This document shows, piece by piece, positions 1-64,000 of a stretch of DNA of 64,000 bases (position 1 is its first letter; each line of letters begins with the position of its first letter). Origin of the DNA: an uncultured Flavobacteriales bacterium. Its GTDB lineage: Bacteria > Bacteroidota > Bacteroidia > Flavobacteriales_D > Crocinitomicaceae. Made by a program: the position numbers and the translations under genes. Below the pieces are notes generated by a model. The model was not told the DNA's origin. It was given only the letters and a program-made list of their open reading frames with translations, and made no database searches. The stretch is taken from positions 1-64,000 of the forward strand of contig CAIZQH010000002.1 of the NCBI GenBank assembly GCA_903935095.1, written 5' to 3'.

Positions 1-135
1 ACAGGAGCTCCATTAGAAGTGGTGGAAAACCTACAGGACTTAGAAGATGAGGGTGATATGTATGAAAGCATCGAAGAAATTTGGCCTGATTATCCATCAA
101 GAGAAGATTTTCTTTTTAACGAAGATGAATATTAA
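1..135 (+). CDS. DUF2795-like small acidic protein, C-terminal part
   Basis: Frame 1 is open from the window edge to a TAA at 133-135, giving 44 residues that end in FFN/LFNEDEY-type acidic sequence (seen: PSREDFLFNEDEY). From memory this matches the C-terminus of a small, very conserved Bacteroidota protein carrying a DUF2795 domain, in which the stretch APLEVVENLQDLEDEGD follows the fold. The start lies upstream of the window. Function is unknown. A rho-independent terminator follows immediately, so this gene ends its transcription unit. Too short for the ORF track. Confidence 0.7.
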   Translation, partial: TGAPLEVVENLQDLEDEGDMYESIEEIWPDYPSREDFLFNEDEY

Positions 136-137
136 TT

Positions 138-164
138 AAATCCTGCCGAGGCAGGATTTTTTTT
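138..164 (+). terminator. Rho-independent terminator after the DUF2795-like gene
   Basis: A GC-rich stem tcctgc / gcagga with loop cgag (extended by AAA/TTT pairs) is followed by a run of eight T. It sits three bases after the stop of the upstream gene and directly before the ATG of the next gene, which therefore needs its own start signal or read-through. Confidence 0.85.
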
Positions 165-167
165 ATC

Positions 168-740
168 ATGAACTTTTTAGGACACCTTTATTTTTCAGGA
201 AATAACAAAGAATTGATGCATGCCAATCTCTTTGGAGATTTTGTTCGTGGATCAAAAAACGACCATTTTCCAATAATCATTCAACAAGGAATTAAACTTC
301 ATCGAAATATTGATTTTTACATCGACAACCATCCGAAAGTACGCGAGTTAAAAATGGATTTAATGTATGACCTCCCAAAAGTTGGTCCAGTGGCTATTGA
401 TTTGTTTTTCGACCACTTGCTCGCACGTAACTGGAATCATTTTCATTCAGAAGATTACAACGATTACTTGCAGGATTTCTATCAACATGAAACGCAATAC
501 CGTAGCCATTATCCAGTATCTTTTATGGAATTTCTTTTCAAACTTCGTTCACACAAGTGGATGAACCATTATCCAACAAAATATGGACTAATGAAGTCCT
601 GTGAAGGAGTAGCGAAACGCATTTCCTTTCAAACAAATTTACCTCAAGCCTATCTTGTTTTTGATCAAAAAGAACGGCAAATCGAGGAAGTTTTTCAAGA
701 ATTCATGTTAGACGCGCAAAAGGAATTTTTAACGCAATAA
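168..740 (+). CDS. acpH: Acyl carrier protein phosphodiesterase (AcpH/DUF479 family)
   Basis: The 190-residue protein matches the length and layout of AcpH, which removes the 4'-phosphopantetheine arm from holo-ACP in the cytoplasm. It opens with MNFLGHLYFS, close to the MNFLAHLHLA of the E. coli enzyme, and has GDFVRG near residue 23, LHRNID near 44 and FFDHLLARNW near 80. These contain the Asp and His residues expected to bind metal in this HD-like family. ATG at 168 lies just after the upstream terminator. The 3' end overlaps the convergent gene by 12 bases, with no separate terminator seen. Family assignment is firm; substrate in this organism is inferred. Confidence 0.85.
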   Translation: MNFLGHLYFSGNNKELMHANLFGDFVRGSKNDHFPIIIQQGIKLHRNIDFYIDNHPKVRELKMDLMYDLPKVGPVAIDLFFDHLLARNWNHFHSEDYNDYLQDFYQHETQYRSHYPVSFMEFLFKLRSHKWMNHYPTKYGLMKSCEGVAKRISFQTNLPQAYLVFDQKERQIEEVFQEFMLDAQKEFLTQ

Positions 741-3503
741 ATTCACGTGTCCATCAATAACGATGGGACTTTCCCCGTCTTTTCTAGTATAACTAATCTG
801 ATAAGTATAAGTACCAACTGGACATAAAACAAAATCCAATCGACCATCCCAACCAATATTGTGGTTTGCGGATTCAAAAATGGTTCCACCCCAACGATCA
901 TAAATGGATAAACCATAATTTATCGGAGTAAATCCAGTGGAGAAAACCGGGAGAAAAACGGGATTGAACTCTTCACCATCTGGAGTGAACGAATTCGGGA
1001 CATATAAAGCCACATTATCTTGAACTGAAGCCGTTATCACAAGAGAATCTTGACAACCTATGGCCGTTTCACTGATAAGTTGAACAGTGTAAGTACCTTC
1101 CTGAAAAGGCAATTGTACATTAAAGGAACTTTGATTATTCACAAAAGAACTCCCTAAAATGGTCCAAGTACTTTGATTATTACCAGATGTTATGTTAAAG
1201 ATGCTAATGTTCGGATCGTCTATTTCCACTTGATCTGGTTCTAAGTAAAAATTTGGAATTGGAGTTGGATCAACGGTTACCGTGAGCGTTTGAGTGGTAG
1301 ACATACAACCTAATGCATCCATTCCATAAACGGAATAACTCGTTGTTTGTGAAGGAACTACGGAAATACTACCATTTGGATTTTGTGGAATACCCCAAAC
1401 ATAGCTTAACGCTCCGTATGCGAACAAATTTAATGGAGTATTCGCACACACCATCGTATCTTGCACACTGACAATAGGCAATGGATTTACTGTTAAGGTC
1501 AATTGAACGAGGGAATCACAACCAAATACAGATGGAATCGTAAGTGAATATTGGCCAGCGACCGTCAGGTTTTGACCATTAAAATCATAGGAGTCTCCGG
1601 AACAAATCGAAGCTGAAATGGCTGTGAAACTGGGTTGTACAATGAATAATTGCAGGGTAACTACTGAATCGCATCCAAGAATATTTTGCAAGGTATTAAC
1701 GTACACTCCCGCTTGATTTAAACTCTGTCCATGGAATAAATAAGTCGAACCAGCACATATAGAATCAGAATAACCAGTGTAAACTGATGGATTCTGAAAT
1801 ACCTCCATCGTAGCTTGTGCTGTACATCCATTCAAATTCGTCGCTATCGCTGAATATACTCCTGGAGAATTCACCTGTATGGAATTTGAGGATTCACCTG
1901 TACTCCAGGTAATGGAATTAAAAACACCCACAGCTTGGATGTTAGCAATTTCCCCTTGGCAAATTGTGGCATCCTGACCTATATTGAACGGAAAACTACT
2001 CAAACCAACCACAATTGAATCTCGAGCAATGGAACATCCACTCGGTACGTCTACCCAGTAAATACCTGGAGAATTGATGCTAATACTGGATGTTGTTTGA
2101 CCGTTATTCCAGACATAGGTTGGAAATGAAACACTCGTTTGTAATATCACGGTTTCACCTTGACAAATATCAAAGTCCTGTCCTAAATTTGGAATATTCG
2201 CTGCAGATGGTGCAGGAAAATTAAATACTTGAATTCCTGGTGCACCACTAGTAGCTCCATGAGAAGTCCCCGCACAAGATGGTCCAGTATGCAGTACCAT
2301 TCCAGAAGATCCACCAGCTAGTAAATTTGTTACGTTAGCAGGAATTGATGCTTGTTGATAACAAACTGCTCCACCTCCACCACCTCCACCCGGGCCATGA
2401 CAAGCAGAAGACCATAACGTACTGAAGATATTACCCCCATTCCCACCTCTCAGATCTAAGGTAATTGTGGACGATGTATTTGCACACATATAAGATACAT
2501 ACCCTCCAGCTCCACCACCGCCTGCTCCTTCAGAATCAGTATTTCCGATAACATTTGCGCCACGTGCATCAATCGTAAAGTTGTTGCCATTAATGGTTGG
2601 AGAAGTTAGAAAAACCATTCCACCACCATTAGAACCAGCGGTTGCATTGAGACCATTATCTTTATAACCGCCACCTCCGCCACCACCGAGATAGGCTTTA
2701 AAGGAAGCATAGCTTGGTGCTAATCCACCAAGTCCGTATGAAGTATTTAATTGACAAGAACCATAAAATTCATTTCCTCCTCTTCCACCAATGCCGCCGT
2801 TTCCACCACCACCAGCTCCAGGATTTCCTGTATTTGAGCCGCCACCGCCATTTGCTAAAGGTGCACGATTTGAATCCATGGTCACAGGAGGAATGGCTAT
2901 CCCCTCTCCTTTTTTTCCGGCATTTTGATTGGCGAAATTAGGGTCATTACAGGCAAAAAATCCATTAAAGACTGCACCTCCTACAAATCCTTGTCCAGAC
3001 ACATTGATATTCGCATTAAAGGTAATACTGTTCGTTGCTTCGATGGCAACGATTCCTCCTGTCGTACCGTTCCATGGCTGAGCTGTTACCGTTCCTACAA
3101 TGGTGACATTTGAAAAAATGGGTACGCGAACCAATTGAACTTTACCCGATGGAGTATACGATTTGCATAAATTCGTCGAAAAATTGACTGTGTTTCCGCT
3201 AATTGATGCTATCGTGACAAACTCGAAGTTCCCTGCATTCCCAAGAGATGTAATGGTTCCAAATGCAACAGTATTGGTTGAGGTTATTGCTGCCCCTTTC
3301 ATTTGAATGATTAGAACTTTATCCCCTACTTGAAAAGAACCTAAGGAATTTAGGGTTGCACTATTTGCTGTAACAGAGGACACAGAAGCGTAGGAATTAA
3401 CTACGCCTGAAATTGATTGAGCAGAAAGTGAACTTTCATGAACGACTAGTACAGACAATAGAAGAATTGGTAATGAAAAGAGTTTTACTAATCTTCTCTG
3501 CAT
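729..3503 (-). CDS. Glycine-rich T9SS cargo with type B C-terminal sorting domain
   Basis: This 924-residue secreted protein starts with a signal peptide (KLFSLPILLLSVLVVHESSLSAQ). An N-terminal beta-rich region (about 30-190) is followed by a glycine-rich stretch with GGGG runs (about 215-430). Next come repeated modules of the form ICSGDSYDFNGQ...GCDSLVQL and a PKD/Ig-like region. The end is a CHU_C domain (YVPNSFTPDGEEFNPVF...YDRWGGTIFE...GWDG...GTYTYQISY), the gliding motility-associated type B sorting signal that directs export by the type IX system and surface attachment. Four bases separate it from the upstream gene, so the pair is co-transcribed. No enzymatic motif is visible; a surface or adhesive role is inferred. 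Confidence 0.88.
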   Translation of the reverse strand: MQRRLVKLFSLPILLLSVLVVHESSLSAQSISGVVNSYASVSSVTANSATLNSLGSFQVGDKVLIIQMKGAAITSTNTVAFGTITSLGNAGNFEFVTIASISGNTVNFSTNLCKSYTPSGKVQLVRVPIFSNVTIVGTVTAQPWNGTTGGIVAIEATNSITFNANINVSGQGFVGGAVFNGFFACNDPNFANQNAGKKGEGIAIPPVTMDSNRAPLANGGGGSNTGNPGAGGGGNGGIGGRGGNEFYGSCQLNTSYGLGGLAPSYASFKAYLGGGGGGGYKDNGLNATAGSNGGGMVFLTSPTINGNNFTIDARGANVIGNTDSEGAGGGGAGGYVSYMCANTSSTITLDLRGGNGGNIFSTLWSSACHGPGGGGGGGAVCYQQASIPANVTNLLAGGSSGMVLHTGPSCAGTSHGATSGAPGIQVFNFPAPSAANIPNLGQDFDICQGETVILQTSVSFPTYVWNNGQTTSSISINSPGIYWVDVPSGCSIARDSIVVGLSSFPFNIGQDATICQGEIANIQAVGVFNSITWSTGESSNSIQVNSPGVYSAIATNLNGCTAQATMEVFQNPSVYTGYSDSICAGSTYLFHGQSLNQAGVYVNTLQNILGCDSVVTLQLFIVQPSFTAISASICSGDSYDFNGQNLTVAGQYSLTIPSVFGCDSLVQLTLTVNPLPIVSVQDTMVCANTPLNLFAYGALSYVWGIPQNPNGSISVVPSQTTSYSVYGMDALGCMSTTQTLTVTVDPTPIPNFYLEPDQVEIDDPNISIFNITSGNNQSTWTILGSSFVNNQSSFNVQLPFQEGTYTVQLISETAIGCQDSLVITASVQDNVALYVPNSFTPDGEEFNPVFLPVFSTGFTPINYGLSIYDRWGGTIFESANHNIGWDGRLDFVLCPVGTYTYQISYTRKDGESPIVIDGHVNLLR

Positions 3504-3507
3504 CCTT

Positions 3508-5862
3508 CTATTTTAGCAAGTTTATATTTCCTGAAATGGACTTATATTCCCCGGACTTTGTCTCAATAAATCGAATGTTATATGCATACATTCCTTCTTG
3601 ACATTTCACAAAGTTCAAATATCCATCCCAACCTATTTGTGGATTTTGGGAAGTGAACATCAATTCACCCCATCGGTCATAAACATCCAATTGATAACTC
3701 AAAGGTTCAAATCCAGATGTAAAAACCGGAGTAAACATATTATTATGCTCATCCCCGTCCGGTGTAAAGGAATTTGGCACATAGTAAATCACATCACCTT
3801 TGACTTGAATAAGTTGAGTAATGGAGTCCAGACATCCATATTGACTTTCAACAAGTAAGCTAACATTGTAATTCCCTTCCTCAAATGGATATTGATACTC
3901 GAAAGGAGCACTTACCTCTTGTAAGACATTGCCGTCATCAAAATCCCACGTAGAAATCACTTGACCTGTGGACAAATTGCTAAATGTAACAATAGGAGAA
4001 TCACTGGTAAGAAAATATGGATCCGCTCCAATAAGCGCAACCGGATTGGGACGGACCGTCACGATCGAAACAGCTGTATCTGAACAGTTAAATTGATTGA
4101 ATCCAATGACCTGATAAGTAGAAGTAACAGAAGGACTCACATACACTTGCGATCCAACTAAATTTGATGGGTCCCAAGAATAGGTATCTGCACCAATAAC
4201 CGTCATAGAAGCCATTTTACCTAAACAGATTTCTTGGTCAGGGGTTAAGGTGATGATCGGTTTGGGGTATAACGTAAAACTCGTTTGAATGGAATCTACA
4301 CAACCTGCTGTTGTGTAACCTATCGCTTGAAACGTTCCCGTTCCAGTAGGGATAATTGACTGAACATTTCCGTTACTGTTGCTTACACCAGGCCCACTCC
4401 ATGAATACGTCGCTGCACCTGAAGCGGTTAATGTTAAACTTTCATTTGGACATAAGGCCTGAGCAGAGGCGACTAAGCCCATGTTGGGTAATGGATTCAC
4501 CGTTAAATCCAATGAATCTAAATGTGTACAGCCATCGTTATTTGTTGCTAATAAAAAGAACTCATTGGAAATGGTTGGATTCCACGTCATTGCACCAGAA
4601 CTCGTTGGGACAGCCATTTGAGGTGTCCAGGTATATGAATACGTTCCTCCAACCCCTTCTGGCGCAAGTATTAAGGAATTACCTATACAAAGCGTTGTGT
4701 CCGAAAGTGTAAACACAGGTTCATTGGAAATGACAATATTTAAATTCTTGATGGAATCGCAACCATGAATGCTTGTTAAGGAATCAATATAAAGTCCAGA
4801 TTGCGTAATTAATTGACCGTTAAAATTATAAGGGCCGCCATCGCAAATGGTTTGATTTATCGTGTTATTAAATTCGGGAAATACCGTAACAACTATTTGA
4901 TCAGTGGTTGAACAAAGTCCTGGATTACTTGCTAACGAAGTTGTAACCGTATATGTCTGAGTAATTGGAGCACCGGTGGTATTCGGCAAGGTGACAATTG
5001 GATTCGCCGCAGTAGATGAAGAGAGACCAACATTAGGTGACCAAGAATAAAGATTCAAAGCATTTGGTGTCGAACCAATTGAAACACCTTCATTCGAACA
5101 TGTAGCGACATCAGCACCCGCATTGGAAACAGCTTGATTCGTAAAAATGGTTACGTTACGAATGGAATGCAAGTCATACAATTGACCAGTACTTGCTGTG
5201 AATCCAACATAGCCGGTAAAATTGACCGGTGAATTTGCTTGTAAAAGTTGAACATTATTTACAAATACAGTGACCAATCCATTATTATAAGTGATTTTCA
5301 CAGGTTGATAGTTTGCATTGCGCAGGTAATTTAATGATCCAAATGAATTTTGAATCTTAGGTGTTCCTGCTAAACATTCATTATATCCTACACCATTAAA
5401 AATTTGGATTTCCGGGTTTGTTCCACCTTGACTACAATTATCATAAGTATCTATGACGATTTTTAGGCCATTTGCAGTGCCTGGAATACCAATGCCGCCG
5501 CCAAGAACAAAACCAGTAGGTGGAACACTTAAAAAGCAAAAGGCTAAACCATCTGCTGCATTACCACCCCAAATACGGTATTCAAATTCAACGGTCCATG
5601 TTTGACAAGCAGTCAGGTTAATAGGCGAACTGTAAAACACACCGCCCGACTGAGTAGCTAAATTGTTGGTTAGGATCATTTCATTACTGAAGGCATCTCC
5701 ATCACCCGGTGTATCACCAATGTGTGCATTTCCCGTTAAGTTCCAACCAGTTGTAATCATATTTGGCGAACCTGTTAATTGTCCAAATACAAAGTTTTGA
5801 GCCCATTGAATATTCGAAATCAATAAAAAACTCAATAGAAGAAAGCTTGTTTTCATCATCAT
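3508..5862 (-). CDS. L-type lectin-like T9SS cargo with type B sorting domain
   Basis: This 784-residue protein has a signal peptide (MMMKTSFLLLSFLLISNIQWAQ). Residues about 22-245 resemble a bacterial L-type (legume-like) lectin domain: FVFGQLTGSPN, WTVEFEYRIWGG, DGLAFCFL, GLKIVIDTYDN, VKITYNNGLVTVFVN and VGFTASTG. Ig/PKD-like modules and a GCDS repeat follow, then a CHU_C type B sorting domain (YVPNSFTPDGDEHNNMF, YDRWGELMFTSQ, GWDGYLN). It is first in a two-gene unit with the glycine-rich cargo. Carbohydrate binding on the cell surface is inferred from the lectin fold. Three ATG codons in a row make the exact start ambiguous by six bases. Confidence 0.87.
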   Translation of the reverse strand: MMMKTSFLLLSFLLISNIQWAQNFVFGQLTGSPNMITTGWNLTGNAHIGDTPGDGDAFSNEMILTNNLATQSGGVFYSSPINLTACQTWTVEFEYRIWGGNAADGLAFCFLSVPPTGFVLGGGIGIPGTANGLKIVIDTYDNCSQGGTNPEIQIFNGVGYNECLAGTPKIQNSFGSLNYLRNANYQPVKITYNNGLVTVFVNNVQLLQANSPVNFTGYVGFTASTGQLYDLHSIRNVTIFTNQAVSNAGADVATCSNEGVSIGSTPNALNLYSWSPNVGLSSSTAANPIVTLPNTTGAPITQTYTVTTSLASNPGLCSTTDQIVVTVFPEFNNTINQTICDGGPYNFNGQLITQSGLYIDSLTSIHGCDSIKNLNIVISNEPVFTLSDTTLCIGNSLILAPEGVGGTYSYTWTPQMAVPTSSGAMTWNPTISNEFFLLATNNDGCTHLDSLDLTVNPLPNMGLVASAQALCPNESLTLTASGAATYSWSGPGVSNSNGNVQSIIPTGTGTFQAIGYTTAGCVDSIQTSFTLYPKPIITLTPDQEICLGKMASMTVIGADTYSWDPSNLVGSQVYVSPSVTSTYQVIGFNQFNCSDTAVSIVTVRPNPVALIGADPYFLTSDSPIVTFSNLSTGQVISTWDFDDGNVLQEVSAPFEYQYPFEEGNYNVSLLVESQYGCLDSITQLIQVKGDVIYYVPNSFTPDGDEHNNMFTPVFTSGFEPLSYQLDVYDRWGELMFTSQNPQIGWDGYLNFVKCQEGMYAYNIRFIETKSGEYKSISGNINLLK

Positions 5863-5914
5863 CGGCTAAAAGACGTTATAAACATTAAATAGTTGCTAAA
5901 TTTAAGTAAAATTA

Positions 5915-5945
5915 TTGCGCTATTCATTTACTTAGTGTAATTTTG
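5915..5945 (+). promoter_or_regulatory. Bacteroidota-type promoter of zwf-pgl-edd
   Basis: A TTG (5915-5917) lies 20 bases upstream of TAATTTTG (5938-5945), matching the Bacteroidota -33/-7 consensus TTG-N19-21-TAnnTTTG. Transcription would start near 5952, which excludes the ORF-track TTG start at 5943 and supports ATG 5970. Confidence 0.75.
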
Positions 5946-5969
5946 ACACAAACCAATGCTGTTCTAAGA

Positions 5970-7460
5970 ATGAATGCAAACAACAAAAAAACCAATTACA
6001 GTACAGAACGTTTTCAATCGTTTAATATTGTGGTATTCGGTGGAGATGGTGATTTAGCCATACGTAAAATCTATCCGGCACTATTTCATAGAGACCTTGA
6101 TGGACAATTAAATCTTGACTATAATATCGTTGGAGTTACGCGTAAAAACCCGAATGAAAAAGATTTTTTTGATAAGTTAATTCCTTTCTTGGAAACGAGT
6201 GACCATCACCGTTACCATCGAAATGAAATTGAGAAATTTCTTAAAAAAATCAAACTAATTAAAGCAGCTGATACCTCAATCGAGGACTATTCAGAATTAA
6301 GTAACTACATCAAACAATTTCCTGACTATCAAAATATCTATTACTTCTCTACTCCTTCTTCAGCTTTTGGTCCAATAGCACGAACATTAAAAGCTTCTGG
6401 TTTAGTAAACGAAATAAGTAAGGTTGTTATAGAAAAACCATTAGGATATAGCCTAGAATCATCTAATGCGATCAATGATGAAATTACGCAAGCCTTTGAT
6501 GAACATCAAATCTACCGAATCGATCATTACCTTGGGAAAGAGACTGTTCAGAATTTAATGGTCCTTCGATTTGCAAATAATTTATTCGAACGCGCATGGA
6601 ATGCGGAGAACATTGATAGCATTCAAATTACCGTGGCTGAAAGTCTAGGTGTAGAAAAACGGGCATCCTATTATGATAATTCGGGAGCATTGTTAGACAT
6701 GGTTCAAAACCATTTGTTGCAATTACTTTGTTTAGTAGCCATGGAACCTCCTGTTTCTTTGGAAGCGGATGAAGTACGAAATGAAAAATTAAAAGTGCTT
6801 CGTGCCCTGCGACCACTAACGAAAAAGAGTGTTCAAACGGATACCGTAAAGGGACAATATACTCGTGGAAAAATAAATGGTGAACAAGTGAGTTCTTACT
6901 TGGAGGACATCGAAAAATACGATTCAAAAACAGAAACCTTCGTTGCCATGAAGGCCTATGTCGACAACTGGAGATGGAAAAATGTTCCATTCTATTTGCG
7001 CACAGGAAAACGAATGATCAAGCGTTATTCGGAGATTGTCATCAACTTCAAAGAAGTGCGTCACAATATTTTTCCATCCAAAGAGAAATTAAACAACAAC
7101 AAGTTAATCATTCGTCTTCAACCAGAAGAGCGAATTGAATTGATACAAATGACCAAGATTCCAGGCCCAGGTGGATACCGCTACAAGCCTATCGCATTAA
7201 AATTGGATTACATTGATTCCTTTAAAGAACGATTTCCAGATGCTTATGAACGGTTGATTATCGACGTCATTCGTGGGAATCAAACCTTGTTTATGCGTCA
7301 GGATGAACTTCAAGCAGCCTGGACATACATCGAGTCGATTACCAACTCATGGAAATCAAGTAACATGCCGAATGTACTTTACGAAGCCGGTACTTGGGGT
7401 CCTGGGGATTTAATTTTGGACGAAAATGAATCTTGGATTACAAAGTCATGGAGAGATTAA
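5970..7460 (+). CDS. zwf: Glucose-6-phosphate 1-dehydrogenase
   Basis: The enzyme oxidises glucose 6-phosphate to 6-phosphogluconolactone with NAD(P)+. With ATG 5970 the protein is 496 residues, the usual length. The N-terminal Rossmann motif is VVFGGDGDLAIRKIYPAL (near residue 22), EKPLGYSL lies near 155, and the active-site signature RIDHYLGKETVQNL lies near 183, with its catalytic His and substrate-binding Lys present. The ORF track starts at a TTG (5943) that is part of the -7 promoter element, so the internal ATG is preferred. It overlaps pgl by 13 bases and heads a zwf-pgl-edd operon feeding the Entner-Doudoroff and pentose phosphate routes. Confidence 0.96.
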   Translation: MNANNKKTNYSTERFQSFNIVVFGGDGDLAIRKIYPALFHRDLDGQLNLDYNIVGVTRKNPNEKDFFDKLIPFLETSDHHRYHRNEIEKFLKKIKLIKAADTSIEDYSELSNYIKQFPDYQNIYYFSTPSSAFGPIARTLKASGLVNEISKVVIEKPLGYSLESSNAINDEITQAFDEHQIYRIDHYLGKETVQNLMVLRFANNLFERAWNAENIDSIQITVAESLGVEKRASYYDNSGALLDMVQNHLLQLLCLVAMEPPVSLEADEVRNEKLKVLRALRPLTKKSVQTDTVKGQYTRGKINGEQVSSYLEDIEKYDSKTETFVAMKAYVDNWRWKNVPFYLRTGKRMIKRYSEIVINFKEVRHNIFPSKEKLNNNKLIIRLQPEERIELIQMTKIPGPGGYRYKPIALKLDYIDSFKERFPDAYERLIIDVIRGNQTLFMRQDELQAAWTYIESITNSWKSSNMPNVLYEAGTWGPGDLILDENESWITKSWRD

Positions 7461-8119
7461 TTTCATTTGATACAAAGGAGGCGTTAGAACATCAATTAGC
7501 TGAACGCATAGCTGAAATTTTAAGACAACGTGTTTCGAAAAATGGCCAGGCTTGTATGCTGTTATCGGGCGGAAGTACTCCTAAAAACCTATATCAGCTA
7601 TTAGGTACTTTGGACTTAGATTGGTCAAACATACACATCGGATTGGTAGACGAACGATTTGTCAACCAAGAAAACGCATCGTCGAATGAGAAATTAATCC
7701 GTGAAAACCTGATGACAGGCAACGCTTCTCAAGCTCAGTTTCATTCAATGGTCATGGATCCAATGAATTACGATAGTAATTTACTTTTAGCCACTCCAGA
7801 AAATGAGCTATTCAGAAATGCTGACGTCATCATCCTTGGAATGGGCGATGATGGTCACACCGCTTCGCTATTTCCAACTGATGATCGTTCCGAATTAGCA
7901 ACTACCTCAAGTGAGCTTCTGGCGAATACCACTTCACCAAACGAACCTGCGCGTCGCATCACTTTTTGCGGTCCAATTCTTCAACAAGGAAAACATATTT
8001 TTCTGATGATTACTGGAGGAAAGAAATTACAAGTTTTAGCTGAATGTGAATCAAAAAAATACCCAATACATCATTTTATTCCTTTTATAGAAGGGATTTA
8101 CTACACGGAAAACGCATAA
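7448..8119 (+). CDS. pgl: 6-phosphogluconolactonase
   Basis: This DevB/Pgl-type enzyme hydrolyses 6-phosphogluconolactone to 6-phosphogluconate. Motifs seen are LLSGGSTPKNLYQLL, GLVDERFV and the signature GMGDDGHTASLFP, typical of the glucosamine-6-phosphate isomerase/6-phosphogluconolactonase fold. The ATG at 7448 gives 223 residues; the track start is an upstream TTG at 7433 inside the zwf 3' end. It overlaps zwf by 13 bases and lies three bases before edd, so the three enzymes are translated from one message and act consecutively. Confidence 0.94.
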   Translation: MERLISFDTKEALEHQLAERIAEILRQRVSKNGQACMLLSGGSTPKNLYQLLGTLDLDWSNIHIGLVDERFVNQENASSNEKLIRENLMTGNASQAQFHSMVMDPMNYDSNLLLATPENELFRNADVIILGMGDDGHTASLFPTDDRSELATTSSELLANTTSPNEPARRITFCGPILQQGKHIFLMITGGKKLQVLAECESKKYPIHHFIPFIEGIYYTENA

Positions 8120-8122
8120 GTT

Positions 8123-9922
8123 ATGAATGCAAAAGTTTTAGAAATCACCCAACGAATCATCGATCGCAGTCAAGTGACACGAGCAACCTATTTGCAACAA
8201 ATGAAATCCGCGCACCAAGAAGGCGTGACGCGTCAAGCAATGAGTTGCGGGAATCTTGCACACGCTTTTGCAGCATGTGACACACACGATAAAGCAGGAT
8301 TAGCGCAAAACAAACTACCGAATATCGGAATCGTCACCGCATACAACGACATGTTGTCTGCTCATAAAGTATACGAGGACTATCCAAAAAACCTTCGTGT
8401 ATATGCGAATAAACATAACGCAATCGCGCAAGTTGCTGGAGCAGTTCCCGCGATGTGTGATGGTGTGACGCAAGGTCAACCCGGAATGGAACTTTCTCTG
8501 TATTCCAGAGATGTGATTGCGATGTCAACAGCCATTGCATTGTCGCACAATATGTTTGACGCTATATTATGCCTGGGGATTTGTGATAAAATCGTACCAG
8601 GACTTATGATAGGCGCATTGCGATTTGGACACCTACCCACTGTTTTCGTTCCAGGCGGACCCATGCCAAGTGGAATTAGCAACGACGAAAAAGGACGCAT
8701 TCGTCAACTATATGCTGAAGGAAAAATTGGACGTGAAGAATTATTAAAAGGAGAATCTGATTCCTATCATTCACCTGGCACCTGTACATTTTACGGTACA
8801 GCAAACAGCAATCAAATGCTCATGGAAATCATGGGGATGCAATTACCTGGATCAAGTTTTGTCAATCCTGGAACTGAACTACGTGACTTATTGAACGAAG
8901 AAGCAGTCAAAATTGCTGCAGAAAATACAAAACACGGTTTTAAACGATCCATTGCCAACATCGTTGATGAGAAGGTGATTGTGAATGGAATCATCGGTTT
9001 ATTAGCGACAGGTGGATCAACAAACCACACGATTCATTTAATTGCTATTGCAAGAGCAGCAGGAATCATCATCAATTGGGATGACATGTCTGATTTATCA
9101 GATGTTGTTCCATTATTGACACGCATGTATCCAAACGGCGCGGCGGATGTGAATCATTTCCATGCATCAGGTGGAATGGGATTTGTAATTCGCACCCTAT
9201 TAGATCACGGAATTTTACACGAAGACGTTTATACCATTTTAGGAAAAGGATTAAATGACTATAAACAAGAACCTAAAATTGACAATCATCAATTAATTTG
9301 GGTAGATGGTGCTAAGGAAACATTGAATGAATCCATCATTCGTCCGGTTGACAATCCATTTTCAAAAGATGGTGGAATTAAGCTTTTAAACGGAAACCTA
9401 GGTCGTTCCGTCATTAAAACGGCAGCTGTAGCAGATGATCAACGTGTGATCGAAGCTCCAGCGATTGTTTTTCACGAACAAAGTGAATTGATCAAAGCAT
9501 TCAAAAACGGTGAATTGGAGAAAGATTTCATCGCAGTTATTCCTTTTCAAGGTCCTAAACACAATGGAATGCCTGAATTACATCAATTGACTCCAACCCT
9601 AACGATTTTACAGAAAAAAGGATTTAAAGTTGCTTTGGTAACGGACGGACGAATGTCCGGTGCATCCGGAAAAGTTCCCGCAGCCATTCACTTAACACCC
9701 GAAGCAAAAGACGGCGGAATGATTGCCAAAATTCGCACAGGTGATGTCATTCGTTTGGATTCTTACCATGGAGAATTGACCGTATTGAATCAAGCAGAAG
9801 TGGAAGCAAGAGAAGCTACATATATTTCTAACGAGGATACTTTTGCCTTTGGAAGAGAGTTATTCGCGAATATTCGTAGAATGGTGACTAAAAGTGAAGA
9901 AGGCGCAAGTTTCCTTTTCTAA
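8123..9922 (+). CDS. edd: Phosphogluconate dehydratase (Entner-Doudoroff)
   Basis: This IlvD/Edd-family iron-sulfur dehydratase of 599 residues converts 6-phosphogluconate to 2-keto-3-deoxy-6-phosphogluconate (KDPG). The 6-phosphogluconate type, rather than dihydroxy-acid dehydratase, is indicated by length, by SCGNLAHAFAACD near the N-terminus, by CDGVTQGQPGMELSLYSRD and ICDKIVPGLMIGALRFGHLP, and by position after zwf and pgl. VTDGRMSGASGKVPAAIHLTPEA is the C-terminal signature. KDPG aldolase (eda), usually adjacent, is not in the window. The stop overlaps the convergent TerC gene by four bases. Confidence 0.94.
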   Translation: MNAKVLEITQRIIDRSQVTRATYLQQMKSAHQEGVTRQAMSCGNLAHAFAACDTHDKAGLAQNKLPNIGIVTAYNDMLSAHKVYEDYPKNLRVYANKHNAIAQVAGAVPAMCDGVTQGQPGMELSLYSRDVIAMSTAIALSHNMFDAILCLGICDKIVPGLMIGALRFGHLPTVFVPGGPMPSGISNDEKGRIRQLYAEGKIGREELLKGESDSYHSPGTCTFYGTANSNQMLMEIMGMQLPGSSFVNPGTELRDLLNEEAVKIAAENTKHGFKRSIANIVDEKVIVNGIIGLLATGGSTNHTIHLIAIARAAGIIINWDDMSDLSDVVPLLTRMYPNGAADVNHFHASGGMGFVIRTLLDHGILHEDVYTILGKGLNDYKQEPKIDNHQLIWVDGAKETLNESIIRPVDNPFSKDGGIKLLNGNLGRSVIKTAAVADDQRVIEAPAIVFHEQSELIKAFKNGELEKDFIAVIPFQGPKHNGMPELHQLTPTLTILQKKGFKVALVTDGRMSGASGKVPAAIHLTPEAKDGGMIAKIRTGDVIRLDSYHGELTVLNQAEVEAREATYISNEDTFAFGRELFANIRRMVTKSEEGASFLF

Positions 9923-10947
9923 ACTCCCTGATTTTCTTTACTGTATACTGAAGCGATTATCGATAGAAAAAGTGCACCCACCACAATCATGAGTGAAATA
10001 GACGATGGAATGTGAATGAATGGAGATAGCAACATTTTCAATCCGATAAAGGATAAAATGAAGGCCAATCCATATTTCAATTTCGAGAACATGTGGATGG
10101 AATTCGCCAATAAAAAATACATCGACCTTAATCCTAAAATAGCGAAGATATTCGATGTATAGAGGATCACTGGATCATTAGGCGCTATCGCAAATATGGC
10201 TGGAATGGAGTCAATCGCAAAGACTAAATCCGTCGTTTCAATCACTACCAACACTAAAAACAACTTTGTTGCAAAACGCTTTTTTTGCCAGGAAATAAAG
10301 AATTTATCTCCGTAATAGTGTTTCGAAATCGGAAAAACTTTTCGTGCCATTCGCGCACCAAAACTCGTTCCGTAATCTTGTTTGTCTTCCTCAACCTCCG
10401 TTGCGAAAAGAGACTTAATTCCAGCGTAAATAAGGAATATACCGAATATCGTTAAGATGGCATTTGGACGAAAGAACTTCCCTGCATTTTCTACCAAGCT
10501 TCGATTTGCTTCTTGGTCCAAACTGAAATTCCACGAACCAATACTAAATTCAGGTAAGTATGTTAAATTGATGAGTCCAATCCCCGAGAAGATGAAAATG
10601 GCCCGAAAAATAATCGCTCCTAGAATTCCCCAAAAAAGAACTTTATGCTGTAATTTTCCTTCCAATTTAAAAAATCGAAAAACGAGAATAAACACAAACA
10701 TATTGTCTACAGAAAGTGCTTCTTCAATCCAATAAGCCGATTGATAATCCGCGAACTTAGCAAATCCAGATTGCCAATATACAACCAGACTAAAAAGCAT
10801 GGAAACAGACACCCAAATGAAGGTCCATTTTAATGCTTCTTTATTCGAGATCTCATGACTGCGCTTATTGACAATCCCTAAGTCTAAGAGCATCATGAAG
10901 ACAATGATGACAGCGAAGAGAATAATTAATACGGGATTATTGGTCAT
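9919..10947 (-). CDS. TerC/Alx-family integral membrane protein
   Basis: This 342-residue inner-membrane protein has about nine hydrophobic segments. The family hallmarks are LDLGIVNKRSHEIS near the N-terminus, YWIEEALSVDNMFVFILVFRFF and ETTDLVFAIDSIPAIFAI. The acidic residues of the two (E/T)xxLSxDN- and TDLVFAxDS-type motifs lie in membrane helices, as in the family. Relatives are linked to manganese export, alkaline pH response (Alx) and tellurite resistance; metal export is the most likely role here but is inferred. It is a single gene, convergent with edd, with its own promoter. Confidence 0.88.
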   Translation of the reverse strand: MTNNPVLIILFAVIIVFMMLLDLGIVNKRSHEISNKEALKWTFIWVSVSMLFSLVVYWQSGFAKFADYQSAYWIEEALSVDNMFVFILVFRFFKLEGKLQHKVLFWGILGAIIFRAIFIFSGIGLINLTYLPEFSIGSWNFSLDQEANRSLVENAGKFFRPNAILTIFGIFLIYAGIKSLFATEVEEDKQDYGTSFGARMARKVFPISKHYYGDKFFISWQKKRFATKLFLVLVVIETTDLVFAIDSIPAIFAIAPNDPVILYTSNIFAILGLRSMYFLLANSIHMFSKLKYGLAFILSFIGLKMLLSPFIHIPSSISLMIVVGALFLSIIASVYSKENQGV

Positions 10948-10972
10948 GAAGCCGAGCGTTGTTTGATGAGCA

Positions 10973-11001
10973 CAAAAGTAAGAAAATCATTCGAGTCCAA
11001 A
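10973..11001 (-). promoter_or_regulatory. Promoter of the TerC-family gene
   Basis: On the minus strand TTTG (11001-10998) is followed after 17 bases by TACTTTTG (10980-10973), matching TAnnTTTG. The -7 element lies 25 bases upstream of the ATG at 10947. Confidence 0.6.
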
Positions 11002-11042
11002 ATCAAAATCTATGATCGCTCAGGAGATCGAATGTTAAAATC

Positions 11043-11074
11043 AAAAAAAAAGGCCACATCAAAATGTGACCTTT
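11043..11074 (-). terminator. Rho-independent terminator of the first subtilase gene
   Basis: Read on the minus strand, AAAGGTCACAT and ATGTGGCCTTT form an 11-bp stem with one G-U pair and a four-base loop, followed by a T run. It lies about 20 bases after the subtilase stop. Confidence 0.85.
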
Positions 11075-11091
11075 CCATATTTTTTGTTTGA

Positions 11092-12681
11092 CTATTTTTT
11101 GTTCAATAAGAATTCTACTGCCTCCGCAGCATTTACGAATCCACCAGTAATACAGGTCTCTGTCATTTTTCCAGATTTTTTCGCACTTGGTATTTCTATG
11201 GATTTTTTATACTTCACTGAAGTCTGCATTAAAATCTCACGAACTTGTGCAGCAGCCAATTCAGGGAAATAACCACGAATTAAGGCCGCAACACCAGCTG
11301 TAGCTGGACAAGCCATCGATGTTCCAGAAGCGTCCTCGTATTTTGCATCCGGAACAGTTGAGTAAATATCAACACCTGGAGCGAAGAAATCAACTGATTT
11401 TGCTCCGTAATTAGAGAAATCAGCTAAAATTGTTTTTCCTTTTTTGGATGAACTACTTGCTCCAACATCGATCCAGTTGCTCGCCCATTTTCCATCGTTC
11501 ATAATGCGCGTTGGATAAGAATCTTCCACATCCTTGTTTTTCGCATCGTTACCCGCAGCGTGGACTAAAAGAACGTCTTTACTTTCTGCATAACGAATAG
11601 CTGCGTCTACCGCTTCTTTATTTGGTGTGTAATATTTCCCGAAGGACATATTGATGACTGTTGCTCCATTATCCACAGCGTAATAAATTGCATTCGCAAC
11701 GTCTTTATCACGTTCGTCTCCGTTTGGCACCGCGCGAACAACCATGATGCGTGCGCAATTCGCAATTCCATCGATTCCGATTCCATTTCCACGTGTCGCA
11801 GCAATGATTCCAGAAACGTGTGTTCCGTGCATGGCATCTGGACCTTCGTAACGGTTACATCCGTAGAATTTTTCTGCTAAATCATTTGGATGATCTCCCA
11901 CGACAAGTGCACGAATACTGTCTGCATTGACTGTCGACATTTTAATGCTTCCTTCAACGGATTCCATCGCATGATGAATTTCAGATTCTAACGTAGCAGG
12001 GGACATCGCAATGAAAATAGCCTTCAAACGACTTTGAATGCGCTTTTCTTGTTCAGAAACAGGCACGTAATCTGCACTCGTTTTCTTAGAAAATTCACCA
12101 TTGGATGCTGTTTTTACATTTTGCACATAGGAATCAAACGCCTTCATGGATGCTAATTGCTGTTGTGAACCTTTTAAGTCATCTTCAAAACTTTTTTTCA
12201 GTTTCAAGTAAGCCTCATAACGTGTTTTATCAACAGCTGAGAAAGAAGACTCAGATTTCCCGTTAAAATAGGTAGATTCCATATGATACATGCGTGATAA
12301 TTCACTTGCCTCGTCTTTAATATCTTCGGTTTTGCCACCAAGAAATGACCAACCATGCACATCATCCACATACCCGTTTTTATCGTCGTCGATTCCATTT
12401 CCAGGAATCTCATCTTCATTCACCCAAATCACATCCTTTAAATCTGGATGGTCCGTTTCAACCCCACTATCGATAACCGCTACGATTACTTGTTTTGGTT
12501 TTTTACCTGCTGCATTTAATAATTCATAAGCGCGCTCCGCACCTACTCCATAAATGCCATCCGCTTTCGGATCTTCCAAATACCAGTTTAATGGTGCTTT
12601 GTTTGGTGTTTCTTGTTTTTTCTGTGCGAAACTTGTAAATACAAGTGACGAACACAAATAAATTAATATGCTTTTATTCAT
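11092..12681 (-). CDS. Subtilisin-like S8 serine protease with long insert
   Basis: From ATG 12681 the protein has 529 residues and a signal peptide (MNKSILIYLCSSLVFTSFA). The catalytic triad is visible: Asp71 in AVIDSGVETDHPDL, His285 in HGTHVSGIIAA and Ser455 in SGTSMACPATAG, with oxyanion Asn378 in HAAGND. Asp and His are separated by about 214 residues, against roughly 32 in subtilisin. The insert is charged and partly helical and holds a DDDKNGYVDDVHGW segment that could bind calcium. No I9 pro-domain and no T9SS C-terminal domain is seen, so it probably acts in the periplasm or is released. The paralogue at 23.5 kb shares this design. The track start is a GTG upstream. Confidence 0.92.
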   Translation of the reverse strand: MNKSILIYLCSSLVFTSFAQKKQETPNKAPLNWYLEDPKADGIYGVGAERAYELLNAAGKKPKQVIVAVIDSGVETDHPDLKDVIWVNEDEIPGNGIDDDKNGYVDDVHGWSFLGGKTEDIKDEASELSRMYHMESTYFNGKSESSFSAVDKTRYEAYLKLKKSFEDDLKGSQQQLASMKAFDSYVQNVKTASNGEFSKKTSADYVPVSEQEKRIQSRLKAIFIAMSPATLESEIHHAMESVEGSIKMSTVNADSIRALVVGDHPNDLAEKFYGCNRYEGPDAMHGTHVSGIIAATRGNGIGIDGIANCARIMVVRAVPNGDERDKDVANAIYYAVDNGATVINMSFGKYYTPNKEAVDAAIRYAESKDVLLVHAAGNDAKNKDVEDSYPTRIMNDGKWASNWIDVGASSSSKKGKTILADFSNYGAKSVDFFAPGVDIYSTVPDAKYEDASGTSMACPATAGVAALIRGYFPELAAAQVREILMQTSVKYKKSIEIPSAKKSGKMTETCITGGFVNAAEAVEFLLNKK

Positions 12682-12814
12682 TTCTATATTTTTTAGATGC
12701 ACGAAAATAAGGATTTATTTTCACTGACGGATACTTGGTTGATATGTTACAGAATTGTTGAGAAGTTGTTTAGAATCCAAGCGAAATTGACAATCTAGAT
12801 TCGAGTCAAAGCGC

Positions 12815-12822
12815 TAATTTTG
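12815..12822 (+). promoter_or_regulatory. -7 promoter element of trxB
   Basis: TAATTTTG matches TAnnTTTG exactly and is identical to the zwf -7 element. It lies 19 bases before the trxB ATG. No good -33 TTG is seen at 19-21 bases spacing; the nearest is 25 bases upstream. Confidence 0.55.
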
Positions 12823-12841
12823 TTCTTTTAAAATAAGTTAT

Positions 12842-13792
12842 ATGAGTACAGTAGAGCACCTTGAATGTTTGATCATTGGATCTGGTCCAGCTGGATATAC
12901 AGCAGCCATTTACGCAGCGAGAGCTGACATGAAACCGGTTATGTATCAAGGATTACAACCAGGTGGACAATTAACCACAACAAATGAAGTGGAAAATTTC
13001 CCAGGATATCCACAAGGAGTCACTGGTCCTGAAATGATGATACAGTTAGAAGAGCAAGCGAAGCGCTTCGATACAGATGTTCGTTTTGGGTTTATCACGA
13101 AAGTAGATTTTAGTGGTTCAATTCACAAATGCTGGACGGAAAACGGAACAGAGATTCATGCGGAAACAGTGATTATTTCTACCGGAGCATCCGCAAAATA
13201 CCTAGGACTAGAAAGTGAGCAAAAATACCTAAAGTTAGGTGGAGGAGTTTCCGCTTGTGCCGTATGTGATGGGTTCTTTTACCGCAATCAAGAAACGATT
13301 ATTGTTGGAGCGGGTGATTCTGCGTGTGAAGAAGCGCATTACTTATCGAAGTTGTGCACGAAAGTTACGATGTTGGTTCGTCGTGATGAATTCAGAGCAT
13401 CCAAAATCATGGCAGAACGTGTGATGAAAACGCCAAACATCGAAATTTTGTTCAACACAGAAACGTTGGAAGTTTTAGGTGATGGACAATTAGTAACAGG
13501 AGCGCGTGTTCAAAACATTCAAACGAAAGAAGAGCGAACGATTCCTGCAACAGGATTTTTCGTGGCAATTGGACATCAACCAAATACAGAGATTTTCAAA
13601 GAATTCATCGACCTCGATGAAACTGGTTATATCAAATATGCACAACCGGGGAGTTCTAAAACGAATGTAGCTGGGGTTTTCGTAGCAGGAGATGCTGCGG
13701 ACAGAACCTACCGTCAAGCAATTACTGCTGCAGGAACTGGATGTATGGCCGCATTAGATGCCGAACGCTATTTAGCTGCAAAACACGGCTAA
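12842..13792 (+). CDS. trxB: Thioredoxin-disulfide reductase
   Basis: This 316-residue flavoprotein transfers electrons from NADPH through FAD to thioredoxin in the cytoplasm. It has the FAD-binding motif GSGPAGYTAA (residues 13-22), the redox-active pair in CAVCDG (Cys139, Cys142), the NADPH-binding motif VGAGDSACEEA near 155, and the C-terminal FAD motif VAGVFVAGDAADRTYRQAITAAGTG. Length is standard for the low-molecular-weight type. It is a monocistronic gene with its own -7 element and a bidirectional terminator shared with the convergent GNAT gene. Confidence 0.96.
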   Translation: MSTVEHLECLIIGSGPAGYTAAIYAARADMKPVMYQGLQPGGQLTTTNEVENFPGYPQGVTGPEMMIQLEEQAKRFDTDVRFGFITKVDFSGSIHKCWTENGTEIHAETVIISTGASAKYLGLESEQKYLKLGGGVSACAVCDGFFYRNQETIIVGAGDSACEEAHYLSKLCTKVTMLVRRDEFRASKIMAERVMKTPNIEILFNTETLEVLGDGQLVTGARVQNIQTKEERTIPATGFFVAIGHQPNTEIFKEFIDLDETGYIKYAQPGSSKTNVAGVFVAGDAADRTYRQAITAAGTGCMAALDAERYLAAKHG

Positions 13793-13811
13793 TTTAATGC
13801 ACATATAAAGT

Positions 13812-13841
13812 AAAAAACCGAGTTTATGACTCGGTTTTTTT
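13812..13841. terminator. Bidirectional terminator between trxB and the GNAT gene
   Basis: Stem ccgagt / actcgg with loop ttatg is flanked by an A run on one side and a T run on the other, so it can end transcription from both convergent genes. Confidence 0.9.
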
Positions 13842-13846
13842 ATGCC

Positions 13847-14284
13847 TTAACGGACAGCATCCTTGTCCAATAATTTCACAAAATGAAATCCTTTTGGACC
13901 ATAACCTTCGTTGTAGAAAAACTTATGCGCTTTGAAGTTGTGGGTGTAAGAATCTAAGGAAAGCATTTTGCATTGTTGCTCTAAGGCTTTTCGTTCCAAA
14001 AAATCAAACATCAACTTCCCTACTCCTTGACTTCGATGTGAGGCGCGAACAACAATATTGTCTAATTCAAGGTATTTCCCTATCCACAGTTTGTTTCCTA
14101 TCCAAAATCCACAAATGGCGATACATTCACCTTCATCAAATACGCCCACTTGTCCATAACGACAAGGAATCATTTCGTCTAACTCACTTGAATATTTTTC
14201 CAAGGACAAACTTGGATACAACTCATGTAACACCGGAAGGTATTTCAACATCTCCTCTTTATCCACCAATTCTCTCACTAACAT
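13847..14284 (-). CDS. GNAT family N-acetyltransferase
   Basis: This 145-residue single-domain acetyltransferase has the acetyl-CoA pyrophosphate loop in VRASHRSQGVGKLMFDFLE (R/QxxGxG/A form, SQGVGK) preceded by beta strand LELDNIVV. The C-terminal part, NFKAHKFFYNEGYGPKGFHFVKLL, has the usual Asn/Tyr-containing helix and strand. The substrate cannot be told from sequence. Four bases separate it from the downstream end of the S9 peptidase gene, so the two are probably co-transcribed, ending at the shared terminator. Confidence 0.88.
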   Translation of the reverse strand: MLVRELVDKEEMLKYLPVLHELYPSLSLEKYSSELDEMIPCRYGQVGVFDEGECIAICGFWIGNKLWIGKYLELDNIVVRASHRSQGVGKLMFDFLERKALEQQCKMLSLDSYTHNFKAHKFFYNEGYGPKGFHFVKLLDKDAVR

Positions 14285-14288
14285 ATCT

Positions 14289-16640
14289 TTATTTTAAGTG
14301 CTTTTCCATTAATTCTAAAATGCGTCGGTATTCATCATACCATGAATAAGATTCTTTGAAACCATGAGATTCCATTGGATAGACGGCTAAATCCCAATCT
14401 TTTTTTCCAAGTTCAATAAATCGTTGGCTTAAGCGAACAACATCCTGAAATTGCACATTATCATCGACCATTCCGTGTAACATCAATAATGGATCTTGTA
14501 AATTTTCAGCGAAGTAAATCGGTGAACTTTTGCGGTAAGCTTCTGGATCAGTTTCTGGGCTATTTAAAATATTGCTTGTGTATTCATGATTGTAATGTGC
14601 CCAATCCGTTACCGAGCGTAAAGCCGCTCCGCAAGCAAATTCGTCTGGTTTAGTCAATAAACCCATGAGTGTAATGAATCCCCCGTAAGATCCACCGTAC
14701 ATCCCTACTCTCTTTGCATCAATTCCATAGTTTTTCACCATGAACGCTTTTGCATCGACAAAATCCTCCAAATCTCTTCCTCCCATGTGTCGATAAATGG
14801 CTGTTCGGTAATCACGACCATAGCCTTCACTCGCTCGGTAATCCAAATCAATGACAGTGAATCCTTTTTCCATCAACAAATGATGAAACATGTACTCGCG
14901 GTAGTAGTTACTCCAGTAATGATGTGCATTTTGCAAATATCCCGCTCCATGAACAAAGAAAATTGCTGCTCCATTTTTAGTTTCCTTTGTTGGCTCATAA
15001 ATACGCGCAAAAATGGGAACACCATCAGACGCTGGTATCGAAATCACTTGTGGATCAATCCAACGATAGGATTCAAACGAGTCCGAGGTAGAATGTGTAA
15101 TTTGTCTCAAATCACGCTTCGTTGGATTGTTTTCCTTAACATACAATTCCCAAGGTTTATTGGCAAAAGACTGTCGAACTACCAAGTTTTTTTCGTCCGG
15201 TGATAAGCGCGCCTCATTATACCCAACTTGCAATTGCGCATATGGTGTGAAGGTCAAATTCTCAAGATTCAATTTACCAAAAGCATGGTGACCCGTTTTG
15301 CCATTTTCGCATGGATTGTACTCGAGGTACATGTTTTTTCGATCCTTTGACAATCGAACTTCGTAAACCTCTGTTTTTGCCACTGGCCAAAGGCATGATT
15401 TTTTTCCTTTAGACAGTTCATATTTATACACTGTTGAATACCCCGATTCCTCCGATTGAAAATAAAACGATTCTCCGTCAACTATCCAATCCAAGTTTCC
15501 ATCAGCTTCATTCCAGGAAGAAATACCTGGTCCACCGATCCATGCCTCATCATGCTGATGCTCGATTTCTTTTACCTTTGCTTTTTCCAAATCCACTAAA
15601 ACAATCCAGCGATCTTTATTATCTGAACTTCGAACATCACAAAGTGCCAATGGTTGATTTTGAGCAAATTTTACCGCATGTATAAACAGCGCCCTGTCTT
15701 GTTTATACAGGGAAACAGAATCCTTTTCTCTCAAATAAGCTGGTTTTAAGCGAATATCTGTCAATTTAGAAAAGTCAATGTTGATTAAGGTATCTGAAGA
15801 CAGTTGATACAGCATTAATTTTTGATTAGGCTCTTCCGCACTTACTTTGTCGCGCGCCAACTGATGTTTCGTGAATCCATCATTCGTAATAAATTGCTCC
15901 ACACTTGTAGGTTTGGACTCCACCTCTTCAGAAACACGCAAGACCGCATAGTTTACACTTGGATCGACTTGTATTTCACTCCAACTTGACGAACCAACAT
16001 ACTGCTCCTTCGGAAAGATAAAACGTGTTTGATCAGCTTGATTCTTATAAAAGTCAGCGCGCTTATTTTTCTCTTGAATGAAGTCAAATAACTCCACCTG
16101 CTGCTTTTCTAAAAAACTACTATCGGTCAATTTGTTTTTTTGCTCACCCGCTTTAAAATTTGTTAATTGTCGGATACTTCCAGATTTGGTATTCAATGAA
16201 TACGCTTGGTCACCTTGTTGAAACAAAACAATTTCAGGTTGTTTGGAACGCTGTACATTAAATACGCCATTCGTCGTTTGCAGGTGAACTTGACGATTAC
16301 CGCTCATTTTATCGATGCTCCACAGAACTCCTTCATCACTCATGAATTGACGTTGAAAATCTCGCTGTGAAGGATCATAAAACACCACAGTGTTAGCCAA
16401 AGAGTCGGAAAGTTTAGCGTACGTCTGCTCTTTCAAAGAGTATGCATAAAGACTCGATCCAATCTTATTTTCAGGATTCCAATAAAAATAAATCGCTTGT
16501 CCATCTACGGACCAATAATAAGATTCCGGGGAATTACCAACGAAGTTTGAGCCAGACATGATTTGCTTGAGATCCAATTGCGCATGGAAGTTTGGTGTCG
16601 TTCCAAAAAAAACCAACAATACCAGTAGTATTTTTTTCAT
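14289..16640 (-). CDS. DPP IV-like S9 prolyl oligopeptidase-family peptidase
   Basis: This 783-residue exported peptidase has signal sequence MKKILLVLLVFFGTTPNFHA. Residues about 25-530 form a WD-like beta-propeller region (DPPIV_N type, for example DGNLDWIVDGESFYFQSEESGYSTVYKY). An alpha/beta-hydrolase domain follows with nucleophile Ser651 in MYGGSYGGF, Asp726 in HGMVDDNVQFQD and His759 in ESHGF. These are the S9B/S9C catalytic residues; such enzymes release dipeptides, often X-Pro, from periplasmic peptides. The exact specificity is inferred. ATG 16640 is well placed before the signal peptide. Confidence 0.92.
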   Translation of the reverse strand: MKKILLVLLVFFGTTPNFHAQLDLKQIMSGSNFVGNSPESYYWSVDGQAIYFYWNPENKIGSSLYAYSLKEQTYAKLSDSLANTVVFYDPSQRDFQRQFMSDEGVLWSIDKMSGNRQVHLQTTNGVFNVQRSKQPEIVLFQQGDQAYSLNTKSGSIRQLTNFKAGEQKNKLTDSSFLEKQQVELFDFIQEKNKRADFYKNQADQTRFIFPKEQYVGSSSWSEIQVDPSVNYAVLRVSEEVESKPTSVEQFITNDGFTKHQLARDKVSAEEPNQKLMLYQLSSDTLINIDFSKLTDIRLKPAYLREKDSVSLYKQDRALFIHAVKFAQNQPLALCDVRSSDNKDRWIVLVDLEKAKVKEIEHQHDEAWIGGPGISSWNEADGNLDWIVDGESFYFQSEESGYSTVYKYELSKGKKSCLWPVAKTEVYEVRLSKDRKNMYLEYNPCENGKTGHHAFGKLNLENLTFTPYAQLQVGYNEARLSPDEKNLVVRQSFANKPWELYVKENNPTKRDLRQITHSTSDSFESYRWIDPQVISIPASDGVPIFARIYEPTKETKNGAAIFFVHGAGYLQNAHHYWSNYYREYMFHHLLMEKGFTVIDLDYRASEGYGRDYRTAIYRHMGGRDLEDFVDAKAFMVKNYGIDAKRVGMYGGSYGGFITLMGLLTKPDEFACGAALRSVTDWAHYNHEYTSNILNSPETDPEAYRKSSPIYFAENLQDPLLMLHGMVDDNVQFQDVVRLSQRFIELGKKDWDLAVYPMESHGFKESYSWYDEYRRILELMEKHLK

Positions 16641-16740
16641 GCCTTAAAATTACAATTCTCTAAGCAAACTGCGTATTTTTAGATGAAAAACAAGGAAGTA
16701 CACATGGAAACACGTACCTTCGTTTAACTAAGGAAACAGA

Positions 16741-17493
16741 TTGAAAAGATTACTCTATTATTTATTAAGCGAACGACAATACTTGATGACCTTGCATCGA
16801 AGTTTCTATTTTATGTATCGTCTCGGTCTTTTAAAGAATAAGACCTCCTTTAAATATCATTATTTTATTAAGCATATTATCAAACCTGATTATGTGGTGA
16901 TTGATATAGGTGCCAACCTTGGGTATTTCGCAAAAACCTTTTCTCGTCTTGTTCCTCAGGGTAAATTAATTGCCATTGAACCCTTACCTCAATTTCATGC
17001 GGTCTTAGATCATTTTATTGGAAACAAAGAAAATGTGGAATTACATAATGTAGCTTTAGGGAAATCATCCGGATCTATTACCATGGTACTTCCAAAAACA
17101 AACGGAATGATGCGTACTGGATTACCTCACATTATGAGCAATGAACAAGAAGGTGAGCATCAAACGACCCAACAAGTTCAAATGATTAACACATCGGCGT
17201 TCTTCAGTACATTCGATCGAATTGACTACATTAAATGTGACATCGAAGGTCATGAATGGGAAGTTTTCAGTCAATTAGGAGAAGTATTGAAGGAGAAACG
17301 ACCAATTGTACAAATAGAAATAGATCAAAAGAATACCGATGATTTATTGACCTTCTTTCAAGATTTGAACTATGTTCAATACGGCATTCAAGCTGGAAAA
17401 TGCATAGCTGAAAATGGGAAGCAAGCAGAACAAGGCGATTATTTATTTATCCCAAGTGAAAAAACAATTTTGGTGCAGGGATGGAACGCTTAA
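16741..17493 (+). CDS. FkbM family methyltransferase
   Basis: This 250-residue SAM-dependent methyltransferase has motif I in VVIDIGANLGYFAKTF (near residue 52), IAIEPLPQFHAVL and the FkbM-typical IDYIKCDIEGHEWEVFSQL (near 160). Family members usually methylate hydroxyls on sugars or polyketides, so glycan O-methylation is plausible but unproven. A TAA lies four codons upstream in frame, so the TTG at 16741 is the longest possible start; it is preceded by aaggaaa, and ATG at 16786 is the alternative. It overlaps the next gene by 13 bases, implying coupled expression with a lipoprotein. Confidence 0.85.
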   Translation: MKRLLYYLLSERQYLMTLHRSFYFMYRLGLLKNKTSFKYHYFIKHIIKPDYVVIDIGANLGYFAKTFSRLVPQGKLIAIEPLPQFHAVLDHFIGNKENVELHNVALGKSSGSITMVLPKTNGMMRTGLPHIMSNEQEGEHQTTQQVQMINTSAFFSTFDRIDYIKCDIEGHEWEVFSQLGEVLKEKRPIVQIEIDQKNTDDLLTFFQDLNYVQYGIQAGKCIAENGKQAEQGDYLFIPSEKTILVQGWNA

Positions 17494-18110
17494 AATTCAG
17501 TTTTATCATCTTTATCATTGGTGCATTGTTTGGCTGTGATAAAGGTGCTGGTGATTTCAAGATCAGTGGTGTTGTTTCGGATGAAACCTTTCAAACTTCC
17601 TTAGCGGGTGCCGAAGTGTCGCTTTACAAGATTCCCCTCGCTTCGAACACAGAACAATACATTGAAAGTCAAACCCTCGGTTCAGATGGAGTATATCATT
17701 TTACCATTCCTCGTGAACGAATGGAAAAGTACATTCTTCGCGTCACTAAAAACCTCTATTTCCCGATTGAAAAAACCATCTATTTTTCAGAATTAACATT
17801 GAAAGAAGAAAATGTTTTTCCTTTGTCAACCTGGGCAAAATCGTGGGTAGAATTGAAATTTATCAACGCAAATCCACTGCCTCAAGACCACTTTCAATAC
17901 ATTAAGCAATTAGGATATGCTTCCTGCTTGGATTGTTGTCCAATTACCCCACAGGATTTATACGGAGCGGTAGATACATCTATCTATTGCATCAACAAGG
18001 GAAATACGATTTACTCCTTGCTTTATTGGATTTTGAACACGCCAAATCAGGGATATTTAGAAGCCAATACGACAGCATTCGACACCACGCAAATTTACTT
18101 GAGTTATTAA
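17481..18110 (+). CDS. Predicted lipoprotein, function unknown
   Basis: This 209-residue protein has a lipoprotein signal (FSFIIFIIGALFGC, lipid-modified Cys19). The mature part begins KISGVVSDETFQTSLAGAEVSLYKI, which looks like a carboxypeptidase-regulatory/CNA-B-type beta-sandwich often found in Bacteroidota surface lipoproteins. The C-terminal half has a CLDCCPITP cysteine cluster. No enzymatic motif is seen. Its start lies within the FkbM gene, and its stop overlaps the convergent VanX-like gene by four bases. Confidence 0.7.
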   Translation: MERLKFSFIIFIIGALFGCDKGAGDFKISGVVSDETFQTSLAGAEVSLYKIPLASNTEQYIESQTLGSDGVYHFTIPRERMEKYILRVTKNLYFPIEKTIYFSELTLKEENVFPLSTWAKSWVELKFINANPLPQDHFQYIKQLGYASCLDCCPITPQDLYGAVDTSIYCINKGNTIYSLLYWILNTPNQGYLEANTTAFDTTQIYLSY

Positions 18111-18850
18111 GGCTCTTGCATTAAGACTTTGTACTTCAAAAGTGCTTCAGCGCGTGAACACGCATTAAAATGCCACCATTCTGTTTGAAGTTGTCGAAAT
18201 CCTTGAGACTTCATCACTTTGCGCAGTAATTCTCGGTTTTCAAATTGAACTTCCGTCAATTTTCCTTCTGCTCTAAACTGATTCTCCATTGAAGGATAGG
18301 CTATTTGACGAATGTCATCATATGCAGCTCCCATGTCTAATGGAATCATCTGTTCGTTAACAATGGTTAAGTCCACTGCCGCTCCCATATTGTGTAAACT
18401 TCGGTTTTTGGGATTTGATACAAACTTTCCTCGTTTGATAGGAGGCAATGAATCGAGGGCGTCCCACATTTTTTGTTGGACACTTACAGGTCGAAGGGCA
18501 TCGTAAATTAACAAGTGAAAACCAGGTTTTATTTCGCTTAAATAGACTTGAACTTTATCTAAGCGGAGGGCAACATCTTTCTGCAAGTATGCTTTTTTCA
18601 AGCGCTCATATAAAACGATTCCCATGAAATTATCTGATGAAGCATATTTTAAGTCAACAAAAATCGCTTTATTCAAGGATTGAATATCGACTAAATCAAA
18701 TTGAAAAACAGCCGCTGTATCCTTTCCTTTTTCCGATGAATCTTGTTGATTAGAAGCTTTTCGAACCTTAGTATCTTCCTTTTTTGAAGTAGCATCGGAG
18801 CAGGAGAAAAGTAAAACGACGAATGAAAGACCGAAAGTGATCGTTCTCAT
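18107..18850 (-). CDS. VanX-like D-Ala-D-Ala dipeptidase, lipoprotein
   Basis: This 247-residue M15D-family zinc peptidase has a lipoprotein signal (FVVLLFSC, Cys17). Zinc and catalytic motifs are complete: SLHNMGAAVD (His153, Asp160, the SxHxxGxAxD signature) and EWWHF (Glu224, His227). VDLKYASSDNFMG and YDALRPVSVQQKMWD are further M15D hallmarks. Relatives cleave D-Ala-D-Ala; without vanHA-type genes nearby, a role in periplasmic peptidoglycan peptide turnover fits better than glycopeptide resistance. Its ATG overlaps the dapA stop (ATGA), making it last in the long minus-strand run. Confidence 0.88.
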   Translation of the reverse strand: MRTITFGLSFVVLLFSCSDATSKKEDTKVRKASNQQDSSEKGKDTAAVFQFDLVDIQSLNKAIFVDLKYASSDNFMGIVLYERLKKAYLQKDVALRLDKVQVYLSEIKPGFHLLIYDALRPVSVQQKMWDALDSLPPIKRGKFVSNPKNRSLHNMGAAVDLTIVNEQMIPLDMGAAYDDIRQIAYPSMENQFRAEGKLTEVQFENRELLRKVMKSQGFRQLQTEWWHFNACSRAEALLKYKVLMQEP

Positions 18851-19717
18851 GCCAATATCGACTGTGTTTCCGCAGTAATTCGATTACGAAGTCCTTCAGA
18901 AACGGGATACAAGGGTAATCTCATCGTTTCTAGCATCAATCCACGTACATTTAATGCCACCTTAACCCCACCAGGATTTCCTTCTTCAAAAAACATCTTG
19001 GTCACGTTAAACAGGTCATAGTGTGCTTTTCTCGCTGTATCCAAATCACCGGACATAGATGCATGAACCATGGTTGAGAATCTTTCTGGAAATGCATTTG
19101 CTACCACAGATATGACTCCATCAGCACCAGCAGCAATTAAAGGCATGGTTAAATTATCATCACCCGAAAGAACACCAAAATTTGGACGTCGCAGACGGAT
19201 AATCTCCATAATTTGTTCCATATTGCCCGATGCTTCTTTCACCGCCACCACATTTGGAATTTCACTTAACGTAAGCGTTGTTTCAGGAGACATGTTAGAA
19301 CCAGTTCTTCCAGGAACATTATACAGAATAATCGGTAGATCTGTATATGATGCTACTAATTTGAAGTGTTCGATAATTCCTTTTTGTATCGGTTTATTGT
19401 AATAAGGAGAAACCGATAAAATTCCATCCACTCCTTTCGGAAGTTTTGAGAAAATTCCTTCCAAAGCACGTGTATTATTTCCACCTACTCCGTAAACGAT
19501 TGGCAATTGTCCCTTGTTTTCATCTATTACGGTTTGTAATACCTCCATTTTCTCCTCTTGCGTTAGAACGGGAGATTCTCCAGTTGTTCCCTGAACAACA
19601 AGAAAATCAGTACCACCCTCTATTTGCAATCGAACCAAACGTCGGAGTGCTGCAAAATCAATTTGTTCATTTTCTAAAAAGGGAGTAACCAAGGCAACGC
19701 CTGATCCTGTAAATGGA

Positions 19718-19725
<8 letters not shown>
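18847..19725 (-). CDS. dapA: 4-hydroxy-tetrahydrodipicolinate synthase
   Basis: This 292-residue class I aldolase condenses pyruvate with aspartate semialdehyde in lysine/diaminopimelate synthesis. Visible features are GTTGESPVLTQEEK (Thr47-Thr48), Tyr135 and Arg140 in LYNVPGRTGSNM, and Schiff-base Lys163 in VAVKEASGNM. The Arg binding the substrate carboxylate favours DapA over N-acetylneuraminate lyase or KDG aldolase. It overlaps the upstream small gene by eight bases and the VanX-like gene by four, so precursor synthesis and peptide turnover genes are coupled. Confidence 0.94.
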
Positions 19726-22197
<2,472 letters not shown>

Positions 22198-22203
22198 TTA
22201 AAG

Positions 22204-23073
22204 TTACACTTTTTGCGCTTTCAACATACGAGATTTACCCTGCAAATCTTTACGAATTTCCATTTCTTTAAACCCAAATAAGGAAAGGTATTCGCTAACT
22301 TCATTTCCGAATAATTCATGTAACTCGAAAAATAGGAATCCACCTTTGGATAATTTATCTTGGGCAAACTTGATGATTTCTTTGTAGAAAATAATTGGAT
22401 CCTCATCTGCAACAAACAATGCAATGGATGGTTCATGTTGAATGACATGATTCGACATCATACTTTTCTCTCTTTCAGGGATATACGGGGGATTAGAAAC
22501 GATGATGTCATAGCTTTTTGCATCTGAATGAAATTCACTGCTAAAATTTAACACATCTTCATGAATGCATTCAATTTCCAGTTTTAATTTTTCTGCATTA
22601 AATGCAGCTAATTCCAAGGCATCCAAGGAGAAATCTAAGGCACTAACTTCTGTATTCGGAAAAATTGATTTTAAAGCAAGTGCAATGCATCCTGATCCAG
22701 TACATAAATCAATGATTCGATTTGAAGGGATAGCGATTTCCGAAATCCAAGCGACAAGTTCTTCTGTTTCGGGACGTGGTATCAAGGCTCTTGAATCGCA
22801 GGAGATTGTCAAACCGTAAAAATCAGTCTCTCCCAATAAATACTGGAAAGGCACCTCATTTAACAGGCCTTTTACGAAACCTCGAACATGCAATAAATCT
22901 GACTCGGATAAGCGTTCCCCTTGATTTAACAATAACTCACTTGTAGACCAATTCATGCGTTTGCAAATGATTTGGGTCCACATGGACTTCAATTCAGAAG
23001 GTGAGAAAATGGCAGCTAGTCGATCGAAAAAGTAGTTTTTTACGGAGCTGAGCGTGTTATCTGTAACGAACAT
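22204..23073 (-). CDS. prmC: Peptide chain release factor N5-glutamine methyltransferase
   Basis: This 289-residue methyltransferase modifies the GGQ glutamine of release factors RF1/RF2. Motif I is IDLCTGSGCIALALKSIFP (near residue 121), and the catalytic NPPY lies at 194-197 (IVSNPPYIPEREKS). The N-terminal helical domain has PFQYLLGETDFYG and IPRPETEELV, both PrmC hallmarks. ATG 23073 overlaps the stop of the preceding gene by one base. Confidence 0.94.
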   Translation of the reverse strand: MFVTDNTLSSVKNYFFDRLAAIFSPSELKSMWTQIICKRMNWSTSELLLNQGERLSESDLLHVRGFVKGLLNEVPFQYLLGETDFYGLTISCDSRALIPRPETEELVAWISEIAIPSNRIIDLCTGSGCIALALKSIFPNTEVSALDFSLDALELAAFNAEKLKLEIECIHEDVLNFSSEFHSDAKSYDIIVSNPPYIPEREKSMMSNHVIQHEPSIALFVADEDPIIFYKEIIKFAQDKLSKGGFLFFELHELFGNEVSEYLSLFGFKEMEIRKDLQGKSRMLKAQKV

Positions 23074-23534
23074 TATTCCTTGCGCAGCTTTATAAATTTT
23101 TTGATTTTCTCATTCTCAATCAATACCGTTAAATTGTAATAAGCGATTTTCCATTCCCCGTTCGCATCCAAGACACAAATACCACTTCCACGACAGGATT
23201 CCATCCAAGTATCCAGATTCTCATCGAAATATGCGACTGTGCCGTTGGCGGTAAAATTCCATATCCGTTTACTCGGTTTAAAATCCCAAGCTTTTCCTTT
23301 ATCGAAATATGGTTTGCAAAAAGTTTGAAATGCTGGCTTATCCCAACGTTCCCCTGGAGCAGTACCTAGGAAAATAAAATCTTCTGTCGTTGCATGGAAG
23401 TACTGTTCAAAGTCAGCTTTTGTTGCTGAAAAATGCCAATTATCCACGAGTTCATTCAAACGAAAAGTAACTTCCCATTGTGACCAAATAAAAGGGGTAG
23501 AAAATAAAAAAAGAAAGAGTAACGATGTGCGCAT
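23073..23534 (-). CDS. Secreted NTF2/SnoaL-like protein
   Basis: This 153-residue protein has a signal peptide (MRTSLLFLFLFSTPFIWSQ). The mature domain matches the SnoaL-like/NTF2 pattern, with a first helix containing DFEQYFHATTEDFIFLGTAPGERWDKPAFQTFC and later strands around GTVAYFDENLDTWME and GEWKIAYYNLTVLIE. Such domains often bind small ligands or act as orphan stress-linked proteins. No catalytic assignment is possible. It lies between the second subtilase and prmC. Confidence 0.75.
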   Translation of the reverse strand: MRTSLLFLFLFSTPFIWSQWEVTFRLNELVDNWHFSATKADFEQYFHATTEDFIFLGTAPGERWDKPAFQTFCKPYFDKGKAWDFKPSKRIWNFTANGTVAYFDENLDTWMESCRGSGICVLDANGEWKIAYYNLTVLIENEKIKKFIKLRKE

Positions 23535-23535
23535 C

Positions 23536-24918
23536 TTATTTATGTGCTTTTTCAGCTTTTTTACACAATTTAACCGCTTCTTTGATGTTAATTATTCCAC
23601 CCGTAACGGATTGCGAAGGAAAATCAAAATCTGTATAAACTGTTGCTGATTCCAATAGAATCGTTTTGATTGTCCACATGTCCAAGCTTGGAAAATACGA
23701 TTTCAACATAGCAGCTGCTCCTGAAACCATTGGTGCCGCCATAGATGTTCCTTGCAAGTTCATATATGCGCTTTGCGGAACGGAATTATAGATTTCTAAA
23801 CCAGGAGCAAATACATCGACCGTTCCATTTCCATAGTTAGAAAAACTAGCTACTCTAGCTTCTCCTGGTTCCTTCGTAGATGCACCAATAGTCATCAAAT
23901 TAGACAACGGTTCCTCTTGAAAATCGAAATGAGAAGTAGGGAAATTTGGCTCTATATCTACATCTTTCGCATCATTTCCGGCAGCATGAACCATTAGAAC
24001 ACCATTTGTATCTGCGTATAACATTGCTTGATATACTTCATACTGATGCGTTGAATAATCCTTACCAAAGGACATGTTAATCACTTTTGCACCATTGTCA
24101 ACTGCATATCGAATAGCCAATGCCACATCCTTATCTTGTTCATCTCCGTTAGGCACAGTGCGAACGGACATAATTTTCACATTTTCAGCCACTCCATCGC
24201 CACCTTTTCCATTTCCACGAATGGCTGCAATGATACCTGAAACGTGCGTACCGTGTAAAGCATCCGGACCTTCCACATCGTTGTTACCATAATGAACATC
24301 TGAGAAATCATCTGGATCATCGCCGATTACGCTGCGGTCATCGTAATAGATATTCAGGTTGTAATTCAATTGATCTTCGATGTATTTTTTTGTATCCGCA
24401 TCGAATTGTCCGTTAGCTAATCCCTCTTTATATTGCTCAAGGTTCGCGAGCTCGCCTTCCACATCTTCCTTCGCATTTGAGTAGATATAAAACTCCGTTT
24501 CATCAAACAAGGTTTTTGGATCGACTCCATCGTATTTATTTTTCAACTTTGCGTAGATCCGGGTTTTCTCCAAACGCGCATTTTCCTGATTTTCACCAGA
24601 TGCATTTCCTAAAAAATTCCATCCATGTACATCATCAACATATCCATTTTTATCATCATCTATTTTGTTTCCAGGAATTTCATTTGGATTTACCCATATT
24701 TTTCCCTGTAAATCCTCATGTTCAATATCCACTCCTGAATCAATCACTGCAACGATTACGGATTGCGACTTCTTATTTTTAAGCATTTTGTATGCTTGAT
24801 CAGTGTACATCCCTTGTCCACTGCCATTGTACCAATTGAGTGTCCCTGGAATCGCCTGTGCAGTCACTTGTGTAATGGAAAAACCGAAAACGATGAGTAA
24901 ATATTTTGCAGTATTCAT
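23536..24918 (-). CDS. Second subtilisin-like S8 serine protease
   Basis: Using ATG 24918 the protein is 460 residues with signal sequence MNTAKYLLIVFGFSITQVTAQA; the ORF-track start is an upstream TTG. The triad is Asp60 in AVIDSGVDIEHEDL, His222 in HGTHVSGIIAAIRG and Ser392 in QGTSMAAPMVSG, with HAAGND supplying the oxyanion Asn. Asp and His are 162 residues apart and share the IDDDKNGYVDDVHGWNFLG block with the 11-12.7 kb protease, so the two are paralogues. No pro-domain or T9SS sorting domain is visible. The gene starts about 60 bases after the amidohydrolase stop and is followed two bases later by the NTF2-like gene. Confidence 0.92.
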   Translation of the reverse strand: MNTAKYLLIVFGFSITQVTAQAIPGTLNWYNGSGQGMYTDQAYKMLKNKKSQSVIVAVIDSGVDIEHEDLQGKIWVNPNEIPGNKIDDDKNGYVDDVHGWNFLGNASGENQENARLEKTRIYAKLKNKYDGVDPKTLFDETEFYIYSNAKEDVEGELANLEQYKEGLANGQFDADTKKYIEDQLNYNLNIYYDDRSVIGDDPDDFSDVHYGNNDVEGPDALHGTHVSGIIAAIRGNGKGGDGVAENVKIMSVRTVPNGDEQDKDVALAIRYAVDNGAKVINMSFGKDYSTHQYEVYQAMLYADTNGVLMVHAAGNDAKDVDIEPNFPTSHFDFQEEPLSNLMTIGASTKEPGEARVASFSNYGNGTVDVFAPGLEIYNSVPQSAYMNLQGTSMAAPMVSGAAAMLKSYFPSLDMWTIKTILLESATVYTDFDFPSQSVTGGIINIKEAVKLCKKAEKAHK

Positions 24919-24978
24919 GTGCTTTTTTTTCAAATTTAAAAATTAAACGGGAATGCTAAGGATTGGTAACCATAAAAC

Positions 24979-26613
24979 TTACAATTCGTCCAGAGCAAAT
25001 ACCTTTTTCCCTCGGATAAAGGTCATCCAAGCATAATTTTGAACGAAGGATGGATTACTTTCTAAGGGCTTAGAAAAGATAACGAAGTTAGCCTTTTTGC
25101 CTTTCTCCAGGCTACCGAGTTCTCTTTCCTGAAATGAAGAAAAAGCAGCCCAAATGGTCATACCACGTAACACTTCCTCTAAACTCAATGCTTCTTTTGC
25201 TAAAAATCCTTTTAAGGGTTCATTAGATTGGTTTTTACGTTGAACAGCCGCATGGATGGTAAAGAATGGATTCGTTGATTCCACAGGGAAATCGGTCCCA
25301 ATGGCCAACATCCCATATTGACTTAATAATGTTTTGTAAGCATATGCTCCAACGAGTCGCTCCCTCCCTATTCTTTTTTCTGCCCAGCGCTGATCGCTAG
25401 TCGCATGTGTTGGCTGGACAGAGGGAAACACCGCGTAGTCGGAGAATTTTGCAAAATCTGAGGGATCGATCACCTGAGAATGTTCAATGCGAAAACGGTG
25501 GTCTGGATTTCGTTTAAACGCGTTTTTATAAATATCCAAGATCAATGCATTCGCAGAATCTCCAATACCATGTGTATTCATTTGGTATCCGTTTTTAAGA
25601 CAAAAGTGGGCAACGTTTCGCATTTCATTCACAGAAGTCAATAATAATCCATGAGAATGGTGATCATCCGTGTATGGTTTTTTCAATAAGGCACCTCTAG
25701 AACCTAGTGAACCATCCGCAAAAACTTTAAAACTTCTTATGGACAAGTTTCGATAGCGATAGGGACCGTTTTTCACAGCAAATGAACGGTTATCGGCTGA
25801 ATTCAGCAACATGGCGTACAATTCCAATTTCAATTTACCACTGGCAACCAATGATTTAAAAAGTTTGATGTGCTTATTTTCAATTCCCGCCTCGTGTGTT
25901 CCTGTTATGCCATATTGAAATAATTCCTCTTGTATTTCGAGGATTGCTTCTTTCACTTGTTTCTGAGAATATGCGGGGATGAATGACGAAATAGAGTTCA
26001 TTGCATGGTCAATGAGCAATCCTGTCGGAATACCTTTTTCCATTTTCACCTCACCTCCATCGACGTTGTTGGAAGTGATTTTTGCTTTTTTCACCAGAAA
26101 ATCATTAACCAAGGCCGCGTGTCCGTCAATGCGGTACAAGCAAACAGGAATGTTTTTAAAAACCTTGGAGAGTTCAAGGTTATTTGGCATGGATTCATTG
26201 GGCCATAGTGATTGGTCCCATCCACCACCAACGATGAATTTATTACTGGATTTCGCGTAATATTTTTCACAGCGATAAATTACCTCCTCCATGGACTTTG
26301 CTCCCGTCAGATCGACGCCAAGTTTTTGATTGGCATACATTAATAAATGCCCATGAGCATCCGTTAATCCTGGATACACATCTTTTCCTAAAGCATCAAT
26401 ATCTTCCTCGGATCGGTATTTATTTAAAATTTGTCTTTCTGCTCCAACCTCTACTACATTTCCATCGCTTATCGCCATAGCGTCGTACACGGAATTCGCA
26501 TCGTCCATCACGTGGATTTTCGCATTATGCACTATAAGATCTACTTTTTGACCTTTCATGCAAGAGGTTAGAAAAGAGAGAATGAGAAAAAGAAGTGCGA
26601 TGTGTTTTATCAT
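24979..26613 (-). CDS. Amidohydrolase family lipoprotein (YtcJ-like)
   Basis: This 544-residue metal-dependent hydrolase belongs to the Amidohydro_3 group. A lipoprotein signal (ALLFLILSFLTSC, Cys18) is followed by the composite beta domain (VDLIVHNAKIHVMDD) and the metal-binding motif GLTDAHGHLLMYA. Later metal ligands lie in NTHGIGDSAN and RIEHSQVI, and GTDFPVES near the C-terminus supplies the Asp. The C-terminal GSLEKGKKANFVIFSKP closes the composite domain. Substrate unknown. It follows tamL by ten bases. Confidence 0.87.
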   Translation of the reverse strand: MIKHIALLFLILSFLTSCMKGQKVDLIVHNAKIHVMDDANSVYDAMAISDGNVVEVGAERQILNKYRSEEDIDALGKDVYPGLTDAHGHLLMYANQKLGVDLTGAKSMEEVIYRCEKYYAKSSNKFIVGGGWDQSLWPNESMPNNLELSKVFKNIPVCLYRIDGHAALVNDFLVKKAKITSNNVDGGEVKMEKGIPTGLLIDHAMNSISSFIPAYSQKQVKEAILEIQEELFQYGITGTHEAGIENKHIKLFKSLVASGKLKLELYAMLLNSADNRSFAVKNGPYRYRNLSIRSFKVFADGSLGSRGALLKKPYTDDHHSHGLLLTSVNEMRNVAHFCLKNGYQMNTHGIGDSANALILDIYKNAFKRNPDHRFRIEHSQVIDPSDFAKFSDYAVFPSVQPTHATSDQRWAEKRIGRERLVGAYAYKTLLSQYGMLAIGTDFPVESTNPFFTIHAAVQRKNQSNEPLKGFLAKEALSLEEVLRGMTIWAAFSSFQERELGSLEKGKKANFVIFSKPLESNPSFVQNYAWMTFIRGKKVFALDEL

Positions 26614-26622
26614 AAAAAAAGA

Positions 26623-29370
26623 TTAGAACGGATAACCGATACCAAAATTCAAGTAATTCGGGAGGAATGGTTTAGGCATGATTTTCTTCACTTGATCTAA
26701 GCTCATATTAAAATGATCCATTCCTTCTTGGTAATACGTTTGACGTGTTCCCATCTCTTGAAAAACCCATTTGGCACCATTTGAAAATGCTGGATTGTAA
26801 ATGGGGAATCCCACATCTAATCGAATGATGAAATATGTTAAATCCATTCGAAGTCCGAGTCCAGATGAAATGGCTATTTGAGGTACAAAAGTGTTCCAAT
26901 GAAACTGACTACCCATGCGACTTAAATCTTCGCGGAAGGTCCAAACATTCCCAAAGTCTGTAAAAATGGCTCCTTTAAAGGTAGAACCTAAACTAAAACG
27001 GTATTCCAAAGATCCAGCGAATCGAATGTCAGCGATTTGAGTTGCTAATCGATTCGTATCCAAATGGTATTTGTATGCTCCAGGCCCTAAAGCCCTTGCC
27101 CTCCAACCTCGGTTATCATTTGACCCACCGCCAAAAAAGCTGTAATCATAAGGCATCGCTGTTTTAGAGTTTTTGTAAGGTAATCCAGCACCTGCAGATA
27201 ACTTCAAATGAACTGATGAACCGGACAAAACGCGCTTACTCATGATTAATTGATTATCTAAACGGACAAACTGTGAATACGGCTGATTTCTCAATAAATA
27301 TTGACCATTGAGTGTATCTTGTCTCGATCTAAATTGATACAACAGATTTCCAGCAGCATCAAAAGTGGAATTGAAATACACCGATGTATTTTGTAGGCTT
27401 CTACGTTCTTTTCCTTCCTTGAGATCCTTCTCCTTATTGTTATACTCATATGAAAATTTAAAGTCCTGCCAAATAAATTGATTGTTGTACGTTGCATTCA
27501 AAAACACATCGTTTATTTGATTTAATTGTGCTTGGAAAGCGTCACTTTTCTTAATGGATACATACTTTATGACGGAAGCTCCAGGTAAACCCATTTGAAA
27601 AACTTGTGTCTTTCCAACCAAAAATTTCCACATATAATTTAATTGGAATACGCTTCGGTCAAAAATACTTCGTTTTTCAATGTTGTAGGCCGTAGTTAAA
27701 ACCGTTCTCGGTTTCTGCCGTTTCCCTAACATGGTAACGGGCGTTGGAAACAATCCGGGTAGGTCAAACTTTAAACTCGGACCGAATTCAAACGTATTGA
27801 ATGTTCTACCCTTTCCCGTCCCAACTGTCTGTCCTAATTCATCTTGAAAGACCAGCGGTTGCGATTCGAATCCACCTCCAAATGAAAAGGTCATTTTACC
27901 AGCTCCCTTACGGATGTTTTTATTGGTGTAATTAAACGATGCATTTGCACCTAGCAAACCGGTTGAAGAAGTAAATTTAGGGTCAAATCCATAGGTTTGT
28001 TTTTTAGCTGGTTCAAGGAAATAATGAACGGCTAATTTGTTCCCTGGTTGTTCGATAAGAATTGGTTTTACCGAACTAAAAATACCTAGCTGAACGATGG
28101 AGCGGTAACTTCTATCCAAATAATACTCTTTGTATTTGTTATCATTTTCAAGGTAGTTTTGAAGCTCAAGAATCGATGGTTTTACCCATGGCTCCTCTCC
28201 ATTATAGGTTACCGTTACCTTTCTAAATGGATTTGTTGTTCCAGCAGGCACTCGCTTTTCTTTCAGTTGTTTTTTCGAATATTGGATTTCGTCGTAGGTG
28301 TAAGAATTTGTCGTTCTAAGGAATTGTGGCGCAATTGGATCATATAAACTTATTTGTTGCTCCTTCATCAATTGAGTAAAACTATTTTCCATACCAATGG
28401 TATCTGATAGGTGAAAATAAACACTAGAAATGGACATCTCGGCATAAGGAATACGAATCAAGCTATCTTTTTTTACCTCTGATGGAATATAACGATCATC
28501 GAATTTAACGAGCAAACGAACACGCATTGTTTGACGATTGGTATCCGCGGAGAAAGAAATACTATTGGCTGAAAATTTATACACTTGGTCGTCCCGAAAG
28601 TACTTTGCGACTAGATCACGGTAATCATTTAAATAATCTGTATCAAAAGGCTCACCTAGTAGTGGATGTTTGCCCGTTTGGTCAATATGCTTTTTCACAT
28701 AAGCGGAGTGTTTGTCCCGCAGTAGTTTAGACCCAAGGTATTGAACCGAATCAATGAGGTATTGCGGACCTGTCTCCAAAATGTAACTTGGGTATGCATA
28801 TCGTTTTTTTTCGTTTAATCTTAGAATTCCGTTGACCTGACCGTAATAATATCCTTTTTTGCGCAGGTAGAATCCTAGTTGCTCGATGCTCTTTTGATAT
28901 AAAATAGTATCGAAAACGATTGGTTTTTGTCCAAACTTATATTTAACCTTTTCCTTCCACAAAACTTTCGTAAAAGATGACTCATGGGATTCTTTTAGGA
29001 TAAAAGTAGAGTCTCCACGTTCAAAAGCTTTGGCATTACGCTTCGCATTTACCTTCGCAACCTTGTCTTTTTTTCTGTTTTGTTTCCGATCGAATGCCTG
29101 GTATTTCAATTCTCTTTTGTGCGCAACTCGAGCTGAGTCGATGGAATTGTAGATGCGTAACTTAAAATTAAAATAGAAATTTCGTTGATTCGGTTGTTGT
29201 CGAACAATCAAACCGAGTTCATATTTATCGATGTTCGCGTTGTCTTTTACTTCGATTGCATTGGAACGCAGTAAGTACCTACCAGCAGGGACATTTCGCG
29301 TTAAATCACATGCTGTTAAAACAAACAGAAGGATAATCGCAATATTTAGTAAATTCGCTCGATGTTTCAT
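26623..29370 (-). CDS. tamL: TamL-like outer-membrane assembly lipoprotein (BamA/TamA family)
   Basis: This 915-residue outer-membrane protein has a lipoprotein signal (IAIILLFVLTAC, Cys21), the feature that distinguishes Bacteroidota TamL from TamA. The N-terminal half has POTRA-like segments (FYLRKKGYYYGQVNG, SIVQLGIFSSVKPILIE). The C-terminal half is an Omp85 barrel with FFGGGSNDNRGWRARALGPG, the conserved (V/I)RG(Y/F)-type lid segment, and the final strand FGIGYPF. Its expected role is insertion or assembly of outer-membrane proteins together with TamB, which is not in this window. It heads the long minus-strand run and diverges from a TrmH-type gene, a common Bacteroidota arrangement. 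Confidence 0.9.
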   Translation of the reverse strand: MKHRANLLNIAIILLFVLTACDLTRNVPAGRYLLRSNAIEVKDNANIDKYELGLIVRQQPNQRNFYFNFKLRIYNSIDSARVAHKRELKYQAFDRKQNRKKDKVAKVNAKRNAKAFERGDSTFILKESHESSFTKVLWKEKVKYKFGQKPIVFDTILYQKSIEQLGFYLRKKGYYYGQVNGILRLNEKKRYAYPSYILETGPQYLIDSVQYLGSKLLRDKHSAYVKKHIDQTGKHPLLGEPFDTDYLNDYRDLVAKYFRDDQVYKFSANSISFSADTNRQTMRVRLLVKFDDRYIPSEVKKDSLIRIPYAEMSISSVYFHLSDTIGMENSFTQLMKEQQISLYDPIAPQFLRTTNSYTYDEIQYSKKQLKEKRVPAGTTNPFRKVTVTYNGEEPWVKPSILELQNYLENDNKYKEYYLDRSYRSIVQLGIFSSVKPILIEQPGNKLAVHYFLEPAKKQTYGFDPKFTSSTGLLGANASFNYTNKNIRKGAGKMTFSFGGGFESQPLVFQDELGQTVGTGKGRTFNTFEFGPSLKFDLPGLFPTPVTMLGKRQKPRTVLTTAYNIEKRSIFDRSVFQLNYMWKFLVGKTQVFQMGLPGASVIKYVSIKKSDAFQAQLNQINDVFLNATYNNQFIWQDFKFSYEYNNKEKDLKEGKERRSLQNTSVYFNSTFDAAGNLLYQFRSRQDTLNGQYLLRNQPYSQFVRLDNQLIMSKRVLSGSSVHLKLSAGAGLPYKNSKTAMPYDYSFFGGGSNDNRGWRARALGPGAYKYHLDTNRLATQIADIRFAGSLEYRFSLGSTFKGAIFTDFGNVWTFREDLSRMGSQFHWNTFVPQIAISSGLGLRMDLTYFIIRLDVGFPIYNPAFSNGAKWVFQEMGTRQTYYQEGMDHFNMSLDQVKKIMPKPFLPNYLNFGIGYPF

Positions 29371-29399
29371 GCTCTAGTGCAAAAATAACAATAATCAAG

Positions 29400-30137
29400 T
29401 TGGAAAAAATTTCACTTCAAAAGATAAAATGGATTAAAAGTCTTCACCTGAAAAAAAACCGGGAAAAAGAAAAGTTGGTTTTGGTGGAAGGATTTAAATT
29501 GGTGAGCGAATTGGCTATTCAATATCCGATGCTTGTACATTCTATCTACACGAATACTCAAATTGACCTTGATTTCGAACAGCGTTTCGAATGTTTTGCG
29601 TGTCATGCAAAAGAAATGGAGCGCATCTCACAGTTCAACTCCGCCTCCACATTAATTGGTGTTTTTCACGAACCGAGTTCACACGTTTTTAATCCTAATG
29701 AACGCGTTTTAGTACTTGAAAATATCCAAGACCCTGGAAATCTTGGAACCATCATTCGAACGGCTGATTGGTTCGGAATAAAACAAATCGTTTGTTCAGA
29801 TGATACGGTAAATTGTTTCAATTCAAAGGTCATACAATCTTCTATGGGCAGTGCCTTTCGGATTCCTGTATTTTACGAAAACCTTGATGATTTTCTTCCA
29901 AAACTGAATTCCACCATTCACGGAGCACTTTTAAATGGTCAAAATTTAGCACAAGTTGATCCAAATGAAATAAAAATTCTCATCATGGGAAATGAAGGGA
30001 AAGGCATTTCAGAATCGCTACAAAAACATATCAATCAAGCAGTTACCATTCCAGGTTACGGACTAGCGGAGTCTTTAAATGTGTCGATTGCGACAGGTAT
30101 TTTCCTGTATCATTGGAGTCAATCGAAAACAGTTTGA
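29400..30137 (+). CDS. TrmH/SpoU-family RNA 2'-O-methyltransferase
   Basis: This 245-residue SPOUT methyltransferase acts on tRNA or rRNA riboses. An N-terminal RNA-binding segment (IKSLHLKKNREKEKLVLVEGFKLV) precedes the SPOUT knot motifs LENIQDPGNLGTIIRTADWFG (motif 1), ILIMGNEGKGIS (motif 2) and IPGYGLAESLNVSIATGIFLY (motif 3). The start is TTG 29400; the family N-terminus begins right after it and no ATG is available. Only 29 bases separate it from divergent tamL. The RNA target is not predictable. Confidence 0.9.
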   Translation: MEKISLQKIKWIKSLHLKKNREKEKLVLVEGFKLVSELAIQYPMLVHSIYTNTQIDLDFEQRFECFACHAKEMERISQFNSASTLIGVFHEPSSHVFNPNERVLVLENIQDPGNLGTIIRTADWFGIKQIVCSDDTVNCFNSKVIQSSMGSAFRIPVFYENLDDFLPKLNSTIHGALLNGQNLAQVDPNEIKILIMGNEGKGISESLQKHINQAVTIPGYGLAESLNVSIATGIFLYHWSQSKTV

Positions 30138-30166
30138 CTTAATTCAAAGAAAAGGCTGTATTTTTG
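30133..30166 (+). promoter_or_regulatory. Promoter of the helicase gene
   Basis: TTTG (30133-30136) overlaps the stop of the TrmH gene and is followed after 22 bases by TATTTTTG (30159-30166), an exact TAnnTTTG. Initiation near 30173 would skip the ORF-track TTG at 30164 and favour ATG 30185. Confidence 0.65.
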
Positions 30167-30184
30167 CAAATCCCAACTGCGAAA

Positions 30185-31693
30185 ATGATAGATTTCGATT
30201 TATACGAAGCGAAGAAGCTTTACCCATTTCAAGAACAAACTGTCCACCAGGTTTTAGAAGAACTAAGGAAAAATGGTACGAATTTTAATTTATTGTATCA
30301 GCTTCCAACTGGAGGAGGAAAAACGGTTATTTTCTCGGAAATCGCACGTAGATTCATTGAACAATGGGGGAAGAAAGTATTGATTTTAACTCACCGTATC
30401 GAGTTGTCCGTACAAACATCTCAGCAGCTTTCCGCCATTAAAGTTGCCAATAAGGTGATTAACTCAGAAGTAAAGCACTTAGATGATCAAGACGATTATC
30501 AATGTTTTATTGCCATGGTCGAAACACTCAATAATCGACTGAATGAAAACGATAATTTCATTGCTGATGTTGGACTAGTGATTGTGGATGAGGCGCACTA
30601 CAATAGTTTTCGGAAAATCTTTCAATTCTATGAGGACGCGAATATCCTCGGTGTTACTGCAACACCATTAAGTTCGAATCGAAATCTTCCTTTAAAAGAC
30701 AACTACAATAAACTTTTAGTTGGCGAATCCATTTCAAATCTGATTGAAGGTGGTTATTTATCCAATGCTGAAACGTATCAATACGATGTCAATCTTCATG
30801 GATTAAAAATAGGAACAAATGGTGATTTCACTGTAGGAAGCTCCGACCTACTTTACAGTAATTTCTTCATGCAAGAAAAATTGATTTTTGCTTATGAAGA
30901 AGTTAGTCTAAATAAAAAAACCTTGATTTTCAATGCTGGAATTGAAACCTCACGCCGCGTAGAAGAATCCTTCAAGAAACTCAAATACAACATTCGCCAC
31001 CTGGACTCAACCTTCAGTGATAAAGACCGAAAGGATGTCATTCACTGGTTCAAAGTCACACCTGGTGCAATATTAACATCCGTCGGAATTTTAACCACTG
31101 GTTTCGATGAGCCCACCGTAGAATCCATTATTATAAACCGTGCAACTAGGTCATTGACCTTGTATCATCAAATGATTGGACGTGGATCGAGAAAGCTTCC
31201 AAATAAAAGTGATTTTCAAATCATCGATTTAGGAAATAATGTTCGTCGTTTTGGATACTGGCAAGACTACATCAATTGGCAGGATGCCTTTAAATTTCCC
31301 GATCGCTTCTTGGAATCTCGTATTTCGGAATTGGAGGATATGGAGTTTGAAGTAGAATTTGAATTTCCAAAAGGATTTGACAAACACATGCCTTCTGCCA
31401 TTTTAGAGGAATTTAACATAAAGGAATGTTATTACGAGTGTTTAGATCGTGGGGTGAAAGGAAAAATAGCTATTGAACTCTCCATCGAAAATCATTTCAA
31501 AGCCATCCAGTCCTCAGCAAAAGACTTAGACCATGCGCTTGATTTAATGCATGTTATACAAGATCACATCGATCATCGCTTAAAGCATTATACGAAGTGT
31601 ATTTCAAAAAGCACCGATAACTACTTTAAGTACCTCTTAGAAACGTATAATAGACAATTAGCACAAAAAATAAGATTGAATATTGAAGATTGA
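30185..31693 (+). CDS. DEAD/DEAH-box superfamily 2 helicase
   Basis: From ATG 30185 the protein has 502 residues. The SF2 motifs are complete: Q-like FQEQTV near the start, Walker A LPTGGGKTVIF, DEAH-type Walker B VIVDEAHYNSF, motif III GVTATPL, motif V-like SVGILTTGFDEP and motif VI YHQMIGRGSRKL. It resembles the ResIII/RecQ-like helicases common in Bacteroidota. The 110-residue C-terminal tail (about 390-502) has no recognised nuclease domain. No restriction or defence partner lies nearby, so a general nucleic-acid role is more likely than a defence system. Confidence 0.88.
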   Translation: MIDFDLYEAKKLYPFQEQTVHQVLEELRKNGTNFNLLYQLPTGGGKTVIFSEIARRFIEQWGKKVLILTHRIELSVQTSQQLSAIKVANKVINSEVKHLDDQDDYQCFIAMVETLNNRLNENDNFIADVGLVIVDEAHYNSFRKIFQFYEDANILGVTATPLSSNRNLPLKDNYNKLLVGESISNLIEGGYLSNAETYQYDVNLHGLKIGTNGDFTVGSSDLLYSNFFMQEKLIFAYEEVSLNKKTLIFNAGIETSRRVEESFKKLKYNIRHLDSTFSDKDRKDVIHWFKVTPGAILTSVGILTTGFDEPTVESIIINRATRSLTLYHQMIGRGSRKLPNKSDFQIIDLGNNVRRFGYWQDYINWQDAFKFPDRFLESRISELEDMEFEVEFEFPKGFDKHMPSAILEEFNIKECYYECLDRGVKGKIAIELSIENHFKAIQSSAKDLDHALDLMHVIQDHIDHRLKHYTKCISKSTDNYFKYLLETYNRQLAQKIRLNIED

Positions 31694-31713
31694 TGCTTTT
31701 TCTGTAATTTTAA

Positions 31714-33162
31714 ATGCACATGAAAAAAATCATTCTAATTTGTTTTTGTCTTCTTCAAAGTCTCGCCTTTTCACAAGGGACGAAATTAAAGACCTACCTA
31801 GACACAAAACAGTTTTATGCTCCGAATGTTGGGAATTACCTCGAAGTATATATGCAATTCGTCTCCTACTCGGTTACTTATAAAAACGAGGGAAATGGAT
31901 TAAGAGCGAAAGTGCTCATTTCTGTAGAAATTTCGGATAGTTCTAAAACAGTTTTTAGCGATCGCTATGTATTGGAATCCCCTGAAGCTATTGATAGTGT
32001 TCAAGATGATTTTTATGAAGTTTTACGGGTTCAACTAAATCCTGGAAAGTACTCCTTGAAAATTGATTTATTGGATGTCAATAAGGATGATTCAGAAATC
32101 TCCGGAAATCTCCCCATCTCCATCGAAGATTTTTCGAAAAATACGAAAATTTCAGATGTGTTAGTTGCGGAATACGCCTATCCTAGTGATCAACAAACCA
32201 ACTTCGATAAATCTGGTTACCACATTATTCCAATGTTGTCTAGTTTCTACGGTACTGATTCAAAAACATTGCCTATTTACCTTGAATTGTATGGTACAGA
32301 AGGGATTTCGGATAGTTCATTTCAAGTGTCTCATCGAATCATTGACATGAAGGACGCGAGTGAAGTGTCCGGATTTACGCGAACCTCCACCATATTCAAA
32401 TCTAGCGTAGTTCCCGTTTTTGAAACCATAAACATAGAGGAATTACGCACCGGGAATTACCAAATAGAATACAGATTAACAACAAACGATGCGGAAATCT
32501 TAGCAACTCAGACCTATGATTTCGAAAGAAGTAATGAGAACAATGATATGTTCACGATGGAGAATTTATTGCTCGACCCAGCTTTCCAATCCTCCATTCC
32601 TAACGATTCTGTTTTATACTTTTTAGAGAGCTTAATTCCAATTTCGAAACCTGCAGAGATTAGAAACATCATTGAAACCTTAAAATCTAAAAATATTGAT
32701 GAGGCTAGAAAGCACATTCAAGGATATTGGGCCCTTTCTACTCCATCGAAACCCTATGAATCATGGTTGAAATATAAAGCGCAAGTGCTTTTTGTTGAGA
32801 AAATATACGGAAATAATTTCCAGGAAGGTTTTGAAACAGATCGCGGACGCGTTTATTTGAAGTATGGTACACCAAATCAAATGAATGCACGTGAATCGTC
32901 TCCATCTGAATATCCTTACGAAATTTGGACCTATAATAAAATTGGCGTTTACAGCAACAAACGTTTTATCTTTTATAATCCTGATTTGGTGAATAATGCT
33001 TATCGTCTACTCCATTCTGATATGATAGGTGAGTTAAAAAATCCAGCCTGGCCTCAAATCCTAGCGAAACGAAATACCTATAATGGAAACGTGGATAACC
33101 CCAATCAAAACAATGTGAACCACTGGGGCGGTGATAGTAATGATTTGTTTCGACAATATTAG
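31714..33162 (+). CDS. GWxTD domain-containing secreted protein
   Basis: This 482-residue protein has signal sequence MKKIILICFCLLQSLAFSQ. ATG 31714 and 31720 are both possible; the second gives a cleaner signal peptide. The C-terminal part carries the GWxTD-domain pattern (GFETDRGRVYLKYGTPNQMNARESSPSEYPYEIWTYN, FIFYNPDLVNNAYRLLHSDMIGELKNPAW). The family is widespread in Bacteroidota, usually of unknown function and linked to the envelope. It opens a plus-strand run with a glycosyltransferase and a mannosidase. Confidence 0.88.
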   Translation: MHMKKIILICFCLLQSLAFSQGTKLKTYLDTKQFYAPNVGNYLEVYMQFVSYSVTYKNEGNGLRAKVLISVEISDSSKTVFSDRYVLESPEAIDSVQDDFYEVLRVQLNPGKYSLKIDLLDVNKDDSEISGNLPISIEDFSKNTKISDVLVAEYAYPSDQQTNFDKSGYHIIPMLSSFYGTDSKTLPIYLELYGTEGISDSSFQVSHRIIDMKDASEVSGFTRTSTIFKSSVVPVFETINIEELRTGNYQIEYRLTTNDAEILATQTYDFERSNENNDMFTMENLLLDPAFQSSIPNDSVLYFLESLIPISKPAEIRNIIETLKSKNIDEARKHIQGYWALSTPSKPYESWLKYKAQVLFVEKIYGNNFQEGFETDRGRVYLKYGTPNQMNARESSPSEYPYEIWTYNKIGVYSNKRFIFYNPDLVNNAYRLLHSDMIGELKNPAWPQILAKRNTYNGNVDNPNQNNVNHWGGDSNDLFRQY

Positions 33163-33165
33163 TGG

Positions 33166-34191
33166 ATGGAAACAAAATTAGCCATTGTCATCCTCAATTT
33201 TAATGGGAAAAAGCACTTAAGCACCTATTTACCTAGCGTATGTGCTTTTGCTGATAAACATCCTATATTCGTTGCTGACAACGGAAGCACCGATGATTCC
33301 ATCGCATTCCTTTCCGAACATTTTCCAAAGGTCAACATCATTCCTCAAAAGCGAAATTTTGGATTTGCAGGTGGGTACAATGTCGCACTAGAACAATTAA
33401 AAGGTCAATTTGATTATTACTTACTGCTCAATAGTGATGTAGAAGTTACTGAAAATTGGATCTCACCATTAAAATCCTTCATGGATTTAAATCAAAATAC
33501 TGCAGCTTGTCAACCTAAAATAAAATCTTGGAAACAAAAAGATTCTTTTGAACATGCTGGAGCATCAGGTGGGTTTGTGGACCTTCATTATTTCCCATTT
33601 TGTCGTGGAAGAATTTTTGACTCCATTGAAAAAGACGAACATCAATATAACTACAACACACTTGTAACTTGGACATCCGGTGCAGCGATGTTGGTGCGTG
33701 CCGAACTATTTCATCAAGTCAAAGGATTCGATTCAGATTTTTTCGCTCACATGGAGGAAATTGACTTGTGCCTTCGATTGGGTAATTTAGGCTATGACTT
33801 TTACTGCATACCAGAAAGTACGGTGTATCATTTAGGAGGTGGCACCTTGGATTATCAATCTCCAAAAAAAGTGTACCTGAACTTTCGAAATAGTTTATTC
33901 ATGTTGATGAAAAACCATGCCGGCCCATTATTGCCAAGCTTGTTTATTCGCATGTGTTTAGATGGGATAGCGGGAATTAAATTCTTGTTATCAGGGAAAT
34001 TCAAGCTAACCTGGATGGTTTTTTTAGCTCACTTTAACCTCTACGCACAGTTTGGTAGGTTTTATAAAAAAAGACGAAAAATAAATACGAAAGCAAGAAA
34101 ATTCCATTTATATAATGGTCGCATTATTTGGGATTATTACTTTTTGAGAAATAAAGAATATTCGCAATTAAACAAACGCAAATTCAACTAA
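33166..34191 (+). CDS. Family 2 glycosyltransferase
   Basis: This 341-residue GT-A enzyme has LAIVILNFNGKKHLSTYLPS at the N-terminus, VADNGSTDDSIAFL, KRNFGFAGGYNVAL and the metal-binding DxD-type LLLNSDVEVTENW. DFFAHMEEIDLCLRLGNLGY is the ED-type catalytic-base segment, followed by YHLGGGTLDYQSPKKVYLNFRNSLFML, as in rhamnosyltransferase-like GT2 proteins. A basic, partly hydrophobic C-terminus suggests membrane association on the cytoplasmic face. The stop overlaps the next ATG by one base. Confidence 0.9.
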   Translation: METKLAIVILNFNGKKHLSTYLPSVCAFADKHPIFVADNGSTDDSIAFLSEHFPKVNIIPQKRNFGFAGGYNVALEQLKGQFDYYLLLNSDVEVTENWISPLKSFMDLNQNTAACQPKIKSWKQKDSFEHAGASGGFVDLHYFPFCRGRIFDSIEKDEHQYNYNTLVTWTSGAAMLVRAELFHQVKGFDSDFFAHMEEIDLCLRLGNLGYDFYCIPESTVYHLGGGTLDYQSPKKVYLNFRNSLFMLMKNHAGPLLPSLFIRMCLDGIAGIKFLLSGKFKLTWMVFLAHFNLYAQFGRFYKKRRKINTKARKFHLYNGRIIWDYYFLRNKEYSQLNKRKFN

Positions 34192-37100
34192 TGAAAACGA
34201 TATTCAGTACACTATTCTGCACGCTTAGCTTACTTTCCTTCACGCAAATAAACAAGGTCTTGGAAGCGAGTGACAAAGCACAAAAGATAGTAGGAAAACC
34301 AGCGGAATCGTTTAATCCATATGTTTACGTCATGCCAACAATTGGTACCGGCGGACACGGACACACCTTTCCTGGTGTAACGACACCATTTGGGATGATG
34401 CAATTGAGTCCAGACACCCGTTTCGATGGATGGGATGGTTGTGGTGGATACCATTATTCTGATTCCATTATCTATGGATTTAGTCATACGCATTTGAGTG
34501 GGACAGGTGTTCCAGATTACGGCGATTTACTCGTAGTTCCTCAATCTGGAAAAAAAGCAAAATTACAGGGGAAGTACATCGATCCAAAAAATGGCTACGG
34601 CTCTCGGTTTTCACATAATCAGGAAAAAGCACGCGCAGGATATTATGAAGTTTATTTGAAGGATGAAGACATCAAAGTACGCTTAACAAGTAGCGATCGT
34701 TCAGGGATACATGAATACACCTTCCAAAATAGAAAAGGCAAGAAATTTATTTTGTTGGACTTAGATTACCGAGACAAAGTGTTAGATGCCGGATTTGAAA
34801 TCCTAAATGACTCCACTATTTCCGGAAAACGTATCTCCGCAGCCTGGGCAAACGAGCAGCATTTCTATTTCCATTTGGAAACATCCATTCCATTCGTGTC
34901 AGCTAAACCGATAAAAATTGATGGAACACACAAATTATTATTGGAATTCCCTAAAAACACACAGGTTCTCTGTCTGAAAGTCGGAATGTCACACGTGGAT
35001 CAAAAAGGAGCAGCACATAATTTACAGTTGGAAATTCCACGATTCGATTTCATGCAGGTCTATTCTCGAAATGTGGAAAAATGGAACAATGAACTGAGTA
35101 AAATCAAAATCGAGTCAAAGAATTTTGAAGATGCCATCATTTTTTACACTGGCTTGTATCATTCCATGATTGCTCCAAACCTGATGAGTGATTTGGACGG
35201 ACGATACCGCGGTCGTGATCAGAAAATCCATCAACTCTTTAAGGATAATCAATACACCGTTTTCTCCTTATGGGACACCTATCGTGGAAATCACCCCTTA
35301 TTTACCTTGATTCAGCAAGAACGCACAACGCAATTCATCCGTACGTTTTTAAGGCAATTTGATGAAGGCGGCGACCTTCCTGTTTGGGAATTGGCAGCTT
35401 GTGAAACAGAATGCATGATTGGTTACCACAGCGTGAGCGTGATCTCTGATGCTTACATGAAAGGAATCGATGGCACAAGTAAAAAAGCTGGGATCTCATA
35501 TGACGCGAAAATAGCATTGAAGGACATGCATTACACAGCCAATATCAATGAATTTGGCAAACAATCCTATGCGCGCAAAGGATATCTCAGTTCAAGCGAT
35601 GAACCTGAGTCCGTTTCTAAAACCCTTGAATATGCCTACGACGATTTTTGTATTGCAGAAATGGCAGCAGCAATGGGAAATGACGAAATGTCGAAAACTT
35701 ACCGCAAACGTAGCTTTTCCTTCATCAACCTATTCGATCCAAACACCAAGTTCATGCGTCCTCGTCGCGGCGCACAATGGTATGGACCATTTGATCCTTC
35801 CGAAGTAAATTTTAATTATACAGAAGCAAATAGTTGGCAATATTCCTTGTATGCACCTCATGAAATCGAAGTATTGACAAACTTGCTCGGAGGACGCGAT
35901 TCCTTAGAAGCTTGGTTAGATCGCTTGTTTACAACTGAAATGAAATTGTCAGGACGCGAACAAGCGGACATCACCGGTTTAATTGGACAGTATGCCCATG
36001 GAAACGAACCTTCGCATCATATGGCTTATTTATACAATTTCACGAATGCGCCATACAAAACACAATTATACGTTGATCGCATTTTAAAGGAAATGTATCA
36101 CGCAAAGCCAGATGGGCTTTCCGGGAATGAAGACTGTGGACAAATGAGCGCCTGGTACGTACTCAGCTCCTTGGGACTTTATCCAATAGCTCCAGGAAAT
36201 ACCATGTATCAAATTGGACGACCACTATTTAGTAAAGCGAGCATCAAAGTGGACAATCAAACCCATTCAAAAATTGACATCGTTTGCAACAATCAAAGTG
36301 CAGAGAATTGCTACGTTGCTTCTGTCAAGTGGAATGGGAAAATCATCCCCGACTTCCAAATTGACCATAAATCATTGATGTTGGGCGGAACATTGGAATT
36401 CGAAATGACCAATGAGAAACCAGTTAAATCGAACTACCCACAAATGAATACAGTAAATATTCCCGCCGATGTAGTTCCTGCCCCTTTCATAAAAAATGAA
36501 CAACGCATTTTTGACCAAGAATTGTATTTAGAATTGGGTCATGTGGTTTTAAGTCCAACAGATACCTATGAATTAAGTTATCGCTTGAATAATGGCCCTT
36601 GGAACAGCTATGTGCAACCTATTAAAATCAAAGAGACAACAAACATTGACCTTCAATTATTGAGAAAGAATTCCGATGGAATTAGGTCAGAAAGTGCTCT
36701 TGTATCAAGTCAGTTCATTCGTAAAAATCCAAATGTTCGTTTAGCATTAGACACAAAGTACGCTAATCAGTACACAGCTTCTGGAGAAAATGCACTTATT
36801 GACGGCCTTTTTGGAGGCAATGAATTTAGAACAGGAGATTGGCAAGGATATTATGGGAAAGATGTTGTGGCAACTGTGACATTCAAAGAACCAGTTGCGA
36901 TTCATGAAATTGGTGCATCTTGTATACGCGATCAGAAATCTTGGATTTTCCTTCCAAAAGAAATTCGTTTCGAAATTTCTTTTGATGGAAGCACCTACCA
37001 AAACCCGCAAATCATTTCGATTCCCGAAGCAACGCCAACTGATAAGAATCCTTTCAACAATTCCTTTACAAAGGCAATTGAATCCGATAAAACACTAAAA

Positions 37101-37208
37101 ATCAAAAGCATCCGCTATACGATTGTCAATCCTGGTAATTGTCCTTCATGGCATTTAGGAGCTGGCAATCCGTCATGGGTGTTTTTAGATGAGCTAATTT
37201 TTGATTAA
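34191..37208 (+). CDS. GH92 family exo-alpha-mannosidase
   Basis: This 1005-residue exported glycosidase has signal peptide MKTIFSTLFCTLSLLSFTQ. GH92 hallmarks are GTGGHGHTFPGVTTPFGMMQLSPDTR and GFSHTHLSGTGVPDYGD in the N-terminal beta-sandwich, SLWDTYRGNHPLFTLI in the (alpha/alpha)6 domain, GNEPSHHMAYLYN and GNEDCGQMSAWYVLSSLGLYPIAPG. A C-terminal extension (about 760-1005) ends in an F5/8 type C-like module (FKEPVAIHEIGASCIRD...LPKEIRFEISFDG). GH92 enzymes are calcium-dependent mannosidases that trim mannans or glycoprotein glycans. No T9SS signal is seen, so it is probably periplasmic. Confidence 0.93.
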   Translation: MKTIFSTLFCTLSLLSFTQINKVLEASDKAQKIVGKPAESFNPYVYVMPTIGTGGHGHTFPGVTTPFGMMQLSPDTRFDGWDGCGGYHYSDSIIYGFSHTHLSGTGVPDYGDLLVVPQSGKKAKLQGKYIDPKNGYGSRFSHNQEKARAGYYEVYLKDEDIKVRLTSSDRSGIHEYTFQNRKGKKFILLDLDYRDKVLDAGFEILNDSTISGKRISAAWANEQHFYFHLETSIPFVSAKPIKIDGTHKLLLEFPKNTQVLCLKVGMSHVDQKGAAHNLQLEIPRFDFMQVYSRNVEKWNNELSKIKIESKNFEDAIIFYTGLYHSMIAPNLMSDLDGRYRGRDQKIHQLFKDNQYTVFSLWDTYRGNHPLFTLIQQERTTQFIRTFLRQFDEGGDLPVWELAACETECMIGYHSVSVISDAYMKGIDGTSKKAGISYDAKIALKDMHYTANINEFGKQSYARKGYLSSSDEPESVSKTLEYAYDDFCIAEMAAAMGNDEMSKTYRKRSFSFINLFDPNTKFMRPRRGAQWYGPFDPSEVNFNYTEANSWQYSLYAPHEIEVLTNLLGGRDSLEAWLDRLFTTEMKLSGREQADITGLIGQYAHGNEPSHHMAYLYNFTNAPYKTQLYVDRILKEMYHAKPDGLSGNEDCGQMSAWYVLSSLGLYPIAPGNTMYQIGRPLFSKASIKVDNQTHSKIDIVCNNQSAENCYVASVKWNGKIIPDFQIDHKSLMLGGTLEFEMTNEKPVKSNYPQMNTVNIPADVVPAPFIKNEQRIFDQELYLELGHVVLSPTDTYELSYRLNNGPWNSYVQPIKIKETTNIDLQLLRKNSDGIRSESALVSSQFIRKNPNVRLALDTKYANQYTASGENALIDGLFGGNEFRTGDWQGYYGKDVVATVTFKEPVAIHEIGASCIRDQKSWIFLPKEIRFEISFDGSTYQNPQIISIPEATPTDKNPFNNSFTKAIESDKTLKIKSIRYTIVNPGNCPSWHLGAGNPSWVFLDELIFD

Positions 37209-37217
37209 ATTTAATCT

Positions 37218-40082
37218 ATGAAATCAATTCTTACTAAAATTCGCGTGAATAAATTAATCCTACTTATTGTTATTCTATCCCTCGGAAAGAATCTTAATGC
37301 CCAATTAGATACATTATTCTGGTTTGTTGCACCAGAAGTTATTCAGAGTCATGGTGATCGACCTATCGTTTTTAGATTCGCCACTTTAAATGAACCGGCA
37401 GATGTTACGATTTCACAGCCAGCAAATGCCTTGTTTCCTGCGCAAACGCTGAATCTTGGTGCCAATTCTGCCCAAACAATTGATTTAACCACCTGGATTG
37501 ATATCGTAGAAAATAAACCGGCAGATCAAATTTTAAATTTCGGGTTCAAAATAGTTTCAAGTGCTCCAATAATGGCATACTATGAAGTCACCCCTACATG
37601 TAATTGTAATCCGGATATTTTCACGTTGAAAGGAAAAAACTCGTTGGGACTTAGCTTCGTCGTTCCATTTCAAAATTTCTTAAGTAATGCCTATGGGAAT
37701 GCCCGGTCTGGTTTTGATATTGTTGCGACAGAAGATAACACGACAGTCACCATTATACCGAAACAAGACATTGTAGGTCATCTAGCCTCAATTCCATATG
37801 TGATTACCTTGGATGCTGGAGAAACTTATTCTGCACAGGCATTTAGTACAGCCGCAAATCTGCACTTAAGTGGCTCAACAGTGATTTCAAATCGACCCAT
37901 AGCCATAACAATTAATGATGATTCTATGTCAGGTGGCCCATATGGTGGTTGCGCCGATTTAATGGGGGATCAAATCATCCCAAATAGTGTACTTGGAAAG
38001 GAACATATTGCAATAAAGGGTTACCTAAATGGTCCCGACAAAGTTTATATTGTTGCTTCCTTAAATAATACGCAAATCACCATAGACGGAATTGTTATAG
38101 GAGTAATAAACGCGACAGAAATGTACGTTCATACCCTATCAAACCCTACTGCTTATATTACCAGTGATCGACCCACACATGTGTTGCACACATCTGGATT
38201 CGGCTGTGAAGTTGGCGGAGCAATACTCCCCCCAATTGTTTGCACGGGTTCAAATACCGTTGCTTTTGTGCGTTCGACCAGTGAATTTTTCGCCTTAAAC
38301 ATTTTAGTTCCAAATGGAGGCGAAAACAGTTTCACATTGAATGGATCTACCACATCTATTACTGCAGCTGATTTTCAAATCGTACCAGGAACAAGTGGAC
38401 AATGGAAATATGCACAAATTAATGCCGGCGCTTTCATCCCGATTCAACAAGCATCGAGATTAGAAAATCCAAATGTAAAATTTCATCTTGGGGTTATTCA
38501 TGGTGGAGCAAGTAGCGGGTGTCGTTATGGTTATTTTAGCGATTTTGCATCTTTACAATACTCCATTCAATCAGAATCTTCTATATTATGTAGTGGAGAT
38601 ACACTTCAGTTATTCAACGATTCCTTACCCGGCGCAACCTATAACTGGGCGGGTCCAAACAACACTAATTTCATTGGTAATTCTATTAACATACCTAATG
38701 TACAATCTTCTAATTCAGGAAATTATGTGATTTCAGGTTATTTACCAGGAGCCTGCGAATTGTTATCGGACACAATTACAATAACCGTTAATGAAATACC
38801 AAATGCACCTGCTATTTTCAATAATGGACCTATTTGCAACGGAGATTCTTTGACTTTTTGGACAAACGAAAATAGTAATTATGAATACTTCTGGACAGAT
38901 GCATTTGGGAACACCTATTCTAACGATACGATTTGGACAACACAAACCCAAAATCCATTGTTCCCCATTAACTTAACCGTGAATATTGGTCAGTGTATTT
39001 CAGAACAATCTTCAAATACGGCCATCATTTACGATGATCCAATTATCAATTACATTGGAGATGCAGAAGTATGTGGAAATACGATTGACTTTGGTTCAAC
39101 TTATAGCCTAGATCCTTTAGATCAAATGGATCAAATCACTTGGTATGACAACGACAATAATAACACTATTTTAGGACTCGGAGTTAATCTAAACGATGTG
39201 ACAAGTCCAATAGAACCCTTTCACCAACACAACTACATTGTTGAAATAATGACTCAAACTGGCTGTATGCACAGGGACACTTTTCAAATTTCATTTTTCC
39301 CTTATCCAGAATTGACTTTAAATGCTAATCTTTTGTGTGATGGTGAGAGCGCTGTATTTTCTTCAAACTCGTCATGGATAAACACACCCCCACCTAACAC
39401 CAACTTGACCTACGTATTATCTTTTGGAGATGGACAAACTACGCCAATGCAAAATTCCGGACATATTTATGCGAATTCAGGCACCTATTTAACAAGTATA
39501 ACTGCCACGACAAGTGAAGGTTGTATTTCCAGTGAATCTCTTGAAATTGAAATTATTGCAATACCAATTATACAACCTATTATTGACACGTATTGTGGTC
39601 AAAATGCAGAATTTAACTTGAATTTTACATTGGGGAATTATCAAGTTGATTCCTTAATTTGGAATGTCCCTGCACTGTTTTCAACAAATAACATCAATTT
39701 TGATTATCAATTTTCAAATGCCGGAAATTATACTGGAAACATTACACTTTTTGGAACAAACAACTGCGATTTTTCCTTCCCATTTGGTTTTACGATTATC
39801 CCATCTATTACCATAGATAAATTAGTGATTCCTAATATTATTACCCCAAATAATGATCAAAAAAATGACTTTTGGGAAATTGATCAACTATTTAAAAATT
39901 GTACCGAATTCGATTTGTTAATCATGAATCGATGGGGAAATGTTGTATTTGAAACAAAGAATGGGGCAACCCCTTTCAGCGGCCTAGATAAATCAGGTGA
40001 AAAATTGACTCAAGGTGTATATTTTTATAAATTAAGTACGCCAGAGGATACCATGACTGGACACATATCGATTGTTTATTAA
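37218..40082 (+). CDS. T9SS type B cargo with IgGFc-binding-like and PKD domains
   Basis: This 954-residue protein has a signal-anchor-like N-terminus (LILLIVILSLGKNLNA). Residues about 90-430 resemble the IgGFc-binding domain (ARSGFDIVATEDNTTVTIIPKQ, SGSTVISNRPIAITINDDSM, GCADLMGDQIIPNSVLGKEHIAIKG). Ig-like repeats, a PKD domain (YVLSFGDGQTTPMQNSGHIYANSGTYLTSI) and a CHU_C type B sorting domain (IPNIITPNNDQKNDFWEI, MNRWGNVVFETKNG, LTQGVYFYKLSTPE) follow. It closes the GWxTD-GT2-GH92 run nine bases after the mannosidase. A cell-surface adhesion role is inferred. Confidence 0.87.
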   Translation: MKSILTKIRVNKLILLIVILSLGKNLNAQLDTLFWFVAPEVIQSHGDRPIVFRFATLNEPADVTISQPANALFPAQTLNLGANSAQTIDLTTWIDIVENKPADQILNFGFKIVSSAPIMAYYEVTPTCNCNPDIFTLKGKNSLGLSFVVPFQNFLSNAYGNARSGFDIVATEDNTTVTIIPKQDIVGHLASIPYVITLDAGETYSAQAFSTAANLHLSGSTVISNRPIAITINDDSMSGGPYGGCADLMGDQIIPNSVLGKEHIAIKGYLNGPDKVYIVASLNNTQITIDGIVIGVINATEMYVHTLSNPTAYITSDRPTHVLHTSGFGCEVGGAILPPIVCTGSNTVAFVRSTSEFFALNILVPNGGENSFTLNGSTTSITAADFQIVPGTSGQWKYAQINAGAFIPIQQASRLENPNVKFHLGVIHGGASSGCRYGYFSDFASLQYSIQSESSILCSGDTLQLFNDSLPGATYNWAGPNNTNFIGNSINIPNVQSSNSGNYVISGYLPGACELLSDTITITVNEIPNAPAIFNNGPICNGDSLTFWTNENSNYEYFWTDAFGNTYSNDTIWTTQTQNPLFPINLTVNIGQCISEQSSNTAIIYDDPIINYIGDAEVCGNTIDFGSTYSLDPLDQMDQITWYDNDNNNTILGLGVNLNDVTSPIEPFHQHNYIVEIMTQTGCMHRDTFQISFFPYPELTLNANLLCDGESAVFSSNSSWINTPPPNTNLTYVLSFGDGQTTPMQNSGHIYANSGTYLTSITATTSEGCISSESLEIEIIAIPIIQPIIDTYCGQNAEFNLNFTLGNYQVDSLIWNVPALFSTNNINFDYQFSNAGNYTGNITLFGTNNCDFSFPFGFTIIPSITIDKLVIPNIITPNNDQKNDFWEIDQLFKNCTEFDLLIMNRWGNVVFETKNGATPFSGLDKSGEKLTQGVYFYKLSTPEDTMTGHISIVY

Positions 40083-40536
40083 ATTCCTATTTTTCAGGGT
40101 TCGAAAGTTAAAGGTCAAGGTGATTTTCATCAATAAAACTTTGCCCAATCAAGGAGGAGAAAAAACACTGTACACTATTGACAAAGATTTTCTTGCACAT
40201 ATTTTATTGTTAAGGATTTTGGATTGATACCAGAAGAAGAAATGTGCAAAAATGAAATTTATAAAAAAGAGTCTACAAAGACTATTTACACATTTATGAT
40301 ATGAATAATCAATTTTTCGATGGAGCAATTTTAATTTGCTTAAAATTCGCTTTTTTAATTTTAGTTTTTTTTCGGGATTTATAAATACTCAGAATTTCAA
40401 AGTTGTTAACTTAGCTTAAAGTTTAACAACTTGAATAATTAAATATTATTCTGTATATTTTCCGTTACTAATTTATCTGGTTTCTATAAAACAATGAACA
40501 TCTTCAATAAAAACCCTTAAATGACGTTTTATTCTC
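40083..40536. other. 454-base non-coding AT-rich gap before the glycan cassette
   Basis: No ORF of 60 codons is present on either strand. The sequence is strongly AT-rich. It holds one imperfect inverted repeat (40400-40432, listed separately) and no exact TAnnTTTG element; TAATTTG near 40330 is one base short. It separates the type B cargo from the four-gene cassette and probably contains the cassette's promoter in a form not recognised here. Confidence 0.6.
40400..40432. repeat. Imperfect inverted repeat upstream of the cassette
   Basis: AAGTTGTTAACTT and AAGTTTAACAACTT are reverse complements apart from one bulged base, separated by about five bases. No T run follows on either strand, so it is more likely an operator or an RNA hairpin than an intrinsic terminator. 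It lies about 105 bases upstream of the AAC(3)-like start. Confidence 0.5.
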
Positions 40537-41439
40537 ATGATTAATTTCCGTTCTCTTTTAAAGGTTATTTTTCCATCATTCTTATTTCAATTATACAGAA
40601 TAAGGAAAAAGAAAAAAAGAAATGAAGAGTTGCTTGCTCAAAAGGATAAAGGTCATTATTTTACAAAAGATTTTTTGGTTCAAAATCTAAAATCAATTGG
40701 AATTCAAAAAGGAGATTCTCTTTTAGTTCATTCGAGTTTGAGTAAAATGGGCTATCTTGAAAATGGCCCAGATACAATAATTGATGCCTTATTAGAGGTG
40801 ATTGGAACAGAAGGAAACTTACTTATGCCCAGTTCACCTAATGCGCTTCTACAATTAAATTATATAAAAAGTAACACCTTGTTTGACGCTAAAAATTCGC
40901 CTTCAAAATTAGGTGCAATTACGGAAGTTTTCAGGAAAAGAAATGGCGTATTTCGAAGTTTAAATGCTACAGAACCAGTTTGTGCGCTAGGACCTGATGC
41001 TCATTATCTAACAAAAGGTCATTTTAACGAATTAACTCCGTACACAAAAAAATCTCCCTTTTATCGCTTGGTTGAGAAAAATGGAAAAATACTTTATATC
41101 GGAGTGACATTAGCCAATGCAGGAACAAGTTTACATTTGTTAGAAGATGCTGTAGATTTCAAATACCCCGTTTACTTCCCTGAAGTTTTTGATGTTAAAA
41201 TTAAAGACTCGACAGGAAATATTCACGAGGTTAAAACTAAAGTTCACAATCCAGAATATTCTAAAAAACGAAAGTGCGATGACTTATTACCACTATTTTT
41301 GGAAGAAGAGGTTTGTTCAAAAGTAAAAATTGGTAATGCAGATTCATATCTATTCGATTCAAAAAAAATGTTTGATTCAATGCTTAAAAATTACTTAGAA
41401 AAAGGAATCACAATGTACACTCCAAATTCGTCCAATTGA
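40537..41439 (+). CDS. AAC(3)-family N-acyltransferase, envelope-glycan type
   Basis: This 300-residue protein has the AAC(3) fold signature GDSLLVHSSLSKMGYLENGPDTIIDALLEVIGTEGNLLMPS, then RSLNATEPVCALGPDAHYLTKGH, SPFYRLVEKNGKILYIGV and a C-terminal helix region. Family enzymes transfer acetyl from acetyl-CoA to an amino group of an amino sugar. A basic N-terminal segment (RIRKKKKRNEEL) follows a hydrophobic start. Co-location with a deacetylase, a FemAB-like transferase and a reductase suggests acylation of a surface glycan amino sugar rather than drug resistance. Base composition is more AT-rich than neighbouring housekeeping genes. Confidence 0.82.
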   Translation: MINFRSLLKVIFPSFLFQLYRIRKKKKRNEELLAQKDKGHYFTKDFLVQNLKSIGIQKGDSLLVHSSLSKMGYLENGPDTIIDALLEVIGTEGNLLMPSSPNALLQLNYIKSNTLFDAKNSPSKLGAITEVFRKRNGVFRSLNATEPVCALGPDAHYLTKGHFNELTPYTKKSPFYRLVEKNGKILYIGVTLANAGTSLHLLEDAVDFKYPVYFPEVFDVKIKDSTGNIHEVKTKVHNPEYSKKRKCDDLLPLFLEEEVCSKVKIGNADSYLFDSKKMFDSMLKNYLEKGITMYTPNSSN

Positions 41440-42407
41440 AAATAGCAATTACTTGGGATTACGAACTTTTTTTCGGTGAACAAAGCGGTTCAGTACAAAA
41501 ATGCATGCTTGAACCTGGGGAAAGATTACTTGAAATTGCAAAAAAAAACGGTGCAAAATTTACCTTTTTTGTAGATGCAGGAATGCTTGTTTTAGGAGAA
41601 AAAGAACCTTCTTTCAAGCAAGAATTAACTGAAATACAAAATCAAATTTCAAAATGGGACCATCAAGGACACGAAACGGGCTTGCACATTCATCCGCATT
41701 GGGAAGATGCAATATGGAAAAATGGTTGGGAATTCTATTTAAAACGCTATAAATTAGCAGATTTTGATGATACGGAAATTGAACATATTTTCGATAACTA
41801 CTTAGGGGCATTGCAGCAATGGAGCAAAGATAAAATTGTTTCTTATCGTGCAGGTGGATGGTGTATTCAACCATTTGAAAAATTGAAATCCTCTTTTTTG
41901 AAGCATCAATTGAGAATTGAAAGCACCATTTTTCAAGGAGGAAAAAACACCACTTTACCTTATAATTATGATTTCACTAACGCACCGCAAAAGGAAAAGT
42001 GGTTCTTTGAAAATCACGAATGTGAAGAAGTTGAAAAAGGAATTTTTTTAGAAATTCCAATTGCTTCAAAAACGTATTCACCATTGTTCTTCTGGAAATT
42101 ATTTATCCTAGGTCGCCTTTTTCCTAAGAAACATAAGTCAATTGGAAATGGAAGCCCAGCTAAAGGTGGAGGTTCTAAAAAAGATTTTTTAACCAAATTC
42201 AATCATTTGTGTGTAAGCGCTGATGGTTACTTTGTAACTGAAATTGAGCGTGCAATTCAAGAGGCAGAAAACAAAGGGTGGAATTCAATTGTAATTATTG
42301 GACATCCAAAGGCTTGTACTTTATTTTCGTTAAATTATTTAGATAAATTAATCGCTAAACTTTCAAAAAAACACCAATTTATATGTCTAAAGGATTTGGC
42401 GAAATAA
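41436..42407 (+). CDS. NodB-like polysaccharide deacetylase-family protein
   Basis: This 323-residue protein matches a divergent NodB-fold group seen in polysaccharide loci. The first motif is ITWDYELFFGEQSGSV (in place of TFDDG), with FTFFVDAGMLV, the metal-binding HETGLHIHPHWEDA, SYRAGGWCIQPFEKL and a late NSIVIIGHPKACTL. These enzymes hydrolyse N-acetyl groups on sugars. The start is TTG 41436, overlapping the AAC(3) stop as TTGA; the family N-terminus begins directly there. No signal peptide, so a cytoplasmic nucleotide- or lipid-linked sugar substrate is likely. Overlaps the next gene by 25 bases. Confidence 0.8.
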   Translation: MKIAITWDYELFFGEQSGSVQKCMLEPGERLLEIAKKNGAKFTFFVDAGMLVLGEKEPSFKQELTEIQNQISKWDHQGHETGLHIHPHWEDAIWKNGWEFYLKRYKLADFDDTEIEHIFDNYLGALQQWSKDKIVSYRAGGWCIQPFEKLKSSFLKHQLRIESTIFQGGKNTTLPYNYDFTNAPQKEKWFFENHECEEVEKGIFLEIPIASKTYSPLFFWKLFILGRLFPKKHKSIGNGSPAKGGGSKKDFLTKFNHLCVSADGYFVTEIERAIQEAENKGWNSIVIIGHPKACTLFSLNYLDKLIAKLSKKHQFICLKDLAK

Positions 42408-43312
42408 AACTAATTAGTCGGGAAGAAATTCAAATAGATAGGTGGGAAGAAGTCATCGCTGATTCTGATAATTCAATTTTTCTATCATTTTGGTATTTAG
42501 ATGCAGTAATGCAAAATTGGAAGGCTTATGTTTTAAATGATTACGAATTAGTTTTACCTATTTTACCAGCACAAAAATTGGGTTTTAATTACATTTTGCA
42601 TCCTCTTTTTTTAAGAGCTTTTTCCGTTGAAGGTAATACTAATGAAAAGAAATTAGAATTTCTAACTCAAATCCTTACGAATTACCATTTTTTTGAATTG
42701 AATTTTGTTCTTAAAACAGCTATTCCAAATGAAATACAAAACAATAAGTCGGTTTATCAATTCTTAGAATTTGAGAAAGAGTATTTACAGACTTTTAATA
42801 AATATTCTGAAAATACTAGACGAAAATTAAAGGTTTTTCAAAAATCAACTGCTCAGTTTATAGAAATTTCTGATGTTAATTTGTTGTTAGATCTGTTTAA
42901 GAAAGAAAAGGGCAATCAATTTGCTCATTTGACAACTGAATCCTACCGTTGTTTGAAAAACTTGATGACGAATGCCCTTGAAACTAATTGTGGTATCATC
43001 AAAGCCATTTCGTTTGAAAATGAAATAGTTGCAATCGGATTTTTTATAAAAAAGAGTAATCAACTCCTTTATTTAAAAGGAATCGTGATTTCATCAGGGA
43101 AGAAAATTGGAGCGATGCAAGCACTTTTTGATAAGGTAATTCAAGAAAATCACGAATCATGCATTGGGTTAGATTTTGGAGGTTCTTCCGATGAAGGTTT
43201 GGCTAGTTTCAACAAAAAGTTCGGCGCTTGTGATCAAAATTACCTAATTTTGAAACAGAATAAATTGCCCTGGCCTATAAATAATGTGGTCAAAAGAAAA
43301 CTTGGAATATGA
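42383..43312 (+). CDS. FemAB/GNAT-like transferase
   Basis: This 309-residue protein fits the double-GNAT FemAB-like group (GNAT_6): SIFLSFWYLDAVMQNWKAYVL at the N-terminus, the substrate-facing KYSENTRRKLKVFQKS, a second GNAT unit with GIIKAISFENEIVAIGFFIKKSNQLLYLKGIV, and GLDFGGSSDEGLASFNKKFGACDQNYLILK at the end. Relatives transfer aminoacyl or acyl groups, often onto cell-wall or exopolysaccharide precursors. The 25-base overlap upstream and four-base overlap downstream place it firmly in the cassette. The donor and acceptor cannot be named. Confidence 0.75.
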   Translation: MSKGFGEIKLISREEIQIDRWEEVIADSDNSIFLSFWYLDAVMQNWKAYVLNDYELVLPILPAQKLGFNYILHPLFLRAFSVEGNTNEKKLEFLTQILTNYHFFELNFVLKTAIPNEIQNNKSVYQFLEFEKEYLQTFNKYSENTRRKLKVFQKSTAQFIEISDVNLLLDLFKKEKGNQFAHLTTESYRCLKNLMTNALETNCGIIKAISFENEIVAIGFFIKKSNQLLYLKGIVISSGKKIGAMQALFDKVIQENHESCIGLDFGGSSDEGLASFNKKFGACDQNYLILKQNKLPWPINNVVKRKLGI

Positions 43313-44016
43313 GGAAAATTGTGTTGACTGGCGCTTCAGGAGGTTTAGGTTTAGTAATTGCTCAAAATTTATTGAATGAAGGCTATTTTGTTCATCTAAT
43401 TGGAAATAAGAACACTTCCAAACTGCAATTAATTCATTCTAAATTTCTTGCAACTTCTAAAGTGTATTCAGTTGATTTTTCAAAAACGAGCGATTTTACA
43501 GAATTAGTAAATGAAATTGGTCAAATAGATGGATTGGTCCATACTTTGGGAGTTTCAAGTGCTGATATGAGTTGGAAAATTACTTCCGAAGAATGGAATC
43601 GAGTGATGCACTTAAATTTAACTGTTCCTTTTCAATTGACACAAGCCTTTACTCCTCAGTTACGAGCGAATAAGTTCGGAAGAATTATTTTCTTTTCATC
43701 TATCGTTGCTCAAAAAGGATTTATTGGCACGTCTGCTTATGCAACGAGTAAAAGTGCATTAATTGGATTGACTCGAACGCTTGCTGTTGAATTAATTAAC
43801 AGCGGAATAACTGTTAATTGTATTGCTCCAGGCTATATGGATAAGGGAATGATTGAAGAAGTAACAGATGAATACTTGAAAGAAATACTTGGGTTAATCC
43901 CTTCAAAAAAGCTAGGAGATTCAACAAATATAGCTCATACTGTTTCCTACTTGTTAAATGAAAAAGCGAGTTACATCAATGGTCAAGTGCTAAATGTTAA
44001 TGGTGGATTGAATTAA
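43309..44016 (+). CDS. FabG-like short-chain dehydrogenase/reductase
   Basis: This 235-residue classical SDR has the cofactor motif VLTGASGGLGLVIAQ (TGxxxGxG), HTLGVSS in place of NNAG, catalytic Ser in FFSSIVAQKG and the YATSK active-site motif (YxxxK). ALIGLTRTLAVELINSGITVNCIAPGYMDKGM follows, as in 3-oxoacyl-ACP reductases. Cofactor is probably NADPH. As the last gene of the cassette it may reduce a 3-oxoacyl thioester or a sugar-linked keto group; both are inferred. It overlaps the FemAB-like gene by four bases. Confidence 0.83.
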   Translation: MRKIVLTGASGGLGLVIAQNLLNEGYFVHLIGNKNTSKLQLIHSKFLATSKVYSVDFSKTSDFTELVNEIGQIDGLVHTLGVSSADMSWKITSEEWNRVMHLNLTVPFQLTQAFTPQLRANKFGRIIFFSSIVAQKGFIGTSAYATSKSALIGLTRTLAVELINSGITVNCIAPGYMDKGMIEEVTDEYLKEILGLIPSKKLGDSTNIAHTVSYLLNEKASYINGQVLNVNGGLN

Positions 44017-44144
44017 GTGTTTTTACTATTACACTTGCAAGCTACACACGCTTCCTTTATATGAAATCTTTTAGGAGGACATCCCAAACCCATGTCAAAG
44101 AAAAGAAATCTAATTGCGCATCGGAAGCAACCATTTGATCCCAT
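44013..44144 (-). CDS. Possible cysteine-rich micro-ORF opposite the cassette end
   Basis: A 43-residue minus-strand ORF (ATG at 44144, TAA at 44013-44015) reads with five cysteines and a GCPPKRFHIKEACVACKC stretch. A TGA lies three codons upstream. It overlaps the SDR stop by four bases and sits in sequence visibly less AT-rich than its surroundings. It could be a remnant or a chance ORF; no family is recognised. Confidence 0.2.
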   Translation of the reverse strand: MGSNGCFRCAIRFLFFDMGLGCPPKRFHIKEACVACKCNSKNT

Positions 44145-44314
44145 TTTCGTTTGTCAGTATGATGCGAGGAAAGAAGTTTCACTGTTGAATTTTAAACGAA
44201 ATTAACGGAATAAATTCAGTTTTAGTATCTTCGAGATGGAAAGAATAAATATATTACTCTTTTTTCATTAACTTCGTTTCAGAGAATCATAATTAATCAA
44301 TTAAAACAGTACCC
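44017..44314. other. 298-base intergenic region
   Basis: The region after the cassette contains the doubtful minus-strand micro-ORF, a weak AAGTGT/ACACTT hairpin (44015-44036) without a T run, and an imperfect -7-like TATCTTCG near 44228. It ends in the leader of the Spy-like gene. No clear terminator for the cassette was found. Confidence 0.5.
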
Positions 44315-44650
44315 ATGAAAGCAATTAAAATTTTATGTTTTTCATTTTTCTTAGGACTTACAGCAGTGGCTCAACAAGCACAAACTCCTGAACAAAATGC
44401 TAAAACGATGACTCAAAGTCTAACAAAAATGTTGAATTTGACTCCTGCTCAACAAGATGAAGTTTATACGATTCATTTCGGAATAGCTAAAAAAAATGAG
44501 GGGATTTTAACGTCTGACTATACAGATGAGCAAAAGCAAGCGATTATTAAGTCGAACGAAGTGGCAAGAATCGCCATGTTAAAACACATGTTATCTGCAG
44601 AACAATTCGCTAAATTGCAAAAAGAAGAAGCAGAGCAATCAAAACAATAA
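44315..44650 (+). CDS. Small secreted Spy/CpxP-like protein
   Basis: This 111-residue protein has signal peptide MKAIKILCFSFFLGLTAVAQ and a helical, Gln/Lys-rich mature part. Two LTxxQ-like motifs (LNLTPAQQDEVYTI and HMLSAEQFAKLQKEE) resemble the paired LTxxQ motifs of Spy/CpxP periplasmic chaperones, though the protein is shorter. A periplasmic chaperone or stress role is a guess from this pattern. It is a single gene ending at a bidirectional terminator. Confidence 0.7.
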   Translation: MKAIKILCFSFFLGLTAVAQQAQTPEQNAKTMTQSLTKMLNLTPAQQDEVYTIHFGIAKKNEGILTSDYTDEQKQAIIKSNEVARIAMLKHMLSAEQFAKLQKEEAEQSKQ

Positions 44651-44662
44651 GTAATTTCATTC

Positions 44663-44699
44663 AAAAAAAAATCCCTGAGCTATTCAGGGATTTTTTTTT
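44663..44699. terminator. Bidirectional terminator between the Spy-like and CotH genes
   Basis: ATCCCTGA / TCAGGGAT form an eight-base stem with loop gctat, flanked by nine A and nine T, so it serves both converging genes. Confidence 0.92.
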
Positions 44700-44710
44700 G
44701 CTATTACTTT

Positions 44711-46969
44711 TTACTTCATCAATTTCAGTGTTTTTATTCCATGCTCATTTTGAATGCTCACGATGTACATTCCGTTCGACCAATTCGCTGTAGAAATAAT
44801 AGTTTCAGGATTTGAAAATTCATCGTTCAACAGAACTTTTCCATTCACATCGATGATGGATACATGAGCTGCCATTTGATTATCCAACTGAATCGTAACT
44901 TGCTCGTTAAACGGATTTGGAAAGATACGAACCTCAAAATCCGCCTGTTCTACAGAAGCAAAGCAATTATTGCTTGATGAATAAGTGGGTATCACATAGG
45001 CAAAAGTCGCTCCCCCATCTGGACATCGAGCGTAGGCAACATCTGTTATCTGTACACCAAAGCCTACTTGATCATGGAAGACAGCACCGTTACTCAATAT
45101 GACTAATTCACCAGAAGCATTCAATTTGAATGAGGCATGTAAGCCTGATTGAAACAGATCATTATCCGCCCAAACAATTAAATATCCATTGGCAGGAATC
45201 GTTGTGGTTACTGGAAACGACCATTTCATCAAATTCAAAGCATCATCCGTTAAATACATCCCAGAAAGATCAATTGGATTCGAAGTGGTATTGTACAATT
45301 CAATCCAATCATCGTATTGACCATTTTGATCCAATGCTGAAGCGCCATTCGAAGCAACAATTTCATTGATTAATACGGACCCAACGGTTGGGAAAGGAAC
45401 GGAAACCGTTAATGAATGGTATTCATGCTCTGCTCGTTGTGGACTAAATAATCCAGCACTCGCATTCTCCGTATAGATGTAATATTCGAAAACAACGCCA
45501 TTCACGAGGGCATCAACTCCGTAAACATGATCTCCTGCTGCACCATCATTATGTGATCCATCGTCGAACATCGCTACACGATTGAACTTCAATTGGTGAT
45601 TCGTCCGGTATCCCAAAAAGACAGAAGTTTCATTGGCGCAAGTGGCATTGATTGTTATCGTTTGATTATACACAGGACTAGCAACAGATGAAGAAAAACT
45701 AGAAATCGTTGGTGCAACCAAAACATAATTGGCATTTGAATTGAAATAAGAAACACGTGCACTCATGAGGGCTTGAATCCCAGGAATACTAGAGCCACCA
45801 CCTGGACCACCGGATCCAGTTACTGCGGTTGTTAAACTATTTTGAAACTGTGTGTACGTGTAAAATTTATAGGGGTCAGAATTCACCGTTGCATCAATCG
45901 TCGTGCGAAGTTGATTGGCAACAGTCAAATAATAGTCATTTGCAAACATCTCCTGAACCATCGTACGAACATGCGCCATATACATGCGTTTATACATTGG
46001 ATTCCCCAAGATTTTCACAATAAGCGGATGAATCGTCGAAGTACTATTCGACATTGGATCTAATGTGGTCGTACTTGAACTGGAGCCTGTTCCACCAGGA
46101 AAGCCCGCAAAACTCATGTTTAAGTCCCAAACGGTTGGGACAAAGCGAAAGTTGTTATCCCAAGTCAAGTAATAATTTTGACGAAATGCACCACTGTAAG
46201 AATCTAAATTAACAAGGACATTATTGAAGGCTAACATCCAAATTGCCCGATCAATATCCAATTTTGATTCAATATTCGTAAAGTTATTATTCAGGATGTT
46301 GATTAAATCGACAAGGCGATTCCATCCATAGGAAGTTCTTAATTCATAACCATTTGCATAAACGCTACTATCCATACTGATGTATGATAAATCCGGACCT
46401 ATTGTACTTCCCGGTCCAGCCCCTCCAACTGGATTGCATTTAAAGTATGTATCCCCACTTTGATAATAATGATTCGCATTAAACGTTTTATTGATACTCT
46501 CCGCACTGGAATACAGGCCGCGATAGACACCGTTAACATACACATTGGCAAAATTTCCTTTCGGACAATCCATGTATTGCTCGAGAATCGCGTAGGAAAG
46601 AACCTCACGAATCATGGACGGATCCTTGTAACCATTTTGCAATTTAACATCTGTATATCCCTGGTAATCTTGATTTCCTTTAATGTGATCGAGTTCGATG
46701 TGCAAAGGATTCTTTTGATTTGTTGGACTGTAGGAACTGTTACCCTTGTACTTTACACCACAACTATCAAATGAAACTCCATTAATTCGAACAGAATCAG
46801 CGATAATATATGCTTCGGAAGCAACTGCAGCGTCAAGTTGTGCATCCCAATTCGAAAAACTAAAAAACACCTCAATAGTTTGAATTGTGGCACGATCATA
46901 GAAATTTTGAACCTGTGAAAAGTTGACAGAGCATGGAAAAAGGGAGAGAAATAAAAGGAGGTTTTTCAT
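44711..46969 (-). CDS. CotH kinase-like, lamin-tail T9SS type A cargo
   Basis: This 752-residue secreted protein has signal peptide MKNLLLFLSLFPCSVNFS. Residues about 25-400 match the CotH family (VKYKGNSSYSPTNQKNPLHIELD, YVNGVYRGLYSSAESI, FNNVLVNLDSYSG, FVPTVWDLNMSFAGF), which in spore-formers are atypical kinases. A lamin-tail domain follows (VLINEIVASNGASALDQNGQYDDWIELYN...YLIVWADND). The end is a type A Por sorting domain (VRIFPNPFNEQVTIQL...IIDVNGKVLLN...WSNGMYIVSI). It is exported by the type IX system and anchored or released. Whether it phosphorylates anything is unknown. Confidence 0.9.
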   Translation of the reverse strand: MKNLLLFLSLFPCSVNFSQVQNFYDRATIQTIEVFFSFSNWDAQLDAAVASEAYIIADSVRINGVSFDSCGVKYKGNSSYSPTNQKNPLHIELDHIKGNQDYQGYTDVKLQNGYKDPSMIREVLSYAILEQYMDCPKGNFANVYVNGVYRGLYSSAESINKTFNANHYYQSGDTYFKCNPVGGAGPGSTIGPDLSYISMDSSVYANGYELRTSYGWNRLVDLINILNNNFTNIESKLDIDRAIWMLAFNNVLVNLDSYSGAFRQNYYLTWDNNFRFVPTVWDLNMSFAGFPGGTGSSSSTTTLDPMSNSTSTIHPLIVKILGNPMYKRMYMAHVRTMVQEMFANDYYLTVANQLRTTIDATVNSDPYKFYTYTQFQNSLTTAVTGSGGPGGGSSIPGIQALMSARVSYFNSNANYVLVAPTISSFSSSVASPVYNQTITINATCANETSVFLGYRTNHQLKFNRVAMFDDGSHNDGAAGDHVYGVDALVNGVVFEYYIYTENASAGLFSPQRAEHEYHSLTVSVPFPTVGSVLINEIVASNGASALDQNGQYDDWIELYNTTSNPIDLSGMYLTDDALNLMKWSFPVTTTIPANGYLIVWADNDLFQSGLHASFKLNASGELVILSNGAVFHDQVGFGVQITDVAYARCPDGGATFAYVIPTYSSSNNCFASVEQADFEVRIFPNPFNEQVTIQLDNQMAAHVSIIDVNGKVLLNDEFSNPETIISTANWSNGMYIVSIQNEHGIKTLKLMK

Positions 46970-47155
46970 AAATAACGTTTGGGTTTATTGCTTTGATGAC
47001 ACTTCATTGTATTAATTGCGCACATTTTAAGCAATATTAAGTTAAAGTTAAGCATTTTTTCATGACCGGTCTTGAATGGAAGCTTAGGCATAGTTATTGA
47101 CAAGGCCTTGGTTATTTCTTCAACAAATAATTCATCTGTCTAAAAGGGATATACT

Positions 47156-47163
47156 TAAATTTG
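47156..47163 (+). promoter_or_regulatory. -7 promoter element of the NagZ-like gene
   Basis: TAAATTTG matches TAnnTTTG exactly. It contains the ORF-track TTG start (47161), so transcription would begin after it; ATG 47182 is then the first start on the message. No convincing -33 TTG was found. Confidence 0.55.
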
Positions 47164-47181
47164 AAACTGACAATTTATACT

Positions 47182-48327
47182 ATGAAAAAAATCATCACCC
47201 CATTATTTCTAGCCGGACTCCTATTTCAAGGATGTGCACAATCAAATGAATCCACAAAACAAGCGAAGGTTATTCAACCAAAAACGGAAATCAGTTTTGA
47301 ATTGGCTGATTTTCTGAAGGATAATCCTGCATTAGACAAAGAAGTTGAGCGTGTTTTTAAACAAATGGATGACACTGCCATTGTATCACAATTAATCATG
47401 CCGGCAGTTGGACGTTTAGGTCAAACAAAAGCAACCATTGATCAACACATCAAAGACCGTGTGATCGGCGGTGTTTTGATGTTAAATGGCACCAAAGAAG
47501 AATTCAGTTCATGGATAAAAGATTTTGAGTCCAACAATGCGAAATTCGGCAATCTCCCCTTCTTATATAGCGCAGATGCAGAACCAAGTTTGGTCAACCG
47601 AAAAATCGCAGGATCTACATTGGTTAAAAAAGCAAACGAACTTAAAAATGTGGATGAAGTGATTACATGTGCAAAAACCATTTCTGCCGATTTGAATTCA
47701 ATTGGAATTAATTACAACTTCTCTCCAGTTGTGGATATGTCACCGAATACAACGGTTGGATTCAGAAGTTTTGGTGCTGTTCCAGCGAATATCATTCCGT
47801 GGTCCGATGCATTTATTCAGGAAACACAACGCAACAACATTATCGCCACGGCGAAACATTTTCCTGGACACGGACTTGTTACGGGTGATACCCACAAAGC
47901 ATTGCAAGTGATTGATGGAGAGATGAAAGAAATCTGCAACTATCCCACCTTGATTGCAAATGGTGTTTTAAGCATCATGGTAGCGCACATTGCTGTTCAA
48001 AACAATGCGAAATACGACACAAAAGGATTACCGTCCACTTGTTCAGAGAAAATTGTCACTGAATTACTAAAAGACAGCCTTGGATTCAAAGGGTTAATTG
48101 TTACAGACGCGATGAACATGGGAGGCGTTGTCAATGTGCCTCAAGCGGCCTATAAGGCAATAAATGCAGGATGTGACATCGTACTAATGCCGTTAGATGC
48201 AAAGAAAGCTCACCAAGAAATTTTGACAGCTTACCGCACGAACAAAGAATTTAAAAAGAAAGTAGATGAAGCTGCGAAAAAAGTAATTCGCATGAAAATC
48301 GCATTGGGCTTATTAAAGGTGAATTAA
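47182..48327 (+). CDS. nagZ: GH3 beta-N-acetylhexosaminidase lipoprotein (NagZ-like)
   Basis: From ATG 47182 the protein has 381 residues with a lipoprotein signal (ITPLFLAGLLFQGC). GH3 hallmarks are GVLMLNGTKEEF, YSADAEPS, FSPVVDMSPN, AKHFPGHGLVTGDTHKAL (KHFPGHG plus the NagZ-type D-x-H dyad) and the nucleophile loop LIVTDAMNMGGV. Such enzymes cleave GlcNAc from muropeptides or chitooligosaccharides. A lipid anchor implies action in the periplasm or at the outer membrane, unlike cytoplasmic NagZ of Proteobacteria. The stop overlaps the rimM stop by four bases. Confidence 0.88.
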   Translation: MKKIITPLFLAGLLFQGCAQSNESTKQAKVIQPKTEISFELADFLKDNPALDKEVERVFKQMDDTAIVSQLIMPAVGRLGQTKATIDQHIKDRVIGGVLMLNGTKEEFSSWIKDFESNNAKFGNLPFLYSADAEPSLVNRKIAGSTLVKKANELKNVDEVITCAKTISADLNSIGINYNFSPVVDMSPNTTVGFRSFGAVPANIIPWSDAFIQETQRNNIIATAKHFPGHGLVTGDTHKALQVIDGEMKEICNYPTLIANGVLSIMVAHIAVQNNAKYDTKGLPSTCSEKIVTELLKDSLGFKGLIVTDAMNMGGVVNVPQAAYKAINAGCDIVLMPLDAKKAHQEILTAYRTNKEFKKKVDEAAKKVIRMKIALGLLKVN

Positions 48328-48851
48328 CCTAAATACAAATCGATTAATCCTTCAGGAGCTTTTACATAAAGCTCCTTTTTTTTTCGCTGAACTTTCTGTA
48401 CCAGTCCATCAAAAATTGGAAGCAATACCTCTACTCCATTTTTGTTTAGTTGCAATAATGGATTTGCCGCCATGTCAATCACATTTTCCACAATCCCAAC
48501 ATCACCATGAACTTCATCAATTACTGTGTAACCAATGATTTCATGATCGTAAAATGATGTTTGATCTAATTCTTGTAAAAATGCTTCTGGAAGGTAAACG
48601 GGCTTTTTCAAAATGCGTTGTGCATCTTGTTCACTGTCTACTCCTTGAAACTTCACCGCAACGAAGCCTTTGGTTTTGATTTTGATGTTCTGAACGAAAA
48701 ACGGAACAAGTCCACCATCTATTTCAACGAAAACAGCATCCAATGTTGCGTAATCTCCTGGATTAGAAACGTCCAAAAACAACGAAACTTCACCTTTAAA
48801 TCCGTGAAGTTTCGCTATTATTCCTAAATAAAAACAATCTTTTTTTTGCAT
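48324..48851 (-). CDS. rimM: Ribosome maturation factor RimM
   Basis: This 175-residue protein assists 30S subunit assembly, binding S19 near the head. The N-terminal beta-barrel domain starts YLGIIAKLHGFKGEVSLFLDV, and the PRC-like C-terminal domain has DHEIIGYTVID, GDVGIVENVIDMAANPLLQL and VLLPIFDGLVQKVQRKKKELYVKAPEGLIDL. The family motif LP(I/V) with a terminal PEGL(I/L)DLY is intact. Five bases separate it from rpsP. Its last codons, on the opposite strand, form the terminator hairpin for nagZ. Confidence 0.95.
   Translation of the reverse strand: MQKKDCFYLGIIAKLHGFKGEVSLFLDVSNPGDYATLDAVFVEIDGGLVPFFVQNIKIKTKGFVAVKFQGVDSEQDAQRILKKPVYLPEAFLQELDQTSFYDHEIIGYTVIDEVHGDVGIVENVIDMAANPLLQLNKNGVEVLLPIFDGLVQKVQRKKKELYVKAPEGLIDLYLG
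48354..48384 (+). terminator. Terminator of the NagZ-like gene inside rimM coding sequence
   Basis: On the plus strand AGGAGCTTT and AAAGCTCCT form a nine-base perfect stem with loop tacat, followed by nine T. It begins 27 bases after the nagZ stop. The same bases encode the KKKELYVKAPEG segment of RimM on the other strand. Confidence 0.8.
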
Positions 48852-48856
48852 AAAGC

Positions 48857-49603
48857 TTATTCAGCCGCAGCTTCCTCTGATGCTTCTTCTGCTGCAGGAG
48901 CTTCTTCTGCTACTGGAGCTTCTTCAACTACTGGAGCTTCTTCTGCTACAACTTCTTCTGTTGCTGGAGCTTCTTCCGCAACTGGTGCTTCTTCTTCAAT
49001 AACTTCTTCAGCTACTGCTTCCGTTGTTTCTTCAACAACTTCTTCCGCTACTGCTTCGGTTGTTTCTTCAACAACTTCTTCCGCTACTGCTTCGGTTGTT
49101 TCTTCAGCAACTTCTTCCGCTACTTCTTCAACTTCCTCTACAACTGGAGCATTTTTCGCAGCAACTTGTGCAGCTTTCGCTAATTTTGCTGCTTCTTCAG
49201 CTTGTTGACGCGCAACTTTTTCACTTGCTGCATTTTTCGCCAATCCTTCTACTTTATTTTGAACTTTAGAATCTTTATTCGCTAACCATTGCGCAAATTT
49301 CTCTTCTACTTGCTCCAATGTTAACGCACCTTTTTTAACTCCGTTTAAAAGGTGGTTTTTGTACAAAACTCCTTTGTAAGATAAAATTGCACGAGCCGTA
49401 TCAGACATTTCCGCTCCTGTTTGAACCCAAGTCAAAGTTGCCTCAAAATTGATGTCAATTACCGCTGGATTTGCCGTTGGATTGTACGTTCCTAATTTTT
49501 CAATGAATTTACCATCTCTTTTTGCACGACTATCTGCAGCAACCAAATGAAAAAATGGTTTACCTTTTTTACCGTGTCTTTGTAATCTGATTCTTGTTGC
49601 CAT
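48857..49603 (-). CDS. rpsP: 30S ribosomal protein S16 with long acidic C-terminal tail
   Basis: The S16 domain occupies residues 1-80 ([42 protein letters not shown]). From about 85 a helical region ([20 protein letters not shown]) and Ala/Lys-rich segment follow, then from about 150 a tail dominated by Glu, Ala and Val with three [12 protein letters not shown] repeats. Total is 248 residues, against about 80-90 for classical S16. ATG 49603 matches the universal start; the ORF-track start 32 codons upstream is a read-through of the leader. rpsP-rimM order is the usual one. The tail's role is unknown. Confidence 0.95.
49017..49124. repeat. Three 36-base tandem repeats in the S16 tail
   Basis: Three consecutive 36-base units beginning gcttc(c/g)gttgtttcttca differ at only a few positions, and encode the repeated 12-residue acidic unit. 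A partial fourth unit precedes them. Such repeats change copy number by slippage in whole codon multiples. Confidence 0.85.
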
Positions 49604-49656
49604 AATTTTTACAGTTTGAGGTACGAAACCTACGTTTATAAATGAATTTGAAGGTG

Positions 49657-49664
49657 CAAAGATA
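49657..49664 (-). promoter_or_regulatory. -7 promoter element of rpsP-rimM
   Basis: On the minus strand TATCTTTG matches TAnnTTTG exactly, with a weak TTTC at the -33 position 20 bases upstream. It lies 53 bases before the corrected rpsP ATG. The 11-base string containing it recurs at thrS. Confidence 0.6.
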
Positions 49665-49704
49665 CAAAGGTTTTTTTGAATTTCGAAACTTCTAAACAAA
49701 GAAT

Positions 49705-51096
49705 CTATTTCCCTTTGGCTTTTATCACAATAATCAAAGTATAAAACATGATTTTAAGATCCAAGGCAAGACTTCTATTTTTCAAATAAATCAAGTCGAA
49801 TTTCATACGTTGTAGCATTTGCTCCACATTCTCAGCATATCCAAATTTAACCTGACCCCAAGAGGTGATACCAGGTCGTACTTTTGTTAAATGAATATAT
49901 TGCGGTTCCACTTGAACAATTTGATCAATGTAAAATTGTCTTTCGGGACGTGGTCCAACAAGCGACATTTGACCAAGTAAAACATTCACGAATTGCGGAA
50001 ACTCATCCAACCTCGTTTTACGCATAAAGCGACCAATCGGTGTGATCCGTGGATCTCCCTCAGAGGATAATTGCGGACCTTGTTCTTCCGAGTTGATGTA
50101 CATCGTCCGAAATTTTATTATTTTAAAAATCTTTCCATTGATACCAACGCGTTCTTGTAAAAAGAAGATTGGTCCGGGTGAAGAAAGTTTAACCGCCAAG
50201 GCTGAAAATAAATAAAACGGCAGCAAGCACCCAACTGCCAATAAAGAAATAACAATATCCATTAATCTCTTTACTTGTTGCTGTCCAAATGGCATCGCAT
50301 CCGGTATGATTTCAATTAATAAGGCCCCATAAATATTGGTCATTTCAACTGAACCTGAAAGAATGGCGTACATATCTGGCAGCAACTTCATGCGAATTCG
50401 ACCATTATCTATGCGTGAAATCATGTCCTTCAATCGATTATGATCAGAGCTTTCCACCGCTAAAATAACTTCTTCCACTTCATGTTGACTCATGATTTCC
50501 TCTAAATTATTGGCATGACCGAGGTATGGAACAGCCCCATCGAGCAAGGTATCCTTGCCATTTACATTCACATAACCAATGAAATAATTTGTATTTTGTT
50601 GTTGTTGAATGAGCTCATTATAAATTTCAACAGCCTTTTCATTTCCACCAATGATTATTGTTTTAAAACCATGTCCATTTGATCGAATAAATCGAATTAA
50701 CAAGCTGTTAAAAATCATTCTTGGTATAAGCACAATGAAAAAATGGAGTCCGAATAAAAATAAAATGGATCGGTAAAAATTTTGATAGCTCTTCACTTCA
50801 TCATCGATCAATAAGGTGAAGAATAAAATAATGGTTCCTAAAATTGAAGCTACCAATGTTAAATTGACCATTTTTAAACGGAACATTCTACGTATGTCGT
50901 GATAGGTACCTTGAATATAATATATGGAAAACCAAAAGACAGGAACGAGCGTGAGTCCTAAATAAAACTTAGCATCCGGAATAAATACTTGTTCTTCAAT
51001 TTGGGTTTTGCGGAAATAAAAAAATACTCCCCAAGCTAATGCCGCGAAAAGGTAATCGATGATGACCAAGCAAGAAGCCCAAAAACGATCTTTCAT
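49705..51096 (-). CDS. Polyprenyl-phosphate sugar-1-phosphate transferase (WcaJ/WbaP type)
   Basis: This 463-residue membrane enzyme starts glycan repeat units by moving a sugar phosphate onto undecaprenyl phosphate. Four N-terminal membrane helices precede a CoA-binding-like domain ([18 protein letters not shown]). A fifth hydrophobic segment ([30 protein letters not shown]) leads into the catalytic domain: [56 protein letters not shown] and [11 protein letters not shown]. All are bacterial sugar transferase hallmarks. No Wzx/Wzy genes lie beside it. It lies one base after the lipoprotein gene. Confidence 0.92.
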
Positions 51097-51097
51097 C

Positions 51098-51961
51098 TTA
51101 TTTATAAATGATTTTGATGTTATCTATACAAATAAACGTTTCTACTTGTCCTTCCTCCAAGTTTGCTTTAAAGGTTTGAATAAAATTGGAACCATTAGCA
51201 GAATTTCCTATTAATTCGGTCAGCTCTATGTACATCTTCTTCCACTTAATAGAATTTAATGCTTGTAAATTAAATCCAGCATTATCTTGATAAAAACTTC
51301 CATTCGTGTTTAAAGCTAAAAATCCTTGTACAAATTTGTTGGTGTTATAATAATCGATTTCGATAAAACACGGTCTATTCTTAGCTATAGCTAATTGTTC
51401 CGTTGTATTTGCTACCCAAACTGAGTCGAAGGCATTCAAGACAACTTTGCCATAATTAAACCCATTAAACGGAGTTAAATTATCACTGGAAACAAACAAA
51501 CTTGCCACACTTGTATTCGGGTCTTCTTGAATTTTTATAGACGCGTCCTCAAAATCCTCAATCCAAAAATTCGCATTATACACATAACTTGTTTTGGGAT
51601 TAATCGTTAAGGTCTGATCTTTGATTAATTGAGTATTTATCTCATATACATTCATAAAGGGATAAATCTTTTTATCCGTTGCAATTCCGTTGTTTCGAAC
51701 CGCGGGATAAATTTTCACGTTGACATTCCCTTCCTTTAAAATAGGTATTTTAAATGGCGTTTGAAAACAGCCTATCATTTGATCATCTACATATAACCAA
51801 ACATCTCGAAAATCTTGGGATAATTGGCCTTCAGCCCCAGACAAAGCGGGATTTGACTCAAGTACGAACGGATTCACTTCAATCCACGACGGATTTGGAT
51901 TATTCTTAATACAAGCCGTAAGAAATCCAAGGAAAACAACATACAATAAAACTCTCATCAT
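51098..51961 (-). CDS. Predicted lipoprotein, function unknown
   Basis: This 287-residue protein has a lipoprotein signal (LLYVVFLGFLTAC, Cys17). The mature part is beta-rich (PSWIEVNPFVLESNP, FKIPILKEGNVNVKIYPAVRNNG) with no known domain recognised. A short segment ALSGAEGQLSQ is encoded by locally GC-rich sequence unlike the rest of the gene. It sits between a sugar-phosphate transferase and an oxidoreductase, so an envelope or glycan link is possible but not shown. Two adjacent ATG codons leave the start ambiguous by three bases. Confidence 0.75.
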   Translation of the reverse strand: MMRVLLYVVFLGFLTACIKNNPNPSWIEVNPFVLESNPALSGAEGQLSQDFRDVWLYVDDQMIGCFQTPFKIPILKEGNVNVKIYPAVRNNGIATDKKIYPFMNVYEINTQLIKDQTLTINPKTSYVYNANFWIEDFEDASIKIQEDPNTSVASLFVSSDNLTPFNGFNYGKVVLNAFDSVWVANTTEQLAIAKNRPCFIEIDYYNTNKFVQGFLALNTNGSFYQDNAGFNLQALNSIKWKKMYIELTELIGNSANGSNFIQTFKANLEEGQVETFICIDNIKIIYK

Positions 51962-51985
51962 TTCGTTAACGTATAATTCTCGTTT

Positions 51986-52930
51986 TTATTGTAAAAAATG
52001 ATTGGACTCCTTTATTTGCTCCGAAATAAGTTCTGCGATTTGCAATGCGCGATGCGCATCCGTCAGACTAACCGTTGGAATTTTGGACGCTCGTATGGAT
52101 TCAGCAAAAGCGCTAAGTTCCGATTGAATCGCGTTGGTGTCTTCGACAGGAATGATCGAACGGACAAATGATCGCTGACCTTTCGAATCGATCATTAAAA
52201 TATTTCTTTCTGCTTCTTTTTTCAAAAAATCAACCGTTAATTGAGCATCTTCCATGTAAAAAGTCGTTTTTCGCTCTTTAATTTGCGAAATGCGCGACGC
52301 ACTTAAATTTGCCACACAACCATTTTCAAATTCTAAACGAACGGAAGCCATGTCGATTGATTCACTCAACACCTGCATACCGAAAGATGCAATCTTTTTC
52401 ACATTCGAATGAGCAATATTCAAAGCAATATCGATGTCATGAATCATTAAATCATAGACAACAGAAACATCTGTACCTCTTGTTTGAAAAGGCGCAGATC
52501 GCTGTGCTTCCATGAACAACGGCTTATCTATAAAGGACATCGAAGCAATTAACGCTGGATTAAACCGTTCAACATGTCCAACCTGAACAACCATTCCTGC
52601 TTCTTGCGCATAACGCAATAATTTATTTGATTCTTCGATATTTATACAAACAGGTTTTTCAATAAAGACATGTTTGCCACTTTTCAAAGCTTGAATTGCA
52701 ATTGAAAAATGAGTATGGGTTGGACTTGAAATAAGAATTGCATCCACGTGCACTAGAAGTGTATCTAAATGATCAAACGCTTTTAGGTTAAAATCGCGCA
52801 CCACTTCTGAGGTGATAACTGTATCGGTATCGTAAAACCCTTGAACGCTAAAATCAGTTGTTAATTCAAGCAAGTTTTGCAAATGAATTTTACCTAGATG
52901 ACCAGTTCCAACTACGCCAATTTTCAACAT
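51986..52930 (-). CDS. Gfo/Idh/MocA-family oxidoreductase
   Basis: This 314-residue NAD(P)-dependent enzyme has the N-terminal Rossmann motif IGVVGTGHLGKIHLQNL, the family EKP motif in HVFIEKPVCINIEESNKLL, and MIHDIDIALNIA in the C-terminal alpha/beta domain, with the catalytic Asp/His-type residues. Members oxidise or reduce sugars and related polyols, some making UDP-keto-sugars for glycans. The neighbouring glycosyl-phosphate transferase supports a sugar role, but the substrate is unknown. Confidence 0.88.
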   Translation of the reverse strand: MLKIGVVGTGHLGKIHLQNLLELTTDFSVQGFYDTDTVITSEVVRDFNLKAFDHLDTLLVHVDAILISSPTHTHFSIAIQALKSGKHVFIEKPVCINIEESNKLLRYAQEAGMVVQVGHVERFNPALIASMSFIDKPLFMEAQRSAPFQTRGTDVSVVYDLMIHDIDIALNIAHSNVKKIASFGMQVLSESIDMASVRLEFENGCVANLSASRISQIKERKTTFYMEDAQLTVDFLKKEAERNILMIDSKGQRSFVRSIIPVEDTNAIQSELSAFAESIRASKIPTVSLTDAHRALQIAELISEQIKESNHFLQ

Positions 52931-52950
52931 AAATCAAACGAATAGATTAA

Positions 52951-52983
52951 AAAAAAGCCATTAATCGAAGGACTAATGGCTTT
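52951..52983 (-). terminator. Rho-independent terminator of thrS-infC-rpmI-rplT
   Basis: AAAGCCATTA and TAATGGCTTT are perfect complements around a ten-base loop. On the minus strand a T run follows the stem, about 20 bases after the rplT stop. Confidence 0.88.
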
Positions 52984-53002
52984 AAGCTGACATAAACTAA
53001 TT

Positions 53003-53350
53003 TTATTTTTTTACAGAATCAACAACCGCTTTAAAAGCTTCTGGGTGGTTCATTGCTAAATCTGCAAGAACTTTGCGATTCAATTCAATTCCACTTTTGT
53101 GCACTGCTCCCATAAACTGAGAATAACTCAAACCATGTAGACGTGCGCCTGCATTGATACGAGTAATCCACAATGAACGGAAATTTCTTTTCTTTTGTTT
53201 ACGACCAGAATAGGCATAAAGCATACCTTTTTCAATGGCATTCTTTGCTACGGTCCAAACATTTTTTCTTCTTCCAAAGTAACCTTTGGCTAGTTTCATC
53301 AAGTTTTTTCTTCTTGCTCTTGATGCAACGTGATTTACTGATCTTGGCAT
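53003..53350 (-). CDS. rplT: 50S ribosomal protein L20
   Basis: This 115-residue protein is full length, with the basic N-terminal tail [42 protein letters not shown] and the folded RDRK-type segment [39 protein letters not shown]. It binds 23S rRNA early in 50S assembly. It is last in the classic thrS-infC-rpmI-rplT operon. No obvious autoregulatory leader was recognised. Confidence 0.98.
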
Positions 53351-53440
53351 AATTTTTACGTTTTTTTGATAAAGAGTGCTTCTAGTTAGAAGTCTTAGTT
53401 ACTCGTTACCGGGTTAAACAATTTACAAACCAACTAAGGA

Positions 53441-53638
53441 CTATTTCATGCACAATTGCAACTTCACATTCGAAAGATCGGCACTATGTACCAAACCTGG
53501 GTGTGTTAAGTTACGCTTGCGTTTCTTAGCCTTCTTAGTTAAAATGTGGCTTTTAAAAGCGTGTTTACGCTTGATTTTTCCACTTCCAGTAATGGTGAAT
53601 CTCTTCTTTGCACTGGATTTTGTTTTCATTTTAGGCAT
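53441..53638 (-). CDS. rpmI: 50S ribosomal protein L35
   Basis: This 65-residue basic protein has the L35 signature [44 protein letters not shown], at full family length. It lies between infC and rplT, the conserved order, with a 90-base gap before rplT. Confidence 0.98.
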
Positions 53639-53680
53639 TACTACTTTTTTTTTAAAAGTTAAACATCTATATCAGCTTCT

Positions 53681-54226
53681 TTATTTCTTTTTCGAGTTGA
53701 TCATTAAGATCATCTTTTTACCTTCTAATTTTGGCAGCTGTTCAATAACACCAAAATCAGCAAGTTCTTGTGCAAATTTCAAAAGAAGAATTTCTCCACG
53801 GTCTTTAAATACAATGGTTCTTCCTCTAAAAAAAACATATGCCTTCACCTTACTACCCTCTTCCAAAAACTTTTTAGCGTGAGCTAATTTGAATTGGAAA
53901 TCATGGTCATCTGTATTCGGTCCAAAACGAATCTCCTTAACGACGATTTTGCTTTGTTTTGCTTTTAATTCTTTTTGTTTTCGCTTCTGGTTGTAAAGGA
54001 ACTTTTTATAGTCCATGATTTTACAAACAGGTGGTTTAGCATTTGGAGAAATCTCCACTAAATCTAGCTCTTGTTCTTCCGCTAGGGCTATTCCCTTCGA
54101 AACGGACATTACTTGAGGCTCTTCACCTTCAATTACTAATCGAATTTCCGCAGCAACAATTTTATCGTTAATTCTGTGTTGTGCTTCAATTTCTCTTTTT
54201 ACAAACGGTCTCGAATTTCTTCTCAT
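53681..54226 (-). CDS. infC: Translation initiation factor IF-3
   Basis: This 181-residue factor has the N-domain sequence [63 protein letters not shown] Lys-rich linker leads to the C-domain [40 protein letters not shown]. It prevents subunit joining and checks start codon pairing. The start is ATG at 54226, unlike the AUU of E. coli. It lies 16 bases after thrS. Confidence 0.98.
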
Positions 54227-54242
54227 TCAATAATTTAAATAC

Positions 54243-56177
54243 TTATGACAATTCCGCGGCGATTGCTTCTTGCACCATTGCAACAAACGCCTCTTGGGTA
54301 ACCGACCCGTGATCTCCAATAGCTCTTTGCCTTACTGATACTTGGTTTGATTCAAACTCTTTCTCTCCGACAATCAGCATAAATGGCACTTTCGCCAACT
54401 CAGCATCACGTATCTTCTTACCAATTTTTTCATTTCGGTCGTCAACAAGTCCGCGAATATCGTAATTATTTAGGAATTCTAAAACTTTTTCTGCATACTC
54501 ATTGTATTTATCTGAAATTGGGAGGACGATAAACTGCTCTGTTGATAGCCAAAGTGGGAAGTCTCCAGCGCAATGCTCCAACAATACAGCAACGAAACGT
54601 TCCATGGAACCAAAAGGTGCACGGTGAATCATTACTGGACGGTGTTTTTGATTGTCTGCACCAACGTACTCCAATTCAAATCGTTCCGGTAAATTGTAAT
54701 CTACTTGAATCGTTCCTAATTGCCATTCTCTGCCGAGCGCATCTTGAACCATGAAATCCAATTTAGGGCCATAAAATGCGGCTTCACCGTAGGCTACGAC
54801 CGTGTTCAATTCTTTTTCCGACGCTGCTTCAATGATAGCTTGTTCTGCTTTCACCCAATTCTCTTCTGAACCGATGTATTTTTCACGATTCACTTGATCT
54901 CTTAATGAAATCTGTGCCTTGAAATTATGAAAATTCAACGTTTTCAATACATAAAGAACGATATCAATGACATTTTTAAACTCATCTTTCACTTGTTCCT
55001 GCGTACAGAAAATGTGTGCGTCGTCCTGAGTAAACCCACGTACCCTTGTCAATCCATGTAGCTCTCCCGATTGTTCGTAACGGTAAACCGTTCCAAACTC
55101 TGCGAATCGAGCAGGTAAATCCTTGTAAGATCTTGGTTTTGCCCGGAAAATCTCACAGTGATGTGGGCAATTCATTGGTTTCAAATAGAATTCCTCATTC
55201 GGATCTGGTGTACGAATCGGTTGAAACGAATCAGCACCATATTTTTCGTAATGTCCAGAAGTGACATACAGTTCTTTATTTCCGATATGCGGTGTGATTA
55301 CCTGCTGATAACCTGCTTTTTTCTGTGCTTTTTTCAAGAAATTTTCCAATCGTTCTCTCAACGCAGCTCCTTTAGGTAACCACATTGGAAGTCCTTGTCC
55401 AACTTTCTGAGAAAACGTAAATAACTCTAATTCTTTCCCTAATTTTCGGTGATCACGTCTTTTCGCTTCTTCCAAACGTTCCAAATGCTCCGTTAATTCG
55501 GATTGTTTCGGGAAGGTCACGCCATAAATACGTGTTAATTGTTTATTTTTTTCGTCTCCTCTCCAATAGGCTCCTGCAATTGAAGTTAATTTCACTGCTT
55601 TAATGAATCCAGTGTCCGGAATGTGTGGTCCACGACATAAATCCGTAAAATTCCCTTGCGTGTAAAAAGTAATTGTCCCATCCTCTAATTCAGAAAGCAA
55701 TTCCAATTTGTATGGGTCTTGTTTTTCCGTGAAATAAGCAAGCGCATCAGCTTTCGAAATTTCTTGTCGAACAAATGGATTCTTAGCTTTCGCTAATTCT
55801 TTCATTTTCTGCTCGATTTTCTCTAAATCCTTCTCGGAAATCGAATAGTCCATGAAGTCAATATCATAATAGAACCCACTATTTACAGGAGGTCCAATGG
55901 CTAGTTTGACACCGGGAAAATGAAATTCAATCGCTTCTGCCATTAAATGCGCGGATGAGTGCCACATGGTTGATTTTCCATCCGAATCGTTCCAGGTCAA
56001 CAATTGAAGTTCACAATTTTCATTGATTGGAAGGACAGCATCCCTCACTTGTCCGTTGACACGTGCTGCTAACACATTGCGCGCCAATCCTTCGGAAATA
56101 GACATTGCGATTTGCAATGCAGAAGTCCCCTTCTCATATTCCCTGATTGTTCCATCTGGAAAAGTAACCTGAATCAT
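54243..56177 (-). CDS. thrS: Threonyl-tRNA synthetase
   Basis: From ATG 56177 the protein has 644 residues, the family norm. An N-terminal TGS domain ([24 protein letters not shown]) is followed by the editing domain ([33 protein letters not shown], HxxxH). The class II catalytic core has zinc ligands in [10 protein letters not shown], motif 2 [27 protein letters not shown] and motif 3 [21 protein letters not shown]-terminal anticodon-binding domain closes it. The ORF track extends 94 residues upstream into the regulator gene in another frame; that part is spurious. Confidence 0.98.
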
Positions 56178-56202
56178 CTGTGTATCTCGTATTTTTGAAG
56201 TG

Positions 56203-56210
56203 CAAAGATA
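56203..56210 (-). promoter_or_regulatory. -7 promoter element of thrS
   Basis: On the minus strand TATCTTTG matches TAnnTTTG exactly, 25 bases before the thrS ATG and after the stop of the regulator gene. The plus-strand string gtgcaaagata is identical to the one at rpsP. The -33 position holds only a weak TTCTG. Confidence 0.6.
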
Positions 56211-56238
56211 ATAATATCTTCGGGAATTCAGAAGGGAA

Positions 56239-57054
56239 TTAGCCCTTAGAATTTGTTTCTGATAGATGAACAAGGATTTGCTGTATGTCTTTCTGTAAAT
56301 TCCTAAAGGATGCGCCCATACCTTCTGCATCCAATTGAACATCAGGAATCTCTTTGGATATATACGAAACAAAACGCCAAATCTCCAAAATATTTTCAAC
56401 GGAAACAGCATAAGGTTCATAACTAGGATTGGAAGAAACCAATAATAATTGTTGGGCATCTTTCAATTGGTTGAACACATATTTAAATACAATTCCATCA
56501 TTACTGGTGACAATTATGCATGGCGAATTAGAAGCTAAACTCAACCAATCTTGAACAAATTCACCTACGACATAGGAACCATGTGATACCGGAGGCATCG
56601 AATCTCCAGAAATAGGGAATGCTCTGTATTTTCTATTTTTTGATAAAAAGGGCAATTTAAGCGTTGGTAATTCACGCATAAATTCTGGGTCCGCATAACC
56701 TGCAACGTATCCAGCACGGACTTTTTCAGAAATCAACTCAACTTCTTCCTCATTTTCTGTATTAACAACGGTCGTCAAAATACGTAAATTCGTACCTTTC
56801 GCACCTGTTTGCCAGTAATTCTCCATGGAATTCCAATCTGCTGCAACATATTGCGAAAAATCCTTTGAGATCAAATCATCCAATGTAACCTTGTGAAATT
56901 GAGAAATGGACAATAGCATTTCCAAACTTGGTTGTGCTACTTCATTTTCATACCCACTATACGTTGAACGATTTAAACTTAATACTTGCGCAAGTTCTTC
57001 TTGTGATTTACCAGATCTTTTTCTGAGTAATTTTAGGTTTGAGGCTATGAACAT
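56239..57054 (-). CDS. XRE-family regulator with S24 LexA-like domain
   Basis: From ATG 57054 the protein has 271 residues. The N-terminal helix-turn-helix is [43 protein letters not shown]. The C-terminal S24 domain has Ser in [18 protein letters not shown] and a downstream Lys in [11 protein letters not shown]; an Ala-Gly pair in [15 protein letters not shown] is the likely self-cleavage region. Bacteroidota proteins of this type respond to DNA damage or other stress. No prophage genes lie nearby, so this is a chromosomal regulator. The track start adds ten spurious residues. Target genes are unknown. Confidence 0.88.
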
Positions 57055-57072
57055 GATGAACGATTTATGATA

Positions 57073-57080
57073 CAAAAATA
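57073..57080 (-). promoter_or_regulatory. -7 promoter element of the S24 regulator
   Basis: On the minus strand TATTTTTG matches TAnnTTTG exactly, 18 bases upstream of the ATG. A dyad CAAAAT-N17-ATTTTG (57082-57110) spans the expected -33 position and could be an operator for autoregulation. Confidence 0.5.
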
Positions 57081-57122
57081 ACAAAATCCGAATAACTCAT
57101 CATTATTTTGATTAATATTTCA

Positions 57123-57896
57123 TCATTGAGAAACAAATCGGTAGCTGATAAAGCCATTTACGGTGCCTGATCCTGAATTAAAACGAGAGATTCCAGCGTA
57201 TTTCAGCGCTTGTTCCACCATACATGGAGTAGCTGATGAGCTGCGTGCTTGATCGATTGTCTTTGCCACCACACGACCGGAATTATTTACTGATATGCTG
57301 ACGACAACAACTCCAGAAGAATTATACCCACATGTATATCCTGGATTACGCACATGCCATTTGTTGTTTTCAAATGCCGTTCTTCCCGGTAAGGAAAAAT
57401 CTACCATGACGCTACCTGCATATTGATTTTGACTTCCACTTTGAGACGTTGTGGTGTTGATTCTTCTTGTTGAACCGTTATTCGTCGATTTGATTCGCTC
57501 AGCGGATTCCGTTTTAATTCGCTCACGCTCCTCTGCCCCTCCAAATTCTTCGTATAAACTTCGCTCGTAATCTCGGGCATTTTGCTCTGGATTCCCAGAT
57601 CTTGTTGAACTCGCTGCATCCTGAGTCCATTCATCTTGTGATCTTTGGCGGTTGTCAGATGCATCACGAACAACATTTCGCACTTCTCCTGCGGATTGGA
57701 ACGCTGGATCATTTTGAAGTGTTAATTCAACTTCCTCAGGGATATCTTCCAACGCTACCGAAAAATCATCTGATTCGATTGCCGTTTCCTTTCGCACAGT
57801 AGTAAGTTCTAAATAAACAAAAACACCAACATATATGGTCAAAATAGCCATGATAATCTTAAAAAATTGCTCTGGATTTTTTAGGATTTTTTTCAT
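57123..57896 (-). CDS. TonB-like envelope protein
   Basis: This 257-residue protein has one N-terminal membrane helix (FFKIIMAILTIYVGVFVYLEL), a long polar, charged linker (about 45-150, rich in Arg, Glu, Ser) and a C-terminal globular domain (VVVSISVNNSGRVVAKTIDQARSSSATPCMVEQALKYAGISRFN...GFISYRF). The layout and the final domain resemble TonB/energy-transducer proteins, but no exbB or exbD lies beside it and the proline-rich linker is missing. Its ATG overlaps the stop of the WG-repeat gene. Confidence 0.7.
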   Translation of the reverse strand: MKKILKNPEQFFKIIMAILTIYVGVFVYLELTTVRKETAIESDDFSVALEDIPEEVELTLQNDPAFQSAGEVRNVVRDASDNRQRSQDEWTQDAASSTRSGNPEQNARDYERSLYEEFGGAEERERIKTESAERIKSTNNGSTRRINTTTSQSGSQNQYAGSVMVDFSLPGRTAFENNKWHVRNPGYTCGYNSSGVVVVSISVNNSGRVVAKTIDQARSSSATPCMVEQALKYAGISRFNSGSGTVNGFISYRFVSQ

Positions 57897-59851
57897 TCTG
57901 CCAATTGTATAAAGGAATGATTTTTGGGGAAATAGTACGACATATGGCCCTCCTGAAATAGCACAAATGACTCTTGATCAAATCGCTGAATGCGTTCATA
58001 TTGAATAGGAAGAATCTCTTTTCCATCTTTTAAAAACAATCCAACCTTATCACCAATAGAAACTAAGAAATAGGCATTCTCAAATAGTTTAATATTGGAA
58101 AAAGATACAGGTAAAATCAATTTCCCATCAATCTGGAGCAAACCGAAATGTTCTTCACGTTCGATTAAATATCCTAATTCTGGCATGAAACGAATGAAAT
58201 CGTATTCAAATGGCAACACTACCCTTCCCTTCACATCCAATAATGCCCAATTCCCTTTATCTTTTACTGGCCAGAATCCAGTAAAGGGGCCGCTAGCCTC
58301 ATATACCGGTTTTTGAACAGATTTTCCATTCCCATCTATCAATCCAAATTTATCTTTTTTGCGAAAGACTGCAAATCCATTATTAAATTTCGCGACACTT
58401 AATGCATCTGGAAACCATTCCAATGGACTTGTTAAAATCAATTTACCCGTTGAATCAATGTAATTTAATTGACCTGAGACTTTCACCACTGCCCTATTTG
58501 ATGTTTGGTCTAAATCACCGATGAATTCATATTCTGGGTGTTGATTCCTCATCCATTGAGAGAAGCTCAGTTCAACCACTCCATCGACGTAAGGTAGGAC
58601 ATGGAAATTCAAATCATATATGCTGTTCTTCTCTTCTTTAAGGGCATCGTAAGCACCACTATCATTCAAACTAATATCATCAAAATCTAAGGGGAATATC
58701 AGTTTTCCAAGCCGATCAATAACCCCATATTTATCCTCCTTTCGTACAATCGCACGATTATTCACAAATTCCAGAATTTCATCAAATTGAAAGTCTACCA
58801 CCACCTGATTCTTTTTGTCAATAATACCAAATAAGTCCTCCTTCGAAACGACAGCAAGTCCTTCTTGAAATGGACCCACTTCGTTGTAGAGCGCTGGAAT
58901 AATCAATTTTCCTTGGGAATTCATGAATCCATATTTACCATTGGAAATAATTGGATAAAGCTTCATTTGAAACAAGTCAATATCCACTGCAAGTTCCTGC
59001 AAAAAAGGATAATCTGGGAATTCCTTTTGAAAGATCAGGTACTTTTCTTCGGAATAATCTTTCAAGTAAATTTTATAGACATTTCTCCATGCATCATTTA
59101 CAAAATAATTATTTGGATACGTGCGTACGAAACTCACATATTCTTCCAAGGTGTGGTTTTGTGTTGCAATGGAATAGATTTCTTTAGCTGCTTCTAATAA
59201 GTGTGTATTCAATGGATAATTTTCATAAAAATAGACGTAGGAAGCTAAGGAATGATCCGCTGTTAATTCTTGGTACTGTAAATCATAAAAAAAATGAAGC
59301 GCTTCTGGAGCGAAAGCGGATTCTGGCAAGGTATCCAAGAAAAATTTCAGCGAAGCAGAAGTACCTTTCTCTTGCGCCAATTCAAAAGCAAGTTGGTCAC
59401 GCAAATAAACAGCCGTATTTAAGGAGTGAAACCAGTCATTTCGAAGAATAAACTGATTCCAAGTAAATACAGTTGGCTTGCGTTTTATAGACTCAAAAAT
59501 CAACTGACTTACAATTTGCTTCTGTTGCTGGATCAGGTTTGCATCAAAAAGAAAATCTTTTCCCCACGTTACTTTCGTTTTTTCCGCCAATTCCGACCAT
59601 GTTCGATCAGCAATTTGCACATAAAAATATGCACTATCCAAGTTACGGTAATCTTGTGTGATATAAAGTTGACTTAATCCAAAACTAGCAATGCACTTAC
59701 TTTTTTTTAACCCCGAACGAAAATGACTATTGGCTAAACCGTAATTTTTATTTTCAAGGGCTTTCATTCCTTTCTCAATGGATGATTGTCCAAATACAAA
59801 GAAGGGAAAAAGAATCAAAAACAGAAAAATTAGCCTATTTGCTTTACGCAT
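57893..59851 (-). CDS. Secreted WG-repeat protein
   Basis: From ATG 59851 the protein has 652 residues and a clear signal peptide (MRKANRLIFLFLILFPFFVFGQ); ATG 59887 would add twelve residues and overlap nadE. The N-terminal half (to about 300) is helical and tetratricopeptide-like (GMKALENKNYGLANSHFRSGLKKSKC). From about 310, WG-type repeats recur (YPIISNGKYGFMNSQGKLIIPALYNEVGPFQEGLAVV, KDLFGIIDKKNQVVVDFQFDEI, KFGLIDGNGKSVQKPVYE, HFGLLQIDGKLILPVSF). Function is unknown; such proteins are exported and may bind partners. It overlaps the TonB-like gene by four bases. Confidence 0.82.
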   Translation of the reverse strand: MRKANRLIFLFLILFPFFVFGQSSIEKGMKALENKNYGLANSHFRSGLKKSKCIASFGLSQLYITQDYRNLDSAYFYVQIADRTWSELAEKTKVTWGKDFLFDANLIQQQKQIVSQLIFESIKRKPTVFTWNQFILRNDWFHSLNTAVYLRDQLAFELAQEKGTSASLKFFLDTLPESAFAPEALHFFYDLQYQELTADHSLASYVYFYENYPLNTHLLEAAKEIYSIATQNHTLEEYVSFVRTYPNNYFVNDAWRNVYKIYLKDYSEEKYLIFQKEFPDYPFLQELAVDIDLFQMKLYPIISNGKYGFMNSQGKLIIPALYNEVGPFQEGLAVVSKEDLFGIIDKKNQVVVDFQFDEILEFVNNRAIVRKEDKYGVIDRLGKLIFPLDFDDISLNDSGAYDALKEEKNSIYDLNFHVLPYVDGVVELSFSQWMRNQHPEYEFIGDLDQTSNRAVVKVSGQLNYIDSTGKLILTSPLEWFPDALSVAKFNNGFAVFRKKDKFGLIDGNGKSVQKPVYEASGPFTGFWPVKDKGNWALLDVKGRVVLPFEYDFIRFMPELGYLIEREEHFGLLQIDGKLILPVSFSNIKLFENAYFLVSIGDKVGLFLKDGKEILPIQYERIQRFDQESFVLFQEGHMSYYFPKNHSFIQLAE

Positions 59852-59879
59852 ACAATGAAACCGAACGTTTTTATAATTC

Positions 59880-60653
59880 TTAGTCATTTTTTAATTCTGA
59901 AGGAATGATGCAAACAGGAATTGGCTCCATCTTATGTTTGTTAGCTGCATGGAATCCTTGGTAAATACGCAAGACTTCCCTTTCTCTAACGGACAATGTG
60001 GAAGAATCACCCTTAAAATCCATTGCCCATTCAAGTTCTGGATAACTTGCGCCAATTTGATCTTCATCACTTCGTCCATCCTCCCAAAGTCCATCAGTTG
60101 GAGCTGCCATAAGAATAGAATTTACAATCTGCATGGATTCGGCCAATTGAAATACTTCCGTTTTGGTTAAATCAGCGATTGGACTCACATCCACACCGCC
60201 ATCTCCATATTTTGTGAAGAATCCAACCCCAAAGTCTTCAACTCGGTTTCCGGTTCCTGCCACCAAACAACGATTTGCTTGACCTATCGCGTACAAGGTC
60301 ATCATCCGCAAACGCGAACGAGAATTCGCCATGGCCAAAGCTTGATCTGAACAATCAAAAGGCATCAAAGACTCAAAGTTAGAGAACACGTCAGTTAATG
60401 GAATTTCAAAGGATTGAACAGCTGGAAATCTATTTTTCAAGTCCTCTATGTGTTCTTGAGCGCGTTTATATTCTGCGGTCGTCTGACGAATCGGCATGTT
60501 CAATAGAATCACCTTGACACCCGTCATCGCACAAAGTGTCGAGGTCAACGCAGAGTCAACACCACCAGAAACGCCCACAATGAATCCATCAACGTTTGCT
60601 TTTTCTTGGTAATCTTTTAGCCAAGAGACAATATGAGTGGCAATTGGATTCAA
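59880..60653 (-). CDS. nadE: Ammonia-dependent NAD synthetase
   Basis: This 257-residue enzyme makes NAD+ from nicotinate adenine dinucleotide, ATP and ammonia. Visible are the ATP-pyrophosphatase loop GFIVGVSGGVDSALTSTLC, GTGNRVEDFGVGFFTKYGDGGVDVSPIADLTKTEVFQLAE and TDGLWEDGRSDEDQIGASYPELEWAM. The glutaminase domain of the larger NadE is absent. The start is TTG 60653, directly after the stop of the barrel gene; no in-frame ATG precedes the ATP loop. The position near gldB matches other Flavobacteriia. Confidence 0.93.
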   Translation of the reverse strand: MNPIATHIVSWLKDYQEKANVDGFIVGVSGGVDSALTSTLCAMTGVKVILLNMPIRQTTAEYKRAQEHIEDLKNRFPAVQSFEIPLTDVFSNFESLMPFDCSDQALAMANSRSRLRMMTLYAIGQANRCLVAGTGNRVEDFGVGFFTKYGDGGVDVSPIADLTKTEVFQLAESMQIVNSILMAAPTDGLWEDGRSDEDQIGASYPELEWAMDFKGDSSTLSVREREVLRIYQGFHAANKHKMEPIPVCIIPSELKND

Positions 60654-61481
60654 TTAAAACAGGATTGAGACTTTCAATACCACTTGGTTTTGAGTTGATT
60701 TATTGGAGAAATACACTTTATTGAAATTGCTATCTAAAATAAACAAGTTCTTTTTATCATCCGAACGATCGAGAAACAACGGAACGAACCCGTAATAATA
60801 ACCAAGCTCTGCTTTTAACACGGTGGTTCCAGCAAAATTCCATTCGGCACCTCCTGTGAATCCAATATTGGAATTAAAAACAAATAATTCACCCTTGGAG
60901 GTCATATCAACATTTTCTTGATTTTGCCAAGATTGAAAAGGATCATTTAAATTATCTAATGAAAATCCGGTGTCATTAATTTTATTAGAAACTAAGAAGC
61001 GATTGCGCAATCCGAAATTGGCGAAGTAGCGAAAATCACCAATAAACTCCGTTCTAAAATTCAAATAGATGGGTAGACTGATGTATAACGGATTATATGT
61101 TCGTTCACTTAATAAAAAATATTTATCGGTCGTTGCAACAGTTTCCTTCTGATTTTTAATCACTTTGTCCGTATATCTATAAAAAACATTTGCGTTCTCT
61201 TTTTTATAATTCAAGTTTTCGATATCAAATTCCAAACCAAAGGTATACGCTAGGTTTTTTGTTTCTTTAAATGCTTTGGTGAAATTGGTCCCTAAAGTAA
61301 AGGTTGATCCAAGCCCATTTGCAGACAAATTATTTGTTCCCATCTTCAATATACTGATGCCAACACCACCAACTAAACCTGCTTGTAAGGTTTTGTCTCC
61401 AACCGTCTGTCCTTGAACTCCAATAGCAAGGAATGAGAAAAAAATAACGCTTGATACTCTTTTGATGAACATTGATCTCAT
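60654..61481 (-). CDS. Outer-membrane beta-barrel protein
   Basis: This 275-residue protein has signal peptide MFIKRVSSVIFFSFLAIGVQG (from the second ATG, 61472; ATG 61481 is also possible). The mature part consists of alternating beta-strand-like segments (LQAGLVGGVGISILKMGTN, NLAYTFGLEFDIENLNYKK, FRYFANFGLRNRFLVSNK, TVLKAELGYYYGFVPLFL) and ends in Phe (VVLKVSILF), typical of small barrel proteins of the PorT-like group. It diverges from gldB and is followed immediately by nadE. Function unknown. Confidence 0.75.
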   Translation of the reverse strand: MRSMFIKRVSSVIFFSFLAIGVQGQTVGDKTLQAGLVGGVGISILKMGTNNLSANGLGSTFTLGTNFTKAFKETKNLAYTFGLEFDIENLNYKKENANVFYRYTDKVIKNQKETVATTDKYFLLSERTYNPLYISLPIYLNFRTEFIGDFRYFANFGLRNRFLVSNKINDTGFSLDNLNDPFQSWQNQENVDMTSKGELFVFNSNIGFTGGAEWNFAGTTVLKAELGYYYGFVPLFLDRSDDKKNLFILDSNFNKVYFSNKSTQNQVVLKVSILF

Positions 61482-61500
61482 GTGATTCTGTTTTAAGTGT

Positions 61501-61508
61501 TAATTTTG
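61501..61508 (+). promoter_or_regulatory. -7 promoter element of gldB
   Basis: TAATTTTG matches TAnnTTTG exactly and is identical to the zwf and trxB elements. It lies 19 bases before the GTG start of gldB. The -33 region is weak. Confidence 0.55.
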
Positions 61509-61510
61509 AG

Positions 61511-61518
61511 CAAAAATA
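61511..61518 (-). promoter_or_regulatory. -7 promoter element of the barrel gene
   Basis: On the minus strand TATTTTTG matches TAnnTTTG exactly. It lies two bases from the gldB -7 element on the other strand, forming a near-palindrome; the two transcripts would overlap by about ten bases at their 5' ends. Confidence 0.5.
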
Positions 61519-61527
61519 AGAATTATC

Positions 61528-62541
61528 GTGAAACCCTTTCGCTTCGTAACACTGCTTTTTGGATTAATGATTTTCATCTTTGCTTCTTGTTCATCGAACT
61601 CGTACGAAGTAAACGTGGATGAAGTTCCATTAAACGTCGATTTTGTGAATTTAGACTCCATAGCATTTCATGCAAATTGGAGTGAACGAGATGAGCTTTT
61701 TATGGGTTTAAAGAAAACGGACGCCGAGCTTTTTAATTTCGCATTCTCTTTTGCTTTGGAAATCCCCTTGACATCTGATACTGCCTTCCGAAATGGATTG
61801 AATCGTTTTTATAACAATCCATACATTTCGTTATTAGAGAAAAAAATTCAGACCAAACAGAAATGGAGAAAGGAAACTAGTGAGGTATTACTAAATGGAT
61901 TTAAACGAATGACGTATTTCCTCCCAAGGTGGAAAACGCCTAAAACTATCTATTTCATCAATAGTCGTTTTGCTGCCAGTGCGTATTGTACAGATCGATC
62001 CATTGCGATCGGACAAGAAAGGTATTTAGGTCCAGCAGATAAACTTATTCAAGACCTACCTTCCAACCAGTTTTATGGTTGGATCAAAGATGCCATGAAA
62101 CCAAACTTTGTGTGTCCGGATGCTTTTCTGGTTTGGATAAGTTCACATGGTCTCGAGGAAACATCTGAAAATTACGCAAGTGAAATGATTCGCTGGGGCA
62201 AAATGCTCTTCTTGGCGCACATATGCCTGCCAGAACTATCGGAAGCAGATATTGTTCGTTATTCAAAGAAGGACTTCGAATGGGCAATAGCTAGCGAGAA
62301 ATCATTCTGGGAATACTTGGTTGATGAAGAAATCCTATTTAAAACAGACGAAGAAACCCGCATGAATTTTTTACATGAAGGTCCATTCACCACAGGACTT
62401 CCACAAGAAAGCCCAGATCGTATGGGGCGATTCATGGGCTACATGATTGTGAAACAATACATGGAAAATAATGACGTGAGTCCGAAGGAATTAATAAAAA
62501 CACCATACAATAAAATCCTCCAAAAATATCAAGTTAACTAG
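61528..62541 (+). CDS. gldB: Gliding motility lipoprotein GldB
   Basis: This 337-residue lipoprotein (signal FGLMIFIFASC) matches GldB, needed for gliding and T9SS function in Flavobacterium. Characteristic segments are VNLDSIAFHANWSERDELF, NRFYNNPYISLLEKKIQ, FINSRFAASAYCTDRSIAIGQERYLGPADKLI, HEGPFTTGLPQESPDRMGRFMGYMIVKQYM. The start is GTG 61528, 19 bases after the -7 element, with no ATG upstream. gldC follows two bases later. GldB is periplasmic-facing and its exact mechanism is not known. Confidence 0.9.
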   Translation: MKPFRFVTLLFGLMIFIFASCSSNSYEVNVDEVPLNVDFVNLDSIAFHANWSERDELFMGLKKTDAELFNFAFSFALEIPLTSDTAFRNGLNRFYNNPYISLLEKKIQTKQKWRKETSEVLLNGFKRMTYFLPRWKTPKTIYFINSRFAASAYCTDRSIAIGQERYLGPADKLIQDLPSNQFYGWIKDAMKPNFVCPDAFLVWISSHGLEETSENYASEMIRWGKMLFLAHICLPELSEADIVRYSKKDFEWAIASEKSFWEYLVDEEILFKTDEETRMNFLHEGPFTTGLPQESPDRMGRFMGYMIVKQYMENNDVSPKELIKTPYNKILQKYQVN

Positions 62542-62543
62542 TT

Positions 62544-62891
62544 ATGAGTGATCAAATTACAAAGAAATCCGACATCGTTATCACGGTTGGATTAGATGCA
62601 AACCAAATTCCATCAGCGATTAAATGGAGTGCCGTTGACACGAATGTTTCCGATGCAGCAGCATCTGCTTTTTTACTGTCTATTTGGGATCCACAGGAGA
62701 AAAACACGATGAAAATCGACTTGTGGACGAAGGACATGAGCATCGAAGAAATGAAACAATTCTTTCATCAGACCTTGCTTACGATGGCAGATACCTTTGA
62801 AAAAGCAACGGGTGAACACCTCATCAGCGAGGACCTTAGAGATTATTGTTTTCATTTCGCAACCAAAATGGAAATCCTTCCTGAGGAATGA
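62544..62891 (+). CDS. gldC: Gliding motility protein GldC
   Basis: This 115-residue protein has no signal peptide. It matches GldC (KSDIVITVGLDANQIPSAIKWSA, FLLSIWDPQEKNTMKIDLWTKDMSIEEMKQFFHQTLLTMADTFEKATGE), the small partner encoded after gldB in Flavobacteriia. It is needed for full gliding in Flavobacterium; its molecular role is unknown. It overlaps the next gene by four bases. Confidence 0.93.
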   Translation: MSDQITKKSDIVITVGLDANQIPSAIKWSAVDTNVSDAAASAFLLSIWDPQEKNTMKIDLWTKDMSIEEMKQFFHQTLLTMADTFEKATGEHLISEDLRDYCFHFATKMEILPEE

Positions 62892-63679
62892 AGTTCACGT
62901 TAGAGAAAATGAGCACAAAACACGAGGAAACAATTCAATATTTCCTCCCTAAGCAAACTGAACAGGTGTGTGTGAATGATTTTATTGGAAAAGAAATTCA
63001 GTTACATTGGACCGGAGTTATTACGTGTCGTACCTGTGCCAAAAAGACCAAAAAATCGTTTGGTGAAGGATTCTGCTATTCGTGCTTCTCGAATGCTGCA
63101 GAGGCAAGTCCGTGCATTTTACACCCTGAATTGTGCGAAGCTCATTTAGGCAAAGGACGCGACATGGAATATGAATTAAAAAATCACCTACAACGGCATT
63201 ACGTTTACCTTGCAGCAACGGACATCGTCAAAGTGGGTGTGACCAGAGCTACTCAGATTCCTACACGCTGGATTGACCAAGGGGCAAATAAAGCGATTCT
63301 ATTGGCGGAAGTTCCAAATCGCTTTTTGGCTGGTGTGATCGAAGTTGCTTTGAAAGATTTTTATGCAGATAAAACAAATTGGCAGAACATGTTGCGCGAT
63401 ATGCAAGATGAGTCCATCGATTTGATCGAAGAAAAATGGCAAGTTTGTGATGAATTACCCGCGGATTTGGCGCAATATTGGCTGGAGAACGATGAAATCC
63501 ATACTTTTAACTATCCAGTAAACGCTTACCCAACCAAAGTGCAGTCGATGACTTTTGATAAAGAAACGACTATCTCTGGAAAATTAGTTGGTATTCGTGG
63601 ACAATACTTATATTTTGATGAGCAAAGAGTCATCAACTTGCGAAGACATACGGGATACGAAATAGAATTTAAGGCATAA
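62888..63679 (+). CDS. DUF2797 domain-containing protein
   Basis: This 263-residue cytoplasmic protein matches DUF2797. Cysteines in CRTCAKKTKKSFGEGFCYSCF form a zinc-ribbon-like cluster near residues 45-65, followed by SPCILHPELCEAHLGKGRDMEYELKNHLQRHYVYLAATDIVKVGVTRATQIPTRWIDQGA, which is GIY-YIG-like in pattern (VYLA...VKVGVT). A nucleic-acid-binding or nuclease role is suggested by that similarity but is unproven. It overlaps gldC by four bases and its stop overlaps the next ATG by one. Confidence 0.85.
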   Translation: MKFTLEKMSTKHEETIQYFLPKQTEQVCVNDFIGKEIQLHWTGVITCRTCAKKTKKSFGEGFCYSCFSNAAEASPCILHPELCEAHLGKGRDMEYELKNHLQRHYVYLAATDIVKVGVTRATQIPTRWIDQGANKAILLAEVPNRFLAGVIEVALKDFYADKTNWQNMLRDMQDESIDLIEEKWQVCDELPADLAQYWLENDEIHTFNYPVNAYPTKVQSMTFDKETTISGKLVGIRGQYLYFDEQRVINLRRHTGYEIEFKA

Positions 63680-64000
63680 TGGTTCGACTCATTCATCAGA
63701 TTTTGGATTTCTTTTATCCGCTTGTCAGACGTATTTTTGACAAGACTACCTACTACTACGCTGCCTGTGGAAGTGGGAATTTAGTGCTCAGTTGGATCTT
63801 CTTTTTCGTTTTTTTTAACCTGATTTTTCAAAAGCAAGATTTTACATTACACAACCTTCCCTTGGGATTAGGAGAAAAAACCATTTCTGCTTTAACTTTA
63901 AGTTCCATCGTTTGTGCTTGCATTTCTTTCTTAATTGGATTCCTATTAATGCGCTACGTTGTTTTTACCGCAAGTCAATTGCGCGGAAGAGCACAGTTTT
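63679..64000 (+). CDS. GtrA-family membrane protein, N-terminal part
   Basis: ATG 63679 opens a frame to the window edge, giving 107 residues. Four-helix topology is starting: RRIFDKTTYYYAACGSGNLVLSWIFFFVFFNLIFQKQ, then TISALTLSSIVCACISFLIGFLLMRYVVF. The YAACGxxN pattern and FYP(L)(V)RR lead are typical of Bacteroidota GtrA-like proteins, which flip or handle polyprenyl-linked sugars. It is coupled to DUF2797 (TAATG). The C-terminus is outside the window. Confidence 0.8.
   Translation, partial: MVRLIHQILDFFYPLVRRIFDKTTYYYAACGSGNLVLSWIFFFVFFNLIFQKQDFTLHNLPLGLGEKTISALTLSSIVCACISFLIGFLLMRYVVFTASQLRGRAQF

Follow-up and report, generated by a model that had tools for sequence, protein, structure and literature searches.

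We propose that four overlapping genes, here termed A to D, in a 64,000-nucleotide window (the whole stretch of DNA that was analysed) constitute a conserved cytoplasmic module for remodelling the N-substituent of an amino sugar, and that this module was recently transferred within the genus, replacing a femAB gene that otherwise stands alone (solo femAB). We give this joint reading a probability of about 0.6.

Organisation and conservation of the four-gene cassette

All four genes lie on the forward strand. Gene A (40537-41439) encodes an N-acyltransferase of the AAC(3) fold (Antibiotic_NAT), gene B (41436-42407), which starts with TTG, a carbohydrate-esterase-4-like polysaccharide deacetylase, gene C (42383-43312) a putative FemAB/VimA-type double-GNAT N-aminoacyltransferase, and gene D (43309-44016) a FabG-like short-chain dehydrogenase/reductase (SDR). 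In line with the original prediction, the ORF coordinates give overlaps of 4, 25 and 4 bases for A/B, B/C and C/D, respectively. The cassette is likewise AT-rich as claimed, with a G+C content of 32.2% vs 38.2% for the remainder, and its third-position G+C is 0.23-0.25 vs a mean of 0.32. It is located between the two longest truly non-coding gaps of the window (454 and 298 bp); a 330-bp gap at 53351-53680 is not truly non-coding and contains a 65-aa rpmI-like gene. No hidden ACP or ligase was found among the short ORFs of the intergenic gaps. As predicted, the cassette itself encodes neither a glycosyltransferase nor a flippase, and the sugar would be synthesised and the glycan polymerised by genes located elsewhere.

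The gene order A-B-C-D is shared by over 25 genomes of the genus and extends to two further families of the same taxonomic order, and we consider the cassette to be more than a chance arrangement because this order is kept in so many genomes. When A and B were scored in 86 genomes, both were present in 30 and neither in 54, with A only and B only in one genome each. All 20 genomes of other genera that carry A also carry B and C, with B-C-D adjacent in 17 of them. In two of the 20 (G629 and G651) D is missing beside B-C despite the presence of A, B and C, and D is thus a dispensable member of the module. The four-gene set is old and conserved within one Bacteroidota family. The claim that the four genes form one conserved functional unit had been staked on their co-occurrence outside this strain, and such conserved gene order was found. 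In some genera the module adjoins a UDP-GlcNAc 4,6-dehydratase-like gene.

A phylum-wide search outside the order revealed strong relatives of B in only 4 of 396 cases, in exopolysaccharide-type loci lacking A, C and D. Three of these four relatives adjoin sulfotransferase-like genes. In the corresponding phylum-wide searches, this genome was the only one with a cassette-grade A (297 covered), and in 42 others C was exclusively of the solo type. A literature search for the cassette itself returned no description.

Recent transfer and replacement of a resident femAB gene

The cassette was recently transferred within the genus, and it replaced and truncated a resident solo femAB gene. As indicated by blastn, the flanks 28001-37208 and 44087-53600 are colinear with four solo-femAB relatives (L056, L060, L065 and L068), in which the intervening segment 37209-44086 has no counterpart. 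Within this segment, the close match to cassette-bearing relatives is limited to 40493-44077. At 40137-40424 remnants of donor flanking DNA match the sequence upstream of the cassette in L031, L033 and L034; in particular, 40137-40243 and 40357-40424 show 80-82% blastn identity to L031 6949-7055 and L033 7642-7709, respectively. The gene at 37218-40082 (forward strand), encoding an IgGFc-binding-like protein with a type IX secretion system (T9SS) type B sorting domain (PF17517, TIGR04131), lies inside the replaced segment, yet has resident-like codon use. At the other end, alignment of both DNA and protein to the intact solo gene of the four colinear relatives identifies a fossil of the displaced gene, comprising its first ~34 codons, at 44080-44182 on the reverse strand. 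Solo femAB is a near-universal gene, and the cassette takes its place at this locus; within the genus, a genome consequently has one version or the other, the two states being mutually exclusive.

The AT-richness results from this recent transfer. The donor was presumably a same-genus relative of ~32.6% G+C, the value of the cassette-bearing relative L031, whose cassette is 88% identical to the one described here. Both the origin of the AT-richness and the fossil in the downstream 'non-coding' stretch go beyond the original prediction. One could argue instead that the locus was vertically inherited and that its AT-richness reflects amino-acid composition alone, given that the cassette proteins appear rich in Lys, Phe and Asn and that the whole module is old and conserved. 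This explanation is already contradicted and hardly tenable: third-position G+C and synonymous codon use of the cassette fit the donor genome and not the host, as do those of only 1 of 43 other genes, the flanks are 76-81% identical to the solo-femAB relatives, whereas the cassette shows 88% identity to other genomes, and a truncated resident gene marks the site.

Predicted activities of the encoded proteins

The structure model of A (pLDDT 92.7) has AAC(3) enzymes (E 1.6e-25), FrbF and YokD as its closest folds, and the protein matches PF02522 (Antibiotic_NAT) with E 5.4e-49 and 167.3 bits, the gathering score being 25. The designation AAC(3)-like therefore stands for fold and family; however, with 123.3 bits against the curated AAC(3) equivalog model A misses the cut-off of 270 for resistance enzymes. 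The residues H65, H200, E203 and D204 are invariant in 15 orthologues, and A shares with the AAC(3) aminoglycoside acetyltransferases and FrbF two histidines of the active-site type. In contrast to these enzymes, A occurs in a glycan-type context and carries an additional basic helical extension at its N-terminus. Examined as a potential membrane anchor, this helix has a hydrophobic moment of 0.4-0.7 across members and a mean hydrophobicity near or below zero. A is probably a CoA-dependent N-acyltransferase acting on an amino sugar.

The assignment of B as NodB-like holds for the family, since PF01522 is matched by 7 of 15 orthologues (E<=0.01) and candidate metal ligands are conserved, whereas the window member, with 15.3 bits, remains under the gathering score of 23.1. 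D8, H84, H86, H88, R138 and H290 are invariant among the 15 orthologues, the conserved Asp and His residues having been assigned to the CE4 motif as candidate metal ligands by inspection. No signal peptide was seen on B. D belongs to the SDR fold family (PF13561, E 1e-45), has FabG and acetoacetyl-CoA reductases as its closest solved relatives, and contains an invariant catalytic tetrad (N103, S131, Y144, K148); nevertheless, it does not reach the FabG equivalog cut-off (187.5 vs 297.75 bits). In A, B and D, the invariant positions are candidate catalytic residues.

For C, the AlphaFold2 model (pLDDT 90.6) displays the double-GNAT fold of FemABX/Acetyltransf_6, and Acetyltransf_6 is matched by all 15 orthologues. 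The closest folds are the aminoacyl-tRNA-dependent peptide synthases Sbb17/Sba18 (TM 0.63-0.68) and FemX (TM 0.63-0.70), and the best fold matches bind streptothrisamine, an amino-sugar antibiotic. FemX is the sole credible sequence-level relative with a solved structure, the alignment stopping short of the region of its catalytic lysine K305. TIGR03019 (pepcterm_femAB) is matched by 2 of 15 members far under its cut-off (best E 4e-8), and VimA-specific models gave no match. The FemAB-like prediction is borne out by the modelled fold, but not the possible 3-hydroxyacyl group suggested with it: as the fold neighbours are aminoacyl-tRNA-dependent enzymes, they point to an amino acid rather than a 3-hydroxyacyl group. 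The closest folds to C belong to FemABX-type natural-product enzymes (BD-12 Orf11, Sbb17/Sba18), which use aminoacyl-tRNA to aminoacylate a sugar-containing molecule at an amino group; they differ from C in that they share only 12-13% sequence identity with it and act in antibiotic pathways instead of on a surface glycan.

Proposed chemistry, alternatives and precedent

From these features we infer the chemistry, the order of steps and the target glycan. B would remove the N-acetyl group from an amino sugar bound for a surface glycan, and C would attach an amino acid, probably from aminoacyl-tRNA, to the freed amine. The roles given to A and D are guesses: A might acylate an amine with acyl-CoA as the donor, acting either on a second amine of the same sugar or in competition with C, and D might serve as an accessory reductase. 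Deacetylation followed by reacylation, as originally predicted, is the best reading, and the chemistry fits.

The original prediction had envisaged a possible 3-hydroxyacyl amide. In such a scheme D would supply the 3-hydroxyacyl thioester, from which either A or C would move the acyl group to the amine exposed by B. The kinship of D to FabG and acetoacetyl-CoA reductases with its intact tetrad is consistent with this scheme, as is the AAC(3) fold of A, known to bind acyl-CoA. We regard it as unlikely, considering that D is dispensable, that the fold of C indicates aminoacyl-tRNA donors, and that the cassette is linked neither to an acyl-CoA ligase or ACP gene nor to any other gene for acyl supply. 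Another scheme directs the module to peptidoglycan, with B deacetylating and C adding an amino acid of the FemX-like cross-bridge type to a cell-wall precursor. Although FemX is both a top fold and the only solved sequence relative of C, this appears improbable: A and D have no role there, and in many families the genes next to C serve surface glycans (VimE family, WecB, GT4, flippase-like, sugar-1-P transferase), whereas none for the cell wall was noted there. Finally, the fold of A, the match of C to streptothricin-type enzymes and the recent transfer could be taken to indicate a horizontally acquired cassette for antibiotic resistance or for biosynthesis of a streptothricin-like small molecule. 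This is very unlikely, as A falls short of the resistance cut-off and is widespread in the family also away from the cassette, further biosynthetic or resistance genes are lacking, and what the cassette replaces is a near-universal solo femAB.

The preferred amino-sugar remodelling has its nearest precedent with experimental support in the Wbp/Vim pathway of Porphyromonas, in which VimE deacetylates an amino sugar before the FemAB-like VimA, reported to match TIGR03019, adds Ser/Gly; the product sugar anchors type IX-secreted proteins (PMC7468200). This analogy favours an aminoacyl group over a 3-hydroxyacyl one. In Porphyromonas gingivalis and Tannerella forsythia, as proposed here, a deacetylase and then a FemAB-like enzyme exchange N-acetyl for an amino acid. 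VimE-family genes directly precede solo C in other families and, in G065, ABCD; the DUF7033 proteins so placed score 159-178 bits against NF053580 (VimE; cut-off 440). Solo C is also found next to genes for a sugar-1-P transferase and for 3-dehydrogenase-like proteins, or alternatively next to GT4 together with a flippase-like gene. Candidates for the former pair are encoded nearby on the reverse strand, namely a WcaJ/WbaP-type polyprenyl-phosphate sugar-1-phosphate transferase (49705-51096; TIGR03025, 377 bits) and a GFO/IDH oxidoreductase resembling UDP-GlcNAc 3-dehydrogenase (51986-52930; NF040723, 164.6 bits, cut-off 450); their homologues adjoin solo femAB in other families (L167, L168 and L174 for both, additionally L173 and L176 for the latter). 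Of WbpA-B-E-D, only this WbpB-like candidate was seen here.

In contrast to the precedent, VimE and B represent different deacetylase families, with no homology detectable by hhalign (probability 0.4%, E 0.16), and A and D have no counterpart. B as a VimE-family substitute was rejected, as 88 of 100 relatives possess DUF7033/VimE-type genes irrespective of whether they carry the cassette or the solo gene; since B is non-homologous and this genome still carries a VimE-family gene on another contig, B is not simply such a substitute. Exopolysaccharide loci of the PEP-CTERM/exosortase type also combine a FemAB-like protein (TIGR03019) with a polysaccharide deacetylase; the cassette differs by its low TIGR03019 scores and the lack of adjoining exosortase/PEP-CTERM genes.

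A T9SS destination was considered as well. The T9SS sortase PorU is encoded in this genome (G000:C3:260832-264173), but it does not discriminate between genomes with and without C, occurring in 100 of 100 relatives; its universality therefore lends no support to this destination. In the literature found, accounts of the linking sugars of T9SS-secreted proteins cover only three species. For Prevotella intermedia, an N-alanyl deoxyhexose was reported in 2025 without a known pathway, several routes being proposed as possible (PMC11969387). We tentatively raise the rather doubtful possibility that ABCD provides an alternative, hitherto undescribed route to an N-aminoacyl T9SS linking sugar, and that strains of this genus, by exchanging one- and four-gene alleles at a single locus, alter the anchor or surface glycan. 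The module, conserved across the whole family, is a concrete candidate for such a route, and the fossil-marked replacement represents a natural allele swap, through which the function of the module could be tested in a comparison of solo with cassette strains.

The cassette at 40537-44016 and the gene it displaced

The four plus-strand genes A, B, C and D at 40537-44016 were re-found at the predicted positions with overlaps of 4, 25 and 4 bases, and their family assignments were retained (A, Antibiotic_NAT; B, divergent polysaccharide deacetylase; C, Acetyltransf_6/FemAB-like; D, FabG-like SDR). The AT-richness ascribed to the cassette was likewise borne out, with a G+C content of 32.2% versus 38.2% elsewhere in the window; the third-position G+C of its genes is among the lowest of the 47 window genes. 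The flanking gaps of 454 and 298 bp are indeed the two longest non-coding stretches of the window, since the only longer rival of the latter (330 bp) carries an rpmI-like gene. Judged by their candidate active-site residues, which are invariant among the 15 orthologues compared, all four genes look functional.

Here, the cassette is a recent replacement of a solo femAB gene. The window is colinear (76-81%) at 28001-37208 and 44087-53600 with four relatives (L056, L060, L065 and L068) that harbor one solo femAB gene at the position of the cassette. By comparison, 40493-44077 shows 88% identity to the ABCD genes of the donor-like locus L031, the surroundings of which have a G+C content of 32.6%, close to that of the cassette itself. 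In the proposed comparison of codon use, A, B, C and D all fit the donor better than the window, and donor-like codon use was observed in only 1 of 43 other window genes. Moreover, the solo femAB gene has left its 5' end, ~34 codons, at 44080-44182 (minus strand), and scraps of donor flanking DNA persist at 40137-40424. Just upstream of an intact cassette in a relative, a weak femAB fragment with two stops (G034:C137:7-174) may be a further relic of this kind.

The gene at 37218-40082 encodes an IgGFc-binding-like protein that carries a type B sorting domain of type IX secretion (T9SS). None of the four solo relatives has this gene between GH92 and femAB; its codon use is resident-like and fits the source genome, and it may have come by a separate insertion event. 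The gene at 44711-46969, which adjoins the cassette, encodes a CotH-kinase/lamin-tail protein whose T9SS sorting domain is of type A; of the four solo relatives compared, three have this gene conserved. The bS16-like ribosomal protein encoded at 48857-49699 has a long low-complexity tail rich in Glu and Ala, and its gene is a strong codon-usage outlier.

Two states of one site and conservation of the module

C is nearly universal in the genus (48 of 50 good genomes), in either solo or cassette form, and the two forms were never found intact together. In the tree of C, the cassette copies of the genus group in a single clade (99/94) that excludes the solo copies. Thus, the genus alternates between solo and cassette versions at one site. 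One genome of the genus contains a third type (L182, G494:C59, 418-2303), in which B is paired with a solo-type C and D is missing downstream.

One test of the original prediction was whether the four genes co-occur elsewhere. Gene-order analysis across relatives showed that they do co-occur outside the source strain, A-B-C-D order being kept in the fetched loci wherever the contig allows, and the prediction therefore stands in this respect. Among 86 genomes of the genus, A and B occur together in 30, A alone and B alone in one each, and neither in 54; as these are related genomes, the Fisher value is optimistic, and absence calls are soft where genomes are incomplete. The genomes compared are mostly metagenome-assembled, and some contigs are short. 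ABCD is also present in two genomes from other families (G065 and G070; loci L057 and L062, the latter 6 kb). Other genera of the family have A on its own, usually beside genes for a WG-repeat protein and a TonB-like protein; each of the 20 such genomes tested also has B and C, as a contiguous B-C-D set in 17 of them, as B-C alone in two and as separate genes in one.

Three metagenome-assembled genomes with the cassette (L031, L032 and L033) are titled Chitinophaga pinensis; two of these contigs (G003 and G034) were placed in the genus of the window, and the titles are probably wrong. Outside the order, close relatives of B lie within exopolysaccharide-type loci (L088-L091, from G323, G453, G446 and G372) in which A, C and D are not present; sulfotransferase-like genes adjoin the B relative in three of the four.

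Genomic neighbourhood

Across the order, the recurrent locus reads radC, wecB, a DUF7033 deacetylase gene, then nothing, C, BCD or ABCD, followed by upp, a membrane protein gene and a HAD gene, parts being absent in some genomes. The DUF7033 deacetylase groups with the NCBI VimE family, with a score below the family cut-off. Solo C adjoins a GT4 glycosyltransferase and a flippase-like gene in one outside family, and a sugar-1-phosphate transferase and a UDP-GlcNAc 3-dehydrogenase-like gene in another; window homologues of the latter two lie 5.7-9 kb from the cassette. In eight genomes of other genera, a UDP-GlcNAc 4,6-dehydratase-like gene shares the locus with BCD or BC, in seven of them directly downstream.

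Predicted folds and proposed chemistry

The structure model of C (pLDDT 90.6) best matches the folds of Sbb17 and Sba18, aminoacyl-tRNA-dependent peptide synthases solved with streptothrisamine, followed by FemX. Orf11, which acts on the same substrate, is described in a 2026 review as glycyl-tRNA-dependent and FemABX-like (PMC12945691). The model of A (pLDDT 92.7) adopts the AAC(3) fold; by inspection, the two histidines that are mutated in the meta-AAC0038 entries (H29A, H168A) seem to be the counterparts of H65 and H200, both invariant in A.

The closest experimental precedent for the module is the Wbp/Vim pathway of Porphyromonas, in which VimE strips an N-acetyl group and the FemAB-type VimA then puts serine or glycine on the sugar amine; the modified sugar attaches T9SS cargo to LPS (PMC7468200). 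Two checks did not strengthen the parallel: VimE homology of B was not found by profile comparison, and PorU sortase and VimE-type genes alike are nearly universal in the relatives. C-like proteins match TIGR03019 below the cut-off, and VimA matched the same model. Because of this common match and the Wbp/Vim precedent, we favour, and infer, a scheme in which B and then C would form a deacetylation-aminoacylation pair, A may be a CoA-dependent N-acyltransferase and D would serve as an accessory reductase.
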